The notes beneath the pieces were generated by a model. That model was not told where the DNA came from. It searched no databases and saw nothing but the letters and a program-made list of their open reading frames with translations. This document shows, piece by piece, positions 1 through 64,000 of a stretch of 64,000 nt of DNA. Numbering within the stretch: the stretch's first letter is position 1; each line of letters opens with the position of its first letter. Source of the stretch: Sphingomonas lacunae (GTDB taxonomy: Bacteria; Pseudomonadota; Alphaproteobacteria; Sphingomonadales; Sphingomonadaceae). Position numbers and translations under genes: made by a program. The stretch covers positions 372,001-436,000 of the forward strand of contig NZ_CP053015.1 of the NCBI RefSeq assembly GCF_012979535.1. Direction: 5' to 3'.

Positions 1-108
1 CCGATCATCCCGCCTCCCCGCCAGCTCAAGCCGGGCCTATGCATGCTTTTGCCCGGCAGTGCAGCAAAGATGAACTATCGACTTGAACAGGTAGAGGATT
101 CGCCTTTG

Positions 109-1944
109 TCAGCGGGCGGCTCTTTCGGCGATTCGCGCCCTTACCCGCTGTTCCAATATGGTCAGCGGCATCGCCCCTTCCTTGAGGATCTCATGGAATT
201 GCTTGATGTCAAACGCATCACCAGCTGCCCGCTCAGCTTCGGCCCGCAGTCTGGTCCACGCCATATGGCCGACCTTGTAGCTACAGGCTTGCCCGATCTG
301 GGTGCAGTAACGTTCCACTTCCCGTTGCGAGCGCGGACGGGCGAAGCCGGTGGTCTCGACCAGATAATCGGTCGCTCTCTGCCTGTCCCAGCGCCGCGTG
401 TGTATGCCGGTATCCACCACCAGCCGCGCCGCGCGGAACAGGAAACTTTGCAGATAGCCAGCCCGTTCAAGCTCGCTGCCATAGGCGCCAAGCTCATCAG
501 CCACCTGTTCGGCATAAAGCGCCCAGCCTTCGGAATAGGCTGAAAATCCACCAACCTTGCGAAGCGTCGGAATGTCGCGTGATTCCTGGGCAAGACTGAT
601 CTGCAAATGGTGCCCGGGTGACCCTTCATGAAATGTCAGGGCTGGCAGAGAATATTTCGGCCAGTCACCCGTATCCTTGAGGTTGATGAAATAGATGGCC
701 GGGCGCGAACCATCGAGAGCGGCCCGATTGTAATAGCCATTCGATGCGCCATCCTGAATCTCGGGCGGCACCCGACGGATTTCCAGCGGCTGTGTCGGCA
801 GCGTGGCAAAGGCTCGCGGCAACAGGGCGTTCATCGCCTGTACTCCGGCGTTGAGGCTCTCAATCAACGCGGCCCGGCCCGCGTCATCATTGGCGTACAA
901 CTGGTCAGGCCGGACATTGAGTTCGGCCAACCTTGCCCCGACGCTGCCGTTGGCCAGCCCCTGCGCCTTGAGGATCACATCCAGCTCGGCGCTTATCTCA
1001 GCCACCTGCTCAAGCCCTATGGCGTGCACCTCGTCGGGTGACATGGTGGTGGTCGTCGCCTGTTCGAGGGCCAACGCATAGATTTCGTCACCGCGGTCGA
1101 GCCGCCATGCACCGTCGCCCTCCCGCGTCGTCGGCTTCAATTCGGCGATGGTCGCCATCTGCCGGTCAAGCGCCGGATAGACTGCACTCTCAAGGATGCG
1201 CGTCGCCCGCGTCGCCCAGTCGCCTGCGATATTCGCCGCAGCAGCGCGACCGGCCAGCGAGCCGGTCATCCCGCTCTCAGCGGCCGGCTGGCCACGCAGG
1301 GCGCGCATTTGCCCGAGGGTCAGATCAAGCGACCAAGCCGGCGCCAACAGGCCGCGCCCGGCTTCCTCACGCTGCCGCTCGCTCTCCTGATCGAGGATGG
1401 TCGCAAATTGCTCCAGGCGCGAGAGATAGGCCTCGGCATCCTCGCTGCTGCGCACCGTATGGGCGGTGTTGAGAAAGTCAGGCACAGAAAAATAGGCGCC
1501 GCCCTGCTGGAAGATGCGATAGGGCCGCATCACCCCGTCCATACCGAGCCGGGATTGCGGCGCCGTCTGTGTATCCAGCTGATACTTCACCACATCGAGG
1601 TTGAGCTGGCCCGAAGGGGACAGGCTGGCACGGTCAATCGCAGAGAGGGCATTGCGCGCGGCGTTGAGGCGGGCGAACTCGGCTTGCCGCCGCTCGGGCG
1701 TGCGCGGGCTGAGTCGGGATTTGAGGGCGGCATTGGGCCCACGATCAAGGCCAAGTGAGGAAGCAAGCTCTGGCGACGACGCCACTGCCTCGGCAAAAAT
1801 GCGTTCATAGAGCATGTTGGCAACACCATCAGCGTCGCCCCCGCCAGCCGCCTGAGCCAACACATCGGCGGGCGTCAGGGCCATGGCGACAGCGGCAGCG
1901 CTGCCGCTGGCAAGAAAATGTCTTCGGTTGAGTGACAAGGTCAT
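109..1944 (-). CDS. DUF885 family exported putative metallopeptidase-like protein
   Basis: 611 aa. The N-terminus has a twin-arginine signal (NRRHFLASG followed by an alanine-rich hydrophobic stretch ending near ADVLAQA), so Tat export is likely. The C-terminal half carries HEGSPGHHLQ, the HExxxGHH signature that is the hallmark of DUF885 proteins and resembles a zinc-peptidase motif. The length matches the usual 550-620 aa of the family. The start is the ATG just before the Tat signal. The gene ends near the left edge and shows no obvious operon partner; the next gene upstream is a membrane protein on the same strand about 120 bases away. Biochemical function in this family is poorly defined, so peptidase activity is inference from the motif only. 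Confidence 0.85.
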   Translation of the reverse strand: MTLSLNRRHFLASGSAAAVAMALTPADVLAQAAGGGDADGVANMLYERIFAEAVASSPELASSLGLDRGPNAALKSRLSPRTPERRQAEFARLNAARNALSAIDRASLSPSGQLNLDVVKYQLDTQTAPQSRLGMDGVMRPYRIFQQGGAYFSVPDFLNTAHTVRSSEDAEAYLSRLEQFATILDQESERQREEAGRGLLAPAWSLDLTLGQMRALRGQPAAESGMTGSLAGRAAAANIAGDWATRATRILESAVYPALDRQMATIAELKPTTREGDGAWRLDRGDEIYALALEQATTTTMSPDEVHAIGLEQVAEISAELDVILKAQGLANGSVGARLAELNVRPDQLYANDDAGRAALIESLNAGVQAMNALLPRAFATLPTQPLEIRRVPPEIQDGASNGYYNRAALDGSRPAIYFINLKDTGDWPKYSLPALTFHEGSPGHHLQISLAQESRDIPTLRKVGGFSAYSEGWALYAEQVADELGAYGSELERAGYLQSFLFRAARLVVDTGIHTRRWDRQRATDYLVETTGFARPRSQREVERYCTQIGQACSYKVGHMAWTRLRAEAERAAGDAFDIKQFHEILKEGAMPLTILEQRVRARIAERAAR

Positions 1945-2062
1945 GGGAACAGGCTCCAGGGGACTGGCCTGTCATTACACAGGCCACACAATAATGCCGA
2001 CAAGGCTAGCAATGTTGCAGCAGCGCGAAAGGGGGCACCGTCCCTTTGGCTGCATCAGCCGA

Positions 2063-2602
2063 TCAAGCGGGTGGTTTTGGTCCAATTTTTGCCGCCAACC
2101 ATTTGACACCTTCAGCGACGGACGCGAAATAGACAGCGCCCAATAGGGTTGCGATGATCATGTTGATCCAATCAACGCGGGTCAGGATGAGCGGCGCAGC
2201 GGCCACGGTCAGGAACAGCATGGCCGAGGCGTTGATGACAAGCGGCACAAAATTGCACGTCTGCACATAGAGCGACACAATCACTGCCAGCAGTGCGACG
2301 ACCAATCCCGCCGAACCATAATTTGTCGGCAGCGCGTACAACAGCCAAGCCAGGCCGATACCATACAAGGCACCAAGCGTGGCCGACGGCAGCCGCTTGA
2401 CATCCAGCTTTTCATTGTTGGCCCAGAACCAAAGCAACAGGAAACCGGCGAACACTGCTTCCCCCTTTGGGTCAAACGACATGTTGCCGATGATGATCCA
2501 GCCAACAATCAACCCCACTACAATCAACGTGACGACGATGCCCGCCACCGGCCCCGGCGGTGCTTCAGCGGCGGCTTGCGGCTCCGTTTTTTGTTCACTC
2601 AT
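2063..2602 (-). CDS. Small multi-pass inner-membrane protein of unknown function
   Basis: 179 aa. The frame stays open further upstream, but the ATG at 2602 is preceded by a strong GGGGGGAG ribosome site and gives a protein starting MSEQKTEPQ, so that start is chosen. After a short soluble, Pro/Ala-rich N-terminus there are about five to six hydrophobic segments (first GIVVTLIVVGLIVGWIII; the last close to the C-terminus) and a basic tail KIGPKPPA. No enzyme motif is visible and I do not recognise the family. It is divergent from the LacI-type gene at 2786 with a 183-base shared promoter region. Confidence 0.75.
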   Translation of the reverse strand: MSEQKTEPQAAAEAPPGPVAGIVVTLIVVGLIVGWIIIGNMSFDPKGEAVFAGFLLLWFWANNEKLDVKRLPSATLGALYGIGLAWLLYALPTNYGSAGLVVALLAVIVSLYVQTCNFVPLVINASAMLFLTVAAAPLILTRVDWINMIIATLLGAVYFASVAEGVKWLAAKIGPKPPA

Positions 2603-2665
2603 ACTGGCTCCCCCCCTATCGTTCCGACGATTTCGGACCCTCATGTTGCACTTTTGCTGCACCTT

Positions 2666-2679
2666 TTGCTGCGCAGCAA
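2666..2679. promoter_or_regulatory. Perfect 14-bp palindrome, candidate LacI-family operator
   Basis: TTGCTGC followed by GCAGCAA, a perfect palindrome with a central CG, lies in the divergent region between the membrane-protein gene and the LacI-type gene, about 107 bases before the regulator's ATG. LacI-family operators are typically 14-20 bp palindromes with a central CpG. Autoregulation by the adjacent LacI protein is an inference. Confidence 0.45.
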
Positions 2680-2785
2680 TTGCAACTCGTGGCAGGCACG
2701 GTTTCGGGGGTCGAGGCAAACGGACGCGACAGCGGCGGCTCGCGCTGGTAAAGATGCGCCAACAGCTCCGGAGACGAACCAGACC

Positions 2786-3829
2786 ATGCTCAAGAACCTG
2801 CGCGGACAACCTACCTCGCATGACATTGCCGAAATGGTCGGCGTATCGCAGCCGACGGTGTCCAAAGCACTGCGTGGCTGTCGCACGATCAATGAAGATA
2901 CCCGCCGCCGTGTCATGGAGGCGGCCAAAGCGCTCAACTATACGGTCAACCGCAACGCGGCCCGCTTGCGCTCAAAGCGGACGAATACCATCGCCCTCGT
3001 CGTCATTTGCCGGCCGGAGGATGCCAGGTCGGACATCAACCCATTTTATCTTTCCTTGCTGGGCTGTGTCGCCACCGCCGCATCTGACGCTGGCTATGAT
3101 CTGCTGGTCTCCTTTCAGGACGAGACACAGGATTTCTATGGCCAGTATGAGGATGGCAAGCAGGCCGATGGCCTGTTGGTAATCGGCAGCGCAGAAAACA
3201 AGCGCGGCTGGGACTATTTTGGCAAACTCCACGAACAGGGCAAGGCGGTCATCTGCTGGGGTGCACCGGGCGACGATCTGCTGTGCGTGACCGGTGACAA
3301 CCGGCATGGCGGTGCGATGGCGACCCAGCACATGATCGACCATGGCCGGACTGCCATCGCCTTTGTCGGTCCGACCGACAGTTCCCAACGCCAGTTCGGC
3401 GACCGGCACGCGGGCTATATGGAGGCGATGCGTGCCGCCGGCCTTGGACCCCTGCCAGCCCAATATGTCGCCGCTGTGACGAGGGAGGAGCAGGGGTATT
3501 TGACAACCGCGGCAATGCTCGACAGCGGACTGGCCTTTGACGGTATTTTTGCGGCATGCGACCTGATCGGGATTGGCGCGCTGCGCTGTCTCAATGATCG
3601 CGGGGTCAAGGTGCCTGCTGATGTTTCCCTGGTCGGCTTTGACGGGATCAAGGCGACGAAGCATTGCACGCCGGCCATGACCACGATTGAACAGGATTTC
3701 CGCAAGGCAGGCCAGTTGCTGGTGCAACGCCTGTTGGCGGTCATTGACGGAGAATCCTTCACCGATGAGCCTGTGCCGTGCCGTATGACGGTACGGCAGA
3801 GCAGTATCCCGCCAATTCCGCGACAGTGA
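2786..3829 (+). CDS. LacI-family transcriptional regulator
   Basis: 347 aa from the ATG at 2786 (MLKNLRGQPTSHDI). The open frame extends upstream, but this start places the helix-turn-helix at the expected N-terminal position. The HTH is AEMVGVSQPTVSKALRG, followed by the hinge region, then a periplasmic-binding-protein-like sensor domain (roughly residues 65-345) with the usual DGIFAACDLIGIGALR and VSLVGFDG motifs. The length is typical. An upstream palindrome at 2666-2679 could be its operator. The downstream LuxR gene and acyl-CoA dehydrogenase are co-directional with 60-66 base gaps. The ligand cannot be read from sequence. Confidence 0.9.
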   Translation: MLKNLRGQPTSHDIAEMVGVSQPTVSKALRGCRTINEDTRRRVMEAAKALNYTVNRNAARLRSKRTNTIALVVICRPEDARSDINPFYLSLLGCVATAASDAGYDLLVSFQDETQDFYGQYEDGKQADGLLVIGSAENKRGWDYFGKLHEQGKAVICWGAPGDDLLCVTGDNRHGGAMATQHMIDHGRTAIAFVGPTDSSQRQFGDRHAGYMEAMRAAGLGPLPAQYVAAVTREEQGYLTTAAMLDSGLAFDGIFAACDLIGIGALRCLNDRGVKVPADVSLVGFDGIKATKHCTPAMTTIEQDFRKAGQLLVQRLLAVIDGESFTDEPVPCRMTVRQSSIPPIPRQ

Positions 3830-3889
3830 AGGACAAATTCCTGCCGCAAATGCTTGCAGTCGCGAGCGGTCGCGGGCAATGCTGGGCTC

Positions 3890-4672
3890 ATGACGGGCAC
3901 GGAAACCATCGATCCCTCCACACCACGAGACCCGGCAGCCATTTGCTGGCCGCAAATGCCTGCTCTGGTTGAAGAGATCCGTGAGGCAGGTGCCCGGATC
4001 GGCCTGCCCTATATTGCCGTGCAAAGCGATTTGGGTGACCCCCACCCAATGTCCGACCAAGAAGGTCGGCCCTATGCCGAAACTAGCTTTGAATGGCTGA
4101 ATCCCGACGATCATTATTGGAAAGACCGCAAGCTGGCGCTGCATGCACCGTTGCTGACCGCGTCCCGCCTCATTTCAGAGCCTTTCTATTTCTCCAGGGG
4201 CAAATTGGTAACCTGGCGGGAGACCACGTTGCTCGACTCGATCGACAAGGCCATGCTGGCGGACAGTGCCGGTCCCGGCGACTCGATCATAGCCCCGGTG
4301 CATTTGCCGCGCGGGCTGGTTGGCGCGGTCTTCTGGTGCTCGCGTGAGCCTGTGGCGATTGCGGAGATTTTCGCGCGTGAGGCCGCCTATCTCCACACCT
4401 TGGCGCTGCGCTTTGTCGCGACGCATATCGAGGCCCGCCGCCGCCCTCGCCAGAATAGCGGCCTTCAATCGCTTACCCGGCGTGAGGTGCAGTGCCTGCG
4501 CTGGGCCGCCGCCGGCAAGACCGATGGCGAGATCGGTATCATCCTGTCGCTGTCAGTCTCAACGGTCCGGTTCCATCTGCGCAATGCGGCGGGTAAACTG
4601 GGCGCTACCGGCCGGGCACAGGCGATCCAGATTGCCGCTGGCCTGGGCTATGTCGGCGCACGCCTCGCCTGA
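3890..4672 (+). CDS. LuxR-family regulator with autoinducer-binding-like N-terminal domain
   Basis: 260 aa from the ATG at 3890; a TTG at 3854 in the same frame is an alternative. The C-terminal ~65 residues form a GerE/LuxR HTH (LTRREVQCLRWAAAGKTDGE ... STVRFHLRNAAGKLGA). The N-terminal ~180 residues resemble the PAS-like autoinducer-binding domain (FEWLNPDDHYWKDRKL, a WRETTLLD segment, IIAPVHLPRG). No luxI-type synthase is present in the window, so it is either a solo LuxR or senses another small molecule. In Comamonas the steroid regulator TeiR is LuxR-type, so a link to steroids is possible but not shown. The repeated steroid operator found to the right of 15 kb is absent here. Confidence 0.85.
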   Translation: MTGTETIDPSTPRDPAAICWPQMPALVEEIREAGARIGLPYIAVQSDLGDPHPMSDQEGRPYAETSFEWLNPDDHYWKDRKLALHAPLLTASRLISEPFYFSRGKLVTWRETTLLDSIDKAMLADSAGPGDSIIAPVHLPRGLVGAVFWCSREPVAIAEIFAREAAYLHTLALRFVATHIEARRRPRQNSGLQSLTRREVQCLRWAAAGKTDGEIGIILSLSVSTVRFHLRNAAGKLGATGRAQAIQIAAGLGYVGARLA

Positions 4673-4738
4673 GCGGGACTGACTGACTGACAGCTTCGCC
4701 AGTTGGCAGCGGCACGATCGCTGGTGATGATCGGCATC

Positions 4739-5878
4739 ATGACAGTCGAGACCCAGCACAGCGCCGCCGAACTTGCCGCCTTCCGCGAGGAGGTGCGCAG
4801 CTTCTTTGAAGAGAATCTCGCCGAGGACTTCCGCCGCGCCGGGGAACGGGCGACCAGTGTCTTTTACGACCCCGCCATTTCGCTGCCCTGGCAGCGTATC
4901 CTGCATGGCCGCGGCTGGGCTGCGCCTGATTGGCCGACCGAATATGGCGGCCCCGGCTGGAGCGATGAGCAGCGCTATATCTTTGCCGAGGAATATGGCC
5001 GTGCGCGTGCGCCCAGTCTTGCGCCACAGGGCCTCAAGATGGTCGCCCCGGTGCTGATGCATTATGGCACGCCGGAGCAGAAGGCCCATTACCTGCCGCG
5101 CATCCTGTCGGGCGAGGATTATTGGTGCCAGGGCTATTCCGAGCCCGGCGCCGGGTCCGACCTCGCCTCGCTCAAGCTGCGCGCTGACAGCGATGGCGAT
5201 GACTATATCCTCAACGGGTCCAAGATCTGGACCACCCATGCGCAGTTCGCCAACCGCATGTTTTTGCTGGTCCGCACATCGTCGGAGGGCAAGCCGCAAC
5301 AGGGCATCACCTTCCTGTTGATGGACATGGCCACGCCGGGGGTGACGGTAAAGCCGATCATCACGCTGGCGGGCGAGCATGAGCTCAACCAGGTGTTTTT
5401 CGACGATGTCCGCGTGCCCAAGGCCAACCGCCTTGGCGAGGAGAATGACGGCTGGACCGTCGCCAAGCACCTCCTCACCTTTGAACGCGGCGGGGCCTAT
5501 ACGCCGGGACTCAAGCCGCTGTTGAACCGGCTGTTGGCGACCGACAATGAAGACCCGCTGATCCGCGCCCGAATGCAGCGGGAAGCGGTGACGCTGGAGG
5601 CCCTGCAAGCGATTGAAATGAAGTCGATGCGCGGTGTGGGCGGCACCCCTGCCCTCTATGCCTCGCTGCTGAAAATCCAGGGTACCGAGTCGGCGCAGCG
5701 CATCGATGTGCTCGGCTGCGAGGTCACCGGCAGCGCGGGCTGGGCCCATGCCGACGGCCAGACGCCCGACCTGCAAGCGGTGGCCGTGCCGCGCTACCTC
5801 AACGACCGGGCGGGGACGATTTATGCCGGGTCCAACGAGATCCAGCGCGACCTGCTCGCCCGCATGGTCATAGGCTAA
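4739..5878 (+). CDS. Acyl-CoA dehydrogenase, large (alpha-type) subunit
   Basis: 379 aa from the ATG at 4739 (MTVETQHSAA); ATG 4727 and TTG 4703 are in-frame alternatives. It has a full ACAD fold: N-terminal helical domain, the flavin-site motif YSEPGAGSDLASL, the beta-domain WTTHAQFANRM, and a C-terminal TIYAGSNEIQRD. The last motif has Ala where medium-chain ACADs have the catalytic Glu (YEG), as is common in steroid-type heteromeric ACADs that use another residue. The partner-like smaller ACAD lies immediately downstream but on the opposite strand, 10 bases away tail-to-tail. Substrate unknown; a cyclic or branched acyl-CoA is plausible. Confidence 0.88.
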   Translation: MTVETQHSAAELAAFREEVRSFFEENLAEDFRRAGERATSVFYDPAISLPWQRILHGRGWAAPDWPTEYGGPGWSDEQRYIFAEEYGRARAPSLAPQGLKMVAPVLMHYGTPEQKAHYLPRILSGEDYWCQGYSEPGAGSDLASLKLRADSDGDDYILNGSKIWTTHAQFANRMFLLVRTSSEGKPQQGITFLLMDMATPGVTVKPIITLAGEHELNQVFFDDVRVPKANRLGEENDGWTVAKHLLTFERGGAYTPGLKPLLNRLLATDNEDPLIRARMQREAVTLEALQAIEMKSMRGVGGTPALYASLLKIQGTESAQRIDVLGCEVTGSAGWAHADGQTPDLQAVAVPRYLNDRAGTIYAGSNEIQRDLLARMVIG

Positions 5879-5888
5879 ACCCGACCTG

Positions 5889-6908
5889 TCAGGCGGCCGC
5901 CGTCGCCGCGTGCCGGGCGAGCTGGGCGCTGAGCGGGCCGAGCGCCGCGCCAATCGCCAGCCCCCGCTTGTAGAGACCGCCGAGCGACAATTCCTCTGTC
6001 AGGCCCATCGCGCCATGGATTTGCACGGCCTGTTCGCCAACAAAGCGGATCGCTTCCCCCACCTCGACACAGGCAGCCGCGACCTTGTGGCCGCGCCGGG
6101 CGGGCGCATCACCCTCGGCCAGCACCGCGACTTCGGTCAGCGCGACGGCCTTCATCATCGCCATCTGCATGTCGGCCATGCGGTGCCGCAACACCTGAAA
6201 GCTGCTGATCGCCAAGCCGAACTGCTTGCGCTGGCCCATATAATCGACCGTCGTCGCCATCATCCGCGCCATCAGGCCACAGGCTTCGGCGGCGAGACCG
6301 GTGAGCCAGGCATCGCCGATCTGATCGGCCAGCGCCGCAGCGTCTGCGCCGGTTGCCAGCACGGCATCGCTGGCGACCTGCGCCGCCACCGCGACATCGG
6401 CGGCGCCGCTGCCATCGTGCATTATCCGCACGCGCCGTTCGACCCCGGCGGCATCGGCCGGGACAAGCGCGATGGCGTCATCGGCGAGCAGCATCAGCCA
6501 ATCGGCCGCATCGGCCCCGGCGACAACATCCGCCCGCCCGGAGAAGGTCCAACCGGCGCCTTGCGCCTCAGCCGACAGGCCGGTGACCAGCGCCACCCGC
6601 TGTGTGCCCGCGACCAGTGCATCGAGCGCGGCGTGGCCCGGCGCGACATCGGCGAGCAGCCCGCTCGCCAGACTGTGGGCCAGCCAGGCGCCGCCGAGAA
6701 ATGACGGGCCGAGCGCCGCCATGACCAGCGCGCGTTCGACACCGCCGCCACCGACACCGCCCGCAGCCTCGGCCACGCCAATGCCCATCAGCCCCAGATC
6801 AGCGGCGAGGCCGTCCCAGTCAGCCCGGTCCCGATCCGCCAGATAGCGGGCGAGCCCGTCATCGAGCATCACCTGCCCTTCATCCAGCGGCAGATCAAAA
6901 ACGCGCAT
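5889..6908 (-). CDS. Acyl-CoA dehydrogenase, small (beta-type) subunit
   Basis: 339 aa. The ATG at 6908 is preceded by AGGGAGAGGG, which decides the start over the longer open frame. The N-terminal and middle domains are degenerate and Ala/Gly-rich (GVAEAAGGVGGGGVE), while the C-terminal helical domain is conserved (GQRKQFGLAISSFQVLRHRM ... AVQIHGAMGLTEE). This is the pattern of beta subunits in alpha2beta2 ACADs of steroid catabolism. It probably pairs with the neighbouring 379-aa ACAD, although the two genes converge instead of forming an operon. Substrate unknown. Confidence 0.82.
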   Translation of the reverse strand: MRVFDLPLDEGQVMLDDGLARYLADRDRADWDGLAADLGLMGIGVAEAAGGVGGGGVERALVMAALGPSFLGGAWLAHSLASGLLADVAPGHAALDALVAGTQRVALVTGLSAEAQGAGWTFSGRADVVAGADAADWLMLLADDAIALVPADAAGVERRVRIMHDGSGAADVAVAAQVASDAVLATGADAAALADQIGDAWLTGLAAEACGLMARMMATTVDYMGQRKQFGLAISSFQVLRHRMADMQMAMMKAVALTEVAVLAEGDAPARRGHKVAAACVEVGEAIRFVGEQAVQIHGAMGLTEELSLGGLYKRGLAIGAALGPLSAQLARHAATAAA

Positions 6909-6996
6909 GGCCCTCTCCCTTGTTGGCAGCAGTGATGCTGCACAGGGGCGCGCGACGGAAGCTGGCGAGTGTGGCAGGCGGGGTGCGGGTAATGCA

Positions 6997-8061
6997 CTAG
7001 CGGGCTGCACCCACCTGTTCCGGCAGCATATCAATACCCGTCATGGCGAGGCTCATCCTCTGGTGATCCCACGGCACAGGCGTTGCGGGGCATGGTTCGC
7101 CGTGATAGGCGAGGCGGATGTCATTGCTGGCAAAACCGTTCCTGGCATCCTCTCGCGCCATGATAAAACCCGCGCTGGCCGCCATATTCTGGTACACGCC
7201 AAACGCACGGCCAGGTTGCACAATGGCGGGCACAATGGCGCAATAGGCTTCGTGCAATTGCGCAATGGTAACAGACCTATCGAACCCAAGGGAGAGGGGG
7301 AGCGGGCCTGCGGGACGGCCAGCTTGGTTGCCGTTGAAGAAAAGCGGATTAGCGCCCGCAACATAACCGGCCATAAATGCGCTCATATCACTGTCCATCT
7401 CTATTCCACCCCCGCCATTGGTGAAGCCAATTTGGTTGGCGATGTCGCGCTGCATGGGCACCGCCACAGCGCGAGGATGCTGCAGCAAGGTGGTTGCGAC
7501 ATCTCGATAAAGCGCATCAATCGCTGGGATGGTGGCGGTGGAGCGTTGTTCGGGTGGCACGTCCAGCGGGCGGCTGATGGTGACGTTTTGATTTGCCACC
7601 GCAGGTGGCATAAACCACGAGTTGTTCAAATTTTCGTGGAGAATCTCGCGCCGTGCGGTTTCTCTCAGCAGCACATGCAAAAACTGCTCACGCGTCATGG
7701 CCGTGGGTTTAATACTATCCACCAGATCATAAAATTCATTGGAATAAGTGAGCAGCGTCGAGACAATCACAATATCCCAATCTCTAGGCAGGCGTCGAAA
7801 ATCTTCTGCAGTCAAATCTCGGTAGGATCTTCCAATGATAGGGTTATCTGGTGTTGCAGGGTCAAAAATCTGGCGGTAAAGTCCTACATTGCGCTGGGCC
7901 GATGCATATTGTTCTGCTTCCGACCCAGGTTGCCGCCTTTCCGTTGTCTGAGCACTCACGACTGACGAGGCACCCAATGCGCTAGCCAAAATAGCAACTG
8001 GCAATGCCAATGCGGCAGCAGTCAAAACAAGATTTGAACGCCTCAATTGGAATTCCCCCAT
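6997..8061 (-). CDS. Exported protein of unknown function
   Basis: 354 aa. The N-terminus MGEFQLRRSNLV is followed by a hydrophobic stretch and ends ASSVVSAQ, a convincing Sec signal with an Ala-x-Ala-like cleavage region. The mature part is hydrophilic, mixed alpha/beta in character, with Pro- and Asn-rich stretches and no motif I recognise; several Trp/Tyr/Met clusters (DWDIVIVSTLLTYSNEFYDL, NNSWFMPPAVANQNV) suggest a globular periplasmic or surface protein. The DNA is visibly AT-richer than neighbouring genes, which hints at a different origin. It is flanked by a 425-base gene-poor stretch on its upstream side and by the small ACAD downstream on the same strand. Confidence 0.7.
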   Translation of the reverse strand: MGEFQLRRSNLVLTAAALALPVAILASALGASSVVSAQTTERRQPGSEAEQYASAQRNVGLYRQIFDPATPDNPIIGRSYRDLTAEDFRRLPRDWDIVIVSTLLTYSNEFYDLVDSIKPTAMTREQFLHVLLRETARREILHENLNNSWFMPPAVANQNVTISRPLDVPPEQRSTATIPAIDALYRDVATTLLQHPRAVAVPMQRDIANQIGFTNGGGGIEMDSDMSAFMAGYVAGANPLFFNGNQAGRPAGPLPLSLGFDRSVTIAQLHEAYCAIVPAIVQPGRAFGVYQNMAASAGFIMAREDARNGFASNDIRLAYHGEPCPATPVPWDHQRMSLAMTGIDMLPEQVGAAR

Positions 8062-8486
8062 TCCAGCGCCATAAAACGCTCAATAGGTAAGGCTATGCCA
8101 CAGCACTGTCCAGAGTGGGCAGTCTTGTACCATTCATTCATGCCGACAGGATGTTCGATAAAAGCCAAAACTGTTGCAGAAACAGCTCCGTTTCTGTGGA
8201 GTAATTCAAAATTTCTTGAATAAATGCAGTGACATATTCGATATCGCATTCTGCGCAACTCTGCCCTGTAGCCAAAGGACAGCCCGGCCTTTGCCGCTCC
8301 GGACCCCGGTTTTCGCCGGGGGACGGCGGCTATGGAGCAGCGTTACCCTCGGTGCGTCCTCCCCATACTGCCGCATCCGCCAATGGCATTCGCATGCCAA
8401 ACAGGGCATCATGCTGTCCAAGACTCGCATGGTGACGGCGGCGTTTTGATCGCAGCGCCATGGCGGCAGCACGGCAGGAGAGAGCC
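8062..8486. other. Gene-poor interval with short hairpins
   Basis: No convincing gene. Two inverted repeats are visible: CAGAAAC / GTTTCTG (8177-8183 with 8190-8196, six-base loop) and CCCCGG / CCGGGG (8304-8309 with 8316-8321, loop TTTTCG). The second has GCTCC / GGAGC arms outside it at 8296 and 8335 and looks like a degenerate REP-type intergenic palindrome. The promoters for the exported protein (left) and the amidohydrolase (right) must lie here; no clear -35/-10 pair stands out. Confidence 0.5.
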
Positions 8487-10220
8487 ATGGCGGACTTTGA
8501 CCTTATCATCAGCGGCGGCACCATTGTCGATGGCAGCGGCGGTGAGCCCTATCGCGGCGATGTCGCGGTGAAGGATGGGCGGATTGCGGCGGTTGGCACC
8601 CTGCCCGCTGGCGCGACGGCGAAAGAGACGATCGACGCCAGCGGGTTGATCGTGACGCCGGGCTTTGTTGATGTGCACACCCATTTCGATGGTCAGGTGA
8701 CGTGGGACAACCGCCTCGTCCCCTCATCGGGTCATGGCGTGACGACGGTGGTGATGGGCAATTGCGGTGTTGGCTTTGCGCCGTGCCGGCCGCACCAGCG
8801 CGACATGCTGGTCAAGCTGATGGAGGGGGTCGAGGATATTCCCGAAGTGGTGATGGTCGATGGCCTGCCGTGGAACTGGGAGACCTTCCCCGACTATCTT
8901 GACGCGCTCGAACAGCGGCAACTCGACATTGATGTGGCGGCGCAAATCCCCCACTCGGCGCTGCGCATCTATGTGATGGGCGAACGCGCCGCGCGGCAGG
9001 AAGCGCCGACCGCCGAGGATCTGGCGCAGATGCGGGCGCTGGTGGCGGAGGGTATCCGCGCCGGCGGCTTTGGCGTCACCACGTCGCGCAACGTCATGCA
9101 CCGCACCCGCGCCGGAGACATTGCGCCGAGCCTCTATTCCGATGTTGATGAGCTGTGCACGCTGGCCGAGGGGCTGAATGATGCCGGCGGCGGCGTCTTC
9201 CAGATCATCCCCGCGCCGATGGAGGATGCCGTCGAGGAATTCGAACTGTTGCGCACCGTCGCGAAGCGCGGCCAGCGGCCCTTGTCCTTCACCCTGCTCG
9301 ACGTGCCGGGGCAAAAGGGGCCGGGCTGGCGTCCCGTGCTGGACAGACTGAGCGAAGCCAATGCCGAAGGGCTGACGATCACCGGTCAGGTGGCGCCGCG
9401 CCCGGTCGGCATGTTCTTTGGTCTCGACCTCAGCCTCCATCATTTCAGCAGCCACCCCAGCTACAAGACGATTGCCCATCTGCCGCTCGCAGAGCGCGTG
9501 GAGCGGATGCGCGATCCGGCGTTCCGCGCGCAATTGCTGAGCGAGCAGCCCGAGGACAGCAACCCGACGACGCTGCAACTGATCGGCGCGTTCCGGGCGA
9601 CCTGCCCCTGGGATGACACGCCCAATTATGAGCCATCACGCGACGACCGGGTCGAGGCGCGGGCGGCGGCAGCTGGCCTGTCGCTCGACGACTATGCCTA
9701 TGACGCGCTGCTGGCGAAAGACGGCAAGGCGATGTTCTACCTCCCCGCCGCCAATTACAGCGAGGGCAATCTCGACGCGGTGCGGACGATGCTGGGCCAC
9801 CCCAACACGCTGATGGCGCTGGCCGATGGCGGGGCGCATTATGGCCTGATCTGCGACGCCAGCTTCCCCACCTATTATCTGCAACGCTGGGTGCGTGATG
9901 CGCGCGAGGAGCAGCGTATCCCCTTGCCCACCGCGATTGCCGAGATGACGAGCAAGGCGGCGGCGCTGGTCGGGCTGGCGGATCGCGGACGGTTGGCGGT
10001 GGGGCTGAAGGCCGACATCAATGTCATCGACCTGGAATCGCTCAGGCTCGATGTGCCGACCATCGCCTATGACCTGCCGGCCGGGGGCAAGCGGATGCAG
10101 CAGCCGGCGCAGGGCTATGTCGCCACCATCGTGTCAGGCATCGTCACCTATCGCCATGGCGAGCACAGCGGCGCCCTGCCCGGCCGACTGGTACGGCGGC
10201 AGGATGCGGTGGCGGCCTGA
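8487..10220 (+). CDS. Amidohydrolase, N-acyl-D-amino-acid deacylase type
   Basis: 577 aa from the ATG at 8487, preceded by CAGGAGAGAG. It is a metal-dependent amidohydrolase: a beta-strand start (DLIISGGTIVDGSG), the metal motif GFVDVHTHFDGQ (HxH), a long TIM-barrel body and a C-terminal composite beta domain (GLKADINVIDLESL). The layout matches the D-aminoacylase/amidohydrolase-3 family. It could cleave an N-acyl amino acid or a cyclic amide; release of glycine or taurine conjugates is imaginable given the neighbouring cluster, but nothing in the sequence shows this. No signal peptide, so cytoplasmic. It is convergent with the alcohol dehydrogenase at 10251. Confidence 0.85.
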   Translation: MADFDLIISGGTIVDGSGGEPYRGDVAVKDGRIAAVGTLPAGATAKETIDASGLIVTPGFVDVHTHFDGQVTWDNRLVPSSGHGVTTVVMGNCGVGFAPCRPHQRDMLVKLMEGVEDIPEVVMVDGLPWNWETFPDYLDALEQRQLDIDVAAQIPHSALRIYVMGERAARQEAPTAEDLAQMRALVAEGIRAGGFGVTTSRNVMHRTRAGDIAPSLYSDVDELCTLAEGLNDAGGGVFQIIPAPMEDAVEEFELLRTVAKRGQRPLSFTLLDVPGQKGPGWRPVLDRLSEANAEGLTITGQVAPRPVGMFFGLDLSLHHFSSHPSYKTIAHLPLAERVERMRDPAFRAQLLSEQPEDSNPTTLQLIGAFRATCPWDDTPNYEPSRDDRVEARAAAAGLSLDDYAYDALLAKDGKAMFYLPAANYSEGNLDAVRTMLGHPNTLMALADGGAHYGLICDASFPTYYLQRWVRDAREEQRIPLPTAIAEMTSKAAALVGLADRGRLAVGLKADINVIDLESLRLDVPTIAYDLPAGGKRMQQPAQGYVATIVSGIVTYRHGEHSGALPGRLVRRQDAVAA

Positions 10221-10237
10221 CCGGACATGTCAGGCCG
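10213..10237. terminator. Hairpin between convergent genes, candidate terminator
   Basis: CGGCCTGAC and GTCAGGCCG form a perfect 9-bp stem with loop CGGACAT. It overlaps the end of the amidohydrolase gene and sits 14 bases from the end of the convergent alcohol dehydrogenase. There is no U-rich tail in either direction, so termination may be weak. Confidence 0.45.
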
Positions 10238-10250
10238 GCGGGTGGTCGGC

Positions 10251-11291
10251 TCAGTCGGGGTGGAGCACCATCTTGAGCGCCCCGGCCTCCCGGCTGTCAA
10301 ACAGGCGATAGGCTTCCTCCCCCGCGCTCAATGGCAGACGGTGGCTGATATAGCGTTCGGGCCGCAGCCGCCCGGACTGCACCAACGGGAACAGTGCGGG
10401 CAGCTCTTCGGGCACTGAACATGTGCCGATACGGAAGGTGAGGCCGGCGGCAAAGGCGCGTTCGAGCGGGAAGCCAAAGCGGCGCGATTGCTGGACGCCG
10501 ATGACCGACACCGTGCCGCGTGAGCGCACCAGCCGCAGCGCAAAATCGACCGTCGCGTCGCTGCCGACCACTTCGACGACGCAGTCGAGCTTGAAACCCT
10601 TTGTATCCTGCTTGATCCGTTCCAGCGCCTCGTCAGGGTGGAGGGTAATTGCGCCCGACTGTTCGGCCATCGCCCGCCGTTCGGCAATCGGGTCTATCGC
10701 ATAGACGACATGCGCGCCCATGACAAAGGCGCTGTCGACCGCCATCAGGCCAATCGGGCCAAGGCCGATCACCGCGACGCTGCTGCCCGGTTTGATGTCG
10801 GCATTGCGCGCGCCATACCAGGCGGTGGCGAGCGCGTCGGTCATCATCAGCGCCTGATCCTCGCTGACGCCATCGGGAATGCGCACCGCATTCATGTCCG
10901 CCGCCGGGACACGGAATGCCTCGGCCTGCACGCCTTGCAGATTGGCGGAGAGGCCATAGCAGCCGCCGCCCCGGTTCTCGCAGGTGTTGACCACGCCCGA
11001 CAGGCAGGAGCGGCAGGCACCACAGCCGACCGCGGCGGGCATCATCACCTTGTCGCCAACCCTGACCCGGCTGACGCCCCGGCCGACCTCGACGACTTCG
11101 CCGACCGCCTCGTGGCCGACGCAAAAGCCGACATCCTCGGAAAAGCCGTGACCATGATAGATGTGGAGATCGGACCCGCAAATCGAGCAGCCGGTCATCT
11201 TCACCAGCGCGTCACGCTCCGACAGCAGGGTGGGATCGTCCATCGCCTCATGTCTTATGTCGCGCGCGCCATAGTAACGCAGGGCCTTCAT
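10251..11291 (-). CDS. Zinc-dependent alcohol dehydrogenase (MDR family)
   Basis: 346 aa from the ATG at 11291, preceded by GGAGGGG. It is a medium-chain dehydrogenase: catalytic-zinc residues in TGCSICGSDLH and VGHEAVGEV, structural-zinc cysteines in CGACRSCLSGVVNTC (C-x2-C-x2-C-x7-C), and a Rossmann motif VIGLGPIGLMAVD. It would oxidise an alcohol or reduce an aldehyde/ketone with NAD(P). It is the last gene of a TetR-flanked minus-strand operon (SDR, ACAD, amidohydrolase, this gene) and overlaps the preceding gene by four bases, so co-translation is likely. Substrate unknown. Confidence 0.9.
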   Translation of the reverse strand: MKALRYYGARDIRHEAMDDPTLLSERDALVKMTGCSICGSDLHIYHGHGFSEDVGFCVGHEAVGEVVEVGRGVSRVRVGDKVMMPAAVGCGACRSCLSGVVNTCENRGGGCYGLSANLQGVQAEAFRVPAADMNAVRIPDGVSEDQALMMTDALATAWYGARNADIKPGSSVAVIGLGPIGLMAVDSAFVMGAHVVYAIDPIAERRAMAEQSGAITLHPDEALERIKQDTKGFKLDCVVEVVGSDATVDFALRLVRSRGTVSVIGVQQSRRFGFPLERAFAAGLTFRIGTCSVPEELPALFPLVQSGRLRPERYISHRLPLSAGEEAYRLFDSREAGALKMVLHPD

Positions 11292-12328
11292 GCCGTCCCC
11301 TCCAACCGATAGAAACGCGCCGCCGTGCCAGCGAACAGCGCCGCCTTTTCGTCCGCCGATGCGCCCGCCGCGATGCGTTTGAATGCGTTCCACAGCGTCG
11401 GATAATCACAGGCCCAGCCGTCAACCGGGAAATTGCTTTCGAACATGCAGCGACCCACGCCAAACAGTTCGATGCAGCTTTCGATATAGGGCGCCCATGC
11501 CGTCGCCAGCGTCTCGGATGAAGGGCGGACATCGGGGCCCATGCCGTCAAAGCCGGGGAAAGGCATGCCGAGACCGCCGAGCTTCACATGCACATTGGCC
11601 AGTTCGGCGAGTGCGGCCATGCTTGCGCGCCAGGTGGTGAAACGCTCCTCGCGCTGTCCGGCGTAGCGGTCGAGGCCGACCGGCGTCCCGACATGGTCGA
11701 TGACCATCGCTACATCGGGGAAGGCCTTTGCCAGCGCTCTGACTTCGGGCAGCTGTGGTTCGAGCACCCACAGGTCGAGCGAGAGGTTGCGGCTGGCGAA
11801 ATGGCGGAGCGCGGCATGAACGGCAGGCGATGCGCACAGACCGGCGACACTGTGCGCCAACGGCCCCAGCACCGCCGGATCATCATCATGCGCCATCATG
11901 TGACGGATGCCGCGAAAGCGTCCGCCGCCTGCTGCGATATGCGCGTCGAGAACATCCGCCACCGCATCACCCAGGCCGAGATCAGCATGGCCGACAATGC
12001 CGGCGCAGGCGCGGGTGACGCCATAGATGCCGCTCGCCGCCATCGCCGCGACACCGTTGACGAACTCGGTCTCCCCGACCGGCTTCATCGCCTCCGGTCC
12101 CTCAGCCCGGTAGAAGGCGCCGCACTGGACATAGACGGTGCCGACCACATTGTGCCCGGCCCCGGCGTCCGCCAGCAGCTCGTCGAGCAGATAGCGCGGC
12201 GACTGGCGCAGGATCGCCTCGAACGGATGCGTCTGCGGCGGCAGATGCGGAATGCGGGACCGCCAGTCCCACAGATGATGGTGCGGATCGATGATCGGCA
12301 GATCGGGGTCAATGATGGCTTCGGGCAT
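11288..12328 (-). CDS. Amidohydrolase (PF04909 type, lactonase-like)
   Basis: 346 aa. It begins IIDPDLPIIDPHHHLWDW, carrying the metal-binding HxH of the amidohydrolase-2 family, and continues with MVIDHVGTPVGLDRY and a C-terminal CMFESNFPVD strand, matching the sugar-lactonase / 2-pyrone-4,6-dicarboxylate-lactonase branch. Probable reaction: hydrolysis of a lactone or decarboxylation of an aromatic acid. It overlaps the downstream alcohol dehydrogenase by ATGA and lies 53 bases after the ACAD. Together they look like a short catabolic operon for a cyclic compound. Confidence 0.85.
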   Translation of the reverse strand: MPEAIIDPDLPIIDPHHHLWDWRSRIPHLPPQTHPFEAILRQSPRYLLDELLADAGAGHNVVGTVYVQCGAFYRAEGPEAMKPVGETEFVNGVAAMAASGIYGVTRACAGIVGHADLGLGDAVADVLDAHIAAGGGRFRGIRHMMAHDDDPAVLGPLAHSVAGLCASPAVHAALRHFASRNLSLDLWVLEPQLPEVRALAKAFPDVAMVIDHVGTPVGLDRYAGQREERFTTWRASMAALAELANVHVKLGGLGMPFPGFDGMGPDVRPSSETLATAWAPYIESCIELFGVGRCMFESNFPVDGWACDYPTLWNAFKRIAAGASADEKAALFAGTAARFYRLEGTA

Positions 12329-12381
12329 GGTGGGCTCCCCCTGTCTCCCTCTCCCGCTGGCGAGAAAGGGAGACGCGTGAC

Positions 12382-13608
12382 TTACCGCTCGTTCATCGCG
12401 GCATATTCCTTGATCTTCTGCTTGCCGAGCTGGCTCATATGCACCTCGTCGGGGCCGTCGGCGATGCGGACAAAGCGGTTGAGCGTGAAGAAGCGGGCGA
12501 TCGGCGTGTCGTCGGACACGCCCATACCGCCATGCACCTGGATCGCCCGGTCACAGACAGTCTGTGCCATTTGCGGTGCCACCACCTTGATCGCGGCGAT
12601 CAGATCCTTGGCCACCTTGTTGCCATAGCGGTCCATCGCGTCAGCCGCCTTGAGGGTCAGCAGGCGCGACATTTCGATCTCGCAAAAGCTCTTGGCAACA
12701 TCCTGCCGGATGCTCGACTGGTCGGCCAGCTTCTTGCCAAAGGCGACGCGGCTGTCGGCCCGCCGCGCCATGATCTCCAGCGCGCGCTGCGCCTGACCGA
12801 TCGAGCGCATGCAGTGGTGGATGCGGCCCGGCCCGAGGCGGCCCTGTGCAATCTCGAAGCCGCGCCCTTCACCGAGGATGAGATTTTCCTTTGGGACCCG
12901 CACATTGTCGAACCTCAGTTCACATTCACCGCCGGGCGAATTGTGGCTGCCGAACACGGTGAGGTGGCGGACGATGGTAATGCCCGGCGTGTCGGGCTCG
13001 ACCAGTATCTGCGAATGCTGGGCATGGCGGGGCGCATCAAAGTCGGTCTTGCCCATCACGATCCAGATAGTACAGCGCGGGTGCATAGCGTTCGAAATCC
13101 ACCATTTGCGCCCGTTGAGCACATAATGGTCGCCATCGGGCGTGATCGACAGTTCGAGGTTGGTGGCATCCGACGAGGCGACCTGCGGTTCGGTCATCAC
13201 ATAGGCCGAGCGGATCGAGCCATCGAGCAGCGGCTTGAGCCATTTCTCCTGCTGTTCGGGCGATCCGAACTTGGCGAGCACCTCCATATTGCCAGTGTCG
13301 GGCGCCGAACAGTTGAACACCTGGCTCGACCAGGGCACACGGCCCATCAGTTCCGCTAGCGGCGCATATTCAAGGTTGGTGAGTCCGGGCGAAAATTCCC
13401 CATATTCATGCGGAAGGAACAGGTTCCAAAGGCCCAGCGCCCTGGCTTTTTCCTTGAGCGGCTCCATGCCGGGCCATTCCTGCCACTGGTTGGCGGGGTC
13501 GGTGACAAAGTCATGATAGGCCTGCTCATTGGGATAGACATGTTCGTCCATGAAGGCGCCGATCTGCGCCAGCAGGCCCTTCACCTTGTCGCTATGCTCG
13601 AAATCCAT
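12382..13608 (-). CDS. Acyl-CoA dehydrogenase, ACAD10/11-like
   Basis: 408 aa, starting [17 protein letters not shown]. Motifs: [15 protein letters not shown] (flavin/substrate segment), [43 protein letters not shown] and the C-terminal [11 protein letters not shown]. The last two are typical of the ACAD10/11 and related bacterial clades, which often act on hydroxylated or branched acyl-CoAs. The gap to the upstream SDR is 36 bases, so they are probably co-transcribed. No steroid-type operator precedes this operon. Confidence 0.9.
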
Positions 13609-13644
13609 TGCTCTCTCCGTACTGAAAATTTTCCGCGTTTCGCC

Positions 13645-14385
<741 letters not shown>

Positions 14386-14419
14386 CGCCAGCCGTTCCCG
14401 TTCTGTTGAGTCTCTCGCC

Positions 14420-14435
14420 TTATCCAAATGGATAA
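14420..14435. promoter_or_regulatory. 16-bp palindrome between SDR and tetR, candidate TetR operator
   Basis: TTATCCA, AA, TGGATAA is a perfect inverted repeat with 7-bp arms, located in the 90-base divergent region 35 bases from the SDR start and 41 from the TetR start. TetR regulators usually bind such palindromes between themselves and a divergent target. Binding is inferred. Confidence 0.5.
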
Positions 14436-14475
14436 TCGAATTGACCGTCGGGCTTGTCAATGCCATTCCTGCGTC

Positions 14476-15147
14476 ATGGTTCTGCTTGCTGCCCCTGCCG
14501 ACTCCGGTCAGACGCGGTCCGCCGCTGCCGAAGCGATGAAGGCCGTCGCGCTGCGACTGTTCGCGCAATCGGGCATCAATGCGGTCACGGTACGCCAGAT
14601 TGCCGAAGCGGCCGGACAGAAAAACCATGCCGCCGTCACCTATCATTTTGGCAGCAAGGAAGCGCTGATCCGCGAGCTGATTGTCGATGGCGCGGCACGG
14701 ATCGACGCCGCTCGCAACGCCTGGCTTGATGCCGCAGAAGCAGCCGGTGGCCCGCGCAGTATCGAAGAGGTGATGAACGGCCTTGTCCGCACCTCGCTGG
14801 ACCATGACCCGCCGACTGGAAGGGAATGGTACAACCGCTTTTTGGCTGGGGTCCAGCTGGTCAATCGCGCCCTGTTCGAGGATGCGGTGCGCGGGCGCTG
14901 GAATCGCGGTTACCAGCGTTGCCTCGACCATTGTCGTCGCCTGCTCCCCGGCATCCCGCCACGCACGATGAACCAGCGCCTGCTGTTTATGGGCGCCGCG
15001 ATAGGCGCCATCCTCGCCGCCCGCGAAACCGAGTTGGCCGACCAGAGCCGCCATCACCCGATGTGGAGCGCGGACGCCACACTCGACCAGATTGCCCTGA
15101 CCCTCGCGGCCATGATTGACCAACCGGAATGCAAAGCAACCGCATGA
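14476..15147 (+). CDS. TetR-family transcriptional regulator
   Basis: 223 aa from the ATG at 14476 (MVLLAAPADSG); an earlier ATG at 14428 is in frame but would place the start inside the candidate operator. The N-terminal HTH is clear (VRQIAEAAGQKNHAAVTYHF then GSKEALIREL), and a C-terminal all-helical ligand domain follows. It probably controls the divergent SDR-ACAD-amidohydrolase-ADH operon through the palindrome at 14420. The ligand is unknown; a CoA thioester would fit the presence of an ACAD. It ends 48 bases before the tRNA gene. Confidence 0.88.
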   Translation: MVLLAAPADSGQTRSAAAEAMKAVALRLFAQSGINAVTVRQIAEAAGQKNHAAVTYHFGSKEALIRELIVDGAARIDAARNAWLDAAEAAGGPRSIEEVMNGLVRTSLDHDPPTGREWYNRFLAGVQLVNRALFEDAVRGRWNRGYQRCLDHCRRLLPGIPPRTMNQRLLFMGAAIGAILAARETELADQSRHHPMWSADATLDQIALTLAAMIDQPECKATA

Positions 15148-15195
15148 AACGGGCGCTTGTGTTGCCCAGCCGACGCTGATACAGGCCCGGCCATC

Positions 15196-15271
15196 GCCGC
15201 TTTAGCTCAGTTGGTAGAGCATCGCATTCGTAATGCGGGGGTCACAGGTTCGAGTCCTGTAAGCGGCACCA
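15196..15271 (+). tRNA. tRNA-Thr (anticodon CGT)
   Basis: A 76-base cloverleaf with encoded CCA: acceptor GCCGCTT pairs with AAGCGGC, D-arm GCTCAGTTGGTAGAGC, anticodon stem TCGCA/TGCGG around loop TTCGTAA (anticodon CGT, reading ACG), T-arm ACAGG-TTCGAGT-CCTGT, discriminator A and CCA. It stands directly left of the steroid cluster. tRNA genes often serve as integration sites, but I found no second copy of its 3' end in the window. Confidence 0.96.
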
Positions 15272-15605
15272 TCCCCCATCGAAACCCTCTCACTCAGCGA
15301 CCCTTTGTTGCACTGGTCCGCGGGACTCGCGGCGCGAGTGGCAAAATGGGGTGACACGTCCCTTTGTCACGGACCGGGCCCTGCGCAACCCCGGACCGAC
15401 GACAAGACTGGGCCCACCGGCATTCACTATCGCCATGCCAGAAGGTCCGGTTTTGCGCACCAATCCGCTGGTCATCCGGGCGACATAGTCGGAACACACG
15501 CCGTTTTACCCTCATATGCGTATTTCCAATTGACCTTTGCTACGCATTTATGCATTCTAGCCTTAATCAGCGCGATAAGCTGCCAACCTTCAGGGGGGAG
15601 TTCCT
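15272..15605. other. Intergenic region upstream of TonB receptor
   Basis: No credible gene; a short minus-strand frame at 15290-15499 has a composition like common sphingomonad intergenic repeats and lacks any family signature. The right third holds the promoter region of the receptor: operator-like repeat at 15514-15549, a TTGACC -35 candidate at 15530 with CATTCT 17 bases later, and GGGGGGAG immediately before the receptor ATG. Confidence 0.6.
15514..15549. promoter_or_regulatory. Steroid-regulon operator, site A (TonB receptor)
   Basis: ATATGCGT, 20 bases, ACGCATTT. One of nine copies of the same spaced inverted repeat. The right half-site lies between the candidate -35 (TTGACC at 15530) and -10 (CATTCT at 15553), which would suit repression of the TonB receptor gene. 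The transcription factor is not identified by the sequence. Confidence 0.65.
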
Positions 15606-18155
15606 ATGCAACGAATCAATCGCTCACATTCCGTCGTCACCTTGCTGTTGGGTTCGAGCCTCATGGCGCTCGCGGCCCCGGCCGCGGCGCAGGAAGCCGA
15701 TGCCGCCAATGACAGCGGCCTGGAAGACATTGTCGTCACCGCGCAAAAGCGCGAACAGAATCTCCAGGATGTGCCGCTCGCGATCAGCGCTATCAGCGCC
15801 GACAAGGTCGATCGACTGGGCGTCAACGATGCCCGCGACCTCAGCGGCCTCGCTCCCAACGTCACCATTACCCAAGGCACGACCAGCGGCGCCGCCGCTG
15901 TCATCTCCATCCGCGGCATTCCGACGCCCGCGTCGGAAACCTTTGGCCTCGACACGTCGAACGGCCTGTACATCGACGGCGTCTACATCGGCCGTTCGGG
16001 TGCCAGTGGCCTCGATGTCATGGACATCGAGCGTGTTGAAGTCCTGCGTGGTCCGCAGGGTACGTTGTTCGGCCGCAACACGACCGGCGGCGCCATCGCC
16101 TTCATCAGCCGCGCCCCGTCGAGCGATTTCCGCCTGCGTGGCCAGGTCGGCTATGGCAATTTCGGCGCTTGGAACGCCCGCGTCACGCTCGACCCGGGTG
16201 AGTTCGCCGGCATTTCGACAAGCTTCTCCTTCTCGCATCGCCAGCGCAACGGCATCGTCGACAATATCAACCAACCGTCCGACAGCCGCGATCCCGGCGC
16301 CCGCAACACCGATTCCTTCCGCATCGCCGCCCGTGCGCCAATCGGCAGTTCGGGCAGCATCCAGTATATCTTCGACTGGACGCTTCTGGAATCCTCACCG
16401 AATGCGTTCCAGCTCACCAATGTTGCCAACGGCACTGTTCGTCCGCCGGCGGTGGTTGACGGACAGTCGCTCGTCGTCACCCAGCAGGCGCCGGTCCAGC
16501 AATATCTGGCAGGTGTTGCCTTCGCCAATCCGGCCTGCGCCGCCCTTGCCGCCCCGACCCGCGTTTATCGCGAAACGGTCTGCAACGACATCCTCGGCTT
16601 CTCGTCTGACAAGACCTGGGGCCACAACCTCCAGATCGAAAATGACTTCGATGCCTTTTCCGTCAAGCTGACGACCGGGTATCGCCATTGGCGCAATGAA
16701 AGCAATTCGGACCTGGACGGCATTGGCCGCTTCACTGGCCCGGCCTTCAGCCAGGCGTCGCTGTTCAACGGCATGCCGGCCAGCCTGCTCCAGTTCATCC
16801 CGACTATCCCGGCCGCTGCCCGTCCGCTCATCGCGGCCGCGCCGGTGCCGACCGTGTCGCAAAACCTGTTTGATACCAACAACCAGCGTCGCCACCGCCA
16901 GTTCAGCCAGGAAATCGAATTTTCCGGTGACACCGACAATCTCGACTGGGTCGTCGGCGGGTTCTACTTCTGGGAGAAGGGTTCCGAGGTCAATCCGCAG
17001 AACAGCGGCTTCGTTCTCGACACCAACAATATCTTCCTCGGCAACTTCGGTCCGCTTGGCCCGTCGTTCGTCGCCGCCAACCCGGCGCGCTATCGCCTGG
17101 TGCAGACGCTTGCCACACTGCGCTATTCAGCCGAAGCGGAATCGACCGCTCTCTACAGCCAGGTCACCTTCTATCCGGGTGGTCGTGACAGCGGCCTGCG
17201 CTTGACGGCCGGTGGCCGTTACAGCTGGGACAGCAAGAGCATGGTCCGCACCCAGAACGGTGCGACAGCGCTTGTCACACCGGAAACGGGTTCGGCTGAC
17301 TTCAGCAAGTTCACCTGGAACCTGATGCTGGGCTATGACATCGCGGACGGCATCACCAGCTACGCACGTGTTGCCACCGGCTATCGTTCGGGTGGCTTCA
17401 ATGCCCAGGACCCGGTCATCACCGGCACGGCAATCATTCCCAACTTTGACGAGGAAAGCGTCATTTCCTACGAAGTTGGCCTGAAAACCGAACTGTTTGA
17501 CCGTCGTCTGCGGCTTAATGTCGCAGGCTATTACAACGAATATACCGATCTCGCGGTCAACATCCCGCTGACCAACGCACCGGCCGGCACCTTCGCCAGC
17601 CGTGTCGGTAACGCCGGCAAGGTGACCTACACCGGCTTTGAAGTCGAAGCGCAGGCTGTCCTGTCGCCCAACTTCTCGATCGACGGCACGCTTGGTTATG
17701 TCGATATCGAATATAAGGAGTTCCTTGCCGGTCAGTCGACGACTGCCGGGGCTCCGCCGGTCAACATCGCGTCGGTGATCACGCCGGGCTACACCTCGCC
17801 GTTCACCGCCAATGTCGCGCTGAATGCCAACGTCCCGCTCAACTGGGGCGATGCCCGCCTGACGGCCCGCATCGGCTACACTTATGAAGACGGCAAATAC
17901 AGCTTCTCCAACACCATCTCGACACCGTTCAATGAGCTGCTGAAGGGCGATAACCGGAATCTGATTGACGCCCAGATCACCATTGATCGCATCCCGCTGT
18001 CGGGTGGCGCGGAAGGCGAAGTCCGCCTGTGGGGCAAGAACTTGACCAACTCGCATGACTTTGTCCGCGGCATCGACTTTGGTCAGCTCGGCTATGCCGG
18101 CGGCTATTATGCTGATCCGCGGACCTATGGCATTACGCTCGGTATCACCTTCTGA
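15606..18155 (+). CDS. TonB-dependent outer-membrane receptor, likely steroid uptake
   Basis: 849 aa, with a signal peptide ending APAAAQEA, a plug domain beginning LEDIVVTAQKREQNLQDVPL, the plug motif IERVEVLRGPQGTLFGRNTTGG, and a 22-strand-type barrel ending in Phe (GITLGITF), all typical of sphingomonad receptors. The ATG at 15606 follows GGGGGGAG. The gene is monocistronic, bounded by operator site A upstream and a strong terminator downstream. It is the first gene of the steroid cluster and shares its operator, so transport of steroids or bile salts across the outer membrane is a reasonable inference. Specificity cannot be read from sequence. Confidence 0.93.
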   Translation: MQRINRSHSVVTLLLGSSLMALAAPAAAQEADAANDSGLEDIVVTAQKREQNLQDVPLAISAISADKVDRLGVNDARDLSGLAPNVTITQGTTSGAAAVISIRGIPTPASETFGLDTSNGLYIDGVYIGRSGASGLDVMDIERVEVLRGPQGTLFGRNTTGGAIAFISRAPSSDFRLRGQVGYGNFGAWNARVTLDPGEFAGISTSFSFSHRQRNGIVDNINQPSDSRDPGARNTDSFRIAARAPIGSSGSIQYIFDWTLLESSPNAFQLTNVANGTVRPPAVVDGQSLVVTQQAPVQQYLAGVAFANPACAALAAPTRVYRETVCNDILGFSSDKTWGHNLQIENDFDAFSVKLTTGYRHWRNESNSDLDGIGRFTGPAFSQASLFNGMPASLLQFIPTIPAAARPLIAAAPVPTVSQNLFDTNNQRRHRQFSQEIEFSGDTDNLDWVVGGFYFWEKGSEVNPQNSGFVLDTNNIFLGNFGPLGPSFVAANPARYRLVQTLATLRYSAEAESTALYSQVTFYPGGRDSGLRLTAGGRYSWDSKSMVRTQNGATALVTPETGSADFSKFTWNLMLGYDIADGITSYARVATGYRSGGFNAQDPVITGTAIIPNFDEESVISYEVGLKTELFDRRLRLNVAGYYNEYTDLAVNIPLTNAPAGTFASRVGNAGKVTYTGFEVEAQAVLSPNFSIDGTLGYVDIEYKEFLAGQSTTAGAPPVNIASVITPGYTSPFTANVALNANVPLNWGDARLTARIGYTYEDGKYSFSNTISTPFNELLKGDNRNLIDAQITIDRIPLSGGAEGEVRLWGKNLTNSHDFVRGIDFGQLGYAGGYYADPRTYGITLGITF

Positions 18156-18180
18156 GTCTGATCAATCGCTAACATCAACA

Positions 18181-18220
18181 GGGGCGGCTTGCAGGACTTG
18201 CAAGCCGCCCCTTCCTTTTG
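18181..18220 (+). terminator. Rho-independent terminator of the TonB receptor gene
   Basis: A perfect 13-bp stem (GGGGCGGCTTGCA with TGCAAGCCGCCCC), loop GGACT, followed by the T-rich tail TTCCTTTTG. It lies 25 bases after the receptor stop codon. Confidence 0.9.
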
Positions 18221-18341
18221 CACCGCGCCGCAGGTGGCCGCACGAACAGCGAGGCGGACACCCGCCCGTCCCATCAGGAACCGGCCGCTGCTCGCCTTTT
18301 CGGGCCAGACTGGAAAATGAGCCCCGGAAAGGGCAGCAGGC

Positions 18342-20459
18342 TCAGCCTGCGAGACGCTCCGCCGCCTCGGCGCCGCCGCGAATGGCGCCCTCGATATAGG
18401 TCACACCGGTACAGTCGCCGACCGTCTCGACCCGGAAGCCATCGGCCTTGAGGCTATCGGCCAATTCCGTGTCACCCACCGCGCCCATCGCCACGATGAC
18501 ATGATCCGCAGCAGCAGTTGCCGCCTCGCCTGCGCGGTTGGTCCAGCTGACCACCTTGTCGCTGATCGCGATGTCGCTCACCCCCGCATGCATCGGCACG
18601 CCATGCTCTTTCAGTTCGGCGAGGATGCGCATCCGGCGCACGAGCAGCAGCCCCTTGCCGAGGCCCGGCCCCGGCTCGATCACCGTCACATGGCGGCCGC
18701 GCTCGTGGAGGAATTCCGCCAGCTCGATGCCGACCAGTTCGCCGCCGATGATGACGATATTCTGACCCAGCGGCATCCACGCCCTGGTCGCGGCGCGCAC
18801 CAGATCGAGGTTGGCGGTCGCGCCCGTCGCCGCGCCTACCTTGGTCGCCAACCGAGTGAATAACCCCGTCTTGCGCTTCAATTCGTCAGAGCTTTCGCCC
18901 AGCATCAGCCGGCGCATGTCATCACCGCTCAGGACATGGGGCAGATCGCCGCCGTTCAGTTCCGGCATGTCCCGCCGTGCGCCCGTCGCCACCACCACCG
19001 CATCGACGTTCAGCGAGCGCAGCAGATCAGGCGTTGCCTCGGTATCGAGGCGCACCGTCACACCCGCACGCCCGGTCCGGTCAATCAGCCAGTCGAGCAG
19101 GCGCTCATTGGCGGGATAGGCAAGGCTGGCAAAGCGCAGAGTGCCGCCCAGCCGCCGCCCTTTCTCGATCAGCGTCACCTGATTGCCCGCTTCGGCCAGC
19201 CGACAGGCCGCCTCCATGCCACCCGGCCCGCCACCGATCACGGCATAGCGTTTGCCCCCGGCCAGCGCCTTGCCCTCGCACTCAAACCCCGTCGCCGGGT
19301 TGACCGCGCAGCGCAGCGGTTCGCGGACATAAGCGGTGCTGACGCAAGTGTAGCAATAGATGCAGGGGCGAACCTCGTCCGCCTTGCCCGACGCCAGCTT
19401 GGCGGGCAGCGCCGGGTCGGCGAGCAATTTGCGCCCCATGGCGAGGAAGTCATATTGGCCTGCCGCAATGTGCCGGTCGGCGGCTTCCGCCTCGACCCGG
19501 CCAGAGGCAATGACCGGCAACGTCACCGCCGCCTTTACCGCTGCCGCCGCCGGAATATTCGCCTCGGGGTCGTGCGGGATGTTCGACGCCGAATGCAGCT
19601 TGCCCTGCCCGACATCATGATAGGCCGTCACTGTTATCGCCTGAACACCGGCAGCCTCGACCATCTTCGCCGCGGCGATGCAGTCCTCAAGGCTGATGCC
19701 GCCCTCCTTGCCTTCTTCGCGTGAGTCGAGCTTGCACCAGACCGGGAAGTCCGGACCGACCTCGGCGCGCACAGCGGCAATCACCTCCAACAGGATGCGC
19801 AGCCGGTTCTCCAGCGACCCGCCATAACGGTCGGTCCGCGTGTTGGTCTTCGGCGAGATGAAGGAGGACAACAGGTATCCATGCCCGCTGTGGATCTCGA
19901 TCGCGTCAAAGCCCGCACGCTTGGCCCGGCCCGCTGCCGCGCCGAACTGTCCGACGACCAGCGCGATGTCGCTTTCGTCGAGCACCTTGAGCTTGGGCAT
20001 CTTGCGCCCGGCCATCCCGGCCAATTCCTCGGGCAGGAAATAGCTGGCAAAGTCCCCTTGCATCGGCTGCGGGTAGCAAGGCACCCACAACTCCTCGTCA
20101 AAAGCGTCCGACGAATAGCCCGCAACGAGGCCGCCATGATGCAGTTGCGCGGCAATCTTGGCGCCATGCGCATGCACCCGCTGGGTCAACGCCGTCAGGC
20201 CGGGCAAGAAGCGGTCGTCCGAAATTGCTGTCTGGTTGGGCTGCACAGCCCCCGTCGGCCAGGCCACGCCCGACACGCCAGAGATGATCAGCCCGGCACC
20301 GCCCTTGGCCTGTTCCTCATGATAGGCGATCAGCCGCTCGCCAACATGCCCGTCCGCCTCCGACAGGCTGACGCCCATCGCGGTGACGAGGATGCGGTTG
20401 CGAATGTCGAGCGATCCTATCCGGCCCGCCGACAACAAATGGTCAAACCGGGCCGCCAT
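18342..20459 (-). CDS. Old-Yellow-Enzyme/FAD enoate reductase (2,4-dienoyl-CoA reductase/BaiCD-BaiH-like)
   Basis: 705 aa from the ATG at 20459, preceded by GGGGAG. The N-terminal ~370 residues form the FMN-binding OYE barrel (AQLHHGGLVAGY, GFDAIEIHSGHGYLLSSF). Then comes an iron-sulfur segment CIYCYTC, 11 residues, C; the C-x2-C-x2-C spacing is one residue shorter than the usual C-x2-C-x3-C. The C-terminal FAD/NAD(P) half has VIGGGPGGMEAA and IIGGELVGIELAE. Homologues BaiCD and BaiH act on 3-oxo-4-ene or 4,6-diene bile-acid intermediates. It is divergent from a Rieske gene across operator B, so a role on an unsaturated 3-ketosteroid is inferred. Confidence 0.88.
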   Translation of the reverse strand: MAARFDHLLSAGRIGSLDIRNRILVTAMGVSLSEADGHVGERLIAYHEEQAKGGAGLIISGVSGVAWPTGAVQPNQTAISDDRFLPGLTALTQRVHAHGAKIAAQLHHGGLVAGYSSDAFDEELWVPCYPQPMQGDFASYFLPEELAGMAGRKMPKLKVLDESDIALVVGQFGAAAGRAKRAGFDAIEIHSGHGYLLSSFISPKTNTRTDRYGGSLENRLRILLEVIAAVRAEVGPDFPVWCKLDSREEGKEGGISLEDCIAAAKMVEAAGVQAITVTAYHDVGQGKLHSASNIPHDPEANIPAAAAVKAAVTLPVIASGRVEAEAADRHIAAGQYDFLAMGRKLLADPALPAKLASGKADEVRPCIYCYTCVSTAYVREPLRCAVNPATGFECEGKALAGGKRYAVIGGGPGGMEAACRLAEAGNQVTLIEKGRRLGGTLRFASLAYPANERLLDWLIDRTGRAGVTVRLDTEATPDLLRSLNVDAVVVATGARRDMPELNGGDLPHVLSGDDMRRLMLGESSDELKRKTGLFTRLATKVGAATGATANLDLVRAATRAWMPLGQNIVIIGGELVGIELAEFLHERGRHVTVIEPGPGLGKGLLLVRRMRILAELKEHGVPMHAGVSDIAISDKVVSWTNRAGEAATAAADHVIVAMGAVGDTELADSLKADGFRVETVGDCTGVTYIEGAIRGGAEAAERLAG

Positions 20460-20632
20460 CAGCACCCACTCCCCGCGTGGACATGGCCGGGACCTGCCTG
20501 TGACATGCGCTTCTCTCCGCTTTTCGCTATGCCGGGCACCATGGGCAAGCGCATCTTGGCGGTCAACATGAATCGTCACACTTTAGCCGGCTATTGTTCG
20601 CATGACGACGGTTGCAACCCGTTGTTATCGCA

Positions 20633-20668
20633 ATATGCGTTATATTATATCGCTATATTTACGCATAT
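20633..20668. promoter_or_regulatory. Steroid-regulon operator, site B
   Basis: ATATGCGT, 20 AT-rich bases, ACGCATAT: the most symmetrical copy, with 8-bp perfect arms. It lies in the 288-base divergent region between the OYE/FAD reductase and the Rieske oxygenase. The AT-rich centre could itself contain -10 elements. Confidence 0.75.
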
Positions 20669-20750
20669 GTCGGTCGAAATTTGACTCCGGTCAATGTTGT
20701 GCCGGCTCGGGCGGGTGAGAAGGGCGCATCCCAAAAGCCGGAGAGAGATG

Positions 20751-21869
20751 ATGACCGCCACCACCGCCAATGACGCTCGCACACCTCCTGTCGCCGTCTG
20801 GCAGATCCTTGAGAAACTGCGCGGACAGGAATTGGTCGACTGGCGCGTTGCCCCGCTTGATGACCGCCCCTCGATTGCCGAACGTGGGCTCGACATCGGC
20901 TTCCCCTTTGGCTGGTATGCCATTGAGCTGGCTGATTTCGTTGCCGTCGGCGAGGCCAAACCGCTACGCTATTTCGACAAAGATCTCGCCATCTGGCGCG
21001 GCGAGGATGGCCAGGTCCGCATCATGGACGCCTGGTGCAAGCATCTCGGCGCGCACATGGGCCATGGCGGCAAGGTGCATGGCAATCTGCTCGAATGCCC
21101 GTTCCACGCCTGGCGCTATGACGGCGAGGAAGGTGTGGTCAGGGACATCCCCTATGCGAAGTCGATCCCGCCGCAGGTGAAGCGCAAATGCATGCGCACA
21201 TGGGCAGTGACAGAGGCCAATGGCTGGATCTGGACATGGTATCACCCCGACCCCGCCGTCGGCCCGATGTGGGATGTCGTCGTCCATGACGAGGTCGGCA
21301 ATCCCGACTGGACGCCGTATGAAATGCACGAATGGCTGGTCTATGGCAGCATCCAGAACATGGCCGAAAATGGCGTCGACGTTGCCCATTTCAAATATAT
21401 CCACGGCACCGCCAATGTCCCCGAGGCCGAATTGCGCTGGGGCGATTGGGGCCGCGGAGCCGATGTGAAGGCCCAGATGGGCACGCCCAACGGCATGGTC
21501 GATGGCCTTATCAGCTATGACACCATGGGCCCGGGGCAAAGCTGGACGCGCTTTTCCGGCATCTCGGAAACCCTCCTCGTCGCCAGCCTGACGCCGGTTT
21601 CGGAGGATGTGCTGCGCGTCCGCTATTGCTTCACCCAGCCACGTGCCCAGGCCGAAGGACCCGGTGCCGGCCTCGCCAAGGCGCTGATCCGCGACATTTG
21701 CAAACAGCTCGATCAGGACAAGGTGATCTGGGACCGGATGCGCTTTGAACGCAATCCGATCATCTGCGAAGGCGATGGTCCCATCCCCCAGTTCCGCCGC
21801 TGGTACAGCCGCTATTATGCCGACAGCGCCAGCGACGGCGAACAGCCGAAACTGACGGCGGTGGGGTAA
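20751..21869 (+). CDS. Rieske non-heme iron oxygenase, KshA-like paralogue
   Basis: 372 aa. ATG occurs twice in tandem (20748, 20751); the second has better spacing from GGAG. Rieske ligands are Cys96-x-His98 and Cys116-x2-His119 (ECPFHAWRYD); mononuclear iron ligands are His213 and His218 in NGVDVAHFKYIHG. The C-terminus has WDRMRFERNPII then GDGPIPQFRRWYSRYY as in KshA relatives. It is strikingly similar throughout to the Rieske protein at 29936, so the two are recent paralogues. Family members hydroxylate steroids or steroid side chains using electrons from a reductase, which is not encoded in the window. The exact position attacked is unknown. Confidence 0.88.
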   Translation: MTATTANDARTPPVAVWQILEKLRGQELVDWRVAPLDDRPSIAERGLDIGFPFGWYAIELADFVAVGEAKPLRYFDKDLAIWRGEDGQVRIMDAWCKHLGAHMGHGGKVHGNLLECPFHAWRYDGEEGVVRDIPYAKSIPPQVKRKCMRTWAVTEANGWIWTWYHPDPAVGPMWDVVVHDEVGNPDWTPYEMHEWLVYGSIQNMAENGVDVAHFKYIHGTANVPEAELRWGDWGRGADVKAQMGTPNGMVDGLISYDTMGPGQSWTRFSGISETLLVASLTPVSEDVLRVRYCFTQPRAQAEGPGAGLAKALIRDICKQLDQDKVIWDRMRFERNPIICEGDGPIPQFRRWYSRYYADSASDGEQPKLTAVG

Positions 21870-21929
21870 CTCATCCCCTTGGCGACCCGGCATGCGTCGG
21901 GCGCCGAGGCGGCAAAAAGCAAAAGTGGA

Positions 21930-23000
21930 TCAGGCAGCATCCATCGCCGGATAGTCGGTGTAGCCCTTTTCCTCACCGGTATAGACATGGGCAAAGTCCA
22001 CCCGCGCCAGCGGCGCTCCTGCCGCGATGCGCTCTACCAGGTCGGGGTTGGCGATGAATGCGCGGCCAAAACTGACCGCCTCGGCTTTCCCCGCGTCGAT
22101 CAGCGCGGCACCGCTCTCAGCCTTGAGGTTGTTGTTGGCGATGATCGGCCCCGACCAGTTGGCGCGCAGCATGGCGAGCGTATCGAGATCGGCCAGGCCC
22201 ATGTCCACGACATGGCAATAGGCGAGGCCGATCCCGTCCGCCGCCTTCACAAAGGGGCCAAAGGTCGCCTCCGGTTCGGCCGGGTCCATGCCATTATAGG
22301 GATTGCCGGGGGAGATACGGAAACCCACCCGCTCGCCGCCTATCGCTTCGGCCAGTGCGCGCAGCACCGCGACGGGGAAGCGGATGCGGTTTTGCGCGCT
22401 GCCGCCCCATTCATCCTCCCGCGCATTGCTCGCCGGGTTGAGGAACTGATTGATCAGGTAACCGCTGGCGCAGTGCAGCTCGACCCCGTCCATGCCCGCC
22501 GCAATGGCGTTGCGGGCGGCGGTGGCATAGTCCTCGATCAGCGCAGGGATGTCGCTCGCGCCAATCGCCTCGGGCTGCGCGGTGTCCACCGGAACACCAT
22601 CGGGGCCCGGCACCGGCGTCGGACAGGCAATAGCAGAGGGGGCGATCACCCGCGCCTCAAATCCGCGATTGGCGGCCACCACCACCCGGCCGCAGTGCAT
22701 CAGCTGCATGACGATTTTTCCGCCACATGCGTGCACCGCGTCGCTCACCTGCCGCCAGCCGGCAATCTGTTCGGGGCTGTGAATGCCCGGCGTGCGCCAG
22801 TAGCCCTTGCCCTCGGGCGACGGCTGCACGCCTTCGCTGATGATCAGCCCGGCGCTCGCCCGCTGACGGTAATATTCGACCATCAGCGGCGTCGGCACAT
22901 CGCCGGGCCCGGCGCGGTCGCGCGTCATCGGCGCCATGATGATGCGGTTTGACAAGGCCAGCCCGCCAAGGGACACAGGAGAGAAAAGGCTGGCCGTCAT
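21930..23000 (-). CDS. NADH:flavin oxidoreductase, Old Yellow Enzyme (NemA/XenB type)
   Basis: 356 aa, single-domain OYE: LFSPVSLGGLALSNRIIMAP at the N-terminus, KIVMQLMHCGRVV, GMDGVELHCASGYL (substrate His/Asn region shifted to LHCAS) and NGMDPAEPEATFGP. The start is preceded by AAAGGAA. It would reduce an activated C=C bond at the expense of NAD(P)H with FMN. It is divergent from an SDR across operator C. With two OYE reductases in the regulon, reduction of a delta-4 or delta-6 double bond in a ketosteroid is plausible; detoxification of an electrophile is the alternative. Confidence 0.9.
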   Translation of the reverse strand: MTASLFSPVSLGGLALSNRIIMAPMTRDRAGPGDVPTPLMVEYYRQRASAGLIISEGVQPSPEGKGYWRTPGIHSPEQIAGWRQVSDAVHACGGKIVMQLMHCGRVVVAANRGFEARVIAPSAIACPTPVPGPDGVPVDTAQPEAIGASDIPALIEDYATAARNAIAAGMDGVELHCASGYLINQFLNPASNAREDEWGGSAQNRIRFPVAVLRALAEAIGGERVGFRISPGNPYNGMDPAEPEATFGPFVKAADGIGLAYCHVVDMGLADLDTLAMLRANWSGPIIANNNLKAESGAALIDAGKAEAVSFGRAFIANPDLVERIAAGAPLARVDFAHVYTGEEKGYTDYPAMDAA

Positions 23001-23035
23001 TCGAGTTTCCTTTTTCGGAACGCCGGTTGACCGGC

Positions 23036-23071
23036 ATTTGCGTTATCTTCTATGGTATTTTTTACGCAATT
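23036..23071. promoter_or_regulatory. Steroid-regulon operator, site C
   Basis: ATTTGCGT, 20 bases, ACGCAATT. It fills most of the 86-base gap between the divergent OYE (start 23000) and SDR (start 23087), so binding there would affect both promoters. Confidence 0.68.
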
Positions 23072-23086
23072 CAAGGAGAGGTGGCG

Positions 23087-23839
23087 ATGAAATACGACTT
23101 TGACGGCAAGGTGGCGCTGGTAACCGGCGCAGGTGGCGGAATCGGCCGCGCCACGGCCCTTGCCTTTGCCGCCTCGGGCGCCTCAGTGGTCGTCTCGGAC
23201 GTCAACGCCGCCGGCTGTGAGGAAACCGTCGCACTGATTGCCGCCGCCGGTGGCCGGGCTAGTGCCCATCCCTGCAATGTTGCCGACAGCGCCGCCGTCA
23301 CCGCGCTGGTGCAGGCGGCGGTTGCCGACTTTGGCCGGCTCGATTTCGCCCACAACAATGCTGGCATCAACAATATGGGCAAGGATGAGTATCAGGACGA
23401 TGTCTGGGATCTCAGCCTGTCGGTCAACCTCAGCGGGGTTATGTATTGCATGCGCGCCGAGGCTGAGGTGATGATCGCCCAGGGCAAGGGCGCCATCGTC
23501 AACACCTCTTCGATCAACGGCCTCGTCGGCAATGGCGCACAGCCCGGCTACACCGCGACCAAACATGGCGTGATCGGTCTGACCCGCCACGGCGCGCTGC
23601 GCTGGGCCAAGGCAGGCGTGCGGGTCAATGCGGTATGTCCCGGTGTTATCGAAACGCCGATGACAGCGCCGCTTGCCGCCAACCCGGAGATGCGCAAGCT
23701 GCTCGACAGCATGACGCCGATGGGCCGCATGGGACAGGCCGAGGAAATTGCGGCTGCCGTGCTGTGGCTCTGTTCGGATCAGGCGAGCTTTGTCACCGGC
23801 CATCCGCTGGTCGTCGACGGCGGCGCCACCGCGACCTGA
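23087..23839 (+). CDS. Short-chain dehydrogenase/reductase, candidate hydroxysteroid dehydrogenase
   Basis: 250 aa from the ATG at 23087, preceded by AAGGAGAGG. Classical SDR: TGAGGGIGRA cofactor loop, FAHNNAGINN, catalytic Ser in VNTSSINGLVG, YTATKHG (Tyr-x3-Lys), and a C-terminal FVTGHPLVVDGG. The Asp after the second strand (VVSDVN) favours NAD. It is co-controlled with the OYE reductase through operator C. Hydroxysteroid dehydrogenase activity (3-, 7- or 12-position) is a reasonable guess by context but not demonstrated by sequence. Confidence 0.88.
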   Translation: MKYDFDGKVALVTGAGGGIGRATALAFAASGASVVVSDVNAAGCEETVALIAAAGGRASAHPCNVADSAAVTALVQAAVADFGRLDFAHNNAGINNMGKDEYQDDVWDLSLSVNLSGVMYCMRAEAEVMIAQGKGAIVNTSSINGLVGNGAQPGYTATKHGVIGLTRHGALRWAKAGVRVNAVCPGVIETPMTAPLAANPEMRKLLDSMTPMGRMGQAEEIAAAVLWLCSDQASFVTGHPLVVDGGATAT

Positions 23840-23857
23840 GGCGGGCTGGACCCAAGG

Positions 23858-23897
23858 CAAAAGGAAGGGCGCAGCGGCGATCGCCGTTGCGCCCTTC
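23858..23897 (-). terminator. Terminator between convergent SDR and Rieske genes
   Basis: A 15-bp stem with one G-T wobble (GAAGGGCGCAGCGGC with GCCGTTGCGCCCTTC), loop GATC. On the minus strand it is followed by CTTTTG, the same tail seen after the TonB receptor, so it best serves the KshA-like gene; it may also stop the plus-strand SDR transcript. Confidence 0.75.
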
Positions 23898-23950
23898 TGG
23901 CCTGCCGGATTGACGCCCCGGAGAGATGGGGGCGGGACCGGATCAGGCAA

Positions 23951-25030
23951 TCAAGCGGCGGAATCCCAAGGCGATTCCTTTGTCCCGCGGGTCACATAGC
24001 TGCCATTGACTCGAGTCTGATAGCTCGCTGCCTCGGACCGGGGGTTATAGAATTGCCGGTACCAGATACGGACCTTGTCGAACGGCCCGTCGCCGCGCAC
24101 CATCATCGGGTTGATGCACGGCCGCTTGTTCGACCAGATCTCAAAGTCCTGGGCAAAAGCATCAACACCTGCGTCTTCATAGGCGCGCGCGGTGGCAATA
24201 TCGGTCTCGTCAGGAGTGGCGTTGGCCACCTTGACGAACAGGCCATACCACACCTTGACCACGCCATCGTCGATCGGCGTGTGCGCGATCAGCATGTGGG
24301 AGGGATTTTCACCAACCATCACCGACTGGAGAATGCCCGGACCGGTGTACCAGGTATCGTTGGTCATCACCGCGCCGCCTTCAGCAGCAAGCGTCTTGTG
24401 CCCGGCGGCCAACACCTGGCGGCAGACATGGTTGTCGAACTCATTGTGGAAATGGACCATGTCGATCGAACCATGGACCGGTTCGAGGTGCGCCTTGTCG
24501 CACATATTGTCGACCACTTCTTGCGGATGGCAGGCCAACTCGCCGAGCATACGGATGTTCCAGTTCACCCAGTGCGGCGTGTCCCACTGTTCAAACGGAG
24601 GAAGGTCATAATCGGCTTCCTGCCCTTCGGGGTCATACCAGATCCACAGGCAGCCCGCACGCTCGGTCACCGGCCAAGACTTGATCGCCGCCGCCTTGGG
24701 CGGCGCCACTGGCGAATAGGGGATCTGGTTGCAACGGCCATCCGGCCCGAAGCGCCAGCCATGATAGGGGCAACGAATATTGTCGCCCTCAACATGGGTG
24801 CCATCCTTTATGACATAGGATGTCGTATTGTTGGCGAGATGGGTGCCCATGTGCGGGCAATAGGCTTCCATCAGGAACACCCGGCCGCTGTCACCGCGAT
24901 ACAGCACCATGTCTTCGCCGAAATAACGGACGCCCACGGGCGTGCGCGTCGCGTCGGCGGACTGGCCGATCATGAACCAGCCGCGCGGATAGGTGAATTC
25001 GCCTAGCCCATAGTCTGCTGTCGTCGCCAT
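23951..25030 (-). CDS. kshA: 3-ketosteroid 9alpha-hydroxylase oxygenase (KshA-type Rieske protein)
   Basis: 359 aa; start at ATG 25030 behind GGGGAGAG. Rieske ligands Cys58-x-His60 and Cys87-x2-His90, with an unusually long loop of 26 residues between the pairs. Mononuclear iron ligands His181 and His186 in VVDNMCDKAHLEPVHG fall at the same residue numbers recalled for actinobacterial KshA; the third ligand is probably Asp295 in QDFEIWSNK. The C-terminal DGPFDKVRIWYRQFYN also matches KshA. Of the three Rieske proteins here this is the most KshA-like. KshA makes 9alpha-hydroxy steroids, which with delta-1 desaturation opens ring B. The reductase KshB is not in the window. Confidence 0.8.
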   Translation of the reverse strand: MATTADYGLGEFTYPRGWFMIGQSADATRTPVGVRYFGEDMVLYRGDSGRVFLMEAYCPHMGTHLANNTTSYVIKDGTHVEGDNIRCPYHGWRFGPDGRCNQIPYSPVAPPKAAAIKSWPVTERAGCLWIWYDPEGQEADYDLPPFEQWDTPHWVNWNIRMLGELACHPQEVVDNMCDKAHLEPVHGSIDMVHFHNEFDNHVCRQVLAAGHKTLAAEGGAVMTNDTWYTGPGILQSVMVGENPSHMLIAHTPIDDGVVKVWYGLFVKVANATPDETDIATARAYEDAGVDAFAQDFEIWSNKRPCINPMMVRGDGPFDKVRIWYRQFYNPRSEAASYQTRVNGSYVTRGTKESPWDSAA

Positions 25031-25129
25031 TGACTCTCCCCTTCATTGGTCGAGTCAAGGACTAGCAATAGCGTAGGCTTAACGCAAGATGTTTGCGAAA
25101 TACGGCATCCAAATCCATATTTCAGATGA

Positions 25130-25165
25130 TGTTGCGTAACCAAGCAAAAATCAAGCTACGCAATC
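25130..25165. promoter_or_regulatory. Steroid-regulon operator, site D
   Basis: TGTTGCGT, 20 bases, ACGCAATC. It is about 100-135 bases upstream of the kshA-type gene and touches the stop codon of the Lrp-type gene. It therefore probably serves the Rieske gene rather than the regulators. Confidence 0.65.
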
Positions 25166-25649
25166 AATCGTCTTCAACGAGGTCCGTCTCGGTAATCCGC
25201 ACGACTCTGGCATTATATTTGATCGTCTTGACCGCGATCGAGGTTTCGACGTGATGCACGCCGGGGATCGCCAATATCTGTTCGGACGCAATCTCCAGCA
25301 ACCCGTCAAGACTGCTGAACAGGCAAAAGGCCAGGATATTGAACCGTCCCATGATGACCATCACGGCATTGACGGTCGGCAGTTCCCCGATCTGGCGAGC
25401 TATTTCGCGGACATTGTCAACATCGGCCTGAACACCGATGAAGGCCAGGCGCGAGTCATCGGCAAGCCCGAAGTCTGTGATCGCGGTAAAGGAAATCAGG
25501 CGATCCTGCTGAAGCCGCTTGATGCGACCGCGGACTGTACCTTCGGTTACCCCCAGGTCCACAGCAATCTTGCGATTGGATACGCGGGCGTCACGTGCCA
25601 ATATCTCGATCAACTGACGGTCGAGGTCATCCAGTACCGGTGCGCTCAT
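25164..25649 (-). CDS. Lrp/AsnC-family regulator, second of a tandem pair
   Basis: 161 aa: N-terminal winged HTH (LDDLDRQLIEILARDARVSN, then RKIAVDLGVTEGTVRGRIKR) and a C-terminal RAM (alpha-beta sandwich) ligand/oligomer domain with the family's NAVMVIMGRFNILAF strand. Length is typical. It overlaps the upstream Lrp gene by ATGA, so the two are co-translated and could form mixed oligomers. It lies inside the steroid cluster next to operator D and is a good candidate for the regulator of the repeated operator; effectors of this family are amino acids or other small organic acids. Confidence 0.9.
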   Translation of the reverse strand: MSAPVLDDLDRQLIEILARDARVSNRKIAVDLGVTEGTVRGRIKRLQQDRLISFTAITDFGLADDSRLAFIGVQADVDNVREIARQIGELPTVNAVMVIMGRFNILAFCLFSSLDGLLEIASEQILAIPGVHHVETSIAVKTIKYNARVVRITETDLVEDD

Positions 25650-26125
25650 GCGATCCCCCTGGAGTCAATCGGCGCCACGTCAAATTGATATTTCACCACA
25701 TCGACGACTATGCCGGGGGTCATGGATCGGACACCCTTCACCTTGGAAAATTTGTCGAGGATCAGGTCGGGCAGTTCGCTGAAATCGCGCAATACCACCA
25801 ACAGGTCGATGTCATAACGGCCGGTCACCAGATGGGCGGCAAAACATTCCGGAAATTCGGCCAGTTCCGCCGCGACCTTTGATGCGGGCCGACCGTCAAC
25901 CTCGATCGCGAGTTCCATCAGCACATTGTATCCGTGCGCCGAGAAGTCGGAGACAGCAACAACACGAAGCTTGTCGGCATCTTCCATACGCCGGATACGG
26001 GTCGAGACGGTCGCTGCCGTAAGGCCCAACTGATTGGCAATCTGCTGGTTGGTCGCCCTCCCATTTTTGCGCAACTCGGCCACGATGGCGCGGTCAATCT
26101 CGTCAACGGTAAAATCGTCACTCAT
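25646..26125 (-). CDS. Lrp/AsnC-family regulator, first of a tandem pair
   Basis: 159 aa: HTH (VDEIDRAIVAELRKNGRATN, then QQIANQLGLTAATVSTRIRR) and RAM domain (HLVTGRYDIDLLVVLRDFSE). It differs clearly from its downstream partner, so this is not a recent duplication. The two genes overlap by four bases. No copy of the steroid operator was seen in its own upstream region (26126-26351), so autoregulation by that site is not supported. Confidence 0.9.
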   Translation of the reverse strand: MSDDFTVDEIDRAIVAELRKNGRATNQQIANQLGLTAATVSTRIRRMEDADKLRVVAVSDFSAHGYNVLMELAIEVDGRPASKVAAELAEFPECFAAHLVTGRYDIDLLVVLRDFSELPDLILDKFSKVKGVRSMTPGIVVDVVKYQFDVAPIDSRGIA

Positions 26126-26351
26126 GCTGGCGTCTTGCCCCTCATTGCCCTTTTACCAGACTTTGAAGCCGCTACAGGCAGCCTCAACGCGGCAGGACTC
26201 GCCTCGCCTTGGTCGAAATAACCGCAGACGGTCAAGCCATGCCCGCCAGATCGGGACGGAACAGAATTCGCATATCGCGCTTGATTAGGCAATTCATCTG
26301 GCCTTTGCGCACCCAAGCGCATGCTAAAGCCAAAAAATCATGCGATTTTCT

Positions 26352-27620
26352 TCATTCATCCGCCAGAGCCAGACGGTCCCTTTCAATCCGCCTCGAAGCC
26401 AGCAAGGCCAACCAGCCGCCCAGAAAGCCGACCGGCATGATGCAGGACAAGCCAATGCGCAGGGCATCACCGCCATTGCCGAGCTGGGAGCTTATTTCCC
26501 CGGCTAGCCAAGGCCCAAGGAAAAATCCAAGGAGAGTGGTAACAGCGAGGAACAGGGCGGTCGCGCTTGCCCTGAACTGAACCGGCAAGAGATACTGCAG
26601 CATCGCCATAAATCCGACCGACCAGCCGCCGCCCAGCAAACCGGCAGGGACAGCGAACAGCAAGGCGATGCGGAAACTGTCCGACCAAGTGGCGAACAGG
26701 ATCATGGTCGTGGCACATGCCAAGGCGATACCGGACAAGCGCAAAGGCCACACCTTGTCACGCTGCGACAATCGATCCGCGAGGAAACCGAAACACAGCA
26801 TGCCCGCCATGCCGGACAAGCCAAAGCTGATCGCGAAGGCGGATTTGGCCTGTACGGGATCCATCGCATAAACACGCGAGAACAGTTCGGGGCCCCAGAA
26901 ACCGAATGCAACGCCGGACAAGGTGCCCATGCCCATGGATCCCATCATCAACAGATAGGCCGGTGTCGCCTTCAACCGTTGGACAATGGTCATGAAGGGT
27001 ATCTGCACGACAGCCGAAGGCCCGGAGGTCGCGCGCTGGGGTTCGCGGATCAGCATGACGACGAGCAGTCCGAGCAATATGCCTGGCGCACCCATTATCC
27101 AAAAGGCCGCATGCCAGCCAAAGGCGGCACCCAAAGCAGGGCCGCCGGCTTGACCCGCAATTTGGCCGAAATAGGTTGCAAGGCCCAGAATGGCGTAGGC
27201 CATGCCCCGCCGTTCAGGGCGGAAATAATCGGCCAGCAAGGAATAGGCTGGCGCGGCAAAGGCGGCTTCCCCGATGCCGACACCAACACGAGCCAGCGCG
27301 AGTGTGACCGGCCCGGTCGCAAAACCGGTCGCCAAAGTGCAAGCGCTCCACATGACGCAGCCTGCGGCGATGATCTTTACGCGCGATGACTTGTCGGCCA
27401 GCCGGGCGATCGGCACCCCCGCAACCACATAGAGAACAACAAAGGCGGGACCGATCAAAAGGCCCATATAGCCATCATCGACATTGAACTCTGCCTTGAT
27501 GTCGCCAATCAGGCCCGTGATCAGATAGCGGTCGGCAAAGTTGAAGATGGACACGACCAACAGGGTGAACAGAACCACCCACGGATTGCTGAGGCGCTGC
27601 GCCGGTTGGGCATCAGTCAC
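26352..27620 (-). CDS. MFS transporter
   Basis: 422 aa from a GTG at 27620 that overlaps the upstream SDR stop codon; an ATG at 27638 is an alternative. About twelve transmembrane segments with the MFS motif between TM2 and TM3 (VPIARLADKSSRVK) and a second half starting near VQIPFMTIVQRLKA. Hydrophobic start FTLLVVSIFNFADRYLITG is typical of the organic-anion/aromatic-acid carriers of sphingomonads. Last gene of the eight-gene operon with CoA ligases, oxygenase and amidase, so import of a bile acid or export of a product is the likely job. Confidence 0.88.
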   Translation of the reverse strand: MTDAQPAQRLSNPWVVLFTLLVVSIFNFADRYLITGLIGDIKAEFNVDDGYMGLLIGPAFVVLYVVAGVPIARLADKSSRVKIIAAGCVMWSACTLATGFATGPVTLALARVGVGIGEAAFAAPAYSLLADYFRPERRGMAYAILGLATYFGQIAGQAGGPALGAAFGWHAAFWIMGAPGILLGLLVVMLIREPQRATSGPSAVVQIPFMTIVQRLKATPAYLLMMGSMGMGTLSGVAFGFWGPELFSRVYAMDPVQAKSAFAISFGLSGMAGMLCFGFLADRLSQRDKVWPLRLSGIALACATTMILFATWSDSFRIALLFAVPAGLLGGGWSVGFMAMLQYLLPVQFRASATALFLAVTTLLGFFLGPWLAGEISSQLGNGGDALRIGLSCIMPVGFLGGWLALLASRRIERDRLALADE

Positions 27621-28374
27621 GTTTGATCGTCCCGCCATTGACGTGCCAGACCTGCCCATTGACCCATTCGCCATCGTCGGAGGCGAGGAAAGTCACAGCC
27701 GCTGCGATATCTTCTGACTTGCCGAGGCGGGTATGCGGAATGGCCTTGAGACCCTGCTCGCGATACTCATCGGTCAAGTGCATTTGCGCGGCCTCTGTCA
27801 GGACAAGTCCCGGACAGATAACATTCGACCTGATGCCCTTCTTGCCCCATTTTTGGGCCACATGGCGCGCCAGCGCATGGACCGCATTCTTGGTCATCGG
27901 ATAGGCAACCTGCCAGGGATTGCCGGCAGCGGCGGCGCCCGAAGAGGTGTAGATCATCGCCCCACCGCCATTCTCCAGCATGGCGGGCAGCGCCGCCTGC
28001 GTCGCCAGGAAATGGCTCTTGGTGTTGATGGCAAAGCTGCGGTCGAGCACCTCTTCCGGGCAATTGAGCGCGTCTATGTCACCCTCGGTGCCACCCGCCA
28101 GATTGCTGTGATAAATGTCGAGCTTGCCATAGGTATCCAGCGCCAGCTTGACGATCGCGGCTTGGGATGCAGCCTTCGTCCCATCAAGCGCAAACGCAAT
28201 CGCCTTGCCGCCCTTGGCGACAATGTCAGCCGCAACCTCCTGCGCCTGTTCGATGAGCAAGTCGCCAACGACGACATGGGCACCTTCTTCCGCCAACCGC
28301 CGAGCCGTGGCGGCGCCGATACCCCGGGCTCCACCCGCCACAATTGCCACTTTGCCTTTCAAGCCGCGCATCAT
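27613..28374 (-). CDS. Short-chain dehydrogenase/reductase of the side-chain operon
   Basis: 253 aa from the first of two tandem ATGs (28374 and 28371) after TTGGAGAG. Cofactor motif GGARGIGAAT, Asp in HVVVGD, a HSNLAGG segment replacing the usual NNAG, catalytic YPMTK and C-terminal WVNGQVWHVNGG. The unusual SNLAGG is still compatible with an SDR fold. It overlaps the MFS gene by eight bases and follows the amidase after 36 bases, so it belongs to the same transcript. Substrate unknown. Confidence 0.88.
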   Translation of the reverse strand: MMRGLKGKVAIVAGGARGIGAATARRLAEEGAHVVVGDLLIEQAQEVAADIVAKGGKAIAFALDGTKAASQAAIVKLALDTYGKLDIYHSNLAGGTEGDIDALNCPEEVLDRSFAINTKSHFLATQAALPAMLENGGGAMIYTSSGAAAAGNPWQVAYPMTKNAVHALARHVAQKWGKKGIRSNVICPGLVLTEAAQMHLTDEYREQGLKAIPHTRLGKSEDIAAAVTFLASDDGEWVNGQVWHVNGGTIKRD

Positions 28375-28410
28375 TCTCTCCAAACCCTGCCCGTGTCCGG
28401 ACATTCATCC

Positions 28411-29934
28411 TCAATCAAATTCCGGTGGCTGCCGATCCGCCCAGGGCGCTGCCCGTTCCAGTTGCGCCGCCAGCGCAAACAGCGTTGCTTCGTCGCCGTA
28501 GCGACCGGTGAACATGCTGCCGATCGGCAGACCCTGTGCAGACATGGCCAGCGGCACCGACATAGACGGTTGCCCTGACCAGTTGGCCATTTGCGTAAAG
28601 GGAGTGAACATGCCTGTCCGCCGGCCCCATTCGGCAAAATCACAATCCGGCGTCAGGTTGATCCGCCCCAGTTCAAGAGGCGGCGAAGCGAGTGTTGGCG
28701 AGAGAATCAGATCGAACCTCTCCATGAACTGCGCCACTGTCACCGCCGCCGCCTGAAACACATTATTTGCCCGGGCCATATCCATCGCGCTGAAACGCCT
28801 ACCATATTCGGCGAAAGCCAGGGTCATCGGCTCCAGAACATCGGGACCGGGCGTTATGCCCAATGAAGCCGCCCGATCATCAATGTCAGCGGCAATCCCC
28901 GGAGCCATGATGGCGAAACTGGCCTGCCCCAGCGCAGCGGCATCCAGCACAGGAGCAGCGTCCTCGACATGGTGACCCAGACTCTCGCACAACCGCGCTG
29001 TCTCGCGCGCGGCCTCGATGCACTGCGGGTCGACCGGGCTGCCAGCAGGCGGCGTCAGCATCAGGGCGATGCGCAACGGGCGCGGATCGCTCTGTGTCGC
29101 CGCAAGGAATCCTTCAGCCGGTGCTGGTGCACCATAGCGCGACCCCGGTTCGACCCCATGGGTCGCATCCATTATCGCCGCCGAATCCCGAACCGACCGG
29201 GTAACGGCGTGGTGGGAAGACATACCGCCCCAGCCCTCAGTGCGCAGCGGGCCCATCGGTATCCGCCCGCGGCTTGGTTTGAGGCCGAACAGACCGCAGC
29301 AGGACGCCGGCAGCCGGATTGATCCGCCACCGTCAGTCGCATGGGCCGCTGGCAACACGCCAGCTGCCACTGCAGCCGCCGCGCCGCCCGAAGAACCACC
29401 AGCAATATGGGCAGGATTCCAAGGATTGCGCGTGTCGCCGTTGAGCTTGTTCTCGGTCGTACCTGTCAGGCCGAACTCGGGCGTCGTTGTCTTCCCAAAG
29501 ATGACAAAGCCAGCCCGCTCGTATCGCTGGACAAGTTCAGACGTCACGCTGGCCCGGTTGCCGCGATAGAAACGGCTCCCACCTTCACTCAATTCACCGG
29601 CAATATGCGTGTTCAGATCCTTGAGCAGCCAGGGCACCCCGGTGAATGGCCCGTCTGGCAGCCCACGGGCCACCGCCGCGCGTGCGCGCTCGTCCAGCCG
29701 CTGCGCCATGAAGTTGAAGCGCGGGTTGAGCCGTTCGGTCCGCGCAATCGCCATGTCGAGCAACTCGCCCGCCGACACCTCGCGCCGCCGGACAAGGTCC
29801 GCCAGACCCATCGCATCGTGCGTCGACAACAGCACTTCATCTCCGGTCTGGCTCATTGCCCTTGCTCCTCCGGCAACAGTCGCGGCAAAGGCCGCAGTGG
29901 CGCCCATGAGCACCTGGCGCCTGCTCGCCACCAC
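28411..29934 (-). CDS. Tat-exported amidase-signature hydrolase, candidate bile-salt amidase
   Basis: 507 aa if started at GTG 29934 (29931 is equally possible), which overlaps the upstream Rieske stop codon and preserves a twin-arginine signal SRRQVLMGATAAFA. The mature part is an amidase-signature enzyme. Predicted triad Lys105, cis-Ser181 and nucleophile Ser205, with the 24-residue Ser-Ser spacing seen in FAAH; motifs IAGGSSGGAAAAVAAG and TDGGGSIRLPAS. Export suggests it acts on a conjugated substrate in the periplasm. In Sphingobium Chol11 a side-chain-cluster amidase is reported to cleave conjugated bile salts (recalled), so deconjugation of glyco/tauro bile salts is a strong hypothesis. 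The alternative is an amide made during side-chain removal. Confidence 0.82.
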   Translation of the reverse strand: MVASRRQVLMGATAAFAATVAGGARAMSQTGDEVLLSTHDAMGLADLVRRREVSAGELLDMAIARTERLNPRFNFMAQRLDERARAAVARGLPDGPFTGVPWLLKDLNTHIAGELSEGGSRFYRGNRASVTSELVQRYERAGFVIFGKTTTPEFGLTGTTENKLNGDTRNPWNPAHIAGGSSGGAAAAVAAGVLPAAHATDGGGSIRLPASCCGLFGLKPSRGRIPMGPLRTEGWGGMSSHHAVTRSVRDSAAIMDATHGVEPGSRYGAPAPAEGFLAATQSDPRPLRIALMLTPPAGSPVDPQCIEAARETARLCESLGHHVEDAAPVLDAAALGQASFAIMAPGIAADIDDRAASLGITPGPDVLEPMTLAFAEYGRRFSAMDMARANNVFQAAAVTVAQFMERFDLILSPTLASPPLELGRINLTPDCDFAEWGRRTGMFTPFTQMANWSGQPSMSVPLAMSAQGLPIGSMFTGRYGDEATLFALAAQLERAAPWADRQPPEFD

Positions 29935-29935
29935 C

Positions 29936-31042
29936 TCAACCAGCGGCCCGTTGCGATGCAGGAGCCCCGTCACCCGCCGCGTAAAAGCGCGAGTAAAATT
30001 TCCGGAAATGCGGGATCGGTCCATCCCCATCACAGATGATCGGGTTGGGCTCGTACCGCATCCGGTCCCAGACCACCTTGTCCTGATCGAGCTGCTTGTT
30101 GACGTCCTTGATGATCGCACGGGCCAGCCCGGCCATTGGCCCCTCGGCCTGCTCGCGCGGTTGGGTGTAGCAATAGACGACCTGCAACTCGTCCAGCTCG
30201 ACCGGGATGATGCAGGCGACCAGCAATGTCTCGCAAATGCCGGTGAAGCGGACCCAGGCCTGCCCAGGTCCCATTGAGTTGCTGGTGATGGCACCGTCAA
30301 CCATCCCCTTGGGCGTGCCCATCTTGGCCCGGACGGTACCGCAACGGTCCCATTCGCCCCATGTCAGCTCGGACGTTGGCAATTCGGCGGTGCCATGGAT
30401 ATATTTGAAATGGGCGAAATCGACGCCATTCTCCGCCATATTCTGGAGCGATCCGAACACTTTCCATTCGACGATGTCATAGGGTGTCCATTCCGGGTCA
30501 CTGGCCTCGGGCAGATGGACCACCTCATACATGGGCGCCGCATCCTCAGGGTGATACCAAACCCACAGCCACTGATTGGCTTCGCGGATATGCCAGGTGC
30601 GGGTGCACTTGCGCTTCACCTGCGGCGGGATGGCCTTGGCATAGGGAATCTCCTTCACCACGCCTTCCTCGCCATCGTAACGCCAGGCATGGAACGGGCA
30701 TTCAATCAGATTGCCCGCCACCTTGCCGCCATGACCGAGGTGCGCGCCCAGATGCTTGCAATAGGCATCGATCATCCGCACCTGACCGTCCTCGCCGCGC
30801 CACACTGCCAGATCACGGGCGAAATAACGCGCCGGCTTCACTTCACCGACCGCAAGATCCTTGGCGAGCATGAACGGATACCAGCCGAAGGGAAAACCAA
30901 TATCGAGGTTGCGCTGCGCCGGGTCAGGGCGATTGGCAATGTCCGCCACGCGCCAGGCCTCGCGCTCTTCCTTCGTCATCTTTTCGAGCACCTGCCACAC
31001 CGCAACTGGGGCAGTGCGGGCGTCGGTTGCAGCGTCAGTCAT
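29936..31042 (-). CDS. Rieske oxygenase of the side-chain operon
   Basis: 368 aa. Rieske ligands Cys95-x-His97 and Cys115-x2-His118; iron ligands His211 and His216 in NGVDFAHFKYIHG; C-terminus WDRMRYEPNPIICDGDGPI. Closely related over its full length to the Rieske protein at 20751 (both have APVAVWQ/PPVAVWQ near residue 12 and the same CPFHAWRYDGEEGVV). The start follows GGGGAGAA. It sits between the amidase and the amidohydrolase-like gene in an operon with two CoA ligases. A Rieske monooxygenase is part of the side-chain cluster described in bile-salt-degrading sphingomonads (recalled), so hydroxylation of the side chain or C17/C20 region is inferred. Confidence 0.87.
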   Translation of the reverse strand: MTDAATDARTAPVAVWQVLEKMTKEEREAWRVADIANRPDPAQRNLDIGFPFGWYPFMLAKDLAVGEVKPARYFARDLAVWRGEDGQVRMIDAYCKHLGAHLGHGGKVAGNLIECPFHAWRYDGEEGVVKEIPYAKAIPPQVKRKCTRTWHIREANQWLWVWYHPEDAAPMYEVVHLPEASDPEWTPYDIVEWKVFGSLQNMAENGVDFAHFKYIHGTAELPTSELTWGEWDRCGTVRAKMGTPKGMVDGAITSNSMGPGQAWVRFTGICETLLVACIIPVELDELQVVYCYTQPREQAEGPMAGLARAIIKDVNKQLDQDKVVWDRMRYEPNPIICDGDGPIPHFRKFYSRFYAAGDGAPASQRAAG

Positions 31043-31084
31043 GTCATTCTCCCCGGCAGATCCGGCTAAGTGTCTTAACGATGG

Positions 31085-31957
31085 TCAGAGCTTGAAGACG
31101 CGCGCCGCATTGTCGCGCAGGAACTTCGGCCAAACCTCGTCCTTCAGCGGTACATTCTCCATGTCGGACATTATCCGCTCGAGGCTGAGGCCCATGGGGA
31201 AATAGCCGGCATAGATGATCTTTTCGGCGCCCCGGGTGTTTGCATAGTCGATGATGGCCTTGGGGTAATGCTTGGGCGCAAAGGCGCTTGTCGAATAATA
31301 GAGGTTTGGCCACTTCAGCATCAGCTTGACCGCCAGCGCCTCCCACGGCTCGGCACCGTGCCGCATGACGATCTTCAGATCGGGGAAGAACCAGCATACC
31401 TCATCAAGATGTTCGACCTTCTGCGTTTCCATCGGAATGCGCGGGCCGGGAATGCCGACGTTGAGCAGGATCGGAATGTCCAGTTCGACCGCACAGGCAT
31501 AGAGCGGGAACATATATTTGTGGTTGATTGCCACCTGCGGCAGCGTGCCGGCGGGAAAAACACTGATCGCCGACAGACCGACTTCGGCATGGATACGCTT
31601 GATCCGGCGCACCTCTTCCATGCCCTTGTTGGGATCGCATGGCAGTTCAAAGGCAAAGCGGTCCGGATACATCGCCTTCGCCCGTCGCGACGTATCGTTC
31701 TCGTTCCAGCCGATCAGCGCCTTGGCGATGCCATGCTTGTCCATCTGCTCGACGGTCCATTGCACATAGTCGTCTGCATGGCCTGTCTGCGGCACGTCCT
31801 TGAACATATACTGAGCCGGCATCGAAAATTGCTGGAGAGTCTGCTCATCCTTGATCAGCGGACGAAAGGCAGTGAACCAGTCCGAACGGTCTTCCGCCTC
31901 AGGAATGCCGAGCATGCAGTCGATGATGCCAATGTCTTTGGGCATGCCCATGGTCAC
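31085..31957 (-). CDS. Amidohydrolase-fold protein lacking the HxH metal motif
   Basis: 290 aa from a GTG that overlaps the upstream ligase stop (GTGA); ATG 31951 is an alternative. The fold is recognisable as PF04909 (KIVMRHGAEPWEALAVKLML, NLYYSTSAFAPKHYP). However the first strand reads IGIIDCMLGIPEA where the family has DxHxH, and the last strand has YAGYFPMG where a metal-binding Asp usually sits (GSDFP). The usual metal site therefore looks missing. It may be a hydrolase with a different mechanism, a lyase, or a non-catalytic partner. Co-operonic with CoA ligases, Rieske oxygenase and amidase. Confidence 0.8.
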   Translation of the reverse strand: MTMGMPKDIGIIDCMLGIPEAEDRSDWFTAFRPLIKDEQTLQQFSMPAQYMFKDVPQTGHADDYVQWTVEQMDKHGIAKALIGWNENDTSRRAKAMYPDRFAFELPCDPNKGMEEVRRIKRIHAEVGLSAISVFPAGTLPQVAINHKYMFPLYACAVELDIPILLNVGIPGPRIPMETQKVEHLDEVCWFFPDLKIVMRHGAEPWEALAVKLMLKWPNLYYSTSAFAPKHYPKAIIDYANTRGAEKIIYAGYFPMGLSLERIMSDMENVPLKDEVWPKFLRDNAARVFKL

Positions 31958-33633
31958 GCGTCTCCGTAAATATCGACCCAGCGCGCACGCATGGCCACCT
32001 TGTTCAATTTGTCGAGATGATTGCGCGGCATGGGTTCGCTGACAAAGCCGATCTTGCCCGGCGCCTTGTAACGGGCCAGCCGCTCGGCCACCCAGTCCAT
32101 GGCCGCGGCCTCGGTGATGTCTGCGCCATCACCGCACCGCACCACCGCAACGAGCAGCTCACCCAACCGCTCGTCAGGCACGCCAAAGGCAACGCATTCG
32201 GCTACGCCCGGCATCTGGGCCAGCACCCGCTCCACTTCAGCGCAATAAATATTCTCGCCGCCGGAAATGACCATGTCCTTCTTGCGATCGACAATGAAGA
32301 CATAGCCTTCTTCGTCGATCCGCCCGATGTCGCCGGTGCGCAACCAACCCTCGCCAGACAGGCAGGCGGCGGTATCCTCGGGCCGGTTCCAGTAACCGCC
32401 CATCACTTGCGCACCCCGCACGACAATTTCGCCAGCTTCACCCACCGGCAGCGCCGATCCGTCCGGCCCTTCGATGCGGACATCAACCATCGGCAGCAAT
32501 CGCCCGGCGGATTCGGGCTTGCGCACGAATTCCTCACCCACCGCTTGGGCGATCGACCCGGAACATTCAGTCATGCCATAACCGGTGCCGAACATGGCGT
32601 GGGGACATGCCGCCCTGATCGCGTCAAGCAGTTGCACCGGCAGTGCCTGTCCGCCGCTGCCGATGTTTCGCAGCGAGCTCAGATCGGCATCAGCCAGCCT
32701 TGCCTTGTTCAGCACGTCCCAAAGCATTGTCGGCACGCCCGAAAACATCGTGACTCGTTCTGCCTCAATCAGGCGCAGGGCGGCGTCGGCATCCCATCGG
32801 CGCATGATCACAACCTTGGACCCTGCGAGCAAGGGGGACAGGAAAGCCGATCCCAGTCCAGAAATATGGAACAAGGGATAGACCAGCAACACCGCCTGCT
32901 GCGGGCTGTTCTGCAACAATGTCTCGACCGACAGATTCATCTGCCGGGCAACATTGTGCAGCACCTGCATGCCGGACAACTGCACCGCCATCAGCCCGGT
33001 GATCAGGTTGCGATGGGATAACACCGCCCCCTTGACCCGACCGGTAGTGCCTGACGTGAAAAGGATCGTGCACGGATCGTTGGGACCCGCCAGCGAGAGA
33101 CTGGTGCCAGCGGCGCCTTCCGTCCGTCGGGCGATGTCCGCCTCGTCGAACGGATGGGTCAGGTCGAGCATTCGCCCGGTATAGCCACCTTCGCGCAGCA
33201 ACGCGGCCCGCTGGCTGTCCGCCAGCACCAGCGCCGGCGTCACTTCCTCGATCATGCCGACCAGTTCGCTCGGCGCGCCCCGGCTGTTGAACAAGGCAGC
33301 TACCCCACCAGCCTTGATCACTGCCAGAAAAGCCACAATCCATTCGGCGCGATTGCGCATGCAAATCGCGACCCGGTCGCCCTTGGCAATGCCCAGCATC
33401 GGCACCAGTTGATCGCGCCAGGCAAAGACCTGTGCAAAGGTCAGGCGCCGCTGAGAGCCGTCGTCATTGTCCTCGACGATGAAAATCTTGTCACCGTGGC
33501 GCCGCGCGCTTTCGATCATCATGTTGATGTCAGGCGGCGCGGAGAGGAACTGGCGCAGACCATCCCGCTCCCCGATTTCGAACGGTGCTCCGGGGCCTGT
33601 CAGGGCAGCGAAGACAGGGTCAATCTCGTTCAT
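31954..33633 (-). CDS. AMP-dependent acyl-CoA ligase (second in operon)
   Basis: 559 aa. Adenylation motifs: ILFTSGTTGRVKG (P-loop), FGTGYGMTECSG, GWLRTGDIGRIDEEG, and a C-terminal PRNHLDKLNKVAMR carrying the catalytic Lys, with Asp in place of the usual Gly. ANL-superfamily ligase of the FadD type, cytoplasmic, forming a CoA thioester of a steroid side-chain carboxylate or of HIP. It overlaps both neighbours by four bases. A FadD3-like role for HIP is possible; the side-chain role fits the operon better. Confidence 0.9.
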   Translation of the reverse strand: MNEIDPVFAALTGPGAPFEIGERDGLRQFLSAPPDINMMIESARRHGDKIFIVEDNDDGSQRRLTFAQVFAWRDQLVPMLGIAKGDRVAICMRNRAEWIVAFLAVIKAGGVAALFNSRGAPSELVGMIEEVTPALVLADSQRAALLREGGYTGRMLDLTHPFDEADIARRTEGAAGTSLSLAGPNDPCTILFTSGTTGRVKGAVLSHRNLITGLMAVQLSGMQVLHNVARQMNLSVETLLQNSPQQAVLLVYPLFHISGLGSAFLSPLLAGSKVVIMRRWDADAALRLIEAERVTMFSGVPTMLWDVLNKARLADADLSSLRNIGSGGQALPVQLLDAIRAACPHAMFGTGYGMTECSGSIAQAVGEEFVRKPESAGRLLPMVDVRIEGPDGSALPVGEAGEIVVRGAQVMGGYWNRPEDTAACLSGEGWLRTGDIGRIDEEGYVFIVDRKKDMVISGGENIYCAEVERVLAQMPGVAECVAFGVPDERLGELLVAVVRCGDGADITEAAAMDWVAERLARYKAPGKIGFVSEPMPRNHLDKLNKVAMRARWVDIYGDA

Positions 33634-35225
33634 GCGGCTTCAGCCACAACCGATTTGGCCCACCGGTAATCCTGCTTGCCTGCCGCCGATCGTTTCACGT
33701 CGTCCACCCACACCAGAGCCTTGGGCAGCTTGTACCCGGCCAAACGTTCGGAGAGGAACGCACGCACATCTTCATAGTCGGGCCTGTCAGCGCCAGACCG
33801 TAGTGACACCACCCCCACCACCCGCTCACCCCAACGGGGATCAGGCTGCCCCGCAACAACGGCATCCTGAATGGCTGGGTGTGCACGCAGTGCTTCCTCC
33901 ACTTCCTCAGGAAATATCTTCTCGCCACCGCTGTTGATGCAGGTCGATCCGCGCCCGAACACCGTGATCATGCCATCATCGTCCAGCCGTCCGGCATCGC
34001 CGCTGACGGACCAAAGCCGGGCATCAATGGTACGGAACACCTCTGCCGACTTCACCGGATCGTTGAAATAGCCGACCGGTGTGTGGCCCGACCGGGCGAT
34101 GAAGCCAGTCTCGCCAGGCTTGGCCAACCGGTCCTCGATTACCACCTGCTGGTTCTCATTAGCCGGCAGGCGCATCATGCCGTCGCCCGGCGCGCCATCA
34201 GCCTGCCCTGACACGCCGGTTTCCGAAGACCCCATCCCATCGGTGATCCCGCAACTGTCCGGCAGAAAGCGTCGCAGGTCATCCTTCACATGTTGTGAGA
34301 ACACCGCGCCGCCCGAGCCGAAATTGAACATGTGCGCCAGTGACCAGCGCTCCGGATTGGCCAGCAGGGCATCGCGCAGCGGGATGGCCATGGCGTCACC
34401 CACGATCTGGACAATATTGACGCCGAGCCGCTCGATCTTGTCCCACAGTGCCACCGGGTCAAAGCTGCGACCTTCATCAACAACAATGGTCAGCCCGTTG
34501 AGCATTCCCGACCACACGGACCACAGCGCCGCCGCGTGCATCAGCGGAGCGACAGGGAACAGCTTCAGCGGATATCCCTTGCTGGCCCGGTCATGGATGT
34601 CGGCCGGCTCAACCAGGGGGCCCACAGGATTGAAATAGCCGCCACCGCCGGCACAGGCGAAGACAAAGGCCTTGTGCGGCCACATCACGCCCTTGGGCAT
34701 GCCTGTCGTGCCGCCGGTATAGGTCAGGATGATGTCATCTTCCCCGCGCGGCCACGGCCCGCTCGGTGCAAAGGACAGAAGTTCGGCATAGGTGACAGAC
34801 CCTTCGGTCGACACGCCTGACCCGTCTTCGACCGCCACCGCCAGCTTGAGCCCCGGCAGTTCAGGCCGCAGTTCACGGACGATGTCCCCATATTCGGCGC
34901 CATGGATCACCGCTGCTGACTGCGCATTATCGAACAGATAGCGCAGTTCATCCGGACGGTAACGGTAGTTGATGTTGAACGGGACTGCGCCGAGCTTCAC
35001 TATCGCGATGAAGGCTTCGACATGTTCGGCCCGGTTCATCAGATACAGCCCGACCGTATCGCCCCGAACCAAACCATGCGCCGCCAGCCCGGCGGCCAGC
35101 CGGTTGGCACGGTCATTCAGTTCGGCATAGGTCAGACTGAGCGAGTCAGAGATCAGCGCCACACGATCCGGCACCGTCGCCGCAACAGCCTCGAACAGGT
35201 CGGCCAGATGGAACTGCTTCACCAT
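33630..35225 (-). CDS. AMP-dependent acyl-CoA ligase (first in operon)
   Basis: 531 aa from the ATG at 35225, one base after the SDR stop (TGAGATGG); the frame is open further upstream but that part lies inside the SDR gene. Motifs: ILTYTGGTTGMPKGVMWPHK, GMGSSETGVSGQ, LWSVSGDAGRLDDDG and a C-terminal KRSAAGKQDYRWAK with the catalytic Lys. The sequence resembles FadD17/FadD19-like steroid CoA ligases. With a second ligase directly downstream, the two may act on C24 and shortened side chains or on different steroids. Confidence 0.9.
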   Translation of the reverse strand: MVKQFHLADLFEAVAATVPDRVALISDSLSLTYAELNDRANRLAAGLAAHGLVRGDTVGLYLMNRAEHVEAFIAIVKLGAVPFNINYRYRPDELRYLFDNAQSAAVIHGAEYGDIVRELRPELPGLKLAVAVEDGSGVSTEGSVTYAELLSFAPSGPWPRGEDDIILTYTGGTTGMPKGVMWPHKAFVFACAGGGGYFNPVGPLVEPADIHDRASKGYPLKLFPVAPLMHAAALWSVWSGMLNGLTIVVDEGRSFDPVALWDKIERLGVNIVQIVGDAMAIPLRDALLANPERWSLAHMFNFGSGGAVFSQHVKDDLRRFLPDSCGITDGMGSSETGVSGQADGAPGDGMMRLPANENQQVVIEDRLAKPGETGFIARSGHTPVGYFNDPVKSAEVFRTIDARLWSVSGDAGRLDDDGMITVFGRGSTCINSGGEKIFPEEVEEALRAHPAIQDAVVAGQPDPRWGERVVGVVSLRSGADRPDYEDVRAFLSERLAGYKLPKALVWVDDVKRSAAGKQDYRWAKSVVAEAA

Positions 35226-35226
35226 C

Positions 35227-36099
35227 TCAATAAACCGCCGCCGGGTTCTTCGGACGCGGACTGCCGAGCATGTCGCGATAGGAGGGCCGGTCATTGCCCC
35301 TGTCAGAGATGCCGAGCTCCTTGGCAATCTCGGCTGCGATCAGCGTCTGGCCCGACAGTTCATCGCGATTGACCGCCTTGTCGACCGCATCAACGACATG
35401 CGCGGTGAATTCCGGATTCTCCGCTGTCTCGATGAAGCCTTCATATTGCTCGGGGTTGGTTTCCTTGGCGATCAGCGAACGTTCGGTGATCAGCGGACCC
35501 ATCCAGATCGATACGGCGATGACGCCCGTCCCCCGCAGATCATGCTCCATGTCATGGGCAAATTTGTCGATGCCCGCCTTTTGCGCACCATAGGCAGGGC
35601 CGTGCATGTAACATGAGCCGCCGAAAGATGAGCCAAAGGCAATTACACCGCTGCCCTGCGGCACCATGATCCGCGCCGCGTGCCAGCTCGCGACATAGGC
35701 CGAGCGCAACCCGACATCGAGGATCTTCGCGGCATCGAGCTCCTTCTCCCAAAAGGGCTTTTTCTCGATCAGTTGCGAATGGATATAGGTCGCATTGTTG
35801 AAACAGACATCGAGCCGGCCCTGTTCGGCCATGATCCGCTCAAACAGCGCCGCGACCTGCGCATCGTCGGCATGGTCGCACATCACCGGGATGCCTTTGC
35901 CACCACGCTCGGTGACTTCCTGAGCCGTTTCCGCCACCGTGCCAGGGAGGACCGAACCGTCCCATCCCTTGGCTGATCCAGGCTGGACGGTGCGCCCGGT
36001 AACGTAAACGGTATAGCCCAGCTCGCCAAAGCCGCGGGCAATACCACGCCCCGCGCCCCGGCTGGCGCCAGTCACCAGCGCGATCTTCCTGTCAGCCAT
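35227..36099 (-). CDS. Short-chain dehydrogenase, DHRS1-like
   Basis: 290 aa from the ATG at 36099, preceded by GGGGGAGAG. SDR with TGASRGAGRGIARG, an Arg-containing cofactor strand (VTGRTVQPG, favouring NADP), FNNATYIHSQ in place of NNAG, FGSSFGGS and YGAQKAG (Tyr-x3-Lys). The extended loop after the cofactor strand and the C-terminal tail ending SPRPKNPAAVY resemble the DHRS1 group of SDRs. It is the first gene of the eight-gene side-chain operon and the closest to operator E. Confidence 0.87.
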   Translation of the reverse strand: MADRKIALVTGASRGAGRGIARGFGELGYTVYVTGRTVQPGSAKGWDGSVLPGTVAETAQEVTERGGKGIPVMCDHADDAQVAALFERIMAEQGRLDVCFNNATYIHSQLIEKKPFWEKELDAAKILDVGLRSAYVASWHAARIMVPQGSGVIAFGSSFGGSCYMHGPAYGAQKAGIDKFAHDMEHDLRGTGVIAVSIWMGPLITERSLIAKETNPEQYEGFIETAENPEFTAHVVDAVDKAVNRDELSGQTLIAAEIAKELGISDRGNDRPSYRDMLGSPRPKNPAAVY

Positions 36100-36152
36100 A
36101 CTCTCCCCCACGATTCGTCGCGTGCTTTGGTTATCGGACGTCATAAGGCATG

Positions 36153-36188
36153 TTTTGCGGATTTCAAATCACATTATGTTACGCATGT
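36153..36188. promoter_or_regulatory. Steroid-regulon operator, site E (side-chain operon)
   Basis: TTTTGCGG, 20 bases, ACGCATGT; the left half has GCGG instead of GCGT. It lies about 55-90 bases upstream of the first gene of the minus-strand operon 36099-26352. Confidence 0.6.
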
Positions 36189-36230
36189 GAAGGCCAATCA
36201 GCAAAATCGCTTTTCATTCGCGAAGCCTTA

Positions 36231-36926
36231 TCACCTGACAAACTCATATTGGCTGGTCGGCATGACCGTGATTGTGCCCGGCGTGATGAAATGCTCGCAG
36301 CTTGCCATCATCCGGGCAAGGTTCGCCTTGAATTTCGCCACATCGCCAGCCGCGTCAAAGAAGGTCAGCGGGTCGGTCAACGCTGCCTCGGGGAAGCATT
36401 CCTCGACGATGGCTGCACAGTCAGGGGCATCGTCGCGCAACGGCGCCACCACCCGGTTCTGCACATATTCAAAGGTCGACTGCGTCTCGATCGCCACCGC
36501 CGTGTGCCGTCCTTGCCAGGCCTCCAGCCAATCCGCCTCGGACTGGCCGGTCGGCCGCACCAGCAGGGCGATCTGCGCCCAGCCGGCGGTACGCTCGCCT
36601 GGCTGCGGTGGACAGGCTGTGTTGGGCAGTGGCACCTGCTCCTCCACCTGCCAGCCATGCCAGCGCGCCGCATGATGGTCGAACAGCGCGCCGAAACCTG
36701 AGCCGTCTCCCGCTCCCCACATCTGGACGATCGCGTCGGGATAGCTGCCATCGGGCGATTGCCGCAGCCCCGCGCCCGCCGCCACCGCCGCGTCTGGCAG
36801 ATTGATCCGCACCCTCGCCGCGCCCGCGTCCAGCAACGCTGGCGCGAGACGCTGACGCAACCCGGCCTGCCATGCAGCCTGATCGACAGCCGGATCAGCG
36901 GTCATGATCGCGATCAGTTTTTCCAT
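36231..36926 (-). CDS. EthD-domain (dimeric alpha-beta barrel) protein
   Basis: 231 aa. It begins MEKLIAIMTADPAVDQAAW and contains a second half starting ALLVRPTGQSEADWLEAWQG with the EthD-like WLExWxGRHT and EYVQNRV strand, ending near PGTITVMPTSQYEFVR. This suggests two tandem ferredoxin-like domains in one chain. EthD-type proteins are small accessory or isomerase/oxygenase-like proteins of largely unknown function; some act on polyketide or steroid rings. It is 11 bases downstream of an SDR, and both are transcribed from operator F. Confidence 0.72.
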   Translation of the reverse strand: MEKLIAIMTADPAVDQAAWQAGLRQRLAPALLDAGAARVRINLPDAAVAAGAGLRQSPDGSYPDAIVQMWGAGDGSGFGALFDHHAARWHGWQVEEQVPLPNTACPPQPGERTAGWAQIALLVRPTGQSEADWLEAWQGRHTAVAIETQSTFEYVQNRVVAPLRDDAPDCAAIVEECFPEAALTDPLTFFDAAGDVAKFKANLARMMASCEHFITPGTITVMPTSQYEFVR

Positions 36927-36937
36927 GCTCGCGCCGT

Positions 36938-37699
36938 TCAGTCGAAATTGGCCTGCCCGCCGTCGAGCGGGATGGTTGCGCCGGTGAGATAGGCCATGTC
37001 GTCACTGCACAGCGCCGCCACCGCCCGGCCAATGTCCTCCTCCAGCCGGCCGATCCGGCCCAGCGGAATGGTTCGGAAGAAAGCTTCCGCCTCCTCCGGA
37101 TTTTTCGACACCCACCATTTCAGTCCTGGGGATTCCGCATGCGGTGCGACGCTCAGCACGCGGATTCCGTCGCGACCCCACTCTGCCGCTGCCGCGCGGG
37201 TCAGCGAACGGATGCCCTGCTTCACCGCAGCATAGGTGCCATAGCCGGTCATGTCCCACCGCACCCCCACCGAAGAGGCAAGGTTGATGATCGTCCCGCC
37301 GCCGCGCGCAACCATGAGCGGCTGCACCAGCTTCATCAGCCGAAAGGTCGCCAACGGCCCCGATTCAAACCCGCCGACAAAGGCTTCATCACTGATGTCC
37401 ATCAGCTTGCCCTGTGGCACCTCCTGCGCATTGTTGACGAGGATGTCGATGCCGCCAAAGCGATCCTGTGTCGCCGCGACCATCGCTGCCAGGCTGCCAG
37501 CATCGCGCACATTGCCTTCAACCGGCAACGCCTCTCCGCCTCTTTCACTGATCAACGCACAGGTCGATTCGAGCTTCGCCAATGTGCGGCCACTGACCGC
37601 CACTTTCGCGCCGGCGGCGGCAAGCGCCAGTGCGATGCCCTGGCCCACCCCTTGTCCTGCGCCGGTGACAAGCGCGACTTTTCCTGAAAGATTGGCCAT
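36938..37699 (-). CDS. Short-chain dehydrogenase/reductase
   Basis: 253 aa from the ATG at 37699. Cofactor loop TGAGQGVGQGIA, Arg in VAVSGRTLAK (NADP-like), ILVNNAQEVPQ in place of NNAG, IINLASSVGVRWD with catalytic Ser, YAAVKQG (Tyr-x3-Lys) and C-terminal YLTGATIPLDGG. Hydroxysteroid dehydrogenase activity is inferred from the cluster only. It is divergent from the SDR-KstD unit across operator F. Confidence 0.88.
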   Translation of the reverse strand: MANLSGKVALVTGAGQGVGQGIALALAAAGAKVAVSGRTLAKLESTCALISERGGEALPVEGNVRDAGSLAAMVAATQDRFGGIDILVNNAQEVPQGKLMDISDEAFVGGFESGPLATFRLMKLVQPLMVARGGGTIINLASSVGVRWDMTGYGTYAAVKQGIRSLTRAAAAEWGRDGIRVLSVAPHAESPGLKWWVSKNPEEAEAFFRTIPLGRIGRLEEDIGRAVAALCSDDMAYLTGATIPLDGGQANFD

Positions 37700-37718
37700 G
37701 TGAGCAATGCATCCTCTA

Positions 37719-37753
37719 GATTCGTAATTTTTTGGCAATTGATTTACGCAGGA
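37719..37753. promoter_or_regulatory. Steroid-regulon operator, site F
   Basis: GATTCGT, 20 bases, ACGCAGGA. The left half is TTCGT instead of TGCGT. It lies in the 148-base divergent region between the SDR/EthD unit and the SDR/KstD unit. A TTGACA at 37756 with TCAATT 17 bases later could be the plus-strand promoter, right beside the right half-site. Confidence 0.6.
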
Positions 37754-37847
37754 AGTTGACAGATAGCAGGGCTACACGTCAATTGCGTTTTGACTCACGG
37801 GTATCAGAACAGCATCCAGCAGCCGCAAACGGGAGTCGGGAGAGAGA

Positions 37848-38621
37848 ATGGCACAGGATTTCAGCGGTCAGGTCGCAATTGTCACCGGCGGCAGCGACGG
37901 CATCGGTCTCGCCACCGCCATCCTGCTGGCCCAACGCGGCGCCCATGTGGTCATCTGCGGCCGTCGCGCCGAACTGCTCGAAAAGGCGCATGCCCAAGCC
38001 GAAGCCGTTGGCACCAGCCTTGAAGCGGTTCAACTCGATGTGACCGATTTCGATGCCTTCACGGCTCTCATCGAGCGCGTCGCCGCTGAACATGGCCGGC
38101 TCGACATGTTGGTCAACAATGCCATGTCGGTCCACTATGCCCCGCTCACCAAGCTGTCGCTTGATCATTGGCGCAAGGATTTCGCCGTGAACGCCGATGC
38201 CGTATTCATCGGCACGCGCACCGCGATGAAGATCATGATGAAGGCCGGTCGCGGCAGCATCGTAAACATCTCCTCGACCACCGGCATCCGGGCCGCGCCC
38301 TATATGGCGAGCTATTCGGCTTCCAAGGCCGCTCTCACCCACTTCACCGCCTGCGCCGCCATGGAGGCGGGCCCCGCTAATGTCCGCGTCAACGCCATCG
38401 TTCCCGGACAGGTGATGACCGCCGCGACCGAGGATTGGGCAACCAAGGCCCCTGAGACTGCCGCCAAAACCTCCCAGGCCATCCCGATGCAGCGTGGTGG
38501 CCGCCCCGAGGAACTGGCCGAGGCGATAATCTTCCTGCTCTCGGATGCCGCCAGCTACATCACCGGCGTTGCCCTGCCCGTCGATGGCGGCAAGGCTGCA
38601 CAACTCTATCTCCCCAGCTAA
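37848..38621 (+). CDS. Short-chain dehydrogenase/reductase upstream of KstD
   Basis: 257 aa from the ATG at 37848 after GGGAGAGAG. Cofactor loop TGGSDGIGLA, Arg in VVICGRRAEL (NADP-like), VNNAMSVHY, catalytic Ser in VNISSTTGIRA, YSASKAA (Tyr-x3-Lys), C-terminal YITGVALPVDGGKAAQLY. It precedes the KstD gene by 24 bases and is controlled from operator F. Candidate for a 3- or 17-hydroxysteroid dehydrogenase that supplies the 3-ketosteroid used by KstD; not provable here. Confidence 0.88.
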   Translation: MAQDFSGQVAIVTGGSDGIGLATAILLAQRGAHVVICGRRAELLEKAHAQAEAVGTSLEAVQLDVTDFDAFTALIERVAAEHGRLDMLVNNAMSVHYAPLTKLSLDHWRKDFAVNADAVFIGTRTAMKIMMKAGRGSIVNISSTTGIRAAPYMASYSASKAALTHFTACAAMEAGPANVRVNAIVPGQVMTAATEDWATKAPETAAKTSQAIPMQRGGRPEELAEAIIFLLSDAASYITGVALPVDGGKAAQLYLPS

Positions 38622-38645
38622 GCGACCGGCAAAGGAACAGCGGAC

Positions 38646-40337
38646 ATGGCACAGCATTGGGATCGCGAAGTCGATACGCTGGTCGTCGGATCGGGCGCGG
38701 GCGGCCTGCTTGCCGCACTTGTGGCCACGCATGGCGGAGCCGACACGCTGATTGTCGAAAAGACTGCGAAATGGGGCGGCACCTCCGCCACCTCGGGCGG
38801 CGGCATCTGGATCCCGAAGAGTGATCAGGCCGCCGCAGCTGGCTTTGACGACAATCTCGACGACGCCTTCCGCTATGTCCGCAAACTCTCCGCCGACAAT
38901 GTGCCCGATGCCAATATCCGCGCCTTTGTTGACAATGCTGCGCCGATGCTGCGCTGGATGGGCGACCATACCAGCCTCGACTATCAGGCCTTTCCCTATC
39001 CCGATTATCATGCCGAGGAACCCGGCGGTTCGCCGCAGGGGTACCGCACCCACATGCCGCTGCCGATTGACGGCAAGGCGCTGGGGGATGATGTCCGCAC
39101 GCTGCGTTTCGCCTCCCCGGCCGCCAGCCTGTTCGGCTATCTCAACTGGCACTTTGACGAAACCTACATCATGCTGTTCCGGCCCAAGCGCTGGTGGCTG
39201 CATCTTGCCAAGAGCCTCGCCCGATACTGGTTCGACTGGCCGTTCCGTTTCACCTCGCGCAAGGACCGCCGCCTGACACTTGGCAACGCCCTCGTCGGCG
39301 GCCTGCGCCTTGCGCTCAATCAGCGTGGCGTGCCGCTCTGGCTCGAAACCGCCCTCGAAGAATTGGTCACCGAAGACGGCAAGGTCACCGGCGCCATCGT
39401 CAACCAGCGCGGCACCCGCATGGCGATCCGGGCGCGCAAGGGCGTCGTCCTTGCCGCCGGTGGCTTTGACAAGAATCAGGCGATGCGCGAAACCAACGCC
39501 CCGCTCTACCCGCGTGCCCAGCTGTCGGGCGGGATCGAGGGCAACACGGGCGACAGCATCCGCATCGGCGAAGGCATTGGTGCGGCCACGCTCAACCTGC
39601 AATCCACCTGGGCAGCACCCGTTTTCTATGTGCCCGGCGAGCCCGGTGGCCGCCTGTGCACCATCGAGCGCGCCCTGCCCGGCTGCATCATGGTCGCCGG
39701 CGACGGCAAGCGTTACCTCAACGAGGCTGCGTCCTACCACATTGTCGGCCAGCAAATGGCCCGCCGGCACGCCGACCATGGCGATGCCGCCCCGAGCTGG
39801 TTCGTCTTTGACCATCGCTATCGCCACAAATATCCGGTCGGCCCGCTCTATCCGCTGGTGCCTGACTGGGCGCAGGACGGCATGGTCAAATCGATCCTCA
39901 AGCGCGGCGACACTATTGCCGGGCTGGCACAGTCCATGGGCGTCGATCCGGCCGCGCTTGAGGCAACCATCGCCCGCTTCAACAGCTTTGCGGTGAAGGG
40001 CGAAGACCCCGATTTCCACCGGGGCGAAGCGGCCTATGACAAAATGTATGGCGATCCTTCGGTGACCCCCAACCCGTCGCTCGGGCCGATCGACAAGGGA
40101 CCCTTTTACGCCATGCCCATCTATCCCGGCGATATCGGCACCAATGGCGGCCTGCTCACCGACGCCCGTGCCCGCGTGATGAACACCGAAGGCCAGCCGA
40201 TCCCCGGCCTCTACGCCATCGGCAACAATGCCGCCTCATCGATGGGCGAAAGCTATCCGGGTGCCGGCGTCACCATCGGCCCCGCCCTGACCTTCGGCTA
40301 TATCGCAGCGCGCGACATGACCGGCATGAACGCCTGA
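38646..40337 (+). CDS. kstD: 3-ketosteroid delta-1-dehydrogenase
   Basis: 563 aa. FAD-binding N-terminus VDTLVVGSGAGGLLAAL and EKTAKWGGTSATSGGGIWIP, the hallmark of KstD flavoproteins; the FAD-closing segment GLYAIGNNAASSMGESYPGAGVTIG; and a substrate-domain YPGDIGTNGGLLTD in which the Tyr and Gly correspond to the catalytic Tyr/Gly pair of KstD. Length is as expected. The enzyme introduces the C1-C2 double bond in ring A of 3-keto-4-ene steroids, so that after 9alpha-hydroxylation ring B opens and ring A aromatises. An upstream SDR is co-transcribed. Confidence 0.88.
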   Translation: MAQHWDREVDTLVVGSGAGGLLAALVATHGGADTLIVEKTAKWGGTSATSGGGIWIPKSDQAAAAGFDDNLDDAFRYVRKLSADNVPDANIRAFVDNAAPMLRWMGDHTSLDYQAFPYPDYHAEEPGGSPQGYRTHMPLPIDGKALGDDVRTLRFASPAASLFGYLNWHFDETYIMLFRPKRWWLHLAKSLARYWFDWPFRFTSRKDRRLTLGNALVGGLRLALNQRGVPLWLETALEELVTEDGKVTGAIVNQRGTRMAIRARKGVVLAAGGFDKNQAMRETNAPLYPRAQLSGGIEGNTGDSIRIGEGIGAATLNLQSTWAAPVFYVPGEPGGRLCTIERALPGCIMVAGDGKRYLNEAASYHIVGQQMARRHADHGDAAPSWFVFDHRYRHKYPVGPLYPLVPDWAQDGMVKSILKRGDTIAGLAQSMGVDPAALEATIARFNSFAVKGEDPDFHRGEAAYDKMYGDPSVTPNPSLGPIDKGPFYAMPIYPGDIGTNGGLLTDARARVMNTEGQPIPGLYAIGNNAASSMGESYPGAGVTIGPALTFGYIAARDMTGMNA

Positions 40338-40377
40338 CAGTATGGAAGGCAGCCAGGCCGATTGATGACCCGGCTGG

Positions 40378-40833
40378 TCAGGTGCCCGGCTTGTCGTCAA
40401 TCCGGGCAAGGGTCATGGCGAAGCCACAGCGCTCGCTCGAATTGAGGGTGAATTCCTGATAGCGGGAAAAGCGGCCACCAAGGTGTTGGTCAATCTCTTC
40501 CTGAGCATAGTCGAGCGCATTGACGCACCCAAAGCCGAGCGATGAGGCGCGCGCAAGGGCAACATCAGCGTCATCCACGCCGAAGAAAACATTCATGACG
40601 CCCTCGCCCCGCTGGGCAAGAAATGGCGAAACCGCGCTGTCCTTTTCACGCCCCGGCATCGGCGCACATAATTCAATCCCGGCATCCCAAGCGATGGACA
40701 CGTTGATCCCAAAGGGAGCACCCGTCCAATCGGCATCGACGAATGTCGCGCCAAGCATATCGCTGTAAAGCTGCTTGGCCTTGTCCATGTCGTGGACCGC
40801 AATCATCACGCGGTTGACGCCCCTCAATCCCAT
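40378..40833 (-). CDS. VOC-superfamily (glyoxalase-fold) protein
   Basis: 151 aa. beta-alpha-beta-beta-beta modules: GVNRVMIAVHDMDKAKQLYS and a second module around GVMNVFFGVDDADVALARAS. A clear set of metal ligands (His at the first strand and Glu at the end) is only partly visible: there is AVHD near residue 13 and QEFTLNSSERCGF near the end. It could be a lyase, isomerase, epimerase or a binding protein. It follows a SnoaL-type gene by 44 bases on the same strand under operators G1/G2, so a role with a hydroxylated or unsaturated steroid is likely. Confidence 0.78.
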   Translation of the reverse strand: MGLRGVNRVMIAVHDMDKAKQLYSDMLGATFVDADWTGAPFGINVSIAWDAGIELCAPMPGREKDSAVSPFLAQRGEGVMNVFFGVDDADVALARASSLGFGCVNALDYAQEEIDQHLGGRFSRYQEFTLNSSERCGFAMTLARIDDKPGT

Positions 40834-40877
40834 CTCTGTCCCCCCTACAGGTCAGACCCCCCGTTGCAGGCCACGCC

Positions 40878-41534
40878 TCAGTCGGCCCGCACCTTGACCT
40901 TGGGGGCTGCCGCCCCGCGCCGCATGGTTTCAAGGAACTTCTCAAGCGGTGCCGGCTCTGCCACCGGCCCGCCATGGTCGCCCTCGCGCGCCCAATATTC
41001 GGCATAGCTCGGGAACAGCTTGTGGAAATTGCCCTCTGCGGGCTCGGTGCCCGGCCAGCGCATTTTCCTGTCCCCGACCGGGGGCTTGTTGAGGTCGGTC
41101 GCATACCAATAGAGCGGCAGGCGCCGGGCAAAATACCAGCGCGGACCATCCGGCCCGGCGGCGCGGACATAATCATCGACATACATCATCTGCATGATGA
41201 CCCACTCGTCCTGCCCGCCCGCGACCGGCGTCTCATGCTCATTCTTGGAATAGACGACGCCATGCGCATGATCGGCATCGTCAAATTCGATGACATGCCC
41301 GCCGATATGATGCGACGTGCCGGTAAAGGGCGAGCGCAGCGTCCGGTCCATCCAGGCGCGGAACGCCAGCCGCCCCGATGCATCCTTGCCGACCCTGACG
41401 TCTTCGGGGAACAGATTGGCCATCGCGTCCATGTCGCGCATGTCGAGGCACAGGGCATATTTGGCAGGCAGCTGCCGGATCTGGTCGAGCGACTCCAGCC
41501 GGTCTATTCGGGCCAACAGGGCAGCATCGGTCAT
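40878..41534 (-). CDS. SnoaL/NTF2-fold protein with dehydratase-like triad
   Basis: 218 aa, cone-like NTF2 fold: N-terminal helix LARIDRLESLDQIRQLPAKY, then LDMRDMDAMANLFPEDV. Tyr26 and Asp31 keep the five-residue spacing of the BaiE Tyr-Asp pair, and a His cluster TSHHIGGH (His75, His76, His80) provides a likely general base/acid. The protein is longer than BaiE, with an aromatic-rich insertion (WYFARRLPLYWYATDLNKPP) and C-terminal extension. It is divergent from the BaiE-like gene across two operators. A hydroxysteroid dehydratase, hydratase or isomerase acting on another position is plausible. Confidence 0.75.
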   Translation of the reverse strand: MTDAALLARIDRLESLDQIRQLPAKYALCLDMRDMDAMANLFPEDVRVGKDASGRLAFRAWMDRTLRSPFTGTSHHIGGHVIEFDDADHAHGVVYSKNEHETPVAGGQDEWVIMQMMYVDDYVRAAGPDGPRWYFARRLPLYWYATDLNKPPVGDRKMRWPGTEPAEGNFHKLFPSYAEYWAREGDHGGPVAEPAPLEKFLETMRRGAAAPKVKVRAD

Positions 41535-41548
41535 CGTGTCACTCCGGT

Positions 41549-41584
41549 CTTCGCGTAAATCCGACTTTTCGTGATTACGCTAAG
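41549..41584. promoter_or_regulatory. Steroid-regulon operator, site G1
   Basis: GTCTTCGCGT, 20 bases, ACGCTAAG. It is the copy nearest the minus-strand SnoaL/VOC unit, 15-50 bases before its start codon. Its centre is about 62 bases from that of site G2, close to six helical turns. Confidence 0.55.
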
Positions 41585-41610
41585 GATATTCCGATTGAAT
41601 GACAATCGTC

Positions 41611-41647
41611 ATATGCGTAACTTCAACGGCATATTCATTACGCATAG
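41611..41647. promoter_or_regulatory. Steroid-regulon operator, site G2 (21-base spacer)
   Basis: ATATGCGT, 21 bases, ACGCATAG. The arms are among the best of the set, but the spacer is one base longer than in all other copies. It lies in front of the plus-strand BaiE-like dehydratase gene. Confidence 0.62.
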
Positions 41648-41693
41648 TACAGCCAGCGTGATACGAGATACGCGAGCGGCGGGGGAGAGGCGG

Positions 41694-42194
41694 ATGACGA
41701 TCGAGGAACGGCTGCAAAGGCTCGAGGATGACCGCGCAATCCGCGATCTCAAGGCGCGCTATCTGCGTGCCTGTGATGCCAAGGATCCCGACGGCATTGC
41801 CGCAACCATGATCCCCGATGCGCTCATCGCCTATGAAGGCTTTCCGGAATTTCGCGATCGGGACGCCTTCATTGCCATTTATCGCCAGTTCGGCTGTGCG
41901 CCCGGCATTTTTGACATCCATCATGGCGGCAATGGCGTGATCAGCTTCGAAAGTGCCGATCGCGCCACCGGCCAATGGTCGCTGCTGTTCCACAACATCG
42001 CCCTCGCGGACCGCACCATTACCCAGTTCGGCGTGGAGTATCAGGATGTCTATGTCCGCCACAGCGATGGCTGGTTGATCGCGGAAACACGCTCGACCCG
42101 CAAAAGCTGCCTGATCCATCGTGTCGATGGCAACGGACACCCGCTCGTCGTCACCATGGGCGATGCCCCTGCGCAATTCGGAGAACTAGCATGA
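41694..42194 (+). CDS. BaiE/Hsh2-like hydroxysteroid dehydratase (SnoaL fold)
   Basis: 166 aa from the ATG at 41694 after GGGGGAGAGG; upstream extension of the frame passes through operator G2 and is rejected. The N-terminus MTIEERLQRLEDDRAIRDLK and ARYLRACDAKD align by eye with BaiE (bile-acid 7alpha-dehydratase, also 166 aa). Tyr23, Asp28 and His76 occupy the same spacing as the BaiE triad Tyr30/Asp35/His83 (residue numbers from memory). The family removes the 7-hydroxyl from a 3-keto-4-ene bile acid, giving a 4,6-diene. In sphingomonads the functional equivalent is Hsh2 of Sphingobium Chol11. It overlaps the following SDR by ATGA. Activity on the 7-position is inference; another hydroxyl is possible. 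Confidence 0.75.
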   Translation: MTIEERLQRLEDDRAIRDLKARYLRACDAKDPDGIAATMIPDALIAYEGFPEFRDRDAFIAIYRQFGCAPGIFDIHHGGNGVISFESADRATGQWSLLFHNIALADRTITQFGVEYQDVYVRHSDGWLIAETRSTRKSCLIHRVDGNGHPLVVTMGDAPAQFGELA

Positions 42195-42952
42195 ACCAGC
42201 AACGCTTTGCCGGAAAGTCTGTACTGGTAACCGGCGCGGCTTCCGGCATTGGCCGGGCAACCGCCCTGCTCTTTGCCAGAGAAGGCGCACGGCTGACCAT
42301 CGGCGACATTAACGCCGACGGACTGGCCGAAACCGTTGCACTGATCGGCGATCGTGGCGCGTGGCCGGTCAGGGCAGTGCATCATGATGCCGAAGATCAT
42401 GACTCGTCACGCGCGCTGGTCGCGGCCGCTGCTGCCGATGGCCTCGATATTCTGTGCAACGTCGCCGGCATGCTCAAATGGGGCCCAACCGAAAGCTACA
42501 CGGTAGAGGATTTTGAACGGCTGCTGCGGATCAACACGACCAGCGTCTTTGTCCTCTGCCAGGCCGCCCTTCCGCATCTCGTTGCCAGCAAGGGCAATAT
42601 CGTCTGCGTCGCCTCCACCGCCGGCTTATCGGGCATCCCTTATTCCGTGGCCTATGCTGCCTCGAAACATGCGGTTGTCGGCATGATCAAATCACTCGCG
42701 CTCGAATATGCCGCACGCGGCGTGCGGGTGAACGGCGTCGCGCCGGGTCAGGTCGCCACGCCAATGACCAGGGCCGCCCCGCCACAGGGAGACATCGACT
42801 GGCAACTCGTAATGCGCAATGTGCCCAAGCTCGCTGACGGCATTTGCGACCCTGAAGACATTGCCGAGGCTCTGGCATTCCTGGCCTCTGACGCCTCACG
42901 CAAGACGACGGGCGCGATACTCGCGGTCGATGGCGGGCAACTCGCGGGCTAG
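42191..42952 (+). CDS. Short-chain dehydrogenase/reductase coupled to the BaiE-like dehydratase
   Basis: 253 aa, ATG overlapping the dehydratase stop (ATGA). Cofactor loop TGAASGIGRA, Asp in IGDINADGL (NAD-preferring), ILCNVAGMLKWG, catalytic Ser in CVASTAGLSG, YAASKHA (Tyr-x3-Lys), C-terminal KTTGAILAVDGG. Translational coupling to the dehydratase suggests the two act in sequence, for example oxidation of a bile-acid hydroxyl (3-, 7- or 12-position) next to dehydration. Confidence 0.88.
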   Translation: MNQQRFAGKSVLVTGAASGIGRATALLFAREGARLTIGDINADGLAETVALIGDRGAWPVRAVHHDAEDHDSSRALVAAAAADGLDILCNVAGMLKWGPTESYTVEDFERLLRINTTSVFVLCQAALPHLVASKGNIVCVASTAGLSGIPYSVAYAASKHAVVGMIKSLALEYAARGVRVNGVAPGQVATPMTRAAPPQGDIDWQLVMRNVPKLADGICDPEDIAEALAFLASDASRKTTGAILAVDGGQLAG

Positions 42953-42986
42953 GATGCCGTGCCTATGTGCGGGCGCGGGGACGGGT

Positions 42987-44447
42987 TCAGCCGGCCGCCG
43001 CCTTGCGCCCCGCCTGTCGTCCGAAGAAGGTGCAATCGGCGAGACTCAGGCCTGACGAATATCCATGGCCCCAAGCCGGCAGACCGCTGGTGCATCGTCC
43101 GGCCGCGAACAGGCCGGGTATCGCCGCCCCGGTCCGATCGAGCACCTCGCCATCGGTCGATGTTCTCAGGCCACCAAGGGTGAAAAAGCTGAAATAACTG
43201 GAGAAAAAGTTCATCTCCAGCGCGACAAAGGGCCCCTGGTCGAGCGGTGTCAGGATCGGTGGCCGCTTGTCAAACAGCGGATCGCGCCCCTCCCTGGCAT
43301 GGCGATTATACACTTCCATGGTGGCACTCAGGGTACCGTTTGGCAGCTCTAGCTCGCCCTCTACTTCCTCCCAGCTGTCACCCGTCGCGGCAATACTCAT
43401 CCGAGCAAAGTCCATCGGCTGGACGAAATGCGCATTGTCGAGCAACAGATAAACCTTGCCGTCTGGCTGATCGACCGAGCAACGGCTCACCCGCCCATGA
43501 TAGCAATCCTCATTGATGAACCGCTGACCCTTGGTGTTGACAAAAACGCCATAGGCGTGGCTTTCCGGCATGGTCCACGGGCAGGTGGTGAAAAACTGGT
43601 CCATATGGACAGCGTCGCCGCCAGCGCCGACACCCATCTCAATCCCTGCACCATCGTCCTTGTCGCCAATCGGGTCGTTGAGCTTGAAGGTCTCAGGACA
43701 ATATTTGCGTCGCATCGCCTCGTTGAAAGCAAAGCCGCCCGTCGCCAGCACGACGCCCTTTGCCGTTCGGACATAGCGCGGCTGATTATCGATCCGCACA
43801 ATCACGCCAACAATGTGGTCGCCATCCCCGATCAGCGCCAGAGCCCTCGCATCAGTCACGATCTCGACCCCATTGGCCCGCGCGCTCGCCTCGAGCACAT
43901 CGACCAATGGCCGCCCGCCGCCCCAGCCCTTATGCTGGATGACATGACCACGCGGCGCCGGCTTGGCCAGCTCACAAAATGGCGCCGCCGCCTCGCTGCC
44001 AGACCAGATCAGCGTGGAATCGTCGGTCGGTTCAATATGCTTGCCCGGCAGATAATTGCCTCGATAGGGCACACCTCGTGCCTTGAGCCAGGCAAAATGG
44101 TTGAGCGCTTCGCGACCGTAAAGGTCGCACTTGGCCTCATCGACGCACGGACCGCCAGCGGCCTTCAGATAAGCGGTAAAGTCTTCGGTGCTGTCTGCAA
44201 AACCTGCTGCGCGCTGTACATCTGTTCCACCGTTGCCGCCTATGTAAATCTCACCGCCAGAAAGCCCCGATGCGCCACCACTGCCGGAATTGCGCTCGAA
44301 TATGATAACCCGAGCGCCATGCCCTGCTGCCTCGATGGCTGCACAAGCACCGGTGGCGCCAAATCCGATAACCGCCACGTCGGTTTCATAGTCCCACTGC
44401 GGCACCTCTGCGGCTGGAAATGGGCGATGAAGCGAAATCTGTGCCAT
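42987..44447 (-). CDS. kst4D: 3-ketosteroid delta-4-dehydrogenase (Kst4D/TesI type flavoprotein)
   Basis: 486 aa. FAD motif VAVIGFGATGACAAIEAA, EKGSG-like loop FERNSGSGGASGLSGGEIYIGG, closing motif IPGLFAAGRCTSGLPAWG, and the C-terminal GHGYSSGLSLAD. The Tyr-x-Ser in GYSSG matches the catalytic Tyr466/Ser468 pair recalled for the Rhodococcus delta-4-(5alpha)-ketosteroid dehydrogenase, and the length fits that group better than KstD. It introduces the C4-C5 double bond in 3-keto-5alpha or 5beta steroids. Because bile acids are 5beta (A/B cis), a 5beta-type activity is suggested by context. Last gene of the hsa operon, overlapping hsaF by one base. Confidence 0.83.
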   Translation of the reverse strand: MAQISLHRPFPAAEVPQWDYETDVAVIGFGATGACAAIEAAGHGARVIIFERNSGSGGASGLSGGEIYIGGNGGTDVQRAAGFADSTEDFTAYLKAAGGPCVDEAKCDLYGREALNHFAWLKARGVPYRGNYLPGKHIEPTDDSTLIWSGSEAAAPFCELAKPAPRGHVIQHKGWGGGRPLVDVLEASARANGVEIVTDARALALIGDGDHIVGVIVRIDNQPRYVRTAKGVVLATGGFAFNEAMRRKYCPETFKLNDPIGDKDDGAGIEMGVGAGGDAVHMDQFFTTCPWTMPESHAYGVFVNTKGQRFINEDCYHGRVSRCSVDQPDGKVYLLLDNAHFVQPMDFARMSIAATGDSWEEVEGELELPNGTLSATMEVYNRHAREGRDPLFDKRPPILTPLDQGPFVALEMNFFSSYFSFFTLGGLRTSTDGEVLDRTGAAIPGLFAAGRCTSGLPAWGHGYSSGLSLADCTFFGRQAGRKAAAG

Positions 44448-45481
44448 CAGCCGCGGGCCTTGAGCATGTCGAGCGCGACATCGACAATCATGTCCTCCTG
44501 TCCGCCCACCATCTTGCGGCGGCCCAGTTCGAGCAAAATCTCACGCGTGTCGATGCCATAGGTTTCACTCGCCTTCTCGGCATGGCGCAGGAAACTCGAG
44601 TACACGCCCGCATAGCCGAGGCTCAGCGTCTCGCGATCCACCCGCACCGGCCGGTCCTGCAGTGGCCGGACCAGTTCTTCGGCGGCGTTCATCAACAGGC
44701 TAACATCGCAACCATGGTTCCACCCCTTGCGATCGACCGCAGCGACAAACACTTCCAGCGGGGCGTTGCCCGCTCCTGCACCCATGCCAGTAAGGCTGGC
44801 GTCGATCCGCACGGCCCCGCATTGCGCAGCGACAATCGAATTGGCGACGCCGAGCGACAGATTGTGGTGAGCGTGCATGCCGCGTTGCGTCTCCGGTTTG
44901 AGTACACGTTCATAGGCTTCAAACCGCGCCCGCACCCCGTCCATGTCGAGCGCGCCACCGCTGTCAGTGACATAGACGCAATGCGCGCCATAATTTTCCA
45001 TCAGCAGCGCCTGTTGTGCCAATTCCTTGGGCTCGATCATATGGCTCATCATCAGGAAGCCTGAGACATCCATGCCCAGATCCCGTGCTATACCGATATG
45101 CTGTTTCGAGACGTCGGCTTCGGTGCAGTGGGTCGCAACCCGGACCGACCGCACGCCAATCTCATAGGCGCGGCGCAGTTCGTCGACCGTGCCGACACCC
45201 GGCAGGATGAGGGTGGTCAGCACGCATTTGTCGAGCACATCGGCTACAGCTTCCAGCCACTCCCAATCGGTGTGGGCCCCAAAGCCATAGTTGAAGCTCG
45301 CTCCCGACAAACCATCGCCATGGGCGACTTCAATGGCGTCGACACCCGATGCTTCGATGGCGGCAGCAATGGCCCGCACATGCTCGATGCCGTACATGTG
45401 CCGCACGGCATGCATGCCATCGCGTAGAGTCACGTCCTGGATATAGAGCTTGTCACCCGCTTCCACGTCGAACCGGCTCAT
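44447..45481 (-). CDS. hsaF: 4-hydroxy-2-oxohexanoate/oxovalerate aldolase
   Basis: 344 aa. N-terminal [16 protein letters not shown] with the metal-binding Asp and catalytic region, the metal-binding [32 protein letters not shown] and the interface to the dehydrogenase. It cleaves 4-hydroxy-2-oxo acids to pyruvate and an aldehyde (propanal in steroid degradation), which is channelled to HsaG. It overlaps hsaG by ATGA, as expected for this complex. C-terminal DmpG-type communication domain present. Confidence 0.95.
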
Positions 45482-46410
45482 CGCGCCATCCTCCGCTCCG
45501 CCAAAAGCTCGCCTGTGGCCTTGGCCGCCGCCGTCATGATGTCAAGATTGCCCGAGTAGCTGGGCAGATAGTCGCCCGCGCCTTCGACCTCGAGCATGAT
45601 CATCGATTTCAGACCGGTGAATTCGCCCATGCCCGGGATCTTCAGCTTGCTGTTGTCGCCATAGCGTTCGAACTGAACTTCCTGCTTGAGGCGGTAACCG
45701 GGCACATATTTCTGAACCTGTTCCACCATTTCCTCAACCGAACGGCGAATTGCCTCTTCACTGCCGCCTTCTGAAAGTGTGAAGACCGTGTCGCGCATGA
45801 TCATCGGCGGTTCGGCTGGGTTGAGAATGATGATCGCCTTGCCATGCGTCGCCCCGCCGACCACCTCAATTGCACGTGCGGTGGTGCGCGTGAATTCGTC
45901 GATATTGGCCCGGGTGCCGGGTCCGGCCGAACGCGACGCAACCGATGCCACAATCTCTGCATAGTGGAGCTTATCGCTCACCCGCGCCACGGCGGCGACC
46001 ATCGGAATGGTCGCCTGACCGCCGCATGTCACCATGTTGACATTGGGCTGATCGAGGTGCGCCTCCATATTGACTGGCGGCACGGTGAACGGCCCGATCG
46101 CCGCCGGAGTCAGGTCAACCACCTGTATGCCATCGGCCCGCAGGGCTTCGTCGTGCAGCTTGTGAGCATAGGCGCTGGTGGCATCAAAGGCGATGCCGAT
46201 TTCGGGATAGCATGGCAGCCGCTTGAGCCCCTCAATCCCTTCATGCGTCGTAGCGATACCGTGCGAGCGGGCCATCGCCAGCCCTTCGGAATCAGGGTCG
46301 ATTCCGACCACAGCCACAAGCTCCATATTCTGCGGATATTTGATCATCTTGATCATCAGATCGGTGCCAATGTTGCCCGATCCAATGATAGCGGCCTTTA
46401 CACGTGCCAT
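45478..46410 (-). CDS. hsaG: Acylating aldehyde dehydrogenase (acetaldehyde/propanal)
   Basis: 310 aa from the ATG at 46410. NAD motif [13 protein letters not shown], nucleophile Cys129 in [14 protein letters not shown]-terminal dimerisation and channel region. It converts the aldehyde released by HsaF to acetyl- or propionyl-CoA with NAD. It sits between hsaE and hsaF, the usual order; the gap to hsaE is 10 bases. Confidence 0.95.
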
Positions 46411-46420
46411 GGATTTTCCC

Positions 46421-47215
46421 TTAAACGAACGTTGCGGTGCACGCGCCAATGGGGTCGGCGCCGGCGCTCAGCGTCAAGGCGAACACATCGCCCTTTGCCG
46501 CATTGGCCAGCGGAACCAGCGAACCCGACAGGATGATATCGCCTGCATCGAGCGTAACCCCATAGGCGCCCAATGTGTTCGCAAGCCAGGCAACCGCCTG
46601 GGCTGGATCGCCCTGGACCGCCGCTCCGTAGCCTTCCGACAAGGGCGCGCCATTCTTTGTCACCCGCACATGCAGGTCTGGCAGGCTGACCGTGCGCGGA
46701 TCGATCCGCTCAGGACCGAGAACAAAGACACCGCAGGAAGCATTGTCGGCAACGGTGTCGACTATGCCGATCTGCCAATCATCAATCCGCGAATCTACAA
46801 TCTCGAAACAGGGGGCAATCGCTTCAGTGGCAGCGATGACGTCGGCACCGGTTATGCCCGGCCCTGTCAAGCTTTCACGCAGGATAAAGGCAATTTCAGC
46901 TTCGGCCCGCGGCTGGATCAGCTTGTGGGCATCAATGTCGACATGCCCCGCGACATGCATTCGGTCTGTCAGGAAGCCAAAGTCCGGCTGATGGACGCCA
47001 AGCATGTCCTGTACTGCCTTGCTGGTGACACCAATCTTCTTGCCGACCACGCGTTCACCCTCAGCCTTGCGCCTTGAAAGTGCCTCGAGCGAGATCGCAT
47101 AGGCATGGTCGATGGTCAGTTCGGGATAGCGGGCGCTTAACGGTGGCAAGGTTCGCCGTTCCCGCAACGCGACATGCAATTCAGCAGCCAGAGACCTGAT
47201 CAACCGGCCACTCAC
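46421..47215 (-). CDS. hsaE: 2-hydroxyhexa-2,4-dienoate hydratase
   Basis: 264 aa from a GTG start that overlaps the hsaB stop (GTGA). MhpD/HpcG-family hydratase: [20 protein letters not shown], ...[14 protein letters not shown], and the C-terminal [11 protein letters not shown] (substrate/metal-binding region). It hydrates the dienoate left after hydrolysis of the meta-cleavage product, producing the 4-hydroxy-2-oxo acid for HsaF. Confidence 0.93.
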
Positions 47216-47706
47216 AAATAGGCTCCGTCCTGATAGATCAGCGGCGAGACCTCATCCGAAACTGTAGCTTCCAAGACACGGGCGATAACGATCGAATGCG
47301 TGCCATAGGCCAGCATCGCGTCAATCACACAGCACAGGCTCGCCTGCGCACCAACTAGAAGTGGCAGGCCGTTGGTTCCATACCGCCAATCACCATGGAT
47401 GAATCGCTCGGCCTGCGGCACACCACCGCCAAAGGCGGCCGACACCGACTGCTGGCTGCGCGACAACAGGTTCACAGACAAAGGTGCCGTCGGGACCAGT
47501 AGTTGATGCAAATTGGTCGAGCGGTTGATGCATAGCAGGACCGCTGGCGGATCAACCGTGAGCGATGTCACTGATGTCGCTGCTATGCCAACCGGACCTT
47601 CTTCGCCCTTGGCCACAACGATGGCCACCGAAGCTGCTAGTCGCCGCATCGCCGCCCGAAACCGTAGCGGCAGATCCTCCGGCACCAAGGGGTAGCCTTC
47701 AGTCAC
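47212..47706 (-). CDS. hsaB: Flavin reductase component of the 3-HSA monooxygenase
   Basis: 164 aa from a GTG at 47706 that overlaps the hsaD stop; the frame is open to 47751 but that part lies within hsaD. Flavin-reductase fold: AMRRLAASVAIVVAKGEEGP, GIAATSVTSLTVDPP and LCINRSTNLHQ. It supplies reduced FMN to HsaA. The length is standard for HsaB-like reductases. Confidence 0.9.
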   Translation of the reverse strand: MTEGYPLVPEDLPLRFRAAMRRLAASVAIVVAKGEEGPVGIAATSVTSLTVDPPAVLLCINRSTNLHQLLVPTAPLSVNLLSRSQQSVSAAFGGGVPQAERFIHGDWRYGTNGLPLLVGAQASLCCVIDAMLAYGTHSIVIARVLEATVSDEVSPLIYQDGAYL

Positions 47707-48517
47707 GCAGAAAATCGAGAGCATGGGCGTTAAATTCGGCAGCGCGCTCAACCTGCACCCAATGCCCTGTCCGGGTAAATGTCATGCAGCGAGCATCCGC
47801 GCAGCGATCCAGGAAGTGGCGGGCGCCGCTCTCGGGGCAGAATTCATCGTTCAGGCCCCACATCACAAAGATCGGCACGTCAATCTCGCCCAGGCGCGGT
47901 GCCAGATTGGGCGTGCGCATGCGCACAAGCACATCCTTGGGCTGGGTCCTTGCGACAGCGAAGCGCTCCTCGACCAGCTTGTCGGCAATGCGCGGCGAAA
48001 AATCGGGGTGGACCAGATTGCCGATCAGCCGTCTCTGCTCCTCAATGCTGAAGTCGGGACCGCCAAAGTTGGAAACCATCTTGGTGATGCCCGGCATCTT
48101 GAAATAGTCGGCCTGTTCCTCGATGCAGCCCGGCGCCATCAGGACCAGCTTGCGCGCGAACCCGGGATGGTCGAGCGTCATTTGCAGCGCAACGCCGCCG
48201 CCGAGCGAATTGCCGATCAGCACAGCGTCGCTGACCCCATGTGCGACCAACGCCTGATGGAGCGAGTCGGTGAACAGCTGGAGAGTATAGTCGATGCCTT
48301 CAGGCTTGGACGAGGCGCCATAGCCAATCAGATCAGGCAGAATGACCCTATAGCCGGCATCAACGAAAGCGGGCCAATTGTCGCGAAAGTTGGACGCCCC
48401 AGATGCGCCAGGACCACTGCCGTGGATAAACACCACCGCCGGTCCTTCTCCGGCCGATTTGATGTGAATATTGTATCCACCTGAAACCGCGTGGGTTGCC
48501 TCTTGCACGTCGCTCAT
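47699..48517 (-). CDS. hsaD: Meta-cleavage product hydrolase
   Basis: 272 aa alpha/beta-hydrolase: oxyanion segment FIHGSGPGASG, nucleophile elbow GNSLGGG (Ser104), Asp224 in WGLNDEFCP and His252 in RTGHWVQVE. MCP hydrolase that splits the 4,9-DSHA ring-cleavage product into HIP (the C/D-ring propionate) and 2-hydroxyhexadienoate. It is second in the minus-strand operon after hsaA. Confidence 0.95.
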   Translation of the reverse strand: MSDVQEATHAVSGGYNIHIKSAGEGPAVVFIHGSGPGASGASNFRDNWPAFVDAGYRVILPDLIGYGASSKPEGIDYTLQLFTDSLHQALVAHGVSDAVLIGNSLGGGVALQMTLDHPGFARKLVLMAPGCIEEQADYFKMPGITKMVSNFGGPDFSIEEQRRLIGNLVHPDFSPRIADKLVEERFAVARTQPKDVLVRMRTPNLAPRLGEIDVPIFVMWGLNDEFCPESGARHFLDRCADARCMTFTRTGHWVQVERAAEFNAHALDFLRD

Positions 48518-48533
48518 CGCTCCTCCCCTTAGC

Positions 48534-49748
48534 TCATACGAACGGGTTGAGCGGATCAGCGCCTAGCATGACCGAGACAGCCTCGCTGGTCCGGTTATTC
48601 GGATCATTGGCAACATGCGCCCGACCCGCGTGCAGGTCGAGCCAGGGCTGGAGGATTTCGCTCGTCATATAGATGGCACGGCCACCAAGCTGCTTGACGA
48701 TGTCATCGACGAGATCGGCGAGACGACGCACAACCGTGCTCGACTGATAGGCAAAGAAGGTACGCTTATCCATCGGGATGGGCTCGCCGCGCTCGGCATA
48801 GCCCAGCAGTTCGTCCATCGTCAGCCGCAACGCTGTTTCCATCTCCGACTTCTCGGCAATGGCTGCCATGATCGCGGCGTGCAGCATCGGGTCGGCCTTG
48901 GAGGCCTTGCCGGTATTGGTCGACACACGATCCTGCATGATGGCGAGGCCGGCATTGATCGCCGCCTGTGCCCCGCCAAAGGCGGCGGTCGACACCGACC
49001 GGACAAACACCTGCGCCCACGGCAGGCGATAGAGCGGACCGTCGTTCACCTCCTGACCCGGATTAGTACAGAGGAAACCATCGCTCGACTTGTGAGTGCG
49101 ATAGTCCGGAACAAATACATCGTCGACGATGATGTCATGGCTGCCGGTGCCCTGCAGACCAAAGGTGTGCCAAGCATTTTCGTCAATTTCGTAATCGCAG
49201 CGCGGCAGAAGGAACGTCCGCATCTCCATCGGCGTACCATCATCCTTCGGCGGGCAGAACGCGCCTAGCAACACCCAGCCGCAGTGAGTCGAGCCCGTGG
49301 AAAAGCCCCAATGGCCCGAGAGACGGAAACCACCATCTACATGTGTCACCTTGCCAACCGGCTGATACGTAGAGGACACGAGCATCGACGGATCCTCGCC
49401 CCACACTTCTGCCTGCGCCTCATCATGGAACAGCGCCATTTCATAGGGGTGGCATCCAACAACGCCATACATCCAACCGGTCGACATACAGCCCTCTGCC
49501 AAGGCCTTCTGTACCTCGAAAAAGACGTTCGGGTGCATTTCATAGCCGCCATAGCGCCTGGGCTGCAGGATGCGGAAGAAACCGGCCTCCTGCATTTCAG
49601 CGATGGTTTCGACCGGCACATTCCGATCGCGAACGCACTGGCGCGAGCGCGATTTGAGAGCGGGAATCATTGCCTTGGCGCGAGCCACGAGTTGCTCTGC
49701 CGTCGGGATAACCGTGCCTGCTTCGAACCGTGTCACGACGCTTGCCAT
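48534..49748 (-). CDS. hsaA: 3-HSA hydroxylase, oxygenase component
   Basis: 404 aa flavin-dependent monooxygenase of the acyl-CoA-dehydrogenase fold (group D): N-terminal helices, RNVPVETIAEMQEAGFFRIL, HWGFSTGSTHCGW at the flavin site, and C-terminal LGGRAIYMTSEILQPWLD. It ortho-hydroxylates the phenolic ring of 3-HSA using reduced FMN from HsaB, preparing the catechol for HsaC. First gene of the operon; operator H lies 50 bases upstream. Confidence 0.95.
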   Translation of the reverse strand: MASVVTRFEAGTVIPTAEQLVARAKAMIPALKSRSRQCVRDRNVPVETIAEMQEAGFFRILQPRRYGGYEMHPNVFFEVQKALAEGCMSTGWMYGVVGCHPYEMALFHDEAQAEVWGEDPSMLVSSTYQPVGKVTHVDGGFRLSGHWGFSTGSTHCGWVLLGAFCPPKDDGTPMEMRTFLLPRCDYEIDENAWHTFGLQGTGSHDIIVDDVFVPDYRTHKSSDGFLCTNPGQEVNDGPLYRLPWAQVFVRSVSTAAFGGAQAAINAGLAIMQDRVSTNTGKASKADPMLHAAIMAAIAEKSEMETALRLTMDELLGYAERGEPIPMDKRTFFAYQSSTVVRRLADLVDDIVKQLGGRAIYMTSEILQPWLDLHAGRAHVANDPNNRTSEAVSVMLGADPLNPFV

Positions 49749-49792
49749 GCCTGTCTCTCCTGATCGCCTCGACTCAAAAAGCTCGATAGCGG

Positions 49793-49828
49793 TTGTTCGT
49801 AATATTTTTTATCTTTTGATACGCAAAT
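49793..49828. promoter_or_regulatory. Steroid-regulon operator, site H (hsa and ipd operons)
   Basis: TTGTTCGT, 20 AT-rich bases, ACGCAAAT. It sits in the 195-base divergent region between hsaA and the long plus-strand hsaC/ipd operon, so one site may govern both halves of the ring-degradation pathway. Confidence 0.65.
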
Positions 49829-49943
49829 CGTCAATTGAAAACCCCTTTCGGTTTCGATAATGCATTTTTTAAGCAAGTTTGATGGCGCGATTCAAAAAGC
49901 GCAGAGGATCGAAAGGGGTCAGTTGGCGCAGGCACCAGACACT

Positions 49944-50711
49944 ATGGCGACGGGCATCGACCTGTCGGCCCAAGTGGCAATTGTCACTGGCGGTACGCGC
50001 GGCCTTGGCCGTGACGTTGCCGCGGCACTGGCACGGGCTGGCTGCAGGGTGACCGTCTGCGGGCGCAACCGCCCTGACTCGCTCCCGGCTGGCGTCGAAT
50101 TCGTCGCTGCCGACGTCCGCAATGCTGATCAGGCAAAGGCACTGGTTGATGGTGTCGTCGCGGCCCACAGTCGCATCGACATAATCGTCAACAATGCCGG
50201 GGGATCACCAGCCACAGATGCTGCCGCTGCCAGCCCGCGCTTTGTCGATGCCATATTGAAGCTCAATCTGGTGGCGCCGCTCTACATGGCTCAGGCCGCC
50301 TTTCCTCACATGCAGGCGGCAGGCGGCGGGTCGATCGTCAATATCGCCAGCGTATCGGGCATCCGCCCCTCGCCGGGCACCGCAATCTATGGCGCCGCCA
50401 AGGCTGGCTTGCTCAACCTCACGCAAAGTCTTGCTGCTGAGTGGGGCTTGTACGGTGTTCGCGTCAACGCAATCATCGCCGGCCTGATGGCAACCGAAAA
50501 TGCCGAGGCCACCTATGGCGACGAGGCGGCGCAAGCCCGTGTGGGTGCGTCGATGCCACTCGGCAGAATGGGCAGTGGCAATGACCTTGCGGGGGCTGTT
50601 CTTTGGCTCTGCTCACCCTTGGCCTCATGGGTGAGCGGCGCGCGCATAAATGTCGATGGCGGCGGTGAGCGGCCATATTTTCTGGATCTGATTAAGGGGG
50701 CGGGGGCCTGA
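49944..50711 (+). CDS. Short-chain dehydrogenase, first gene of hsaC/ipd operon
   Basis: 255 aa from the ATG at 49944; a TTG at 49923 after AAAGGGG is a serious alternative. Cofactor loop TGGTRGLGRDVA, Arg in CGRNRPDS (NADP-like), IIVNNAGGSPAT, catalytic Ser in VNIASVSGIRP, YGAAKAG (Tyr-x3-Lys), C-terminal WVSGARINVDGG. It is translationally coupled to hsaC (TGATG). It may act on a C17 or HIP-ring keto/hydroxy group; the true IpdF homologue lies at 62922. Confidence 0.87.
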   Translation: MATGIDLSAQVAIVTGGTRGLGRDVAAALARAGCRVTVCGRNRPDSLPAGVEFVAADVRNADQAKALVDGVVAAHSRIDIIVNNAGGSPATDAAAASPRFVDAILKLNLVAPLYMAQAAFPHMQAAGGGSIVNIASVSGIRPSPGTAIYGAAKAGLLNLTQSLAAEWGLYGVRVNAIIAGLMATENAEATYGDEAAQARVGASMPLGRMGSGNDLAGAVLWLCSPLASWVSGARINVDGGGERPYFLDLIKGAGA

Positions 50712-51643
50712 TGGGCGTTAAGGCATTAGGGTATGTGGTCGTCGAGACCGCTCAGCCCGACCGGTGGGACGAATTCCTCACCCAGGTTGCGGGCGTGATG
50801 CGCACGGCCGACGCCAGCGATGGAGCAGCGCTCTATCGCATTGATGAGCGTCCCTTCCGCTTCCGGATCGAGCGTGGCGCCGATGAACGGCTGGTGGCCG
50901 CAGCCTATGAAGTGGGCAGCGCCGATGACCTTGCCAGCTTCGCAACGAAGATTGCTGCGGCTGGCCAGTTGGTGGTCCACGGCGAAGCGGACGCCGCAAC
51001 GGCACGGGGTGTCACTGCCTTCTTCCGGACCACTGATCCCGCCGGCAACGGGCTTGAATTCTATCACGGCGACAGCCGGACCGACGATCCCTTTGTCTCA
51101 CCAGTTGGTGTTCCTGGCTTCGTGACAGGTCATCTGGGGATGGGCCATGCAGTATTTGCTGCTCCAAACTTCGCCGAAACCCATGCCTTTTATAGGGAAG
51201 TAATCGGCCTTCACGACACCGACCTTCCGGCCTTTCACCTGATGGGGCCCGATCAGCCGCCAATGCACTTTGCATTCATGCATGCGGACAATGGCCGGCA
51301 CCACAGTTTGGCGCTGGGCGAAGGCCCCCGTCCTCCGTCGGGCTGTGTTCACCTGATGCTTGAGATGCCAAACCTTGTCGAAGTCGGAAAGGCGCATGAC
51401 CGGATGAAGGCGCTGGGCTTTGATGAAAGCGCCTCGCTGGGTCAGCATTACAATGACCAAACGGTGGGCTTTTATACCCAGACACCGTCAGGTTTTGACC
51501 TGGAAATTGGCTGCGACAGTCTGGTTATTGACCCATCCAGCTGGCAAGTGACCAAACACACTGGGATCAGCATTTGGGGCCATGAATGGGCTTGGCAAAA
51601 AGCCATGAAGGCTCAAGCTGAGCGGGCAGAGGCAGCAGAATGA
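50711..51643 (+). CDS. hsaC: Extradiol dioxygenase for 3,4-DHSA
   Basis: 310 aa type I extradiol dioxygenase of two VOC modules. Iron ligands His146 (HLGMGHAVF), His214 (GCVHLMLEM) and Glu265 (GFDLEIG), at the spacing known for BphC/HsaC; His198 and Tyr255 (GFYTQTPSG) complete the active site. It meta-cleaves the catechol ring of 3,4-DHSA. It is transcribed away from hsaABD, overlapping the SDR stop and the ipdA start (ATGA), so HsaC is tied to the ipd operon. Confidence 0.95.
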   Translation: MGVKALGYVVVETAQPDRWDEFLTQVAGVMRTADASDGAALYRIDERPFRFRIERGADERLVAAAYEVGSADDLASFATKIAAAGQLVVHGEADAATARGVTAFFRTTDPAGNGLEFYHGDSRTDDPFVSPVGVPGFVTGHLGMGHAVFAAPNFAETHAFYREVIGLHDTDLPAFHLMGPDQPPMHFAFMHADNGRHHSLALGEGPRPPSGCVHLMLEMPNLVEVGKAHDRMKALGFDESASLGQHYNDQTVGFYTQTPSGFDLEIGCDSLVIDPSSWQVTKHTGISIWGHEWAWQKAMKAQAERAEAAE

Positions 51644-52542
51644 GCCAGCTTGAGAAGGCGCAACCGCTGGACAAGCGGATGACGGCCAGCGAGATGATCG
51701 GGCAATTGCGCGATGGCATGACCATCGGCATCGGCGGCTGGGGGCCACGGCGCAAGCCCATGGCTCTGGTTCGCGAAATACTTCGGTCAGACCTCAAAGA
51801 TCTGACTATCGTATCATATGGTGGTGCCGACGTCGGCATGCTGTGCGCGGCGGGCAAGGTGAAAAAGCTTGTCTTCGCTTTTGTCAGCCTCGACGCCATC
51901 CCGCTCGAACCCTGGTTCCGCAAAGCACGCGAAGCCGGACAGATTGAGGTGCTCGAGCTGGATGAGGGCATGTTCCAGTGGGGGCTAAAAGCCGCCGCCT
52001 TTGGCTTGCCCTTCCTCCCAACCCGCGTCGGCCTCGGCACCGATCTTGCGGAACTGGGCGGTCTCAAGGCTGTGCAGTCGCCCTACGCCGACGGCGAAGT
52101 GCTGATTGCGATGCCGGCGCTGAAGCTTGATGTTGCGCTGCTTCACGTCAACCGCAGCGACTGGCGCGGGAATGTCCAGCTGCTTGGTCCTGACACCTAT
52201 TATGACGAATGGTTCGCCAAGGCCGCCGACCGCTGCTTCGTATCTTGCGAGCAATTGGTGGACCGAATGGAGGACCACCACCCCGACGACGCGCGCGCCA
52301 ATGTCTTTGAGCGCTGCTTTGTTAGCGGTGTAGCGGAAATTCCCTGTGGCGCACATCCCAGTTCGATGCCTCCAGCCTATGGCTGGGACATGAAAGCGCT
52401 CAAGGCCTACGCCGATGCGGCGCGTGATCCCGGCGACTGGTCCGCCGTTGCTGACCGTTTCGTTGGCGGGGACGAAGCCAGCTATCTTGAATCCTTTGGC
52501 GGAAAGGAGGCGGTAGCGGCTCTCCCGCTGCCGATTTTCTGA
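51640..52542 (+). CDS. ipdA: CoA-transferase-like hydrolase, alpha subunit (ring C opening)
   Basis: 300 aa class I CoA-transferase fold: DGMTIGIGGWGPRRKPMALV at the N-terminus, IVSYGGADVGMLCAAGKV and TRVGLGTDLAEL. In actinobacteria IpdAB is a ring hydrolase that opens ring C of COCHEA-CoA, not a transferase. The pair order ipdA-ipdB with TGATG overlap is conserved here. Confidence 0.92.
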   Translation: MSQLEKAQPLDKRMTASEMIGQLRDGMTIGIGGWGPRRKPMALVREILRSDLKDLTIVSYGGADVGMLCAAGKVKKLVFAFVSLDAIPLEPWFRKAREAGQIEVLELDEGMFQWGLKAAAFGLPFLPTRVGLGTDLAELGGLKAVQSPYADGEVLIAMPALKLDVALLHVNRSDWRGNVQLLGPDTYYDEWFAKAADRCFVSCEQLVDRMEDHHPDDARANVFERCFVSGVAEIPCGAHPSSMPPAYGWDMKALKAYADAARDPGDWSAVADRFVGGDEASYLESFGGKEAVAALPLPIF

Positions 52543-53333
52543 TGAGCAGCCTTACCCTTGCCGAGCTGTGCATCTTTGCTTGCTCGGAAGCTTTCCGCAC
52601 CGATCGTGAACAGATCGCCACCGGCATCGGTCCAATTCCCCGCCTCGGGGCCGGTCTTGCCAAGCTGACCCATTCGCCGGGTCTGATGATGACCGACGGA
52701 GAAGCTTATCTGGTCGAACAGCCTGTACCGATCGGTCCACGCGGTTATGATGATCGAAAGACCGCCGGCTACCTTCCCTTTTCGCGCTTTTTCGACAGCG
52801 CGGTGTGGACCGGCAATCGCCGTCACGCGATGGTGACGCCGACGCAGATCGACCGCTTCGGGCAAACCAACCTGTCGCAGCTGGGCGGCACCCACAAGCA
52901 GCCCAAGACACAGATGCTGGGTGTGCGCGGCTTTCCCGGCAACTCCATCTACCACGCCAATTCGATGTTCATCCCGGCGCATTCGCCGCGTGTGTTCGTC
53001 GCGGGCGAAGTCGATATGGTGTCGAGCGCGGGCTACAATCCGGCCAAGCGTATCCCAGGCGGCAACTATTCGGGCATCGATCTGAAGCGCATCATCACCA
53101 ACTTGTGCGTGATGGATTTCGGCGGACCTGATCATGCGGTCCGCGTCATTTCGCTGCACCCCGGCGTCAGCTTTGCAGAAGTGCAGGAGCAGACGGGTTT
53201 CGAACTGATCGATGAAGTAGAAGGCGAAACAGAGGCACCCTGCGAGGATGCTCTGGCCATCATTGCCAGTCTCGACCCGCACAATATCCGGGCGAGCGTG
53301 ATCAAGGACAATCCACCTGCGAGGAGGGGATGA
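52542..53333 (+). CDS. ipdB: CoA-transferase-like hydrolase, beta subunit (ring C opening)
   Basis: 263 aa. It begins LAELCIFACSEAFRTDREQI, then GIGPIPRLGAGLAKLTHSPG, IDRFGQTNLSQLGG and GVRGFPGNSIYHANSMF, as in IpdB. It forms the heterodimer with IpdA. The start codon overlaps the ipdA stop by one base; the next gene begins five bases after its stop. Confidence 0.92.
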   Translation: MSSLTLAELCIFACSEAFRTDREQIATGIGPIPRLGAGLAKLTHSPGLMMTDGEAYLVEQPVPIGPRGYDDRKTAGYLPFSRFFDSAVWTGNRRHAMVTPTQIDRFGQTNLSQLGGTHKQPKTQMLGVRGFPGNSIYHANSMFIPAHSPRVFVAGEVDMVSSAGYNPAKRIPGGNYSGIDLKRIITNLCVMDFGGPDHAVRVISLHPGVSFAEVQEQTGFELIDEVEGETEAPCEDALAIIASLDPHNIRASVIKDNPPARRG

Positions 53334-53337
53334 GAGG

Positions 53338-54237
53338 ATGAGCGATCTGGTTGAGCCAAAGAAGGTCGATATTGTTTACGAAACCGACGAGCCGGTCCTT
53401 TATGAGGTTGTCGACGGCGTGGCGTGGGTGACGATGAACCGTCCGACCTTCAACAATGCGCAGAACGGGCAGATGACCTATGCGCTTGACGATGCTTTCG
53501 TTCGCGCGACCAACGACGATGCGGTCAAATGCATTGTTCTCGCCGGCAATGGCAAGCATTTCTCTGCCGGGCACGACATTGGCACACCGGGCCGCGACCT
53601 GCATTTCGAATTCGAAAAGCGGCTCATGCTGCCGCCGCATACCAACAAGCCGGCCGCCGAACTGCTCTACACGCGCGAGCAGGAGCAATATCTTGGCCTG
53701 TGCCGCCGCTGGCGCGACATTCCCAAGCCGACCATCGCCATGGTACAAGGCGCCTGCATCGCCGGCGGCCTGATGCTGGCATGGGTGTGCGACCTGATCG
53801 TCGCGTCCGACGACGCCTTTTTCCAGGATCCGGTCAACCCGCTGATGGGCATTCCGGGCGTCGAATATTTCGCCCACGCCTATGAACTGCCGCCGCGTGT
53901 CGCGAAGGAATTCCTGCTGCTCGGAGAGCGCATGCCGGCAAAGCGCGCTTATGATTTCGGCATGGTCAACAAGGTCGTCCCGCGCGAGGAGTTGCGTGCC
54001 GCGACCGAAGCCTGGGCCAAGAAGCTGGCCGGACAAGGTCGCCTCGGCAACTGGCTGACCAAGCAGGCGGTCAACCATGTCGAGGAACTGCGCGGCAAGC
54101 GCAGCGCGATGGACACGGTGTTTCACATGCACCACTTCGCCCACGCCCAGAATGACCTTGTCACCGGTGATTCCATCGGTGGCGTCAGTGGCAAATCAGC
54201 TGCTTCGGCCAACAAGCGGGACGGCGGCGCAGCCTGA
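53338..54237 (+). CDS. Enoyl-CoA hydratase/isomerase-family protein between ipdB and ipdC
   Basis: 299 aa crotonase fold: WVTMNRPTFNNAQNGQMTYA, oxyanion segments FSAGHDIGTPGRD and QGACIAGGLMLAWVCDLIVA. It is longer than EchA20, with an insertion around EFEKRLMLPPHTNKPAAELL and a C-terminal tail KSAASANKRDGGAA. The Asp-x-Val-Asn-Pro segment (QDPVNPLMGIPGVEY) occupies the acid/base position. Its place inside the ipd operon points to HIP-CoA breakdown, for example hydration of an unsaturated intermediate. The exact step is unknown. Confidence 0.86.
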   Translation: MSDLVEPKKVDIVYETDEPVLYEVVDGVAWVTMNRPTFNNAQNGQMTYALDDAFVRATNDDAVKCIVLAGNGKHFSAGHDIGTPGRDLHFEFEKRLMLPPHTNKPAAELLYTREQEQYLGLCRRWRDIPKPTIAMVQGACIAGGLMLAWVCDLIVASDDAFFQDPVNPLMGIPGVEYFAHAYELPPRVAKEFLLLGERMPAKRAYDFGMVNKVVPREELRAATEAWAKKLAGQGRLGNWLTKQAVNHVEELRGKRSAMDTVFHMHHFAHAQNDLVTGDSIGGVSGKSAASANKRDGGAA

Positions 54238-55310
54238 TGACCGACGCGCTTGCCACGGCGTTGACCCGGCGACTGGGTTGCCGTTTGCCGGTAATCCAGA
54301 CCGCCATGGGCTGGATCGCGAAACCGGAGCTTGTCGCCGCAGCGAGCAGTGCAGGGGCGTTCGGCTTCCTTGCCGCCGCCGTCATGACACCCGCCGAAGC
54401 GCGCGAAGAAATTGCCCGGCTGCGCGACCTCACGCCGCATAATTTCGGCGTGAATTTTCACAGCTTTCAGCCCGCCGCCGCTGATATTGTCGAGATCATC
54501 CTCGCCAACAAGGACCGCGTCAGTGCTGTCAGTTTTGGTCGCGGGCCGGACGCGAAGATGATCGGCCGCTTTCGCGATGCCGGCATCCTCTGCATCCCGA
54601 CCGTCGGCGCCGTGAAACATGCCGAAAAGATGGTCCAGCTCGGCTGTGAAATGGTGACGGTGCAGGGCGGCGAAGGCGGCGGCCATACCGGCGCAGTTCC
54701 CACCACTATTCTCCTGCCCCAAGTGCTCGACGCGGTCGATGTGCCGGTGGTTGCTGCCGGCGGCTTTGGTGACGGACGTGGCCTCGTAGCAGCCCTTGCC
54801 TATGGCGCGGTCGGCATTGCCATGGGCACGCGATTCATGATGACCGCCGAAAGCCCCGTCCCCCCTTCCCCCAAGGCCGCCTACGTCAAGGCCGGGACCA
54901 GCGACATCACCGTTTCCACCAAGGTTGACGGCATACCCCAGCGGATGATCCTCAACCCGCTGCTCCGCCGGATCGAAGCATCGGGCAAACTGGCCATGTG
55001 GCTGCGCGCCATCGAAGCCGGCATGGAAATGAAGCGGCAGACCGGCATGGGCTGGGGTCAGATAATCGGCACCGCTCGTGCCATGACGAGCCATGGCGAA
55101 ATGCCCATCGCCCAAGCGATGATGGCCGCCGCCGCACCCATGATGATCCAGCGCGCGGTCGTCTCCGGTGACGCAGAAAACGGCCTGATGGCCACCGGCG
55201 TAGTTGCCGGACGCCTTACCGACTTGCCGCGCTGCGCCGAACTTCTCGCTCAAATCGAAACCGACGCCCGCGCCCGGCTTGCCGCGCTGGCAGGACAGGA
55301 TTGCAACTGA
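54237..55310 (+). CDS. ipdC: IpdC-like flavoprotein (nitronate-monooxygenase family)
   Basis: 357 aa FMN-dependent TIM barrel of the 2-nitropropane-dioxygenase family: VIQTAMGWIAKPELVAAASS, VTVQGGEGGGHTGAVPT and VVAAGGFGDGRGLVAALAYG with ...VGIAMGTRFMM. In the actinobacterial HIP pathway IpdC performs an oxidation/desaturation step at the C/D rings. It starts on the stop codon of the preceding crotonase (TGATGA) and overlaps echA20, so translation is coupled on both sides. Confidence 0.88.
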   Translation: MTDALATALTRRLGCRLPVIQTAMGWIAKPELVAAASSAGAFGFLAAAVMTPAEAREEIARLRDLTPHNFGVNFHSFQPAAADIVEIILANKDRVSAVSFGRGPDAKMIGRFRDAGILCIPTVGAVKHAEKMVQLGCEMVTVQGGEGGGHTGAVPTTILLPQVLDAVDVPVVAAGGFGDGRGLVAALAYGAVGIAMGTRFMMTAESPVPPSPKAAYVKAGTSDITVSTKVDGIPQRMILNPLLRRIEASGKLAMWLRAIEAGMEMKRQTGMGWGQIIGTARAMTSHGEMPIAQAMMAAAAPMMIQRAVVSGDAENGLMATGVVAGRLTDLPRCAELLAQIETDARARLAALAGQDCN

Positions 55311-56059
55311 TGCCGATCAGCTGGACAATTACCGACCGCATTGGCGAAATCGTCTTTGACGTTCCGCCGGTCAATGCGTTCAACAGCGAAACCTGGATGT
55401 CGCTGCCCGACATCATCACCGATCTGGCGCGCAACCCTGAGGTCAATTGCATCCTGATCCGCGCTGAGGGCCGTGGCTTTTGCGGGGGCGTCGACATCAA
55501 GGAGATGCAGGCCCACCCCGAGCGCATCACCATCCTCAATCGCGGCAACTATCTGACCTTCAAGGCTATCCGCGATGCGGAAATACCGGTCGTTGTTGCC
55601 GTCCACAAATTCGTCATCGGCGGCGGCATCGGCATTTGCGGTGCATCGGATACGATCATCGCCGCCGACGATGCCTATTTCTCGCTACCCGAGGTTGACC
55701 GCGGTGCGATGGGTGGTGCCAGTCATCTTTCGCGCATGTTGCCGCTGCACAAGGTCCGCGCCGCCTTCTTCACCGGCGGCAATATCCCGGTAGCCGAAGC
55801 CTATCGGCTCGGCGCGGTCGAAAAGGTCGTTCCCGCCGACCATCTGGTCGAGGAAGCCCGCGCCTTTTGCGCCATCATCGCCAGCAAGAGCCGCAAAGCA
55901 TTGGTCATCGCCAAGGAAGCGCTCAACGGCCTCGAGCCTCGCGACGTTGATCGCGGCTATCGCTGGGAACAGGGCTTCACTCTCGAAATGTACATGCATG
56001 AGGACAGCCAGAAGAGCCGTGACGCTTTTGTGGAAACCGGCAAGGCGGCTGAATTCTGA
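55310..56059 (+). CDS. echA20: Crotonase-family ring hydrolase (EchA20-like, ring D opening)
   Basis: 249 aa from the ATG at 55310 (MPISWTITDRIGEIVFDVPP). Crotonase motifs: GRGFCGGVDIKEM and FVIGGGIGICGASDTIIAA. Length and context equal EchA20, which hydrolytically opens ring D before IpdAB acts. It is flanked by ipdC and the ACAD pair, in a fully overlapping gene string. Confidence 0.87.
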   Translation: MPISWTITDRIGEIVFDVPPVNAFNSETWMSLPDIITDLARNPEVNCILIRAEGRGFCGGVDIKEMQAHPERITILNRGNYLTFKAIRDAEIPVVVAVHKFVIGGGIGICGASDTIIAADDAYFSLPEVDRGAMGGASHLSRMLPLHKVRAAFFTGGNIPVAEAYRLGAVEKVVPADHLVEEARAFCAIIASKSRKALVIAKEALNGLEPRDVDRGYRWEQGFTLEMYMHEDSQKSRDAFVETGKAAEF

Positions 56060-57222
56060 TGCATCTGGAGTATACGCATGAACAGCATGCCTTCCGGGCG
56101 GAAGTCCGTGCATGGATGGAAACGCATGTTCCAAAGGAACCTCTGGTCACTCTCGAATGCCGGGAAGGCTTCGACCAGCATGTCGTGTGGGAACGCACGC
56201 TCGCCAGTGGCAATTGGGGCATGGTCACATGGCCCGAAGCCTATGGTGGGCGCGGCCTTGATCTCATCCAGTGGTTGATCTTCGAGGAAGAATATTTCCG
56301 CGCCGGTGGCCCCAATCGCGCCAACCAGAACGGCATCTTCCTGCTCGGGCCGACCATCATGGAATTCGGCACAGAGGAGCAAAAGGCCCGCTTCCTGCCC
56401 CCGATGGCGCGCGGCGAAGTCATCTGGGCGCAAGCCTGGTCGGAGCCCGGCGCGGGCAGTGACATGGCAGCGATCCAGTCAAAGGCCGTGCGCGATGGCG
56501 ACTATTATGTCATCAGCGGACAAAAGACCTGGTCGAGCCGCGCAGCCTTCGCCGACTGGGGCTTTGGCATTTTCCGTACCGATCCGGATAGCAGCCGTCA
56601 CAAGGGGCTGACCTTTATACTGTTCGATCTCAACACCCCTGGCATCACCCGTCGACCGATCCGCCAACTCCATGGCGACACCGGCTTTGCCGAGCTCTTT
56701 TTCGACGAAGTCCGCGTGCCGGTGGAGAATTGCCTCGCCGGTGAAGGTCAAGGGTGGAATGTTGCCATGGCGACGGCCGGATTTGAACGCGGACTGATGC
56801 TGCGATCACCCGGCCGCTTTCAGGCCACCGCCAGGCGGCTTGTGGACCTCTATCGTGCCAACGGCGACAAGGCCTCGCCATCGGCCCGCGAAGCAGTGGT
56901 GCAGGCGTGGGGACAAGCCCAAGCCTATGCCTACAACACCTATGCCGTCGCGGCGAAGATCATGGCCGGCGGCAAGATCGGTGCCGAGGCCAGCCTCAAC
57001 AAGATTTTCTGGTCGGAACTCGACCGGGCCATGCACCGCACCGCCATGCAGCTGCTCGGGGCGGCGGCTGAACTGAAACGCTTTGACGATGGCCGCATCA
57101 ACCAGTGGCTCGAAGGCTATATCTTCTCGCTGTCCGGTCCGATCTATGCCGGATCGAACGAGGTTCAGCGCAACATCACTGCCGAACGTCTGCTCGGCCT
57201 TCCGCGCGTGGGAGCAGGCTGA
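56059..57222 (+). CDS. Acyl-CoA dehydrogenase, alpha-type (FadE31-like)
   Basis: 387 aa: MHLEYTHEQHAFRAEVRAWM, AWSEPGAGSDMAAIQ, WSSRAAFADWGFGIF, and C-terminal PIYAGSNEVQRNI with Ala instead of the medium-chain catalytic Glu. The start overlaps the echA20 stop, and the gene is followed with a one-base overlap by a 310-aa beta-type ACAD. Paired alpha/beta ACADs act in late steroid-ring beta-oxidation (FadE31-FadE32 in mycobacteria). Assignment to that pair is by order and size. Confidence 0.88.
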   Translation: MHLEYTHEQHAFRAEVRAWMETHVPKEPLVTLECREGFDQHVVWERTLASGNWGMVTWPEAYGGRGLDLIQWLIFEEEYFRAGGPNRANQNGIFLLGPTIMEFGTEEQKARFLPPMARGEVIWAQAWSEPGAGSDMAAIQSKAVRDGDYYVISGQKTWSSRAAFADWGFGIFRTDPDSSRHKGLTFILFDLNTPGITRRPIRQLHGDTGFAELFFDEVRVPVENCLAGEGQGWNVAMATAGFERGLMLRSPGRFQATARRLVDLYRANGDKASPSAREAVVQAWGQAQAYAYNTYAVAAKIMAGGKIGAEASLNKIFWSELDRAMHRTAMQLLGAAAELKRFDDGRINQWLEGYIFSLSGPIYAGSNEVQRNITAERLLGLPRVGAG

Positions 57223-58154
57223 TGGATTTCCGCTTCACCGATGACCAGCTGACGCTGGCCGAGACCGTCCGCGATTATTTCGCCGGTACCCACGGGCCCG
57301 ATGTCCTGCGCCACCTCGATGCCGGAGTGAACCGCGATCCTGCCATTTGGCAGGGGCTGGTTGATATGGGTCTGACTGGCTTGCTGGTACCCGAAGAGCA
57401 TGGTGGGCTTGGTGTAGGCTTGGTCGAAGCGGCGCTGATTGCCGCCGAATGCGGTCGTGCCTGCCTCGCCGAACCGCTGGTCGAAACCTCCTTCATCGCC
57501 GTGCCATGGCTGATTGCCCAAGGTCGCATGGGCGACCTTCAAGCCATCGCTGACGGCTCGCAGCGCCACGTCCCTGCCCACTCCATCAATGGTTGGGTCA
57601 GCGATGGTGACGGCACCCCGCTTGCCAGTGTCGATCCGTTGCGCAACCTGTCATGCGACGAAAAGCCGCTGTCAGACGATCCGCACCTGCTCAATCTCGG
57701 CGCCCTGATGAGCGCGGCGCAGCTGGTCGGCCTCGCCGACGCCATGCTGCAACAGGCGGTAGACTATGCCAAGGTCCGCACCCAGTTCGGTCAACCGGTC
57801 GGCGCATTCCAGGGCCTCAAGCACCAGCTTGCCTCCTGTTCGGTCGCCATCGAATTTGCCAAGCCTGTTGTTTGGCGCGCGGCTCAGGCCATGCAGGATG
57901 GCATCGACAGCGCACCCGTCCACGTCAGTCACGCCAAGCTCGCCGCTACCGACGCCGCCATCCAGACAGCCGAGACCGCAATCCAGGTGCATGGCGCGAT
58001 GGGCTATACCTATGAGGTTGACCTGCACTTCTGGATGAAGCGCAGCTGGGCGCTCGCCGGGTCCTGGGGCGACCGCGCGTTTCACTATCACCGCATCGAC
58101 GCGGCCGTGCTGGGCGGAACGCTCGCCATCGGCCCCGAACACACATTCGCCTGA
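57222..58154 (+). CDS. Acyl-CoA dehydrogenase, beta-type (FadE32-like)
   Basis: 310 aa from ATG 57222, at the alpha gene's stop. Reduced beta domain and conserved C-terminal helices: YAKVRTQFGQPVGAFQGLKH and TAIQVHGAMGYTYEVDLHFW. It lacks the full FAD-site motif of alpha subunits, as in other heteromeric steroid ACADs. Forms an alpha2beta2 enzyme with the product of the preceding gene (inferred). Confidence 0.88.
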   Translation: MDFRFTDDQLTLAETVRDYFAGTHGPDVLRHLDAGVNRDPAIWQGLVDMGLTGLLVPEEHGGLGVGLVEAALIAAECGRACLAEPLVETSFIAVPWLIAQGRMGDLQAIADGSQRHVPAHSINGWVSDGDGTPLASVDPLRNLSCDEKPLSDDPHLLNLGALMSAAQLVGLADAMLQQAVDYAKVRTQFGQPVGAFQGLKHQLASCSVAIEFAKPVVWRAAQAMQDGIDSAPVHVSHAKLAATDAAIQTAETAIQVHGAMGYTYEVDLHFWMKRSWALAGSWGDRAFHYHRIDAAVLGGTLAIGPEHTFA

Positions 58155-58165
58155 GGGGAGCCACC

Positions 58166-59317
58166 ATGGCCGAAGCCTATATCATCGACGCCGTCCGTAC
58201 CCCCATTGGCCGCAAGAAGGGCAGTCTCGCCGGCATTCACCCGGCTGACCTTGGCGCCCACCCGATCAAGGCGCTGGTGGAACGTACCGGCATCGACGCC
58301 AATGCCGTCGACGATGTCGTTTGGGGATGCTGCGACACGATCGGCCCGCAAGCGGGCGACATTGGCCGCACTGTCTGGCTGGTCGCGGGTCTGCCACAGC
58401 ATGTCCCGGGTACGACCATCGACCGGCAATGCGGCTCCTCGCAGCAAGCCGTCCACTTCGCCGCGCAGGGCGTCCTTTCGGGCACGCAGGATCTTGTCGT
58501 CGCCGGTGGCTCACAGGCGATGAACGCCATTCCCATTTCGGCAGCGATGCTGGCGGCCGAGCCCTATGGCTTTTCCAACCCGTTCAACACCTCACCCGGC
58601 TGGGTCGCGCGTTATGGCGACGGCATCCTCAACCAGATCAACTCTGCCGAGATGATCGCCCAGAAATGGGGTCTGACCCGCGAGGAGATGGAAGCCTTTG
58701 CCGTCGCCTCGCACCAGCGGGCGCAAGCGGCAGTAGACAATGGCTGGTTCGCCAATGAAATCGCGCCGATGGACGAACTGGCGGCGGACGAGACCATCCG
58801 CCCGCAAACCTCGATGGAGGGCCTCGCCGGTCTTCGCACCGTGCAGGAAGGCGGCATCATCACCGCCGGCATTTCGAGCCAGAATTGTGACGGCGCCGCG
58901 GCCATTCTCATTGCCTCGGAACAGGCGGTCAAGGACCATGGCCTGAAACCCCGCGCCCGCATCCACCACATTTCGGTTCGCGCCGATGACCCCGTCTGGA
59001 TGCTCACCGCGCCGATGCCCGCGACCGAATATGCCCTCAAAAAAGCCGGCATGACGGTCAACGACATCGACCTGTTCGAATGCAACGAAGCCTTTGCCTC
59101 GGTGCCGATGGCATGGATGAAGGAGCTCGGCATTCCGCACGACAAGGTCAATGTCTGCGGCGGCGCCATTGCGCTTGGTCACCCACTCGGCGCGACCGGT
59201 GCGCGACTGATGACGACGATGCTCAATGCCCTTGAACGCACGGGCGGGCGCTATGGCCTGCAAACGATGTGCGAAGGCGGCGGGCAGGCCAATGTGACGA
59301 TCATCGAGCGGCTGTGA
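58166..59317 (+). CDS. fadA6: Acetyl-CoA acetyltransferase-type thiolase (FadA6-like)
   Basis: 383 aa thiolase: nucleophile Cys89 in TIDRQCGSSQQAVHF, CNEAFASVPMAWM, GGAIALGHPLGATGAR with the catalytic His, and MCEGGGQANVTI with the second Cys. It performs the thiolytic step in HIP-CoA beta-oxidation. It lies 11 bases after the ACAD pair; its stop overlaps the next gene's ATG. Confidence 0.92.
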   Translation: MAEAYIIDAVRTPIGRKKGSLAGIHPADLGAHPIKALVERTGIDANAVDDVVWGCCDTIGPQAGDIGRTVWLVAGLPQHVPGTTIDRQCGSSQQAVHFAAQGVLSGTQDLVVAGGSQAMNAIPISAAMLAAEPYGFSNPFNTSPGWVARYGDGILNQINSAEMIAQKWGLTREEMEAFAVASHQRAQAAVDNGWFANEIAPMDELAADETIRPQTSMEGLAGLRTVQEGGIITAGISSQNCDGAAAILIASEQAVKDHGLKPRARIHHISVRADDPVWMLTAPMPATEYALKKAGMTVNDIDLFECNEAFASVPMAWMKELGIPHDKVNVCGGAIALGHPLGATGARLMTTMLNALERTGGRYGLQTMCEGGGQANVTIIERL

Positions 59318-59775
59318 TGGCGTCCAACCCTGCCCCCGACCCTGCGATTGCCATTCCGAATCTGCTCTACCGCTACGCCATGCTGTTCGACGACGGCGAT
59401 CTGGCCGGTGCGGCGGCGCTGTTCGACCATGGCCATGTCGTGGCGGGCGGGCATCGCATCGCCGGGGCGGACAATATCGTCGCCATGTGGCAGGGCTGGG
59501 TCCAACTGCACGATGGCAAGCCGCGCACCCGCCATATCACCACCAATCCGATCATCGATCTGGCAGACGACGGGCTCAGCGCCCGCTGCCAATCACAATG
59601 GACAGTCATTCAGGCCGCTCCGGCCTTCCCGCTGCAACTTGTCGCCAGCGGGCGCTACGATGACCGCTTCGCCGTGATCGACGGCGCCTGGCAGTTCACC
59701 GAACGGCACTATGTCGGCACCGACCTCGTCGGCGACACCAGTGCCCATCTCATCAGAATATTGGTCGAGGGATAA
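59317..59775 (+). CDS. SnoaL/NTF2-fold protein in the ipd operon
   Basis: 152 aa from the ATG at the thiolase stop codon. NTF2-like: IAIPNLLYRYAMLFDDGDLA, GAAALFDHGHVVAGGHRIAG, a central PRTRHITTNPIIDL with His, and the C-terminal WQFTERHYVGTDLVG. Tyr at the N-terminal helix and the following Asp pair plus His resemble the dehydratase/isomerase site of the family. Its role in C/D-ring degradation is unknown; it could hydrate, dehydrate or isomerise a CoA intermediate. Confidence 0.78.
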   Translation: MASNPAPDPAIAIPNLLYRYAMLFDDGDLAGAAALFDHGHVVAGGHRIAGADNIVAMWQGWVQLHDGKPRTRHITTNPIIDLADDGLSARCQSQWTVIQAAPAFPLQLVASGRYDDRFAVIDGAWQFTERHYVGTDLVGDTSAHLIRILVEG

Positions 59776-59783
59776 TCGCCACC

Positions 59784-60689
59784 ATGGGAATTTGCGATAA
59801 TCGCACCGTCATCATCACCGGCGCCGCGCGCGGGCTGGGCCGCGCCTATGCGCTCGCCTTTGCCGCCGAGGGCGCCAATGTGGTGGTCAACGACATTGGC
59901 ACCTCGCTCAACGGCGAAGGCCGCGACACCAGCGCGGCCGATGACGTCGTGGCGGAGATCAAGGCGGCGGGCGGCCACGCCATCGCCAACTATGAAGACA
60001 TTACCGACTGGGACGCAGCCAAGCGCATAGTCGATGCCGCCGTCGCGGCCTTCGGCGACCTGCATGTTGTCGTCAACAATGCCGGCATCGTCCGCGACCG
60101 CATGTTTGTTTCCGCGACGCTCGAGGAATGGGACGCGACGATGCACGTCCATCTGCGCGGCCATTTCTGCCTGTCGCGCCACGCCGTCGATTATTGGCGG
60201 GCGAAGCAGAAGGCCGGGACCAACCCCGACGCCCGCATCATCAACACGTCCTCGGGCGCGGGCCTGCAAGGCTCTATCGCCCAGGCCGCCTATTCGACGG
60301 CTAAGGGCGGCATTGCCTCGCTGACTTTGGTGCAGGCGGCGGAGCTTGGCCGTTATGGCATTACCGCCAATGCCCTCGCGCCCTCGGCCCGCACCCGCAT
60401 GACCGAACAGGCCTTCGCCGACAAGATGGCGACCGAAGGCCAGGCCTTTGACGTGATGGACCCGGCGAACATCGCCCCCACCGTGGTCTGGCTCGGCTCC
60501 GAGCAATCGGCGCATGTCACCGGCTGCGTCTTCGAGCTCGAAGGCGGCAAGATCATGCTTGAGGACGGCTGGCGCGAAGGACCTGTGGTCGACAAGGGCG
60601 CGCAATGGAATCCGGCAGATGTCGGCGCAGCAGTCGATGGACTGCTCGCCGCCCGTGTCGCGCCGCGCAAGGTGTGGGGGACCGCATAA
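59784..60689 (+). CDS. Short-chain dehydrogenase, 17-beta-HSD4/MFE-2-like
   Basis: 301 aa: TGAARGLGRAYALAFAAEGA, NDIGTSLNGEGRDTSAADDV insertion typical of multifunctional-enzyme-2 and Rv3548c-type SDRs, VVNNAGIVRDRMF, catalytic Ser in NTSSGAGLQGS, YSTAKGG (Tyr-x3-Lys) and a longer C-terminal tail. Probably a 3-hydroxyacyl-CoA dehydrogenase for the branched ring-derived CoA esters. It is followed by ipdE2 with overlapping TAATG. Confidence 0.88.
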   Translation: MGICDNRTVIITGAARGLGRAYALAFAAEGANVVVNDIGTSLNGEGRDTSAADDVVAEIKAAGGHAIANYEDITDWDAAKRIVDAAVAAFGDLHVVVNNAGIVRDRMFVSATLEEWDATMHVHLRGHFCLSRHAVDYWRAKQKAGTNPDARIINTSSGAGLQGSIAQAAYSTAKGGIASLTLVQAAELGRYGITANALAPSARTRMTEQAFADKMATEGQAFDVMDPANIAPTVVWLGSEQSAHVTGCVFELEGGKIMLEDGWREGPVVDKGAQWNPADVGAAVDGLLAARVAPRKVWGTA

Positions 60690-61747
60690 TGGAATTTGTC
60701 CTTACCGAAGAGCAGCAGATGATCGGCGAGACGGCCAAGGCCTTCTTCGTCGAAAATGCGACCAGCGAGCGCACGCGCAATGCGATGGCGGCGGATGGTA
60801 TCGACCGCGATCTGTGGACGTCCTTCTGCACCGAGCTTGGCCTGGCTGGTATCGGCATCCCGGAGGAACGCGGCGGCATCGGCCTTGGCCTTGTCGAACT
60901 GGCCATTGTTGCAGAGGCAGCCGGATCGACCGTCGCTGCCTTGCCCATGCTGGGCAGCATCGTCCTCTCGGCGCGTGCGATTGCCATGGGTGGCTCGGCT
61001 GCCCAGCGTGACGCCCATCTCACCACCCTGCTCTCCGGAGAGCAGATCGCGGCTTACGTCCATGACGCGGCACTGACCGCCCACGGCAATGCGCTGACCG
61101 GCAGTGCAGGCTTCGTTGCGCATGGCGCGGCGGCCGATCTGCTCATCGTCACCAGCAACAGCGGTGCATGGATTGTCAGCGCCGATGCCCCCGGCGTCAC
61201 GGTCACCGTCCAAACCACAATGGACCAGACCCGGCCCTATGCGCGTGTCACGCTCAGTGGCGCGGTCGGCGAACCTCTGGAGGATGCCACCACAGCCATC
61301 GCAGCCGCGCATCAGGCTGGCTACGTCGCGATCGCCGCCGAGGCGCTGGGCGTTGCCCAGACCGCACTCGACCGCACTGTCGCCTATGCAAAGGAACGCG
61401 TGCAGTTCGGTCGCGCCATCGGATCCTTCCAGGCCTACAAGCACCGGCTTGCCGACATGGTGGTCGACATCGAACAGGCCCGCTCGGCAGTCTATTGGGC
61501 GGCCTGCGCCGTCGATGAAGGCTCCGACGAGGCCGCTCTTGCCGTTCACGCCGCCAAGAGCTTTGCCGCCGACACTGCCTTCCGCTGTGCCGGGGACATG
61601 ATCCAGCTGCATGGTGGCATCGGTTTCACCTGGGAACATGACGCCCACCTTTATTTCAAGCGCGCCCGCGCGCTCCAGTCGATGATGGGCAGCGGCAACT
61701 GGCACCGCGAACAGATCGCCAAGATGATGCTGGGAGAAGCAGCATGA
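60689..61747 (+). CDS. ipdE2: Acyl-CoA dehydrogenase, beta-type (IpdE2/FadE33-like)
   Basis: 352 aa from ATG 60689 (MEFVLTEEQQMIGETAKAFF). Degenerate middle domain but conserved C-terminus: YAKERVQFGRAIGSFQAYKH and MIQLHGGIGFTWEHDAHLYF. It precedes the alpha-type gene, the reverse order of the FadE31/32-like pair. Partner of the following ACAD in dehydrogenating 5-OH-HIC-CoA or a related HIP intermediate (by analogy). Confidence 0.85.
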   Translation: MEFVLTEEQQMIGETAKAFFVENATSERTRNAMAADGIDRDLWTSFCTELGLAGIGIPEERGGIGLGLVELAIVAEAAGSTVAALPMLGSIVLSARAIAMGGSAAQRDAHLTTLLSGEQIAAYVHDAALTAHGNALTGSAGFVAHGAAADLLIVTSNSGAWIVSADAPGVTVTVQTTMDQTRPYARVTLSGAVGEPLEDATTAIAAAHQAGYVAIAAEALGVAQTALDRTVAYAKERVQFGRAIGSFQAYKHRLADMVVDIEQARSAVYWAACAVDEGSDEAALAVHAAKSFAADTAFRCAGDMIQLHGGIGFTWEHDAHLYFKRARALQSMMGSGNWHREQIAKMMLGEAA

Positions 61748-62925
61748 AGCTCGGGTTTTCACCGGCTGAGGAAGAGTTCCGCGCCGAATGTGCCGACTGG
61801 CTCAACGGCCAGATGGCCGGCGAGTTCAAGGACATCAAGGGCATCACCACGCTGACCGCCAAGGCTGAACGCCGCAAGGAGTGGGAACAGCAGCTCGCCG
61901 CCCACCGCTGGTCCTGCATCGGCTGGCCCGAGGAATGGGGCGGCCGCAATGCCACGCTCGCACAACAGGTCATCTTTGCCGAGGAATATGCCCGCGCCGG
62001 CGTTCCTGGCCGGGTCAACCACATCGGCATCGAACTGGCCGGCCCCACCCTGCTGGCGTTCGGCAGCGAAGAGCAAAAGCAGCGTTTCCTTCCCGGCATC
62101 GCCGCGGGTCAGACCATTTTCTGTCAAGGCTTCTCCGAACCCGGCGCCGGGTCCGACCTCGCCAGCGTCCGCACCAAGGGGCGGCTCGAAAATGGCGAGT
62201 GGGTGGTCAACGGCCAGAAAATCTGGACCAGCCTCGCCCATATCTCCGACTGGATATTTGTCGTCACCCGCACCGAGGAAGGGTCAAAGGGTCCCAAGGG
62301 CCTGACCTTCCTGATGATGGAAATCGACCAGCCCGGCATTGAAATCCGCGGCATCAAGCAGATCAATGGCGATGCCGAATTCAACGAAACCTTCTTCACG
62401 GATGCCCGCTGCCCGGCGGACAGCCTGATTGGCGCGGTAGGTGATGGCTGGAAGATCGCCATGGGCCTGCTCGCCTTTGAACGTGGCGTCTCGACTCTCG
62501 GTCAGCAGATGGGCTTCCGCAACGAGCTCGACGAGATCATCGCCGCGGCCAAGGCCAATGGAGCAGCGAATGACCCGCTGATCCGACAGCGCCTTGCCAA
62601 GGCCGAAACCGGCCTCAAGCTGATGCGCTACGGCGCGCTGCGCATGCTGTCGCAAACTGACCACAGCAAGATCGACGGCGCTGCCCTCACCTACAAAATC
62701 CAGTGGGCCAGCTGGCGCCGCAGCCTCGGCGAACTGGCCATGGACGTGCTCGGACAGGCCGGCGAAGTGCATGATGGCAGCGACTATGAGTGGGACACGC
62801 TGCCCAACCTGTTCCTCTATTCGCGTGCCGACACCATCTATGGCGGGACCAACCAGATCCAGCGCAACCTGATTGCCGAACGCGGCCTCGGCATGCCGCG
62901 TGAGCCGCGCGGAGATGTGGCATGA
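61744..62925 (+). CDS. ipdE1: Acyl-CoA dehydrogenase, alpha-type (IpdE1/FadE30-like)
   Basis: 393 aa: CIGWPEEWGGRNATLAQQVI, QGFSEPGAGSDLASVRTKGR, IWTSLAHISDWIFVV and C-terminal TIYGGTNQIQRN. It overlaps ipdE2 by ATGA and ipdF by ATGA. The order ipdE-ipdF agrees with the actinobacterial fadE30-Rv3559c pair. Catalyses the ring-acyl-CoA desaturation in HIP degradation (by homology). Confidence 0.87.
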   Translation: MKLGFSPAEEEFRAECADWLNGQMAGEFKDIKGITTLTAKAERRKEWEQQLAAHRWSCIGWPEEWGGRNATLAQQVIFAEEYARAGVPGRVNHIGIELAGPTLLAFGSEEQKQRFLPGIAAGQTIFCQGFSEPGAGSDLASVRTKGRLENGEWVVNGQKIWTSLAHISDWIFVVTRTEEGSKGPKGLTFLMMEIDQPGIEIRGIKQINGDAEFNETFFTDARCPADSLIGAVGDGWKIAMGLLAFERGVSTLGQQMGFRNELDEIIAAAKANGAANDPLIRQRLAKAETGLKLMRYGALRMLSQTDHSKIDGAALTYKIQWASWRRSLGELAMDVLGQAGEVHDGSDYEWDTLPNLFLYSRADTIYGGTNQIQRNLIAERGLGMPREPRGDVA

Positions 62926-63704
62926 CCCTGGTCCCGACCTATCCCGAACCCCGCGGCTTGCTCAAGGGCAAGACCGTCGTCGTGACTGCCGCTGCCGGCA
63001 CCGGCATCGGCTTCTCGGTCGCCAAGCGCGCCGCCGAAGAGGGCGCCAGCATCCTTATCAGCGACTTCCATGAGCGCCGCCTCGGTGAAGCGGCGGACCG
63101 CATCGCTGCTGAAGTCGGCTGCGCCCGACCGGCCACCTTTGTCTGCGATGTCACCAACCAGGACCATGTCGACGCGCTCCACGCCGCCGCCATTGCCGCG
63201 CTTGGCCATGTCGATGTGCTGATCAACAATGCCGGGCTCGGCGGTGAAGTCGATGTCGTCGACATGACCGACGATCAATGGTCGCGCGTCCTCGACGTTA
63301 CGCTCAACAGCGTGTTCCGCATGAGCCGCGCCTTCCTGCCCGCCATGTACGCCCGCAAGACCGGCGTCATCGTCAACAATGCTTCAGTGCTCGGCTGGCG
63401 CGCACAAAAGGGGCAGGCGCATTATGCCGCAGCCAAGGCCGGCGTCATGGCCTTCACCCGCTGTTCCGCTGTCGAAGCCGCAGAACATGGCGTGCGCATC
63501 AACGCCGTTGCCCCATCGATCGCCATGCACGCCTTCCTCGCCAAGGTGACCACCGACGACCTGCTCGCCGAACTCTCCGCCCGAGAAGCCTTTGGCCGTC
63601 CGGCGGAAGTGTGGGAGGTCGCCAATGTCATGCTCTTCCTCGCCTCGGACCTCTCCTCCTACATGACCGGAGAGATTGTCTCGGTCAGCAGCCAGCGGGC
63701 CTGA
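62922..63704 (+). CDS. ipdF: IpdF-like short-chain dehydrogenase of HIP-CoA degradation
   Basis: 260 aa. Cofactor segment TVVVTAAAGTGIGFSVAKR, LISDFHERRLGEA, VLINNAGLGGEVDVVDMTDD, VNNASVLGWRAQKGQAHYAA and AAKAGVMAFTRCSAVEAAEH; these unusual segments (TAAAGTGIG, NNASVLGWRAQ) agree with my memory of the mycobacterial Rv3559c/IpdF protein. It oxidises or reduces the 5-hydroxy/keto group of the HIC-CoA intermediates. ATG overlaps the ipdE1 stop; a MaoC-type gene starts four bases after its stop. Confidence 0.87.
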   Translation: MTLVPTYPEPRGLLKGKTVVVTAAAGTGIGFSVAKRAAEEGASILISDFHERRLGEAADRIAAEVGCARPATFVCDVTNQDHVDALHAAAIAALGHVDVLINNAGLGGEVDVVDMTDDQWSRVLDVTLNSVFRMSRAFLPAMYARKTGVIVNNASVLGWRAQKGQAHYAAAKAGVMAFTRCSAVEAAEHGVRINAVAPSIAMHAFLAKVTTDDLLAELSAREAFGRPAEVWEVANVMLFLASDLSSYMTGEIVSVSSQRA

Positions 63705-63707
63705 GCC

Positions 63708-64000
63708 ATGACCAAGGTTTTTGACAGCCCGCGCGACCTGATCGGTCAGGAAGGGACACGCTTCGGCCCGACCGAATGGCTCATTATCGACCAAGTCCGG
63801 GTCAACGGCTTTGCCGATGTAACTGGTGATCATCAGTGGATTCATGTCGACACCGAACGCGCCAAGACCGGGCCCTTCGGCACGACCATCGCCCATGGCT
63901 ATCTGACCATGAGCCTAGTCAACCATTTCCTGCCCGAACTGGTCGAGGTGTGCGGCTTCTCCCACGCCGTCAACGTCGGCGCAGACCGGTTGCGCTTCCT
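63708..64000 (+). CDS. MaoC-family dehydratase, partial at right edge
   Basis: The first 97 codons only; the frame is open to the window end. Hot-dog fold: VRVNGFADVTGDHQWIHVD is the (R)-specific enoyl-CoA hydratase signature, with catalytic Asp/His, followed by GTTIAHGYLTMSLVNHF. Probably hydrates a 2-enoyl-CoA in HIP or side-chain beta-oxidation. Co-transcribed with ipdF. Confidence 0.88.
   Translation, partial: MTKVFDSPRDLIGQEGTRFGPTEWLIIDQVRVNGFADVTGDHQWIHVDTERAKTGPFGTTIAHGYLTMSLVNHFLPELVEVCGFSHAVNVGADRLRF

Follow-up and report, generated by a model that had tools for sequence, protein, structure and literature searches.

Could a protein that has kept the amidohydrolase fold but lost its metal site be what cuts the side chain of bile acids in sphingomonads? 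The question is raised by a gene, here called AH2, in the window, that is, the whole 64,000-nucleotide stretch of Sphingomonas lacunae (Sphingomonadales) DNA that was analysed. In the excerpted text of papers from 2021 and 2025, side-chain removal in this group is called mostly or largely unknown (PMC8540908, PMC12175502), and its product is given as a 17-ketosteroid, HATD (PMC8540908). Here we put AH2 forward as a candidate for the missing cutter of bile acids, and name a specific reaction, its products and the residues that might carry it out.

AH2 lies in a steroid-degradation region

The Pfam matches of the window fit 3-ketosteroid dehydrogenases, an extradiol dioxygenase, an alpha/beta hydrolase and an FAA hydrolase, with further matches to a DmpG-type aldolase, a CoA transferase, an enoyl-CoA hydratase and several acyl-CoA dehydrogenases; the pathway names suggested for these genes are our own reading of such matches. 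AH2 itself is a minus-strand open reading frame (31085–31957) of 290 codons with a GTG start, although an ATG two codons in is equally plausible and agrees with the starts of its orthologues. Its sole Pfam match, to PF04909 (Amidohydro_2), covers residues 59–290 at 74.7 bits against a curated cut-off of 26.4, and a search of NCBIfam with AH2 assigned no family. The features discussed here are listed below, with identities to counterparts in Novosphingobium (now Sphingobium) sp. Chol11, for which the excerpted review gives the numbering SclA (Nov2c230, a bile-acid CoA ligase), Bsa (Nov2c227), Scd4B (Nov2c222) and Scd4A (Nov2c221) (PMC8399759). Counts of 81 refer to the AH2 of the window together with the best 80 of 580 confirmed loci, which are 62–95% identical.

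31085–31957, minus: AH2, a 290-residue PF04909 TIM-barrel protein without the metal site (Pfam, orthologues, model); 86% to its Chol11 orthologue, Nov2c229 by gene order
31907–31921, minus: strand-1 site D13-C-M15-L-G17, which is D-x-H-x-H in metal-dependent members (alignment, model)
31460–31462, minus: N166, at the place of the strand-5 His (orthologue alignment; N 77, C 4)
31358–31360, minus: H200, strand-6 His, candidate acid/base (invariant, 81/81)
31202–31204, minus: Y252, at the place of the strand-8 Asp (invariant, 81/81)
31954–33633, minus: CoA ligase, its stop overlapping the AH2 start; 63% to the Chol11 gene at the SclA (Nov2c230) place
29936–31042, minus: Rieske oxygenase with a KshA_C domain; 68% to the Chol11 gene at the Nov2c228 place
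28411–30300, minus: amidase, homology confined to 28426–29829; 71% to the Chol11 gene at the Bsa (Nov2c227) place
27613–28404, minus: SDR; 73% to Chol11 gene 226 by order
26352–27674, minus: MFS transporter; 63% to Chol11 gene 225 by order
25646–26125, minus: AsnC-type regulator; 65% to Chol11 gene 224 by order
25164–25649, minus: AsnC-type regulator; 62% to Chol11 gene 223 by order
20694–21869, plus: second Nov2c228-like Rieske oxygenase, away from AH2; 74%
60605–61747, plus: acyl-CoA dehydrogenase; 69% to the Chol11 gene at the Scd4B (Nov2c222) place
61744–62925, plus: acyl-CoA dehydrogenase; 90% to the Chol11 gene at the Scd4A (Nov2c221) place

Three Rieske/KshA_C oxygenases occur in the window, at 20694–21869 (+), 23951–25030 (−) and 29936–31042 (−); two of them resemble Nov2c228 (74% and 68%), the copy adjacent to AH2 being the less similar, and two Nov2c228-like Rieske genes are also present in genomes G136, G150 and G230. 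If its first TTG is taken as the start, the amidase frame at 28411–30300 (−) runs into the Rieske gene; since its homology to the Chol11 amidase begins only near 29829, the true start probably lies further downstream.

The metal site is lost throughout the AH2 family

The metal ligands of amidohydrolases, namely the HxH motif, a strand-5 His, a strand-6 His and a strand-8 Asp, fall in AH2 at M15/G17, N166, H200 and Y252, an assignment backed by alignment with HxH members of PF04909. M15 and G17 occupy the places of HxH, N166 that of the strand-5 His and Y252 that of the Asp, with the strand-6 His (H200) kept. A sequence-only reading of this DNA had described a first strand without HxH (IIDCMLGIP), a last strand without the conserved Asp (YAGYFPMG) and a retained RHGAEPW segment; all three motifs are present as quoted, and the residues at each place confirm what was said of them. 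That reading had missed the replacement of the strand-5 His as well.

An AlphaFold2 model built from a 56-row alignment (pLDDT 84.6, pTM 0.87) predicts an amidohydrolase-type beta/alpha barrel, for which VIA-align lists 50 entries at Z 18.4–23.8. The eight modelled strands end at residues 13, 83, 106, 136, 167, 199, 224 and 250, so that the D13-x-M15-x-G17 site falls where strand 1 ends, strand 5 carries N166, and H200 and Y252 come immediately past strands 6 and 8, respectively. By sequence and modelled fold, then, AH2 is a member of PF04909.

Neither HxH nor the strand-8 Asp occurs in any of the 81 orthologues (the window and the best 80 of 580 loci). The residues found in their stead are nearly or wholly constant in the same set: D13 in 81, M15 in 80 and G17 in 79, R173, R199, H200 and Y252 each in all 81, and N (77) or C (4) at position 166. 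In all, 78 positions are invariant, including H200, R199, R173, Y252 and D13, and alignment and model together place several of the invariant polar residues at strand ends. Against ten orthologues, dN/dS of AH2 is 0.037–0.103, synonymous change being high and amino-acid change low. Because the key sites are invariant and dN/dS is low, AH2 is not decayed, and the idea of a damaged copy is ruled out; the earlier claim that the site was lost in an intact gene stands, and the loss is fixed in the family.

The other PF04909 protein of the window (11288–12328, −), an internal control, retains DPHHH. That the loss of HxH is peculiar to AH2, however, as the sequence-only reading implied, proved wrong: the DAWAQHP and DAVVNIW groups of PF04909 also lack it. 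Metal loss alone is therefore no pointer to function; operon context is. In a 44-row tree AH2 forms a single clade (support 100/99), and the group next to it (95/87) mixes HxH-less rows with two HxH rows. AH2 relatives with Cys at position 166 (L017, L018, L128, L129 and L130), several of which have unusual neighbourhoods, perhaps act on a different substrate.

A conserved neighbourhood with exceptions

Among the best 80 of 580 loci, a CoA ligase lies directly upstream of AH2 (within 600 bases, same strand) in 70 of the 77 with enough upstream DNA, and a Rieske gene directly downstream (within 1200 bases) in 69 of the 75 with downstream DNA. Both genes flank AH2 in 64 of 72 assessable loci, the other eight lacking one or both neighbours. 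The substitution seen in the window thus recurs in orthologues beside the ligase and Rieske genes, where intact HxH was looked for and found in 0 of 81 (the window and these 80), and the earlier placement of AH2 within a steroid side-chain operon is borne out. Scd4A (at least 50% identity) falls inside the examined flank in 20 of the 80, and five loci (L112, L115, L117, L124 and L125) have a compact AH2–Rieske–Scd4B–Scd4A unit, that is, with two acyl-CoA dehydrogenases in succession.

The ligase is missing from its place just upstream in L088, L112, L115, L117, L126, L128 and L130, being found further downstream in L112 and L115; no Rieske gene adjoins AH2 in L104, L106, L122, L128, L129 and L130. 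In L104, a Hellea MAG, an enoyl-CoA hydratase (10870–11640) directly follows AH2 in the usual place of the Rieske gene, and might process the released C5 acyl-CoA. In L130, a deltaproteobacterial MAG, a luciferase-like monooxygenase (10920–12182) lies just downstream of the AH2 relative, and no Rieske or ligase match was found near it. Within genomes of the order, 16 of 18 neighbourhoods show the arrangement Rieske–AH2–ligase, AH2 usually being the best-conserved gene; of the two exceptions, one ends at a contig end and the other belongs to a 43% relative (L019/L048), which adjoins an SDR, a FAD_binding_2 protein and a P450 rather than a Rieske and a ligase gene. The sister contexts L049 and L050 (Usp, glycosyltransferase, EamA, ketopantoate reductase) gave no functional hint.

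Co-occurrence across 296 genomes of the order, a set that overlaps the 80 loci (for example, L070 and G268) and whose figures are inflated by shared ancestry and co-location, so that we attach no probability to them, follows the same lines. AH2 is present at 82% or more in 16 genomes, with two more at 63–64% and one at 43%; a Nov2c228-type Rieske gene (E ≤ 1e-120) and Scd4A at 82% or more each occur in exactly those 16. Scd4A at 56–69% is found in seven more genomes, two of them the genomes with AH2 at 63–64%. The ring-degradation gene ipdA occurs in 24 of the 296: in all 18 with AH2 at 63% or more, and in 6 of the 278 others. AH2 thus tracks steroid degraders, among them those with a Nov2c228-type Rieske gene and Scd4A, but since Scd4A lies tens of kilobases from AH2 in several genomes, the co-occurrence partly reflects one large steroid region that is present or absent. 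One in-frame TGA each interrupts the G247 Rieske gene (C3:15127–16200) and the G208 Scd4A gene (C32:78179–79351), both otherwise intact homologues, marking either sequencing error or recent inactivation. It is very probable that AH2 belongs to the bile-acid side-chain module.

A gap in the side-chain pathway

Orthologues of AH2 occur in Chol11 (L070, 86%), which serves as the model strain for bile-salt breakdown in sphingomonads, and also in Sphingobium estronivorans AXB and Croceicoccus estronivorus MH-B5. In L070 an AMP-binding ligase, AH2, a Rieske/KshA_C protein, a PF01425 amidase and an SDR are followed by an MFS match, two AsnC matches, two acyl-CoA dehydrogenases and two thioesterase-type proteins. 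Lying between the matches to SclA (230) and the Rieske oxygenase (228), the orthologue would by gene order be Nov2c229. A literature search, with 10.1128/AEM.01453-21 and PMC8432579 outside its range, found Nov2c229 unnamed and its protein without a function, bar a suggestion made for Caenibius tardaugens. Its neighbour Nov2c228 is described, in an excerpted paper, as a monooxygenase probably behind a hydroxylation important for side-chain degradation, at a position called unclear (PMC12175502).

What Chol11 appears to lack is the classical machinery. According to the excerpted review, homologues of Sal1, FadA5, Sad and Sal2/Ltp2 were not found in Chol11 and related Sphingomonadaceae, and its table lists as absent from Chol11 the hydratases (Shy), Sal1, Sad, a second ligase, a second acyl-CoA dehydrogenase and Sal2 (PMC8399759). 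Known steroid side-chain aldolases are described, again in excerpts, as acting with a DUF35 partner domain (PMC8399759, PMC11321319). The corresponding family, PF01796 (ChsH2/DUF35, OB_ChsH2_C), has no match in the Chol11 genome (G268), nor in G116, G059, G291 and G085, so that five of the 19 genomes with an AH2 relative are without any; no DUF35 partner was found among the scanned AH2 neighbours in the window and Chol11. As a general rule this absence is rejected: ChsH2-type domains are present in 14 of the 19, with four in the genome to which the window belongs, so that the known aldolases may act in some of these bacteria.

Expression in C. tardaugens bears on the same point. Passages of one paper report that on cholate its bsd I cluster is induced, with the amidohydrolase EGO55_16305 up about 21-fold, that sal-like genes are uninduced, and that growth persists after deletion of an igr-like operon (PMC12882949). 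The cluster order given there is amidohydrolase–monooxygenase–Scd4B–Scd4A–SclA–MaoC–alpha/beta hydrolase (PMC12882949), from which, by gene order alone, EGO55_16305 would be the AH2 orthologue.

A possible metal-free retro-aldol cut

We propose that AH2 is a metal-free C–C lyase, a retro-aldolase, of the sphingomonad bile-acid side-chain pathway, a proposal that we consider about evenly balanced. The more specific version is offered tentatively, as something we rather doubt than expect: AH2 might be the first metal-free aldolase of the amidohydrolase fold, removing the five-carbon side chain by a one-step vinylogous retro-aldol cut at C17–C20. The Nov2c228-type Rieske oxygenase would hydroxylate the steroid, most simply at C17 (the position is our assumption), SclA would form the C24 CoA ester, and Scd4AB would add the delta-22 double bond; CoA activation and delta-22 dehydrogenation are the published activities of SclA and Scd4AB. 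AH2 would then bind the 17-hydroxy-delta-22-24-oyl-CoA, and H200 would deprotonate the C17 hydroxyl, with Y252, R173 and R199 as candidate helpers. As C17–C20 breaks, the C17 alkoxide would collapse to the ketone and the five-carbon fragment depart as a dienolate, the double bond conjugated to the thioester taking the charge, which is what would make the retro-aldol vinylogous. The products would be a 17-ketosteroid and a pentenoyl-CoA, the latter finished by ordinary beta-oxidation.

With a C17 hydroxyl and a double bond conjugated to the thioester, C17–C20 should be cleavable in one step; such a cut would need an acid/base and an oxyanion pocket, and so no metal. AH2 could supply an invariant His at the ACMSD acid/base place and invariant Arg, Tyr and Asp near strand ends, and with a one-step cut a single set of side-chain enzymes would be enough. 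We infer C–C cleavage by AH2, the position of the cut, the mechanism and every residue role. The proposal draws on the constraint on AH2, its neighbourhood, the compact AH2–Rieske–ACAD–ACAD units and the co-occurrence; on the pathway gap in Chol11, with its classical genes listed as absent in the excerpted source and no PF01796 match; on the cholate response reported in passages on C. tardaugens, of the amidohydrolase rather than the sal-like genes or igr-like operon (PMC12882949); and on the many nearest folds of known function that are C–C lyases or a hydratase. Against it stand the loci without a Rieske gene at AH2 (L104, L106) and the further deviation of L122 and L128–L130, and the MaoC hydratase of the C. 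tardaugens-type operon, which would suit a hydration route as well. Among the structural neighbours of AH2, those of known function use a metal.

Four other readings deserve weighing. Were AH2 instead to hydrate the delta-22 double bond of the bile-acyl-CoA (or to isomerize it), an unrecognized aldolase would do the cutting. Foldseek ranks LigJ, a hydratase with this fold, among its best hits for AH2, but LigJ uses a metal, the site of which AH2 has lost. The usual hydratase, Shy, is listed as absent from Chol11 in the excerpted review table (PMC8399759), yet a separate aldolase would still be missing there, where no ChsH2/DUF35 partner was found, and C. tardaugens-type operons, in the passages describing them, have a MaoC hydratase of their own beside AH2 (PMC12882949); on balance we find this reading unlikely. 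In another reading, which we think improbable, the introduced hydroxyl and the C24 carboxyl would join in a lactone, potentially six-membered if the hydroxyl is at C17, and AH2 would reopen it as a metal-independent lactonase or isomerase. The superfamily includes LigI, described as metal-independent, and putative LigI-type structures (4i6k, 2ffi) appear in the VIA list at Z 19.0; but LigI retains the histidines and Asp that AH2 lacks, the lactone is itself hypothetical, and the C–C cut would be left unexplained.

That most canonical active-site residues are gone might suggest a non-catalytic protein, for instance one that chaperones the Rieske oxygenase or the ligase or serves either as a scaffold, or else a decayed copy. 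The dN/dS values contradict decay, invariant polar residues at strand ends are as expected for a catalytic pocket, and some loci have AH2 without an adjoining Rieske gene, so that we give this reading very little weight. Scarcely credible, finally, is hydrolysis of glycine or taurine conjugates, which the C. tardaugens authors, in the passages cited, propose for EGO55_16305 from its family name and cholate induction, in contrast to the lyase role suggested here (PMC12882949). The water-activating metal ligands are gone in 81 of 81 orthologues (the window and the best 80 of 580); a PF01425 amidase at the place of Bsa, reported in the excerpted review to cleave both conjugates (PMC8399759), adjoins in Chol11-type loci; and the authors themselves point out that a secretion signal is absent (PMC12882949). 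The lost metal site and the neighbouring Bsa-type amidase together make conjugate hydrolysis by the C. tardaugens protein unlikely.

If the lyase proposal is true, a metal-free C–C lyase joins a superfamily defined by its metal site, and a pathway that degrades animal-derived steroids is shortened; in the one-step version, one set of ligase, dehydrogenase, Rieske oxygenase and AH2 would replace two rounds of activation, desaturation, hydration and aldolysis.

Comparison with known systems

The window shares with the Chol11 cluster the order ligase–AH2–Rieske–amidase–SDR–MFS–two AsnC genes. The Scd4AB copies lie beside the AsnC genes in Chol11, whereas those of the window are about 29 kb off on the other strand. 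Upstream, too, the window differs, with a second CoA ligase, two SDRs and an EthD-domain protein (33630–37738, −) before the SclA-type gene; this set recurs in many relatives but was not seen in the Chol11 locus. The C. tardaugens bsd I order, as far as its description goes, is that of L115 in Croceicoccus estronivorus, a locus that opens with an AH2 orthologue (68%) and has an extra SDR on the other strand before the ligase.

The best PDB match of AH2 is BB4693 of Bordetella bronchiseptica (3irs, 3k4w; E 5.2e-21 with a profile), an uncharacterized protein that also tops the VIA-align list (Z 23.8, 2.9 Å, 251 residues). About 22% identical to AH2, it likewise has a strand-8 segment without Asp (GTAYP) and keeps the His in SSHGNWPW; we know of no operon link for it. 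Among the top Foldseek matches are LigW2, 2,6-dihydroxybenzoate decarboxylase, ACMSD and the hydratase LigJ, all sharing the AH2 fold; many of the structurally closest proteins with an assigned function are C–C lyases, alongside a hydratase. Several PF04909 decarboxylases break C–C bonds by holding a carbanion, and these four enzymes need a metal; unlike them, AH2 lacks HxH, the strand-5 His and the Asp. The place of H200 is presumably that of the acid/base His in ACMSD. Among the Foldseek matches is also 4eri, the title of which refers to an active-site histidine with a dual role.

The equivalent job in known pathways, retro-aldol removal of the side chain, is ascribed in excerpted sources to Sal/Ltp2 with a ChsH2/Shy DUF35 partner. 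Those enzymes pair a thiolase-like protein with the DUF35 domain, whereas AH2 is predicted to be a TIM barrel without a partner; by sequence and model AH2 is not a Sal/Ltp2 aldolase, but it may work like one.
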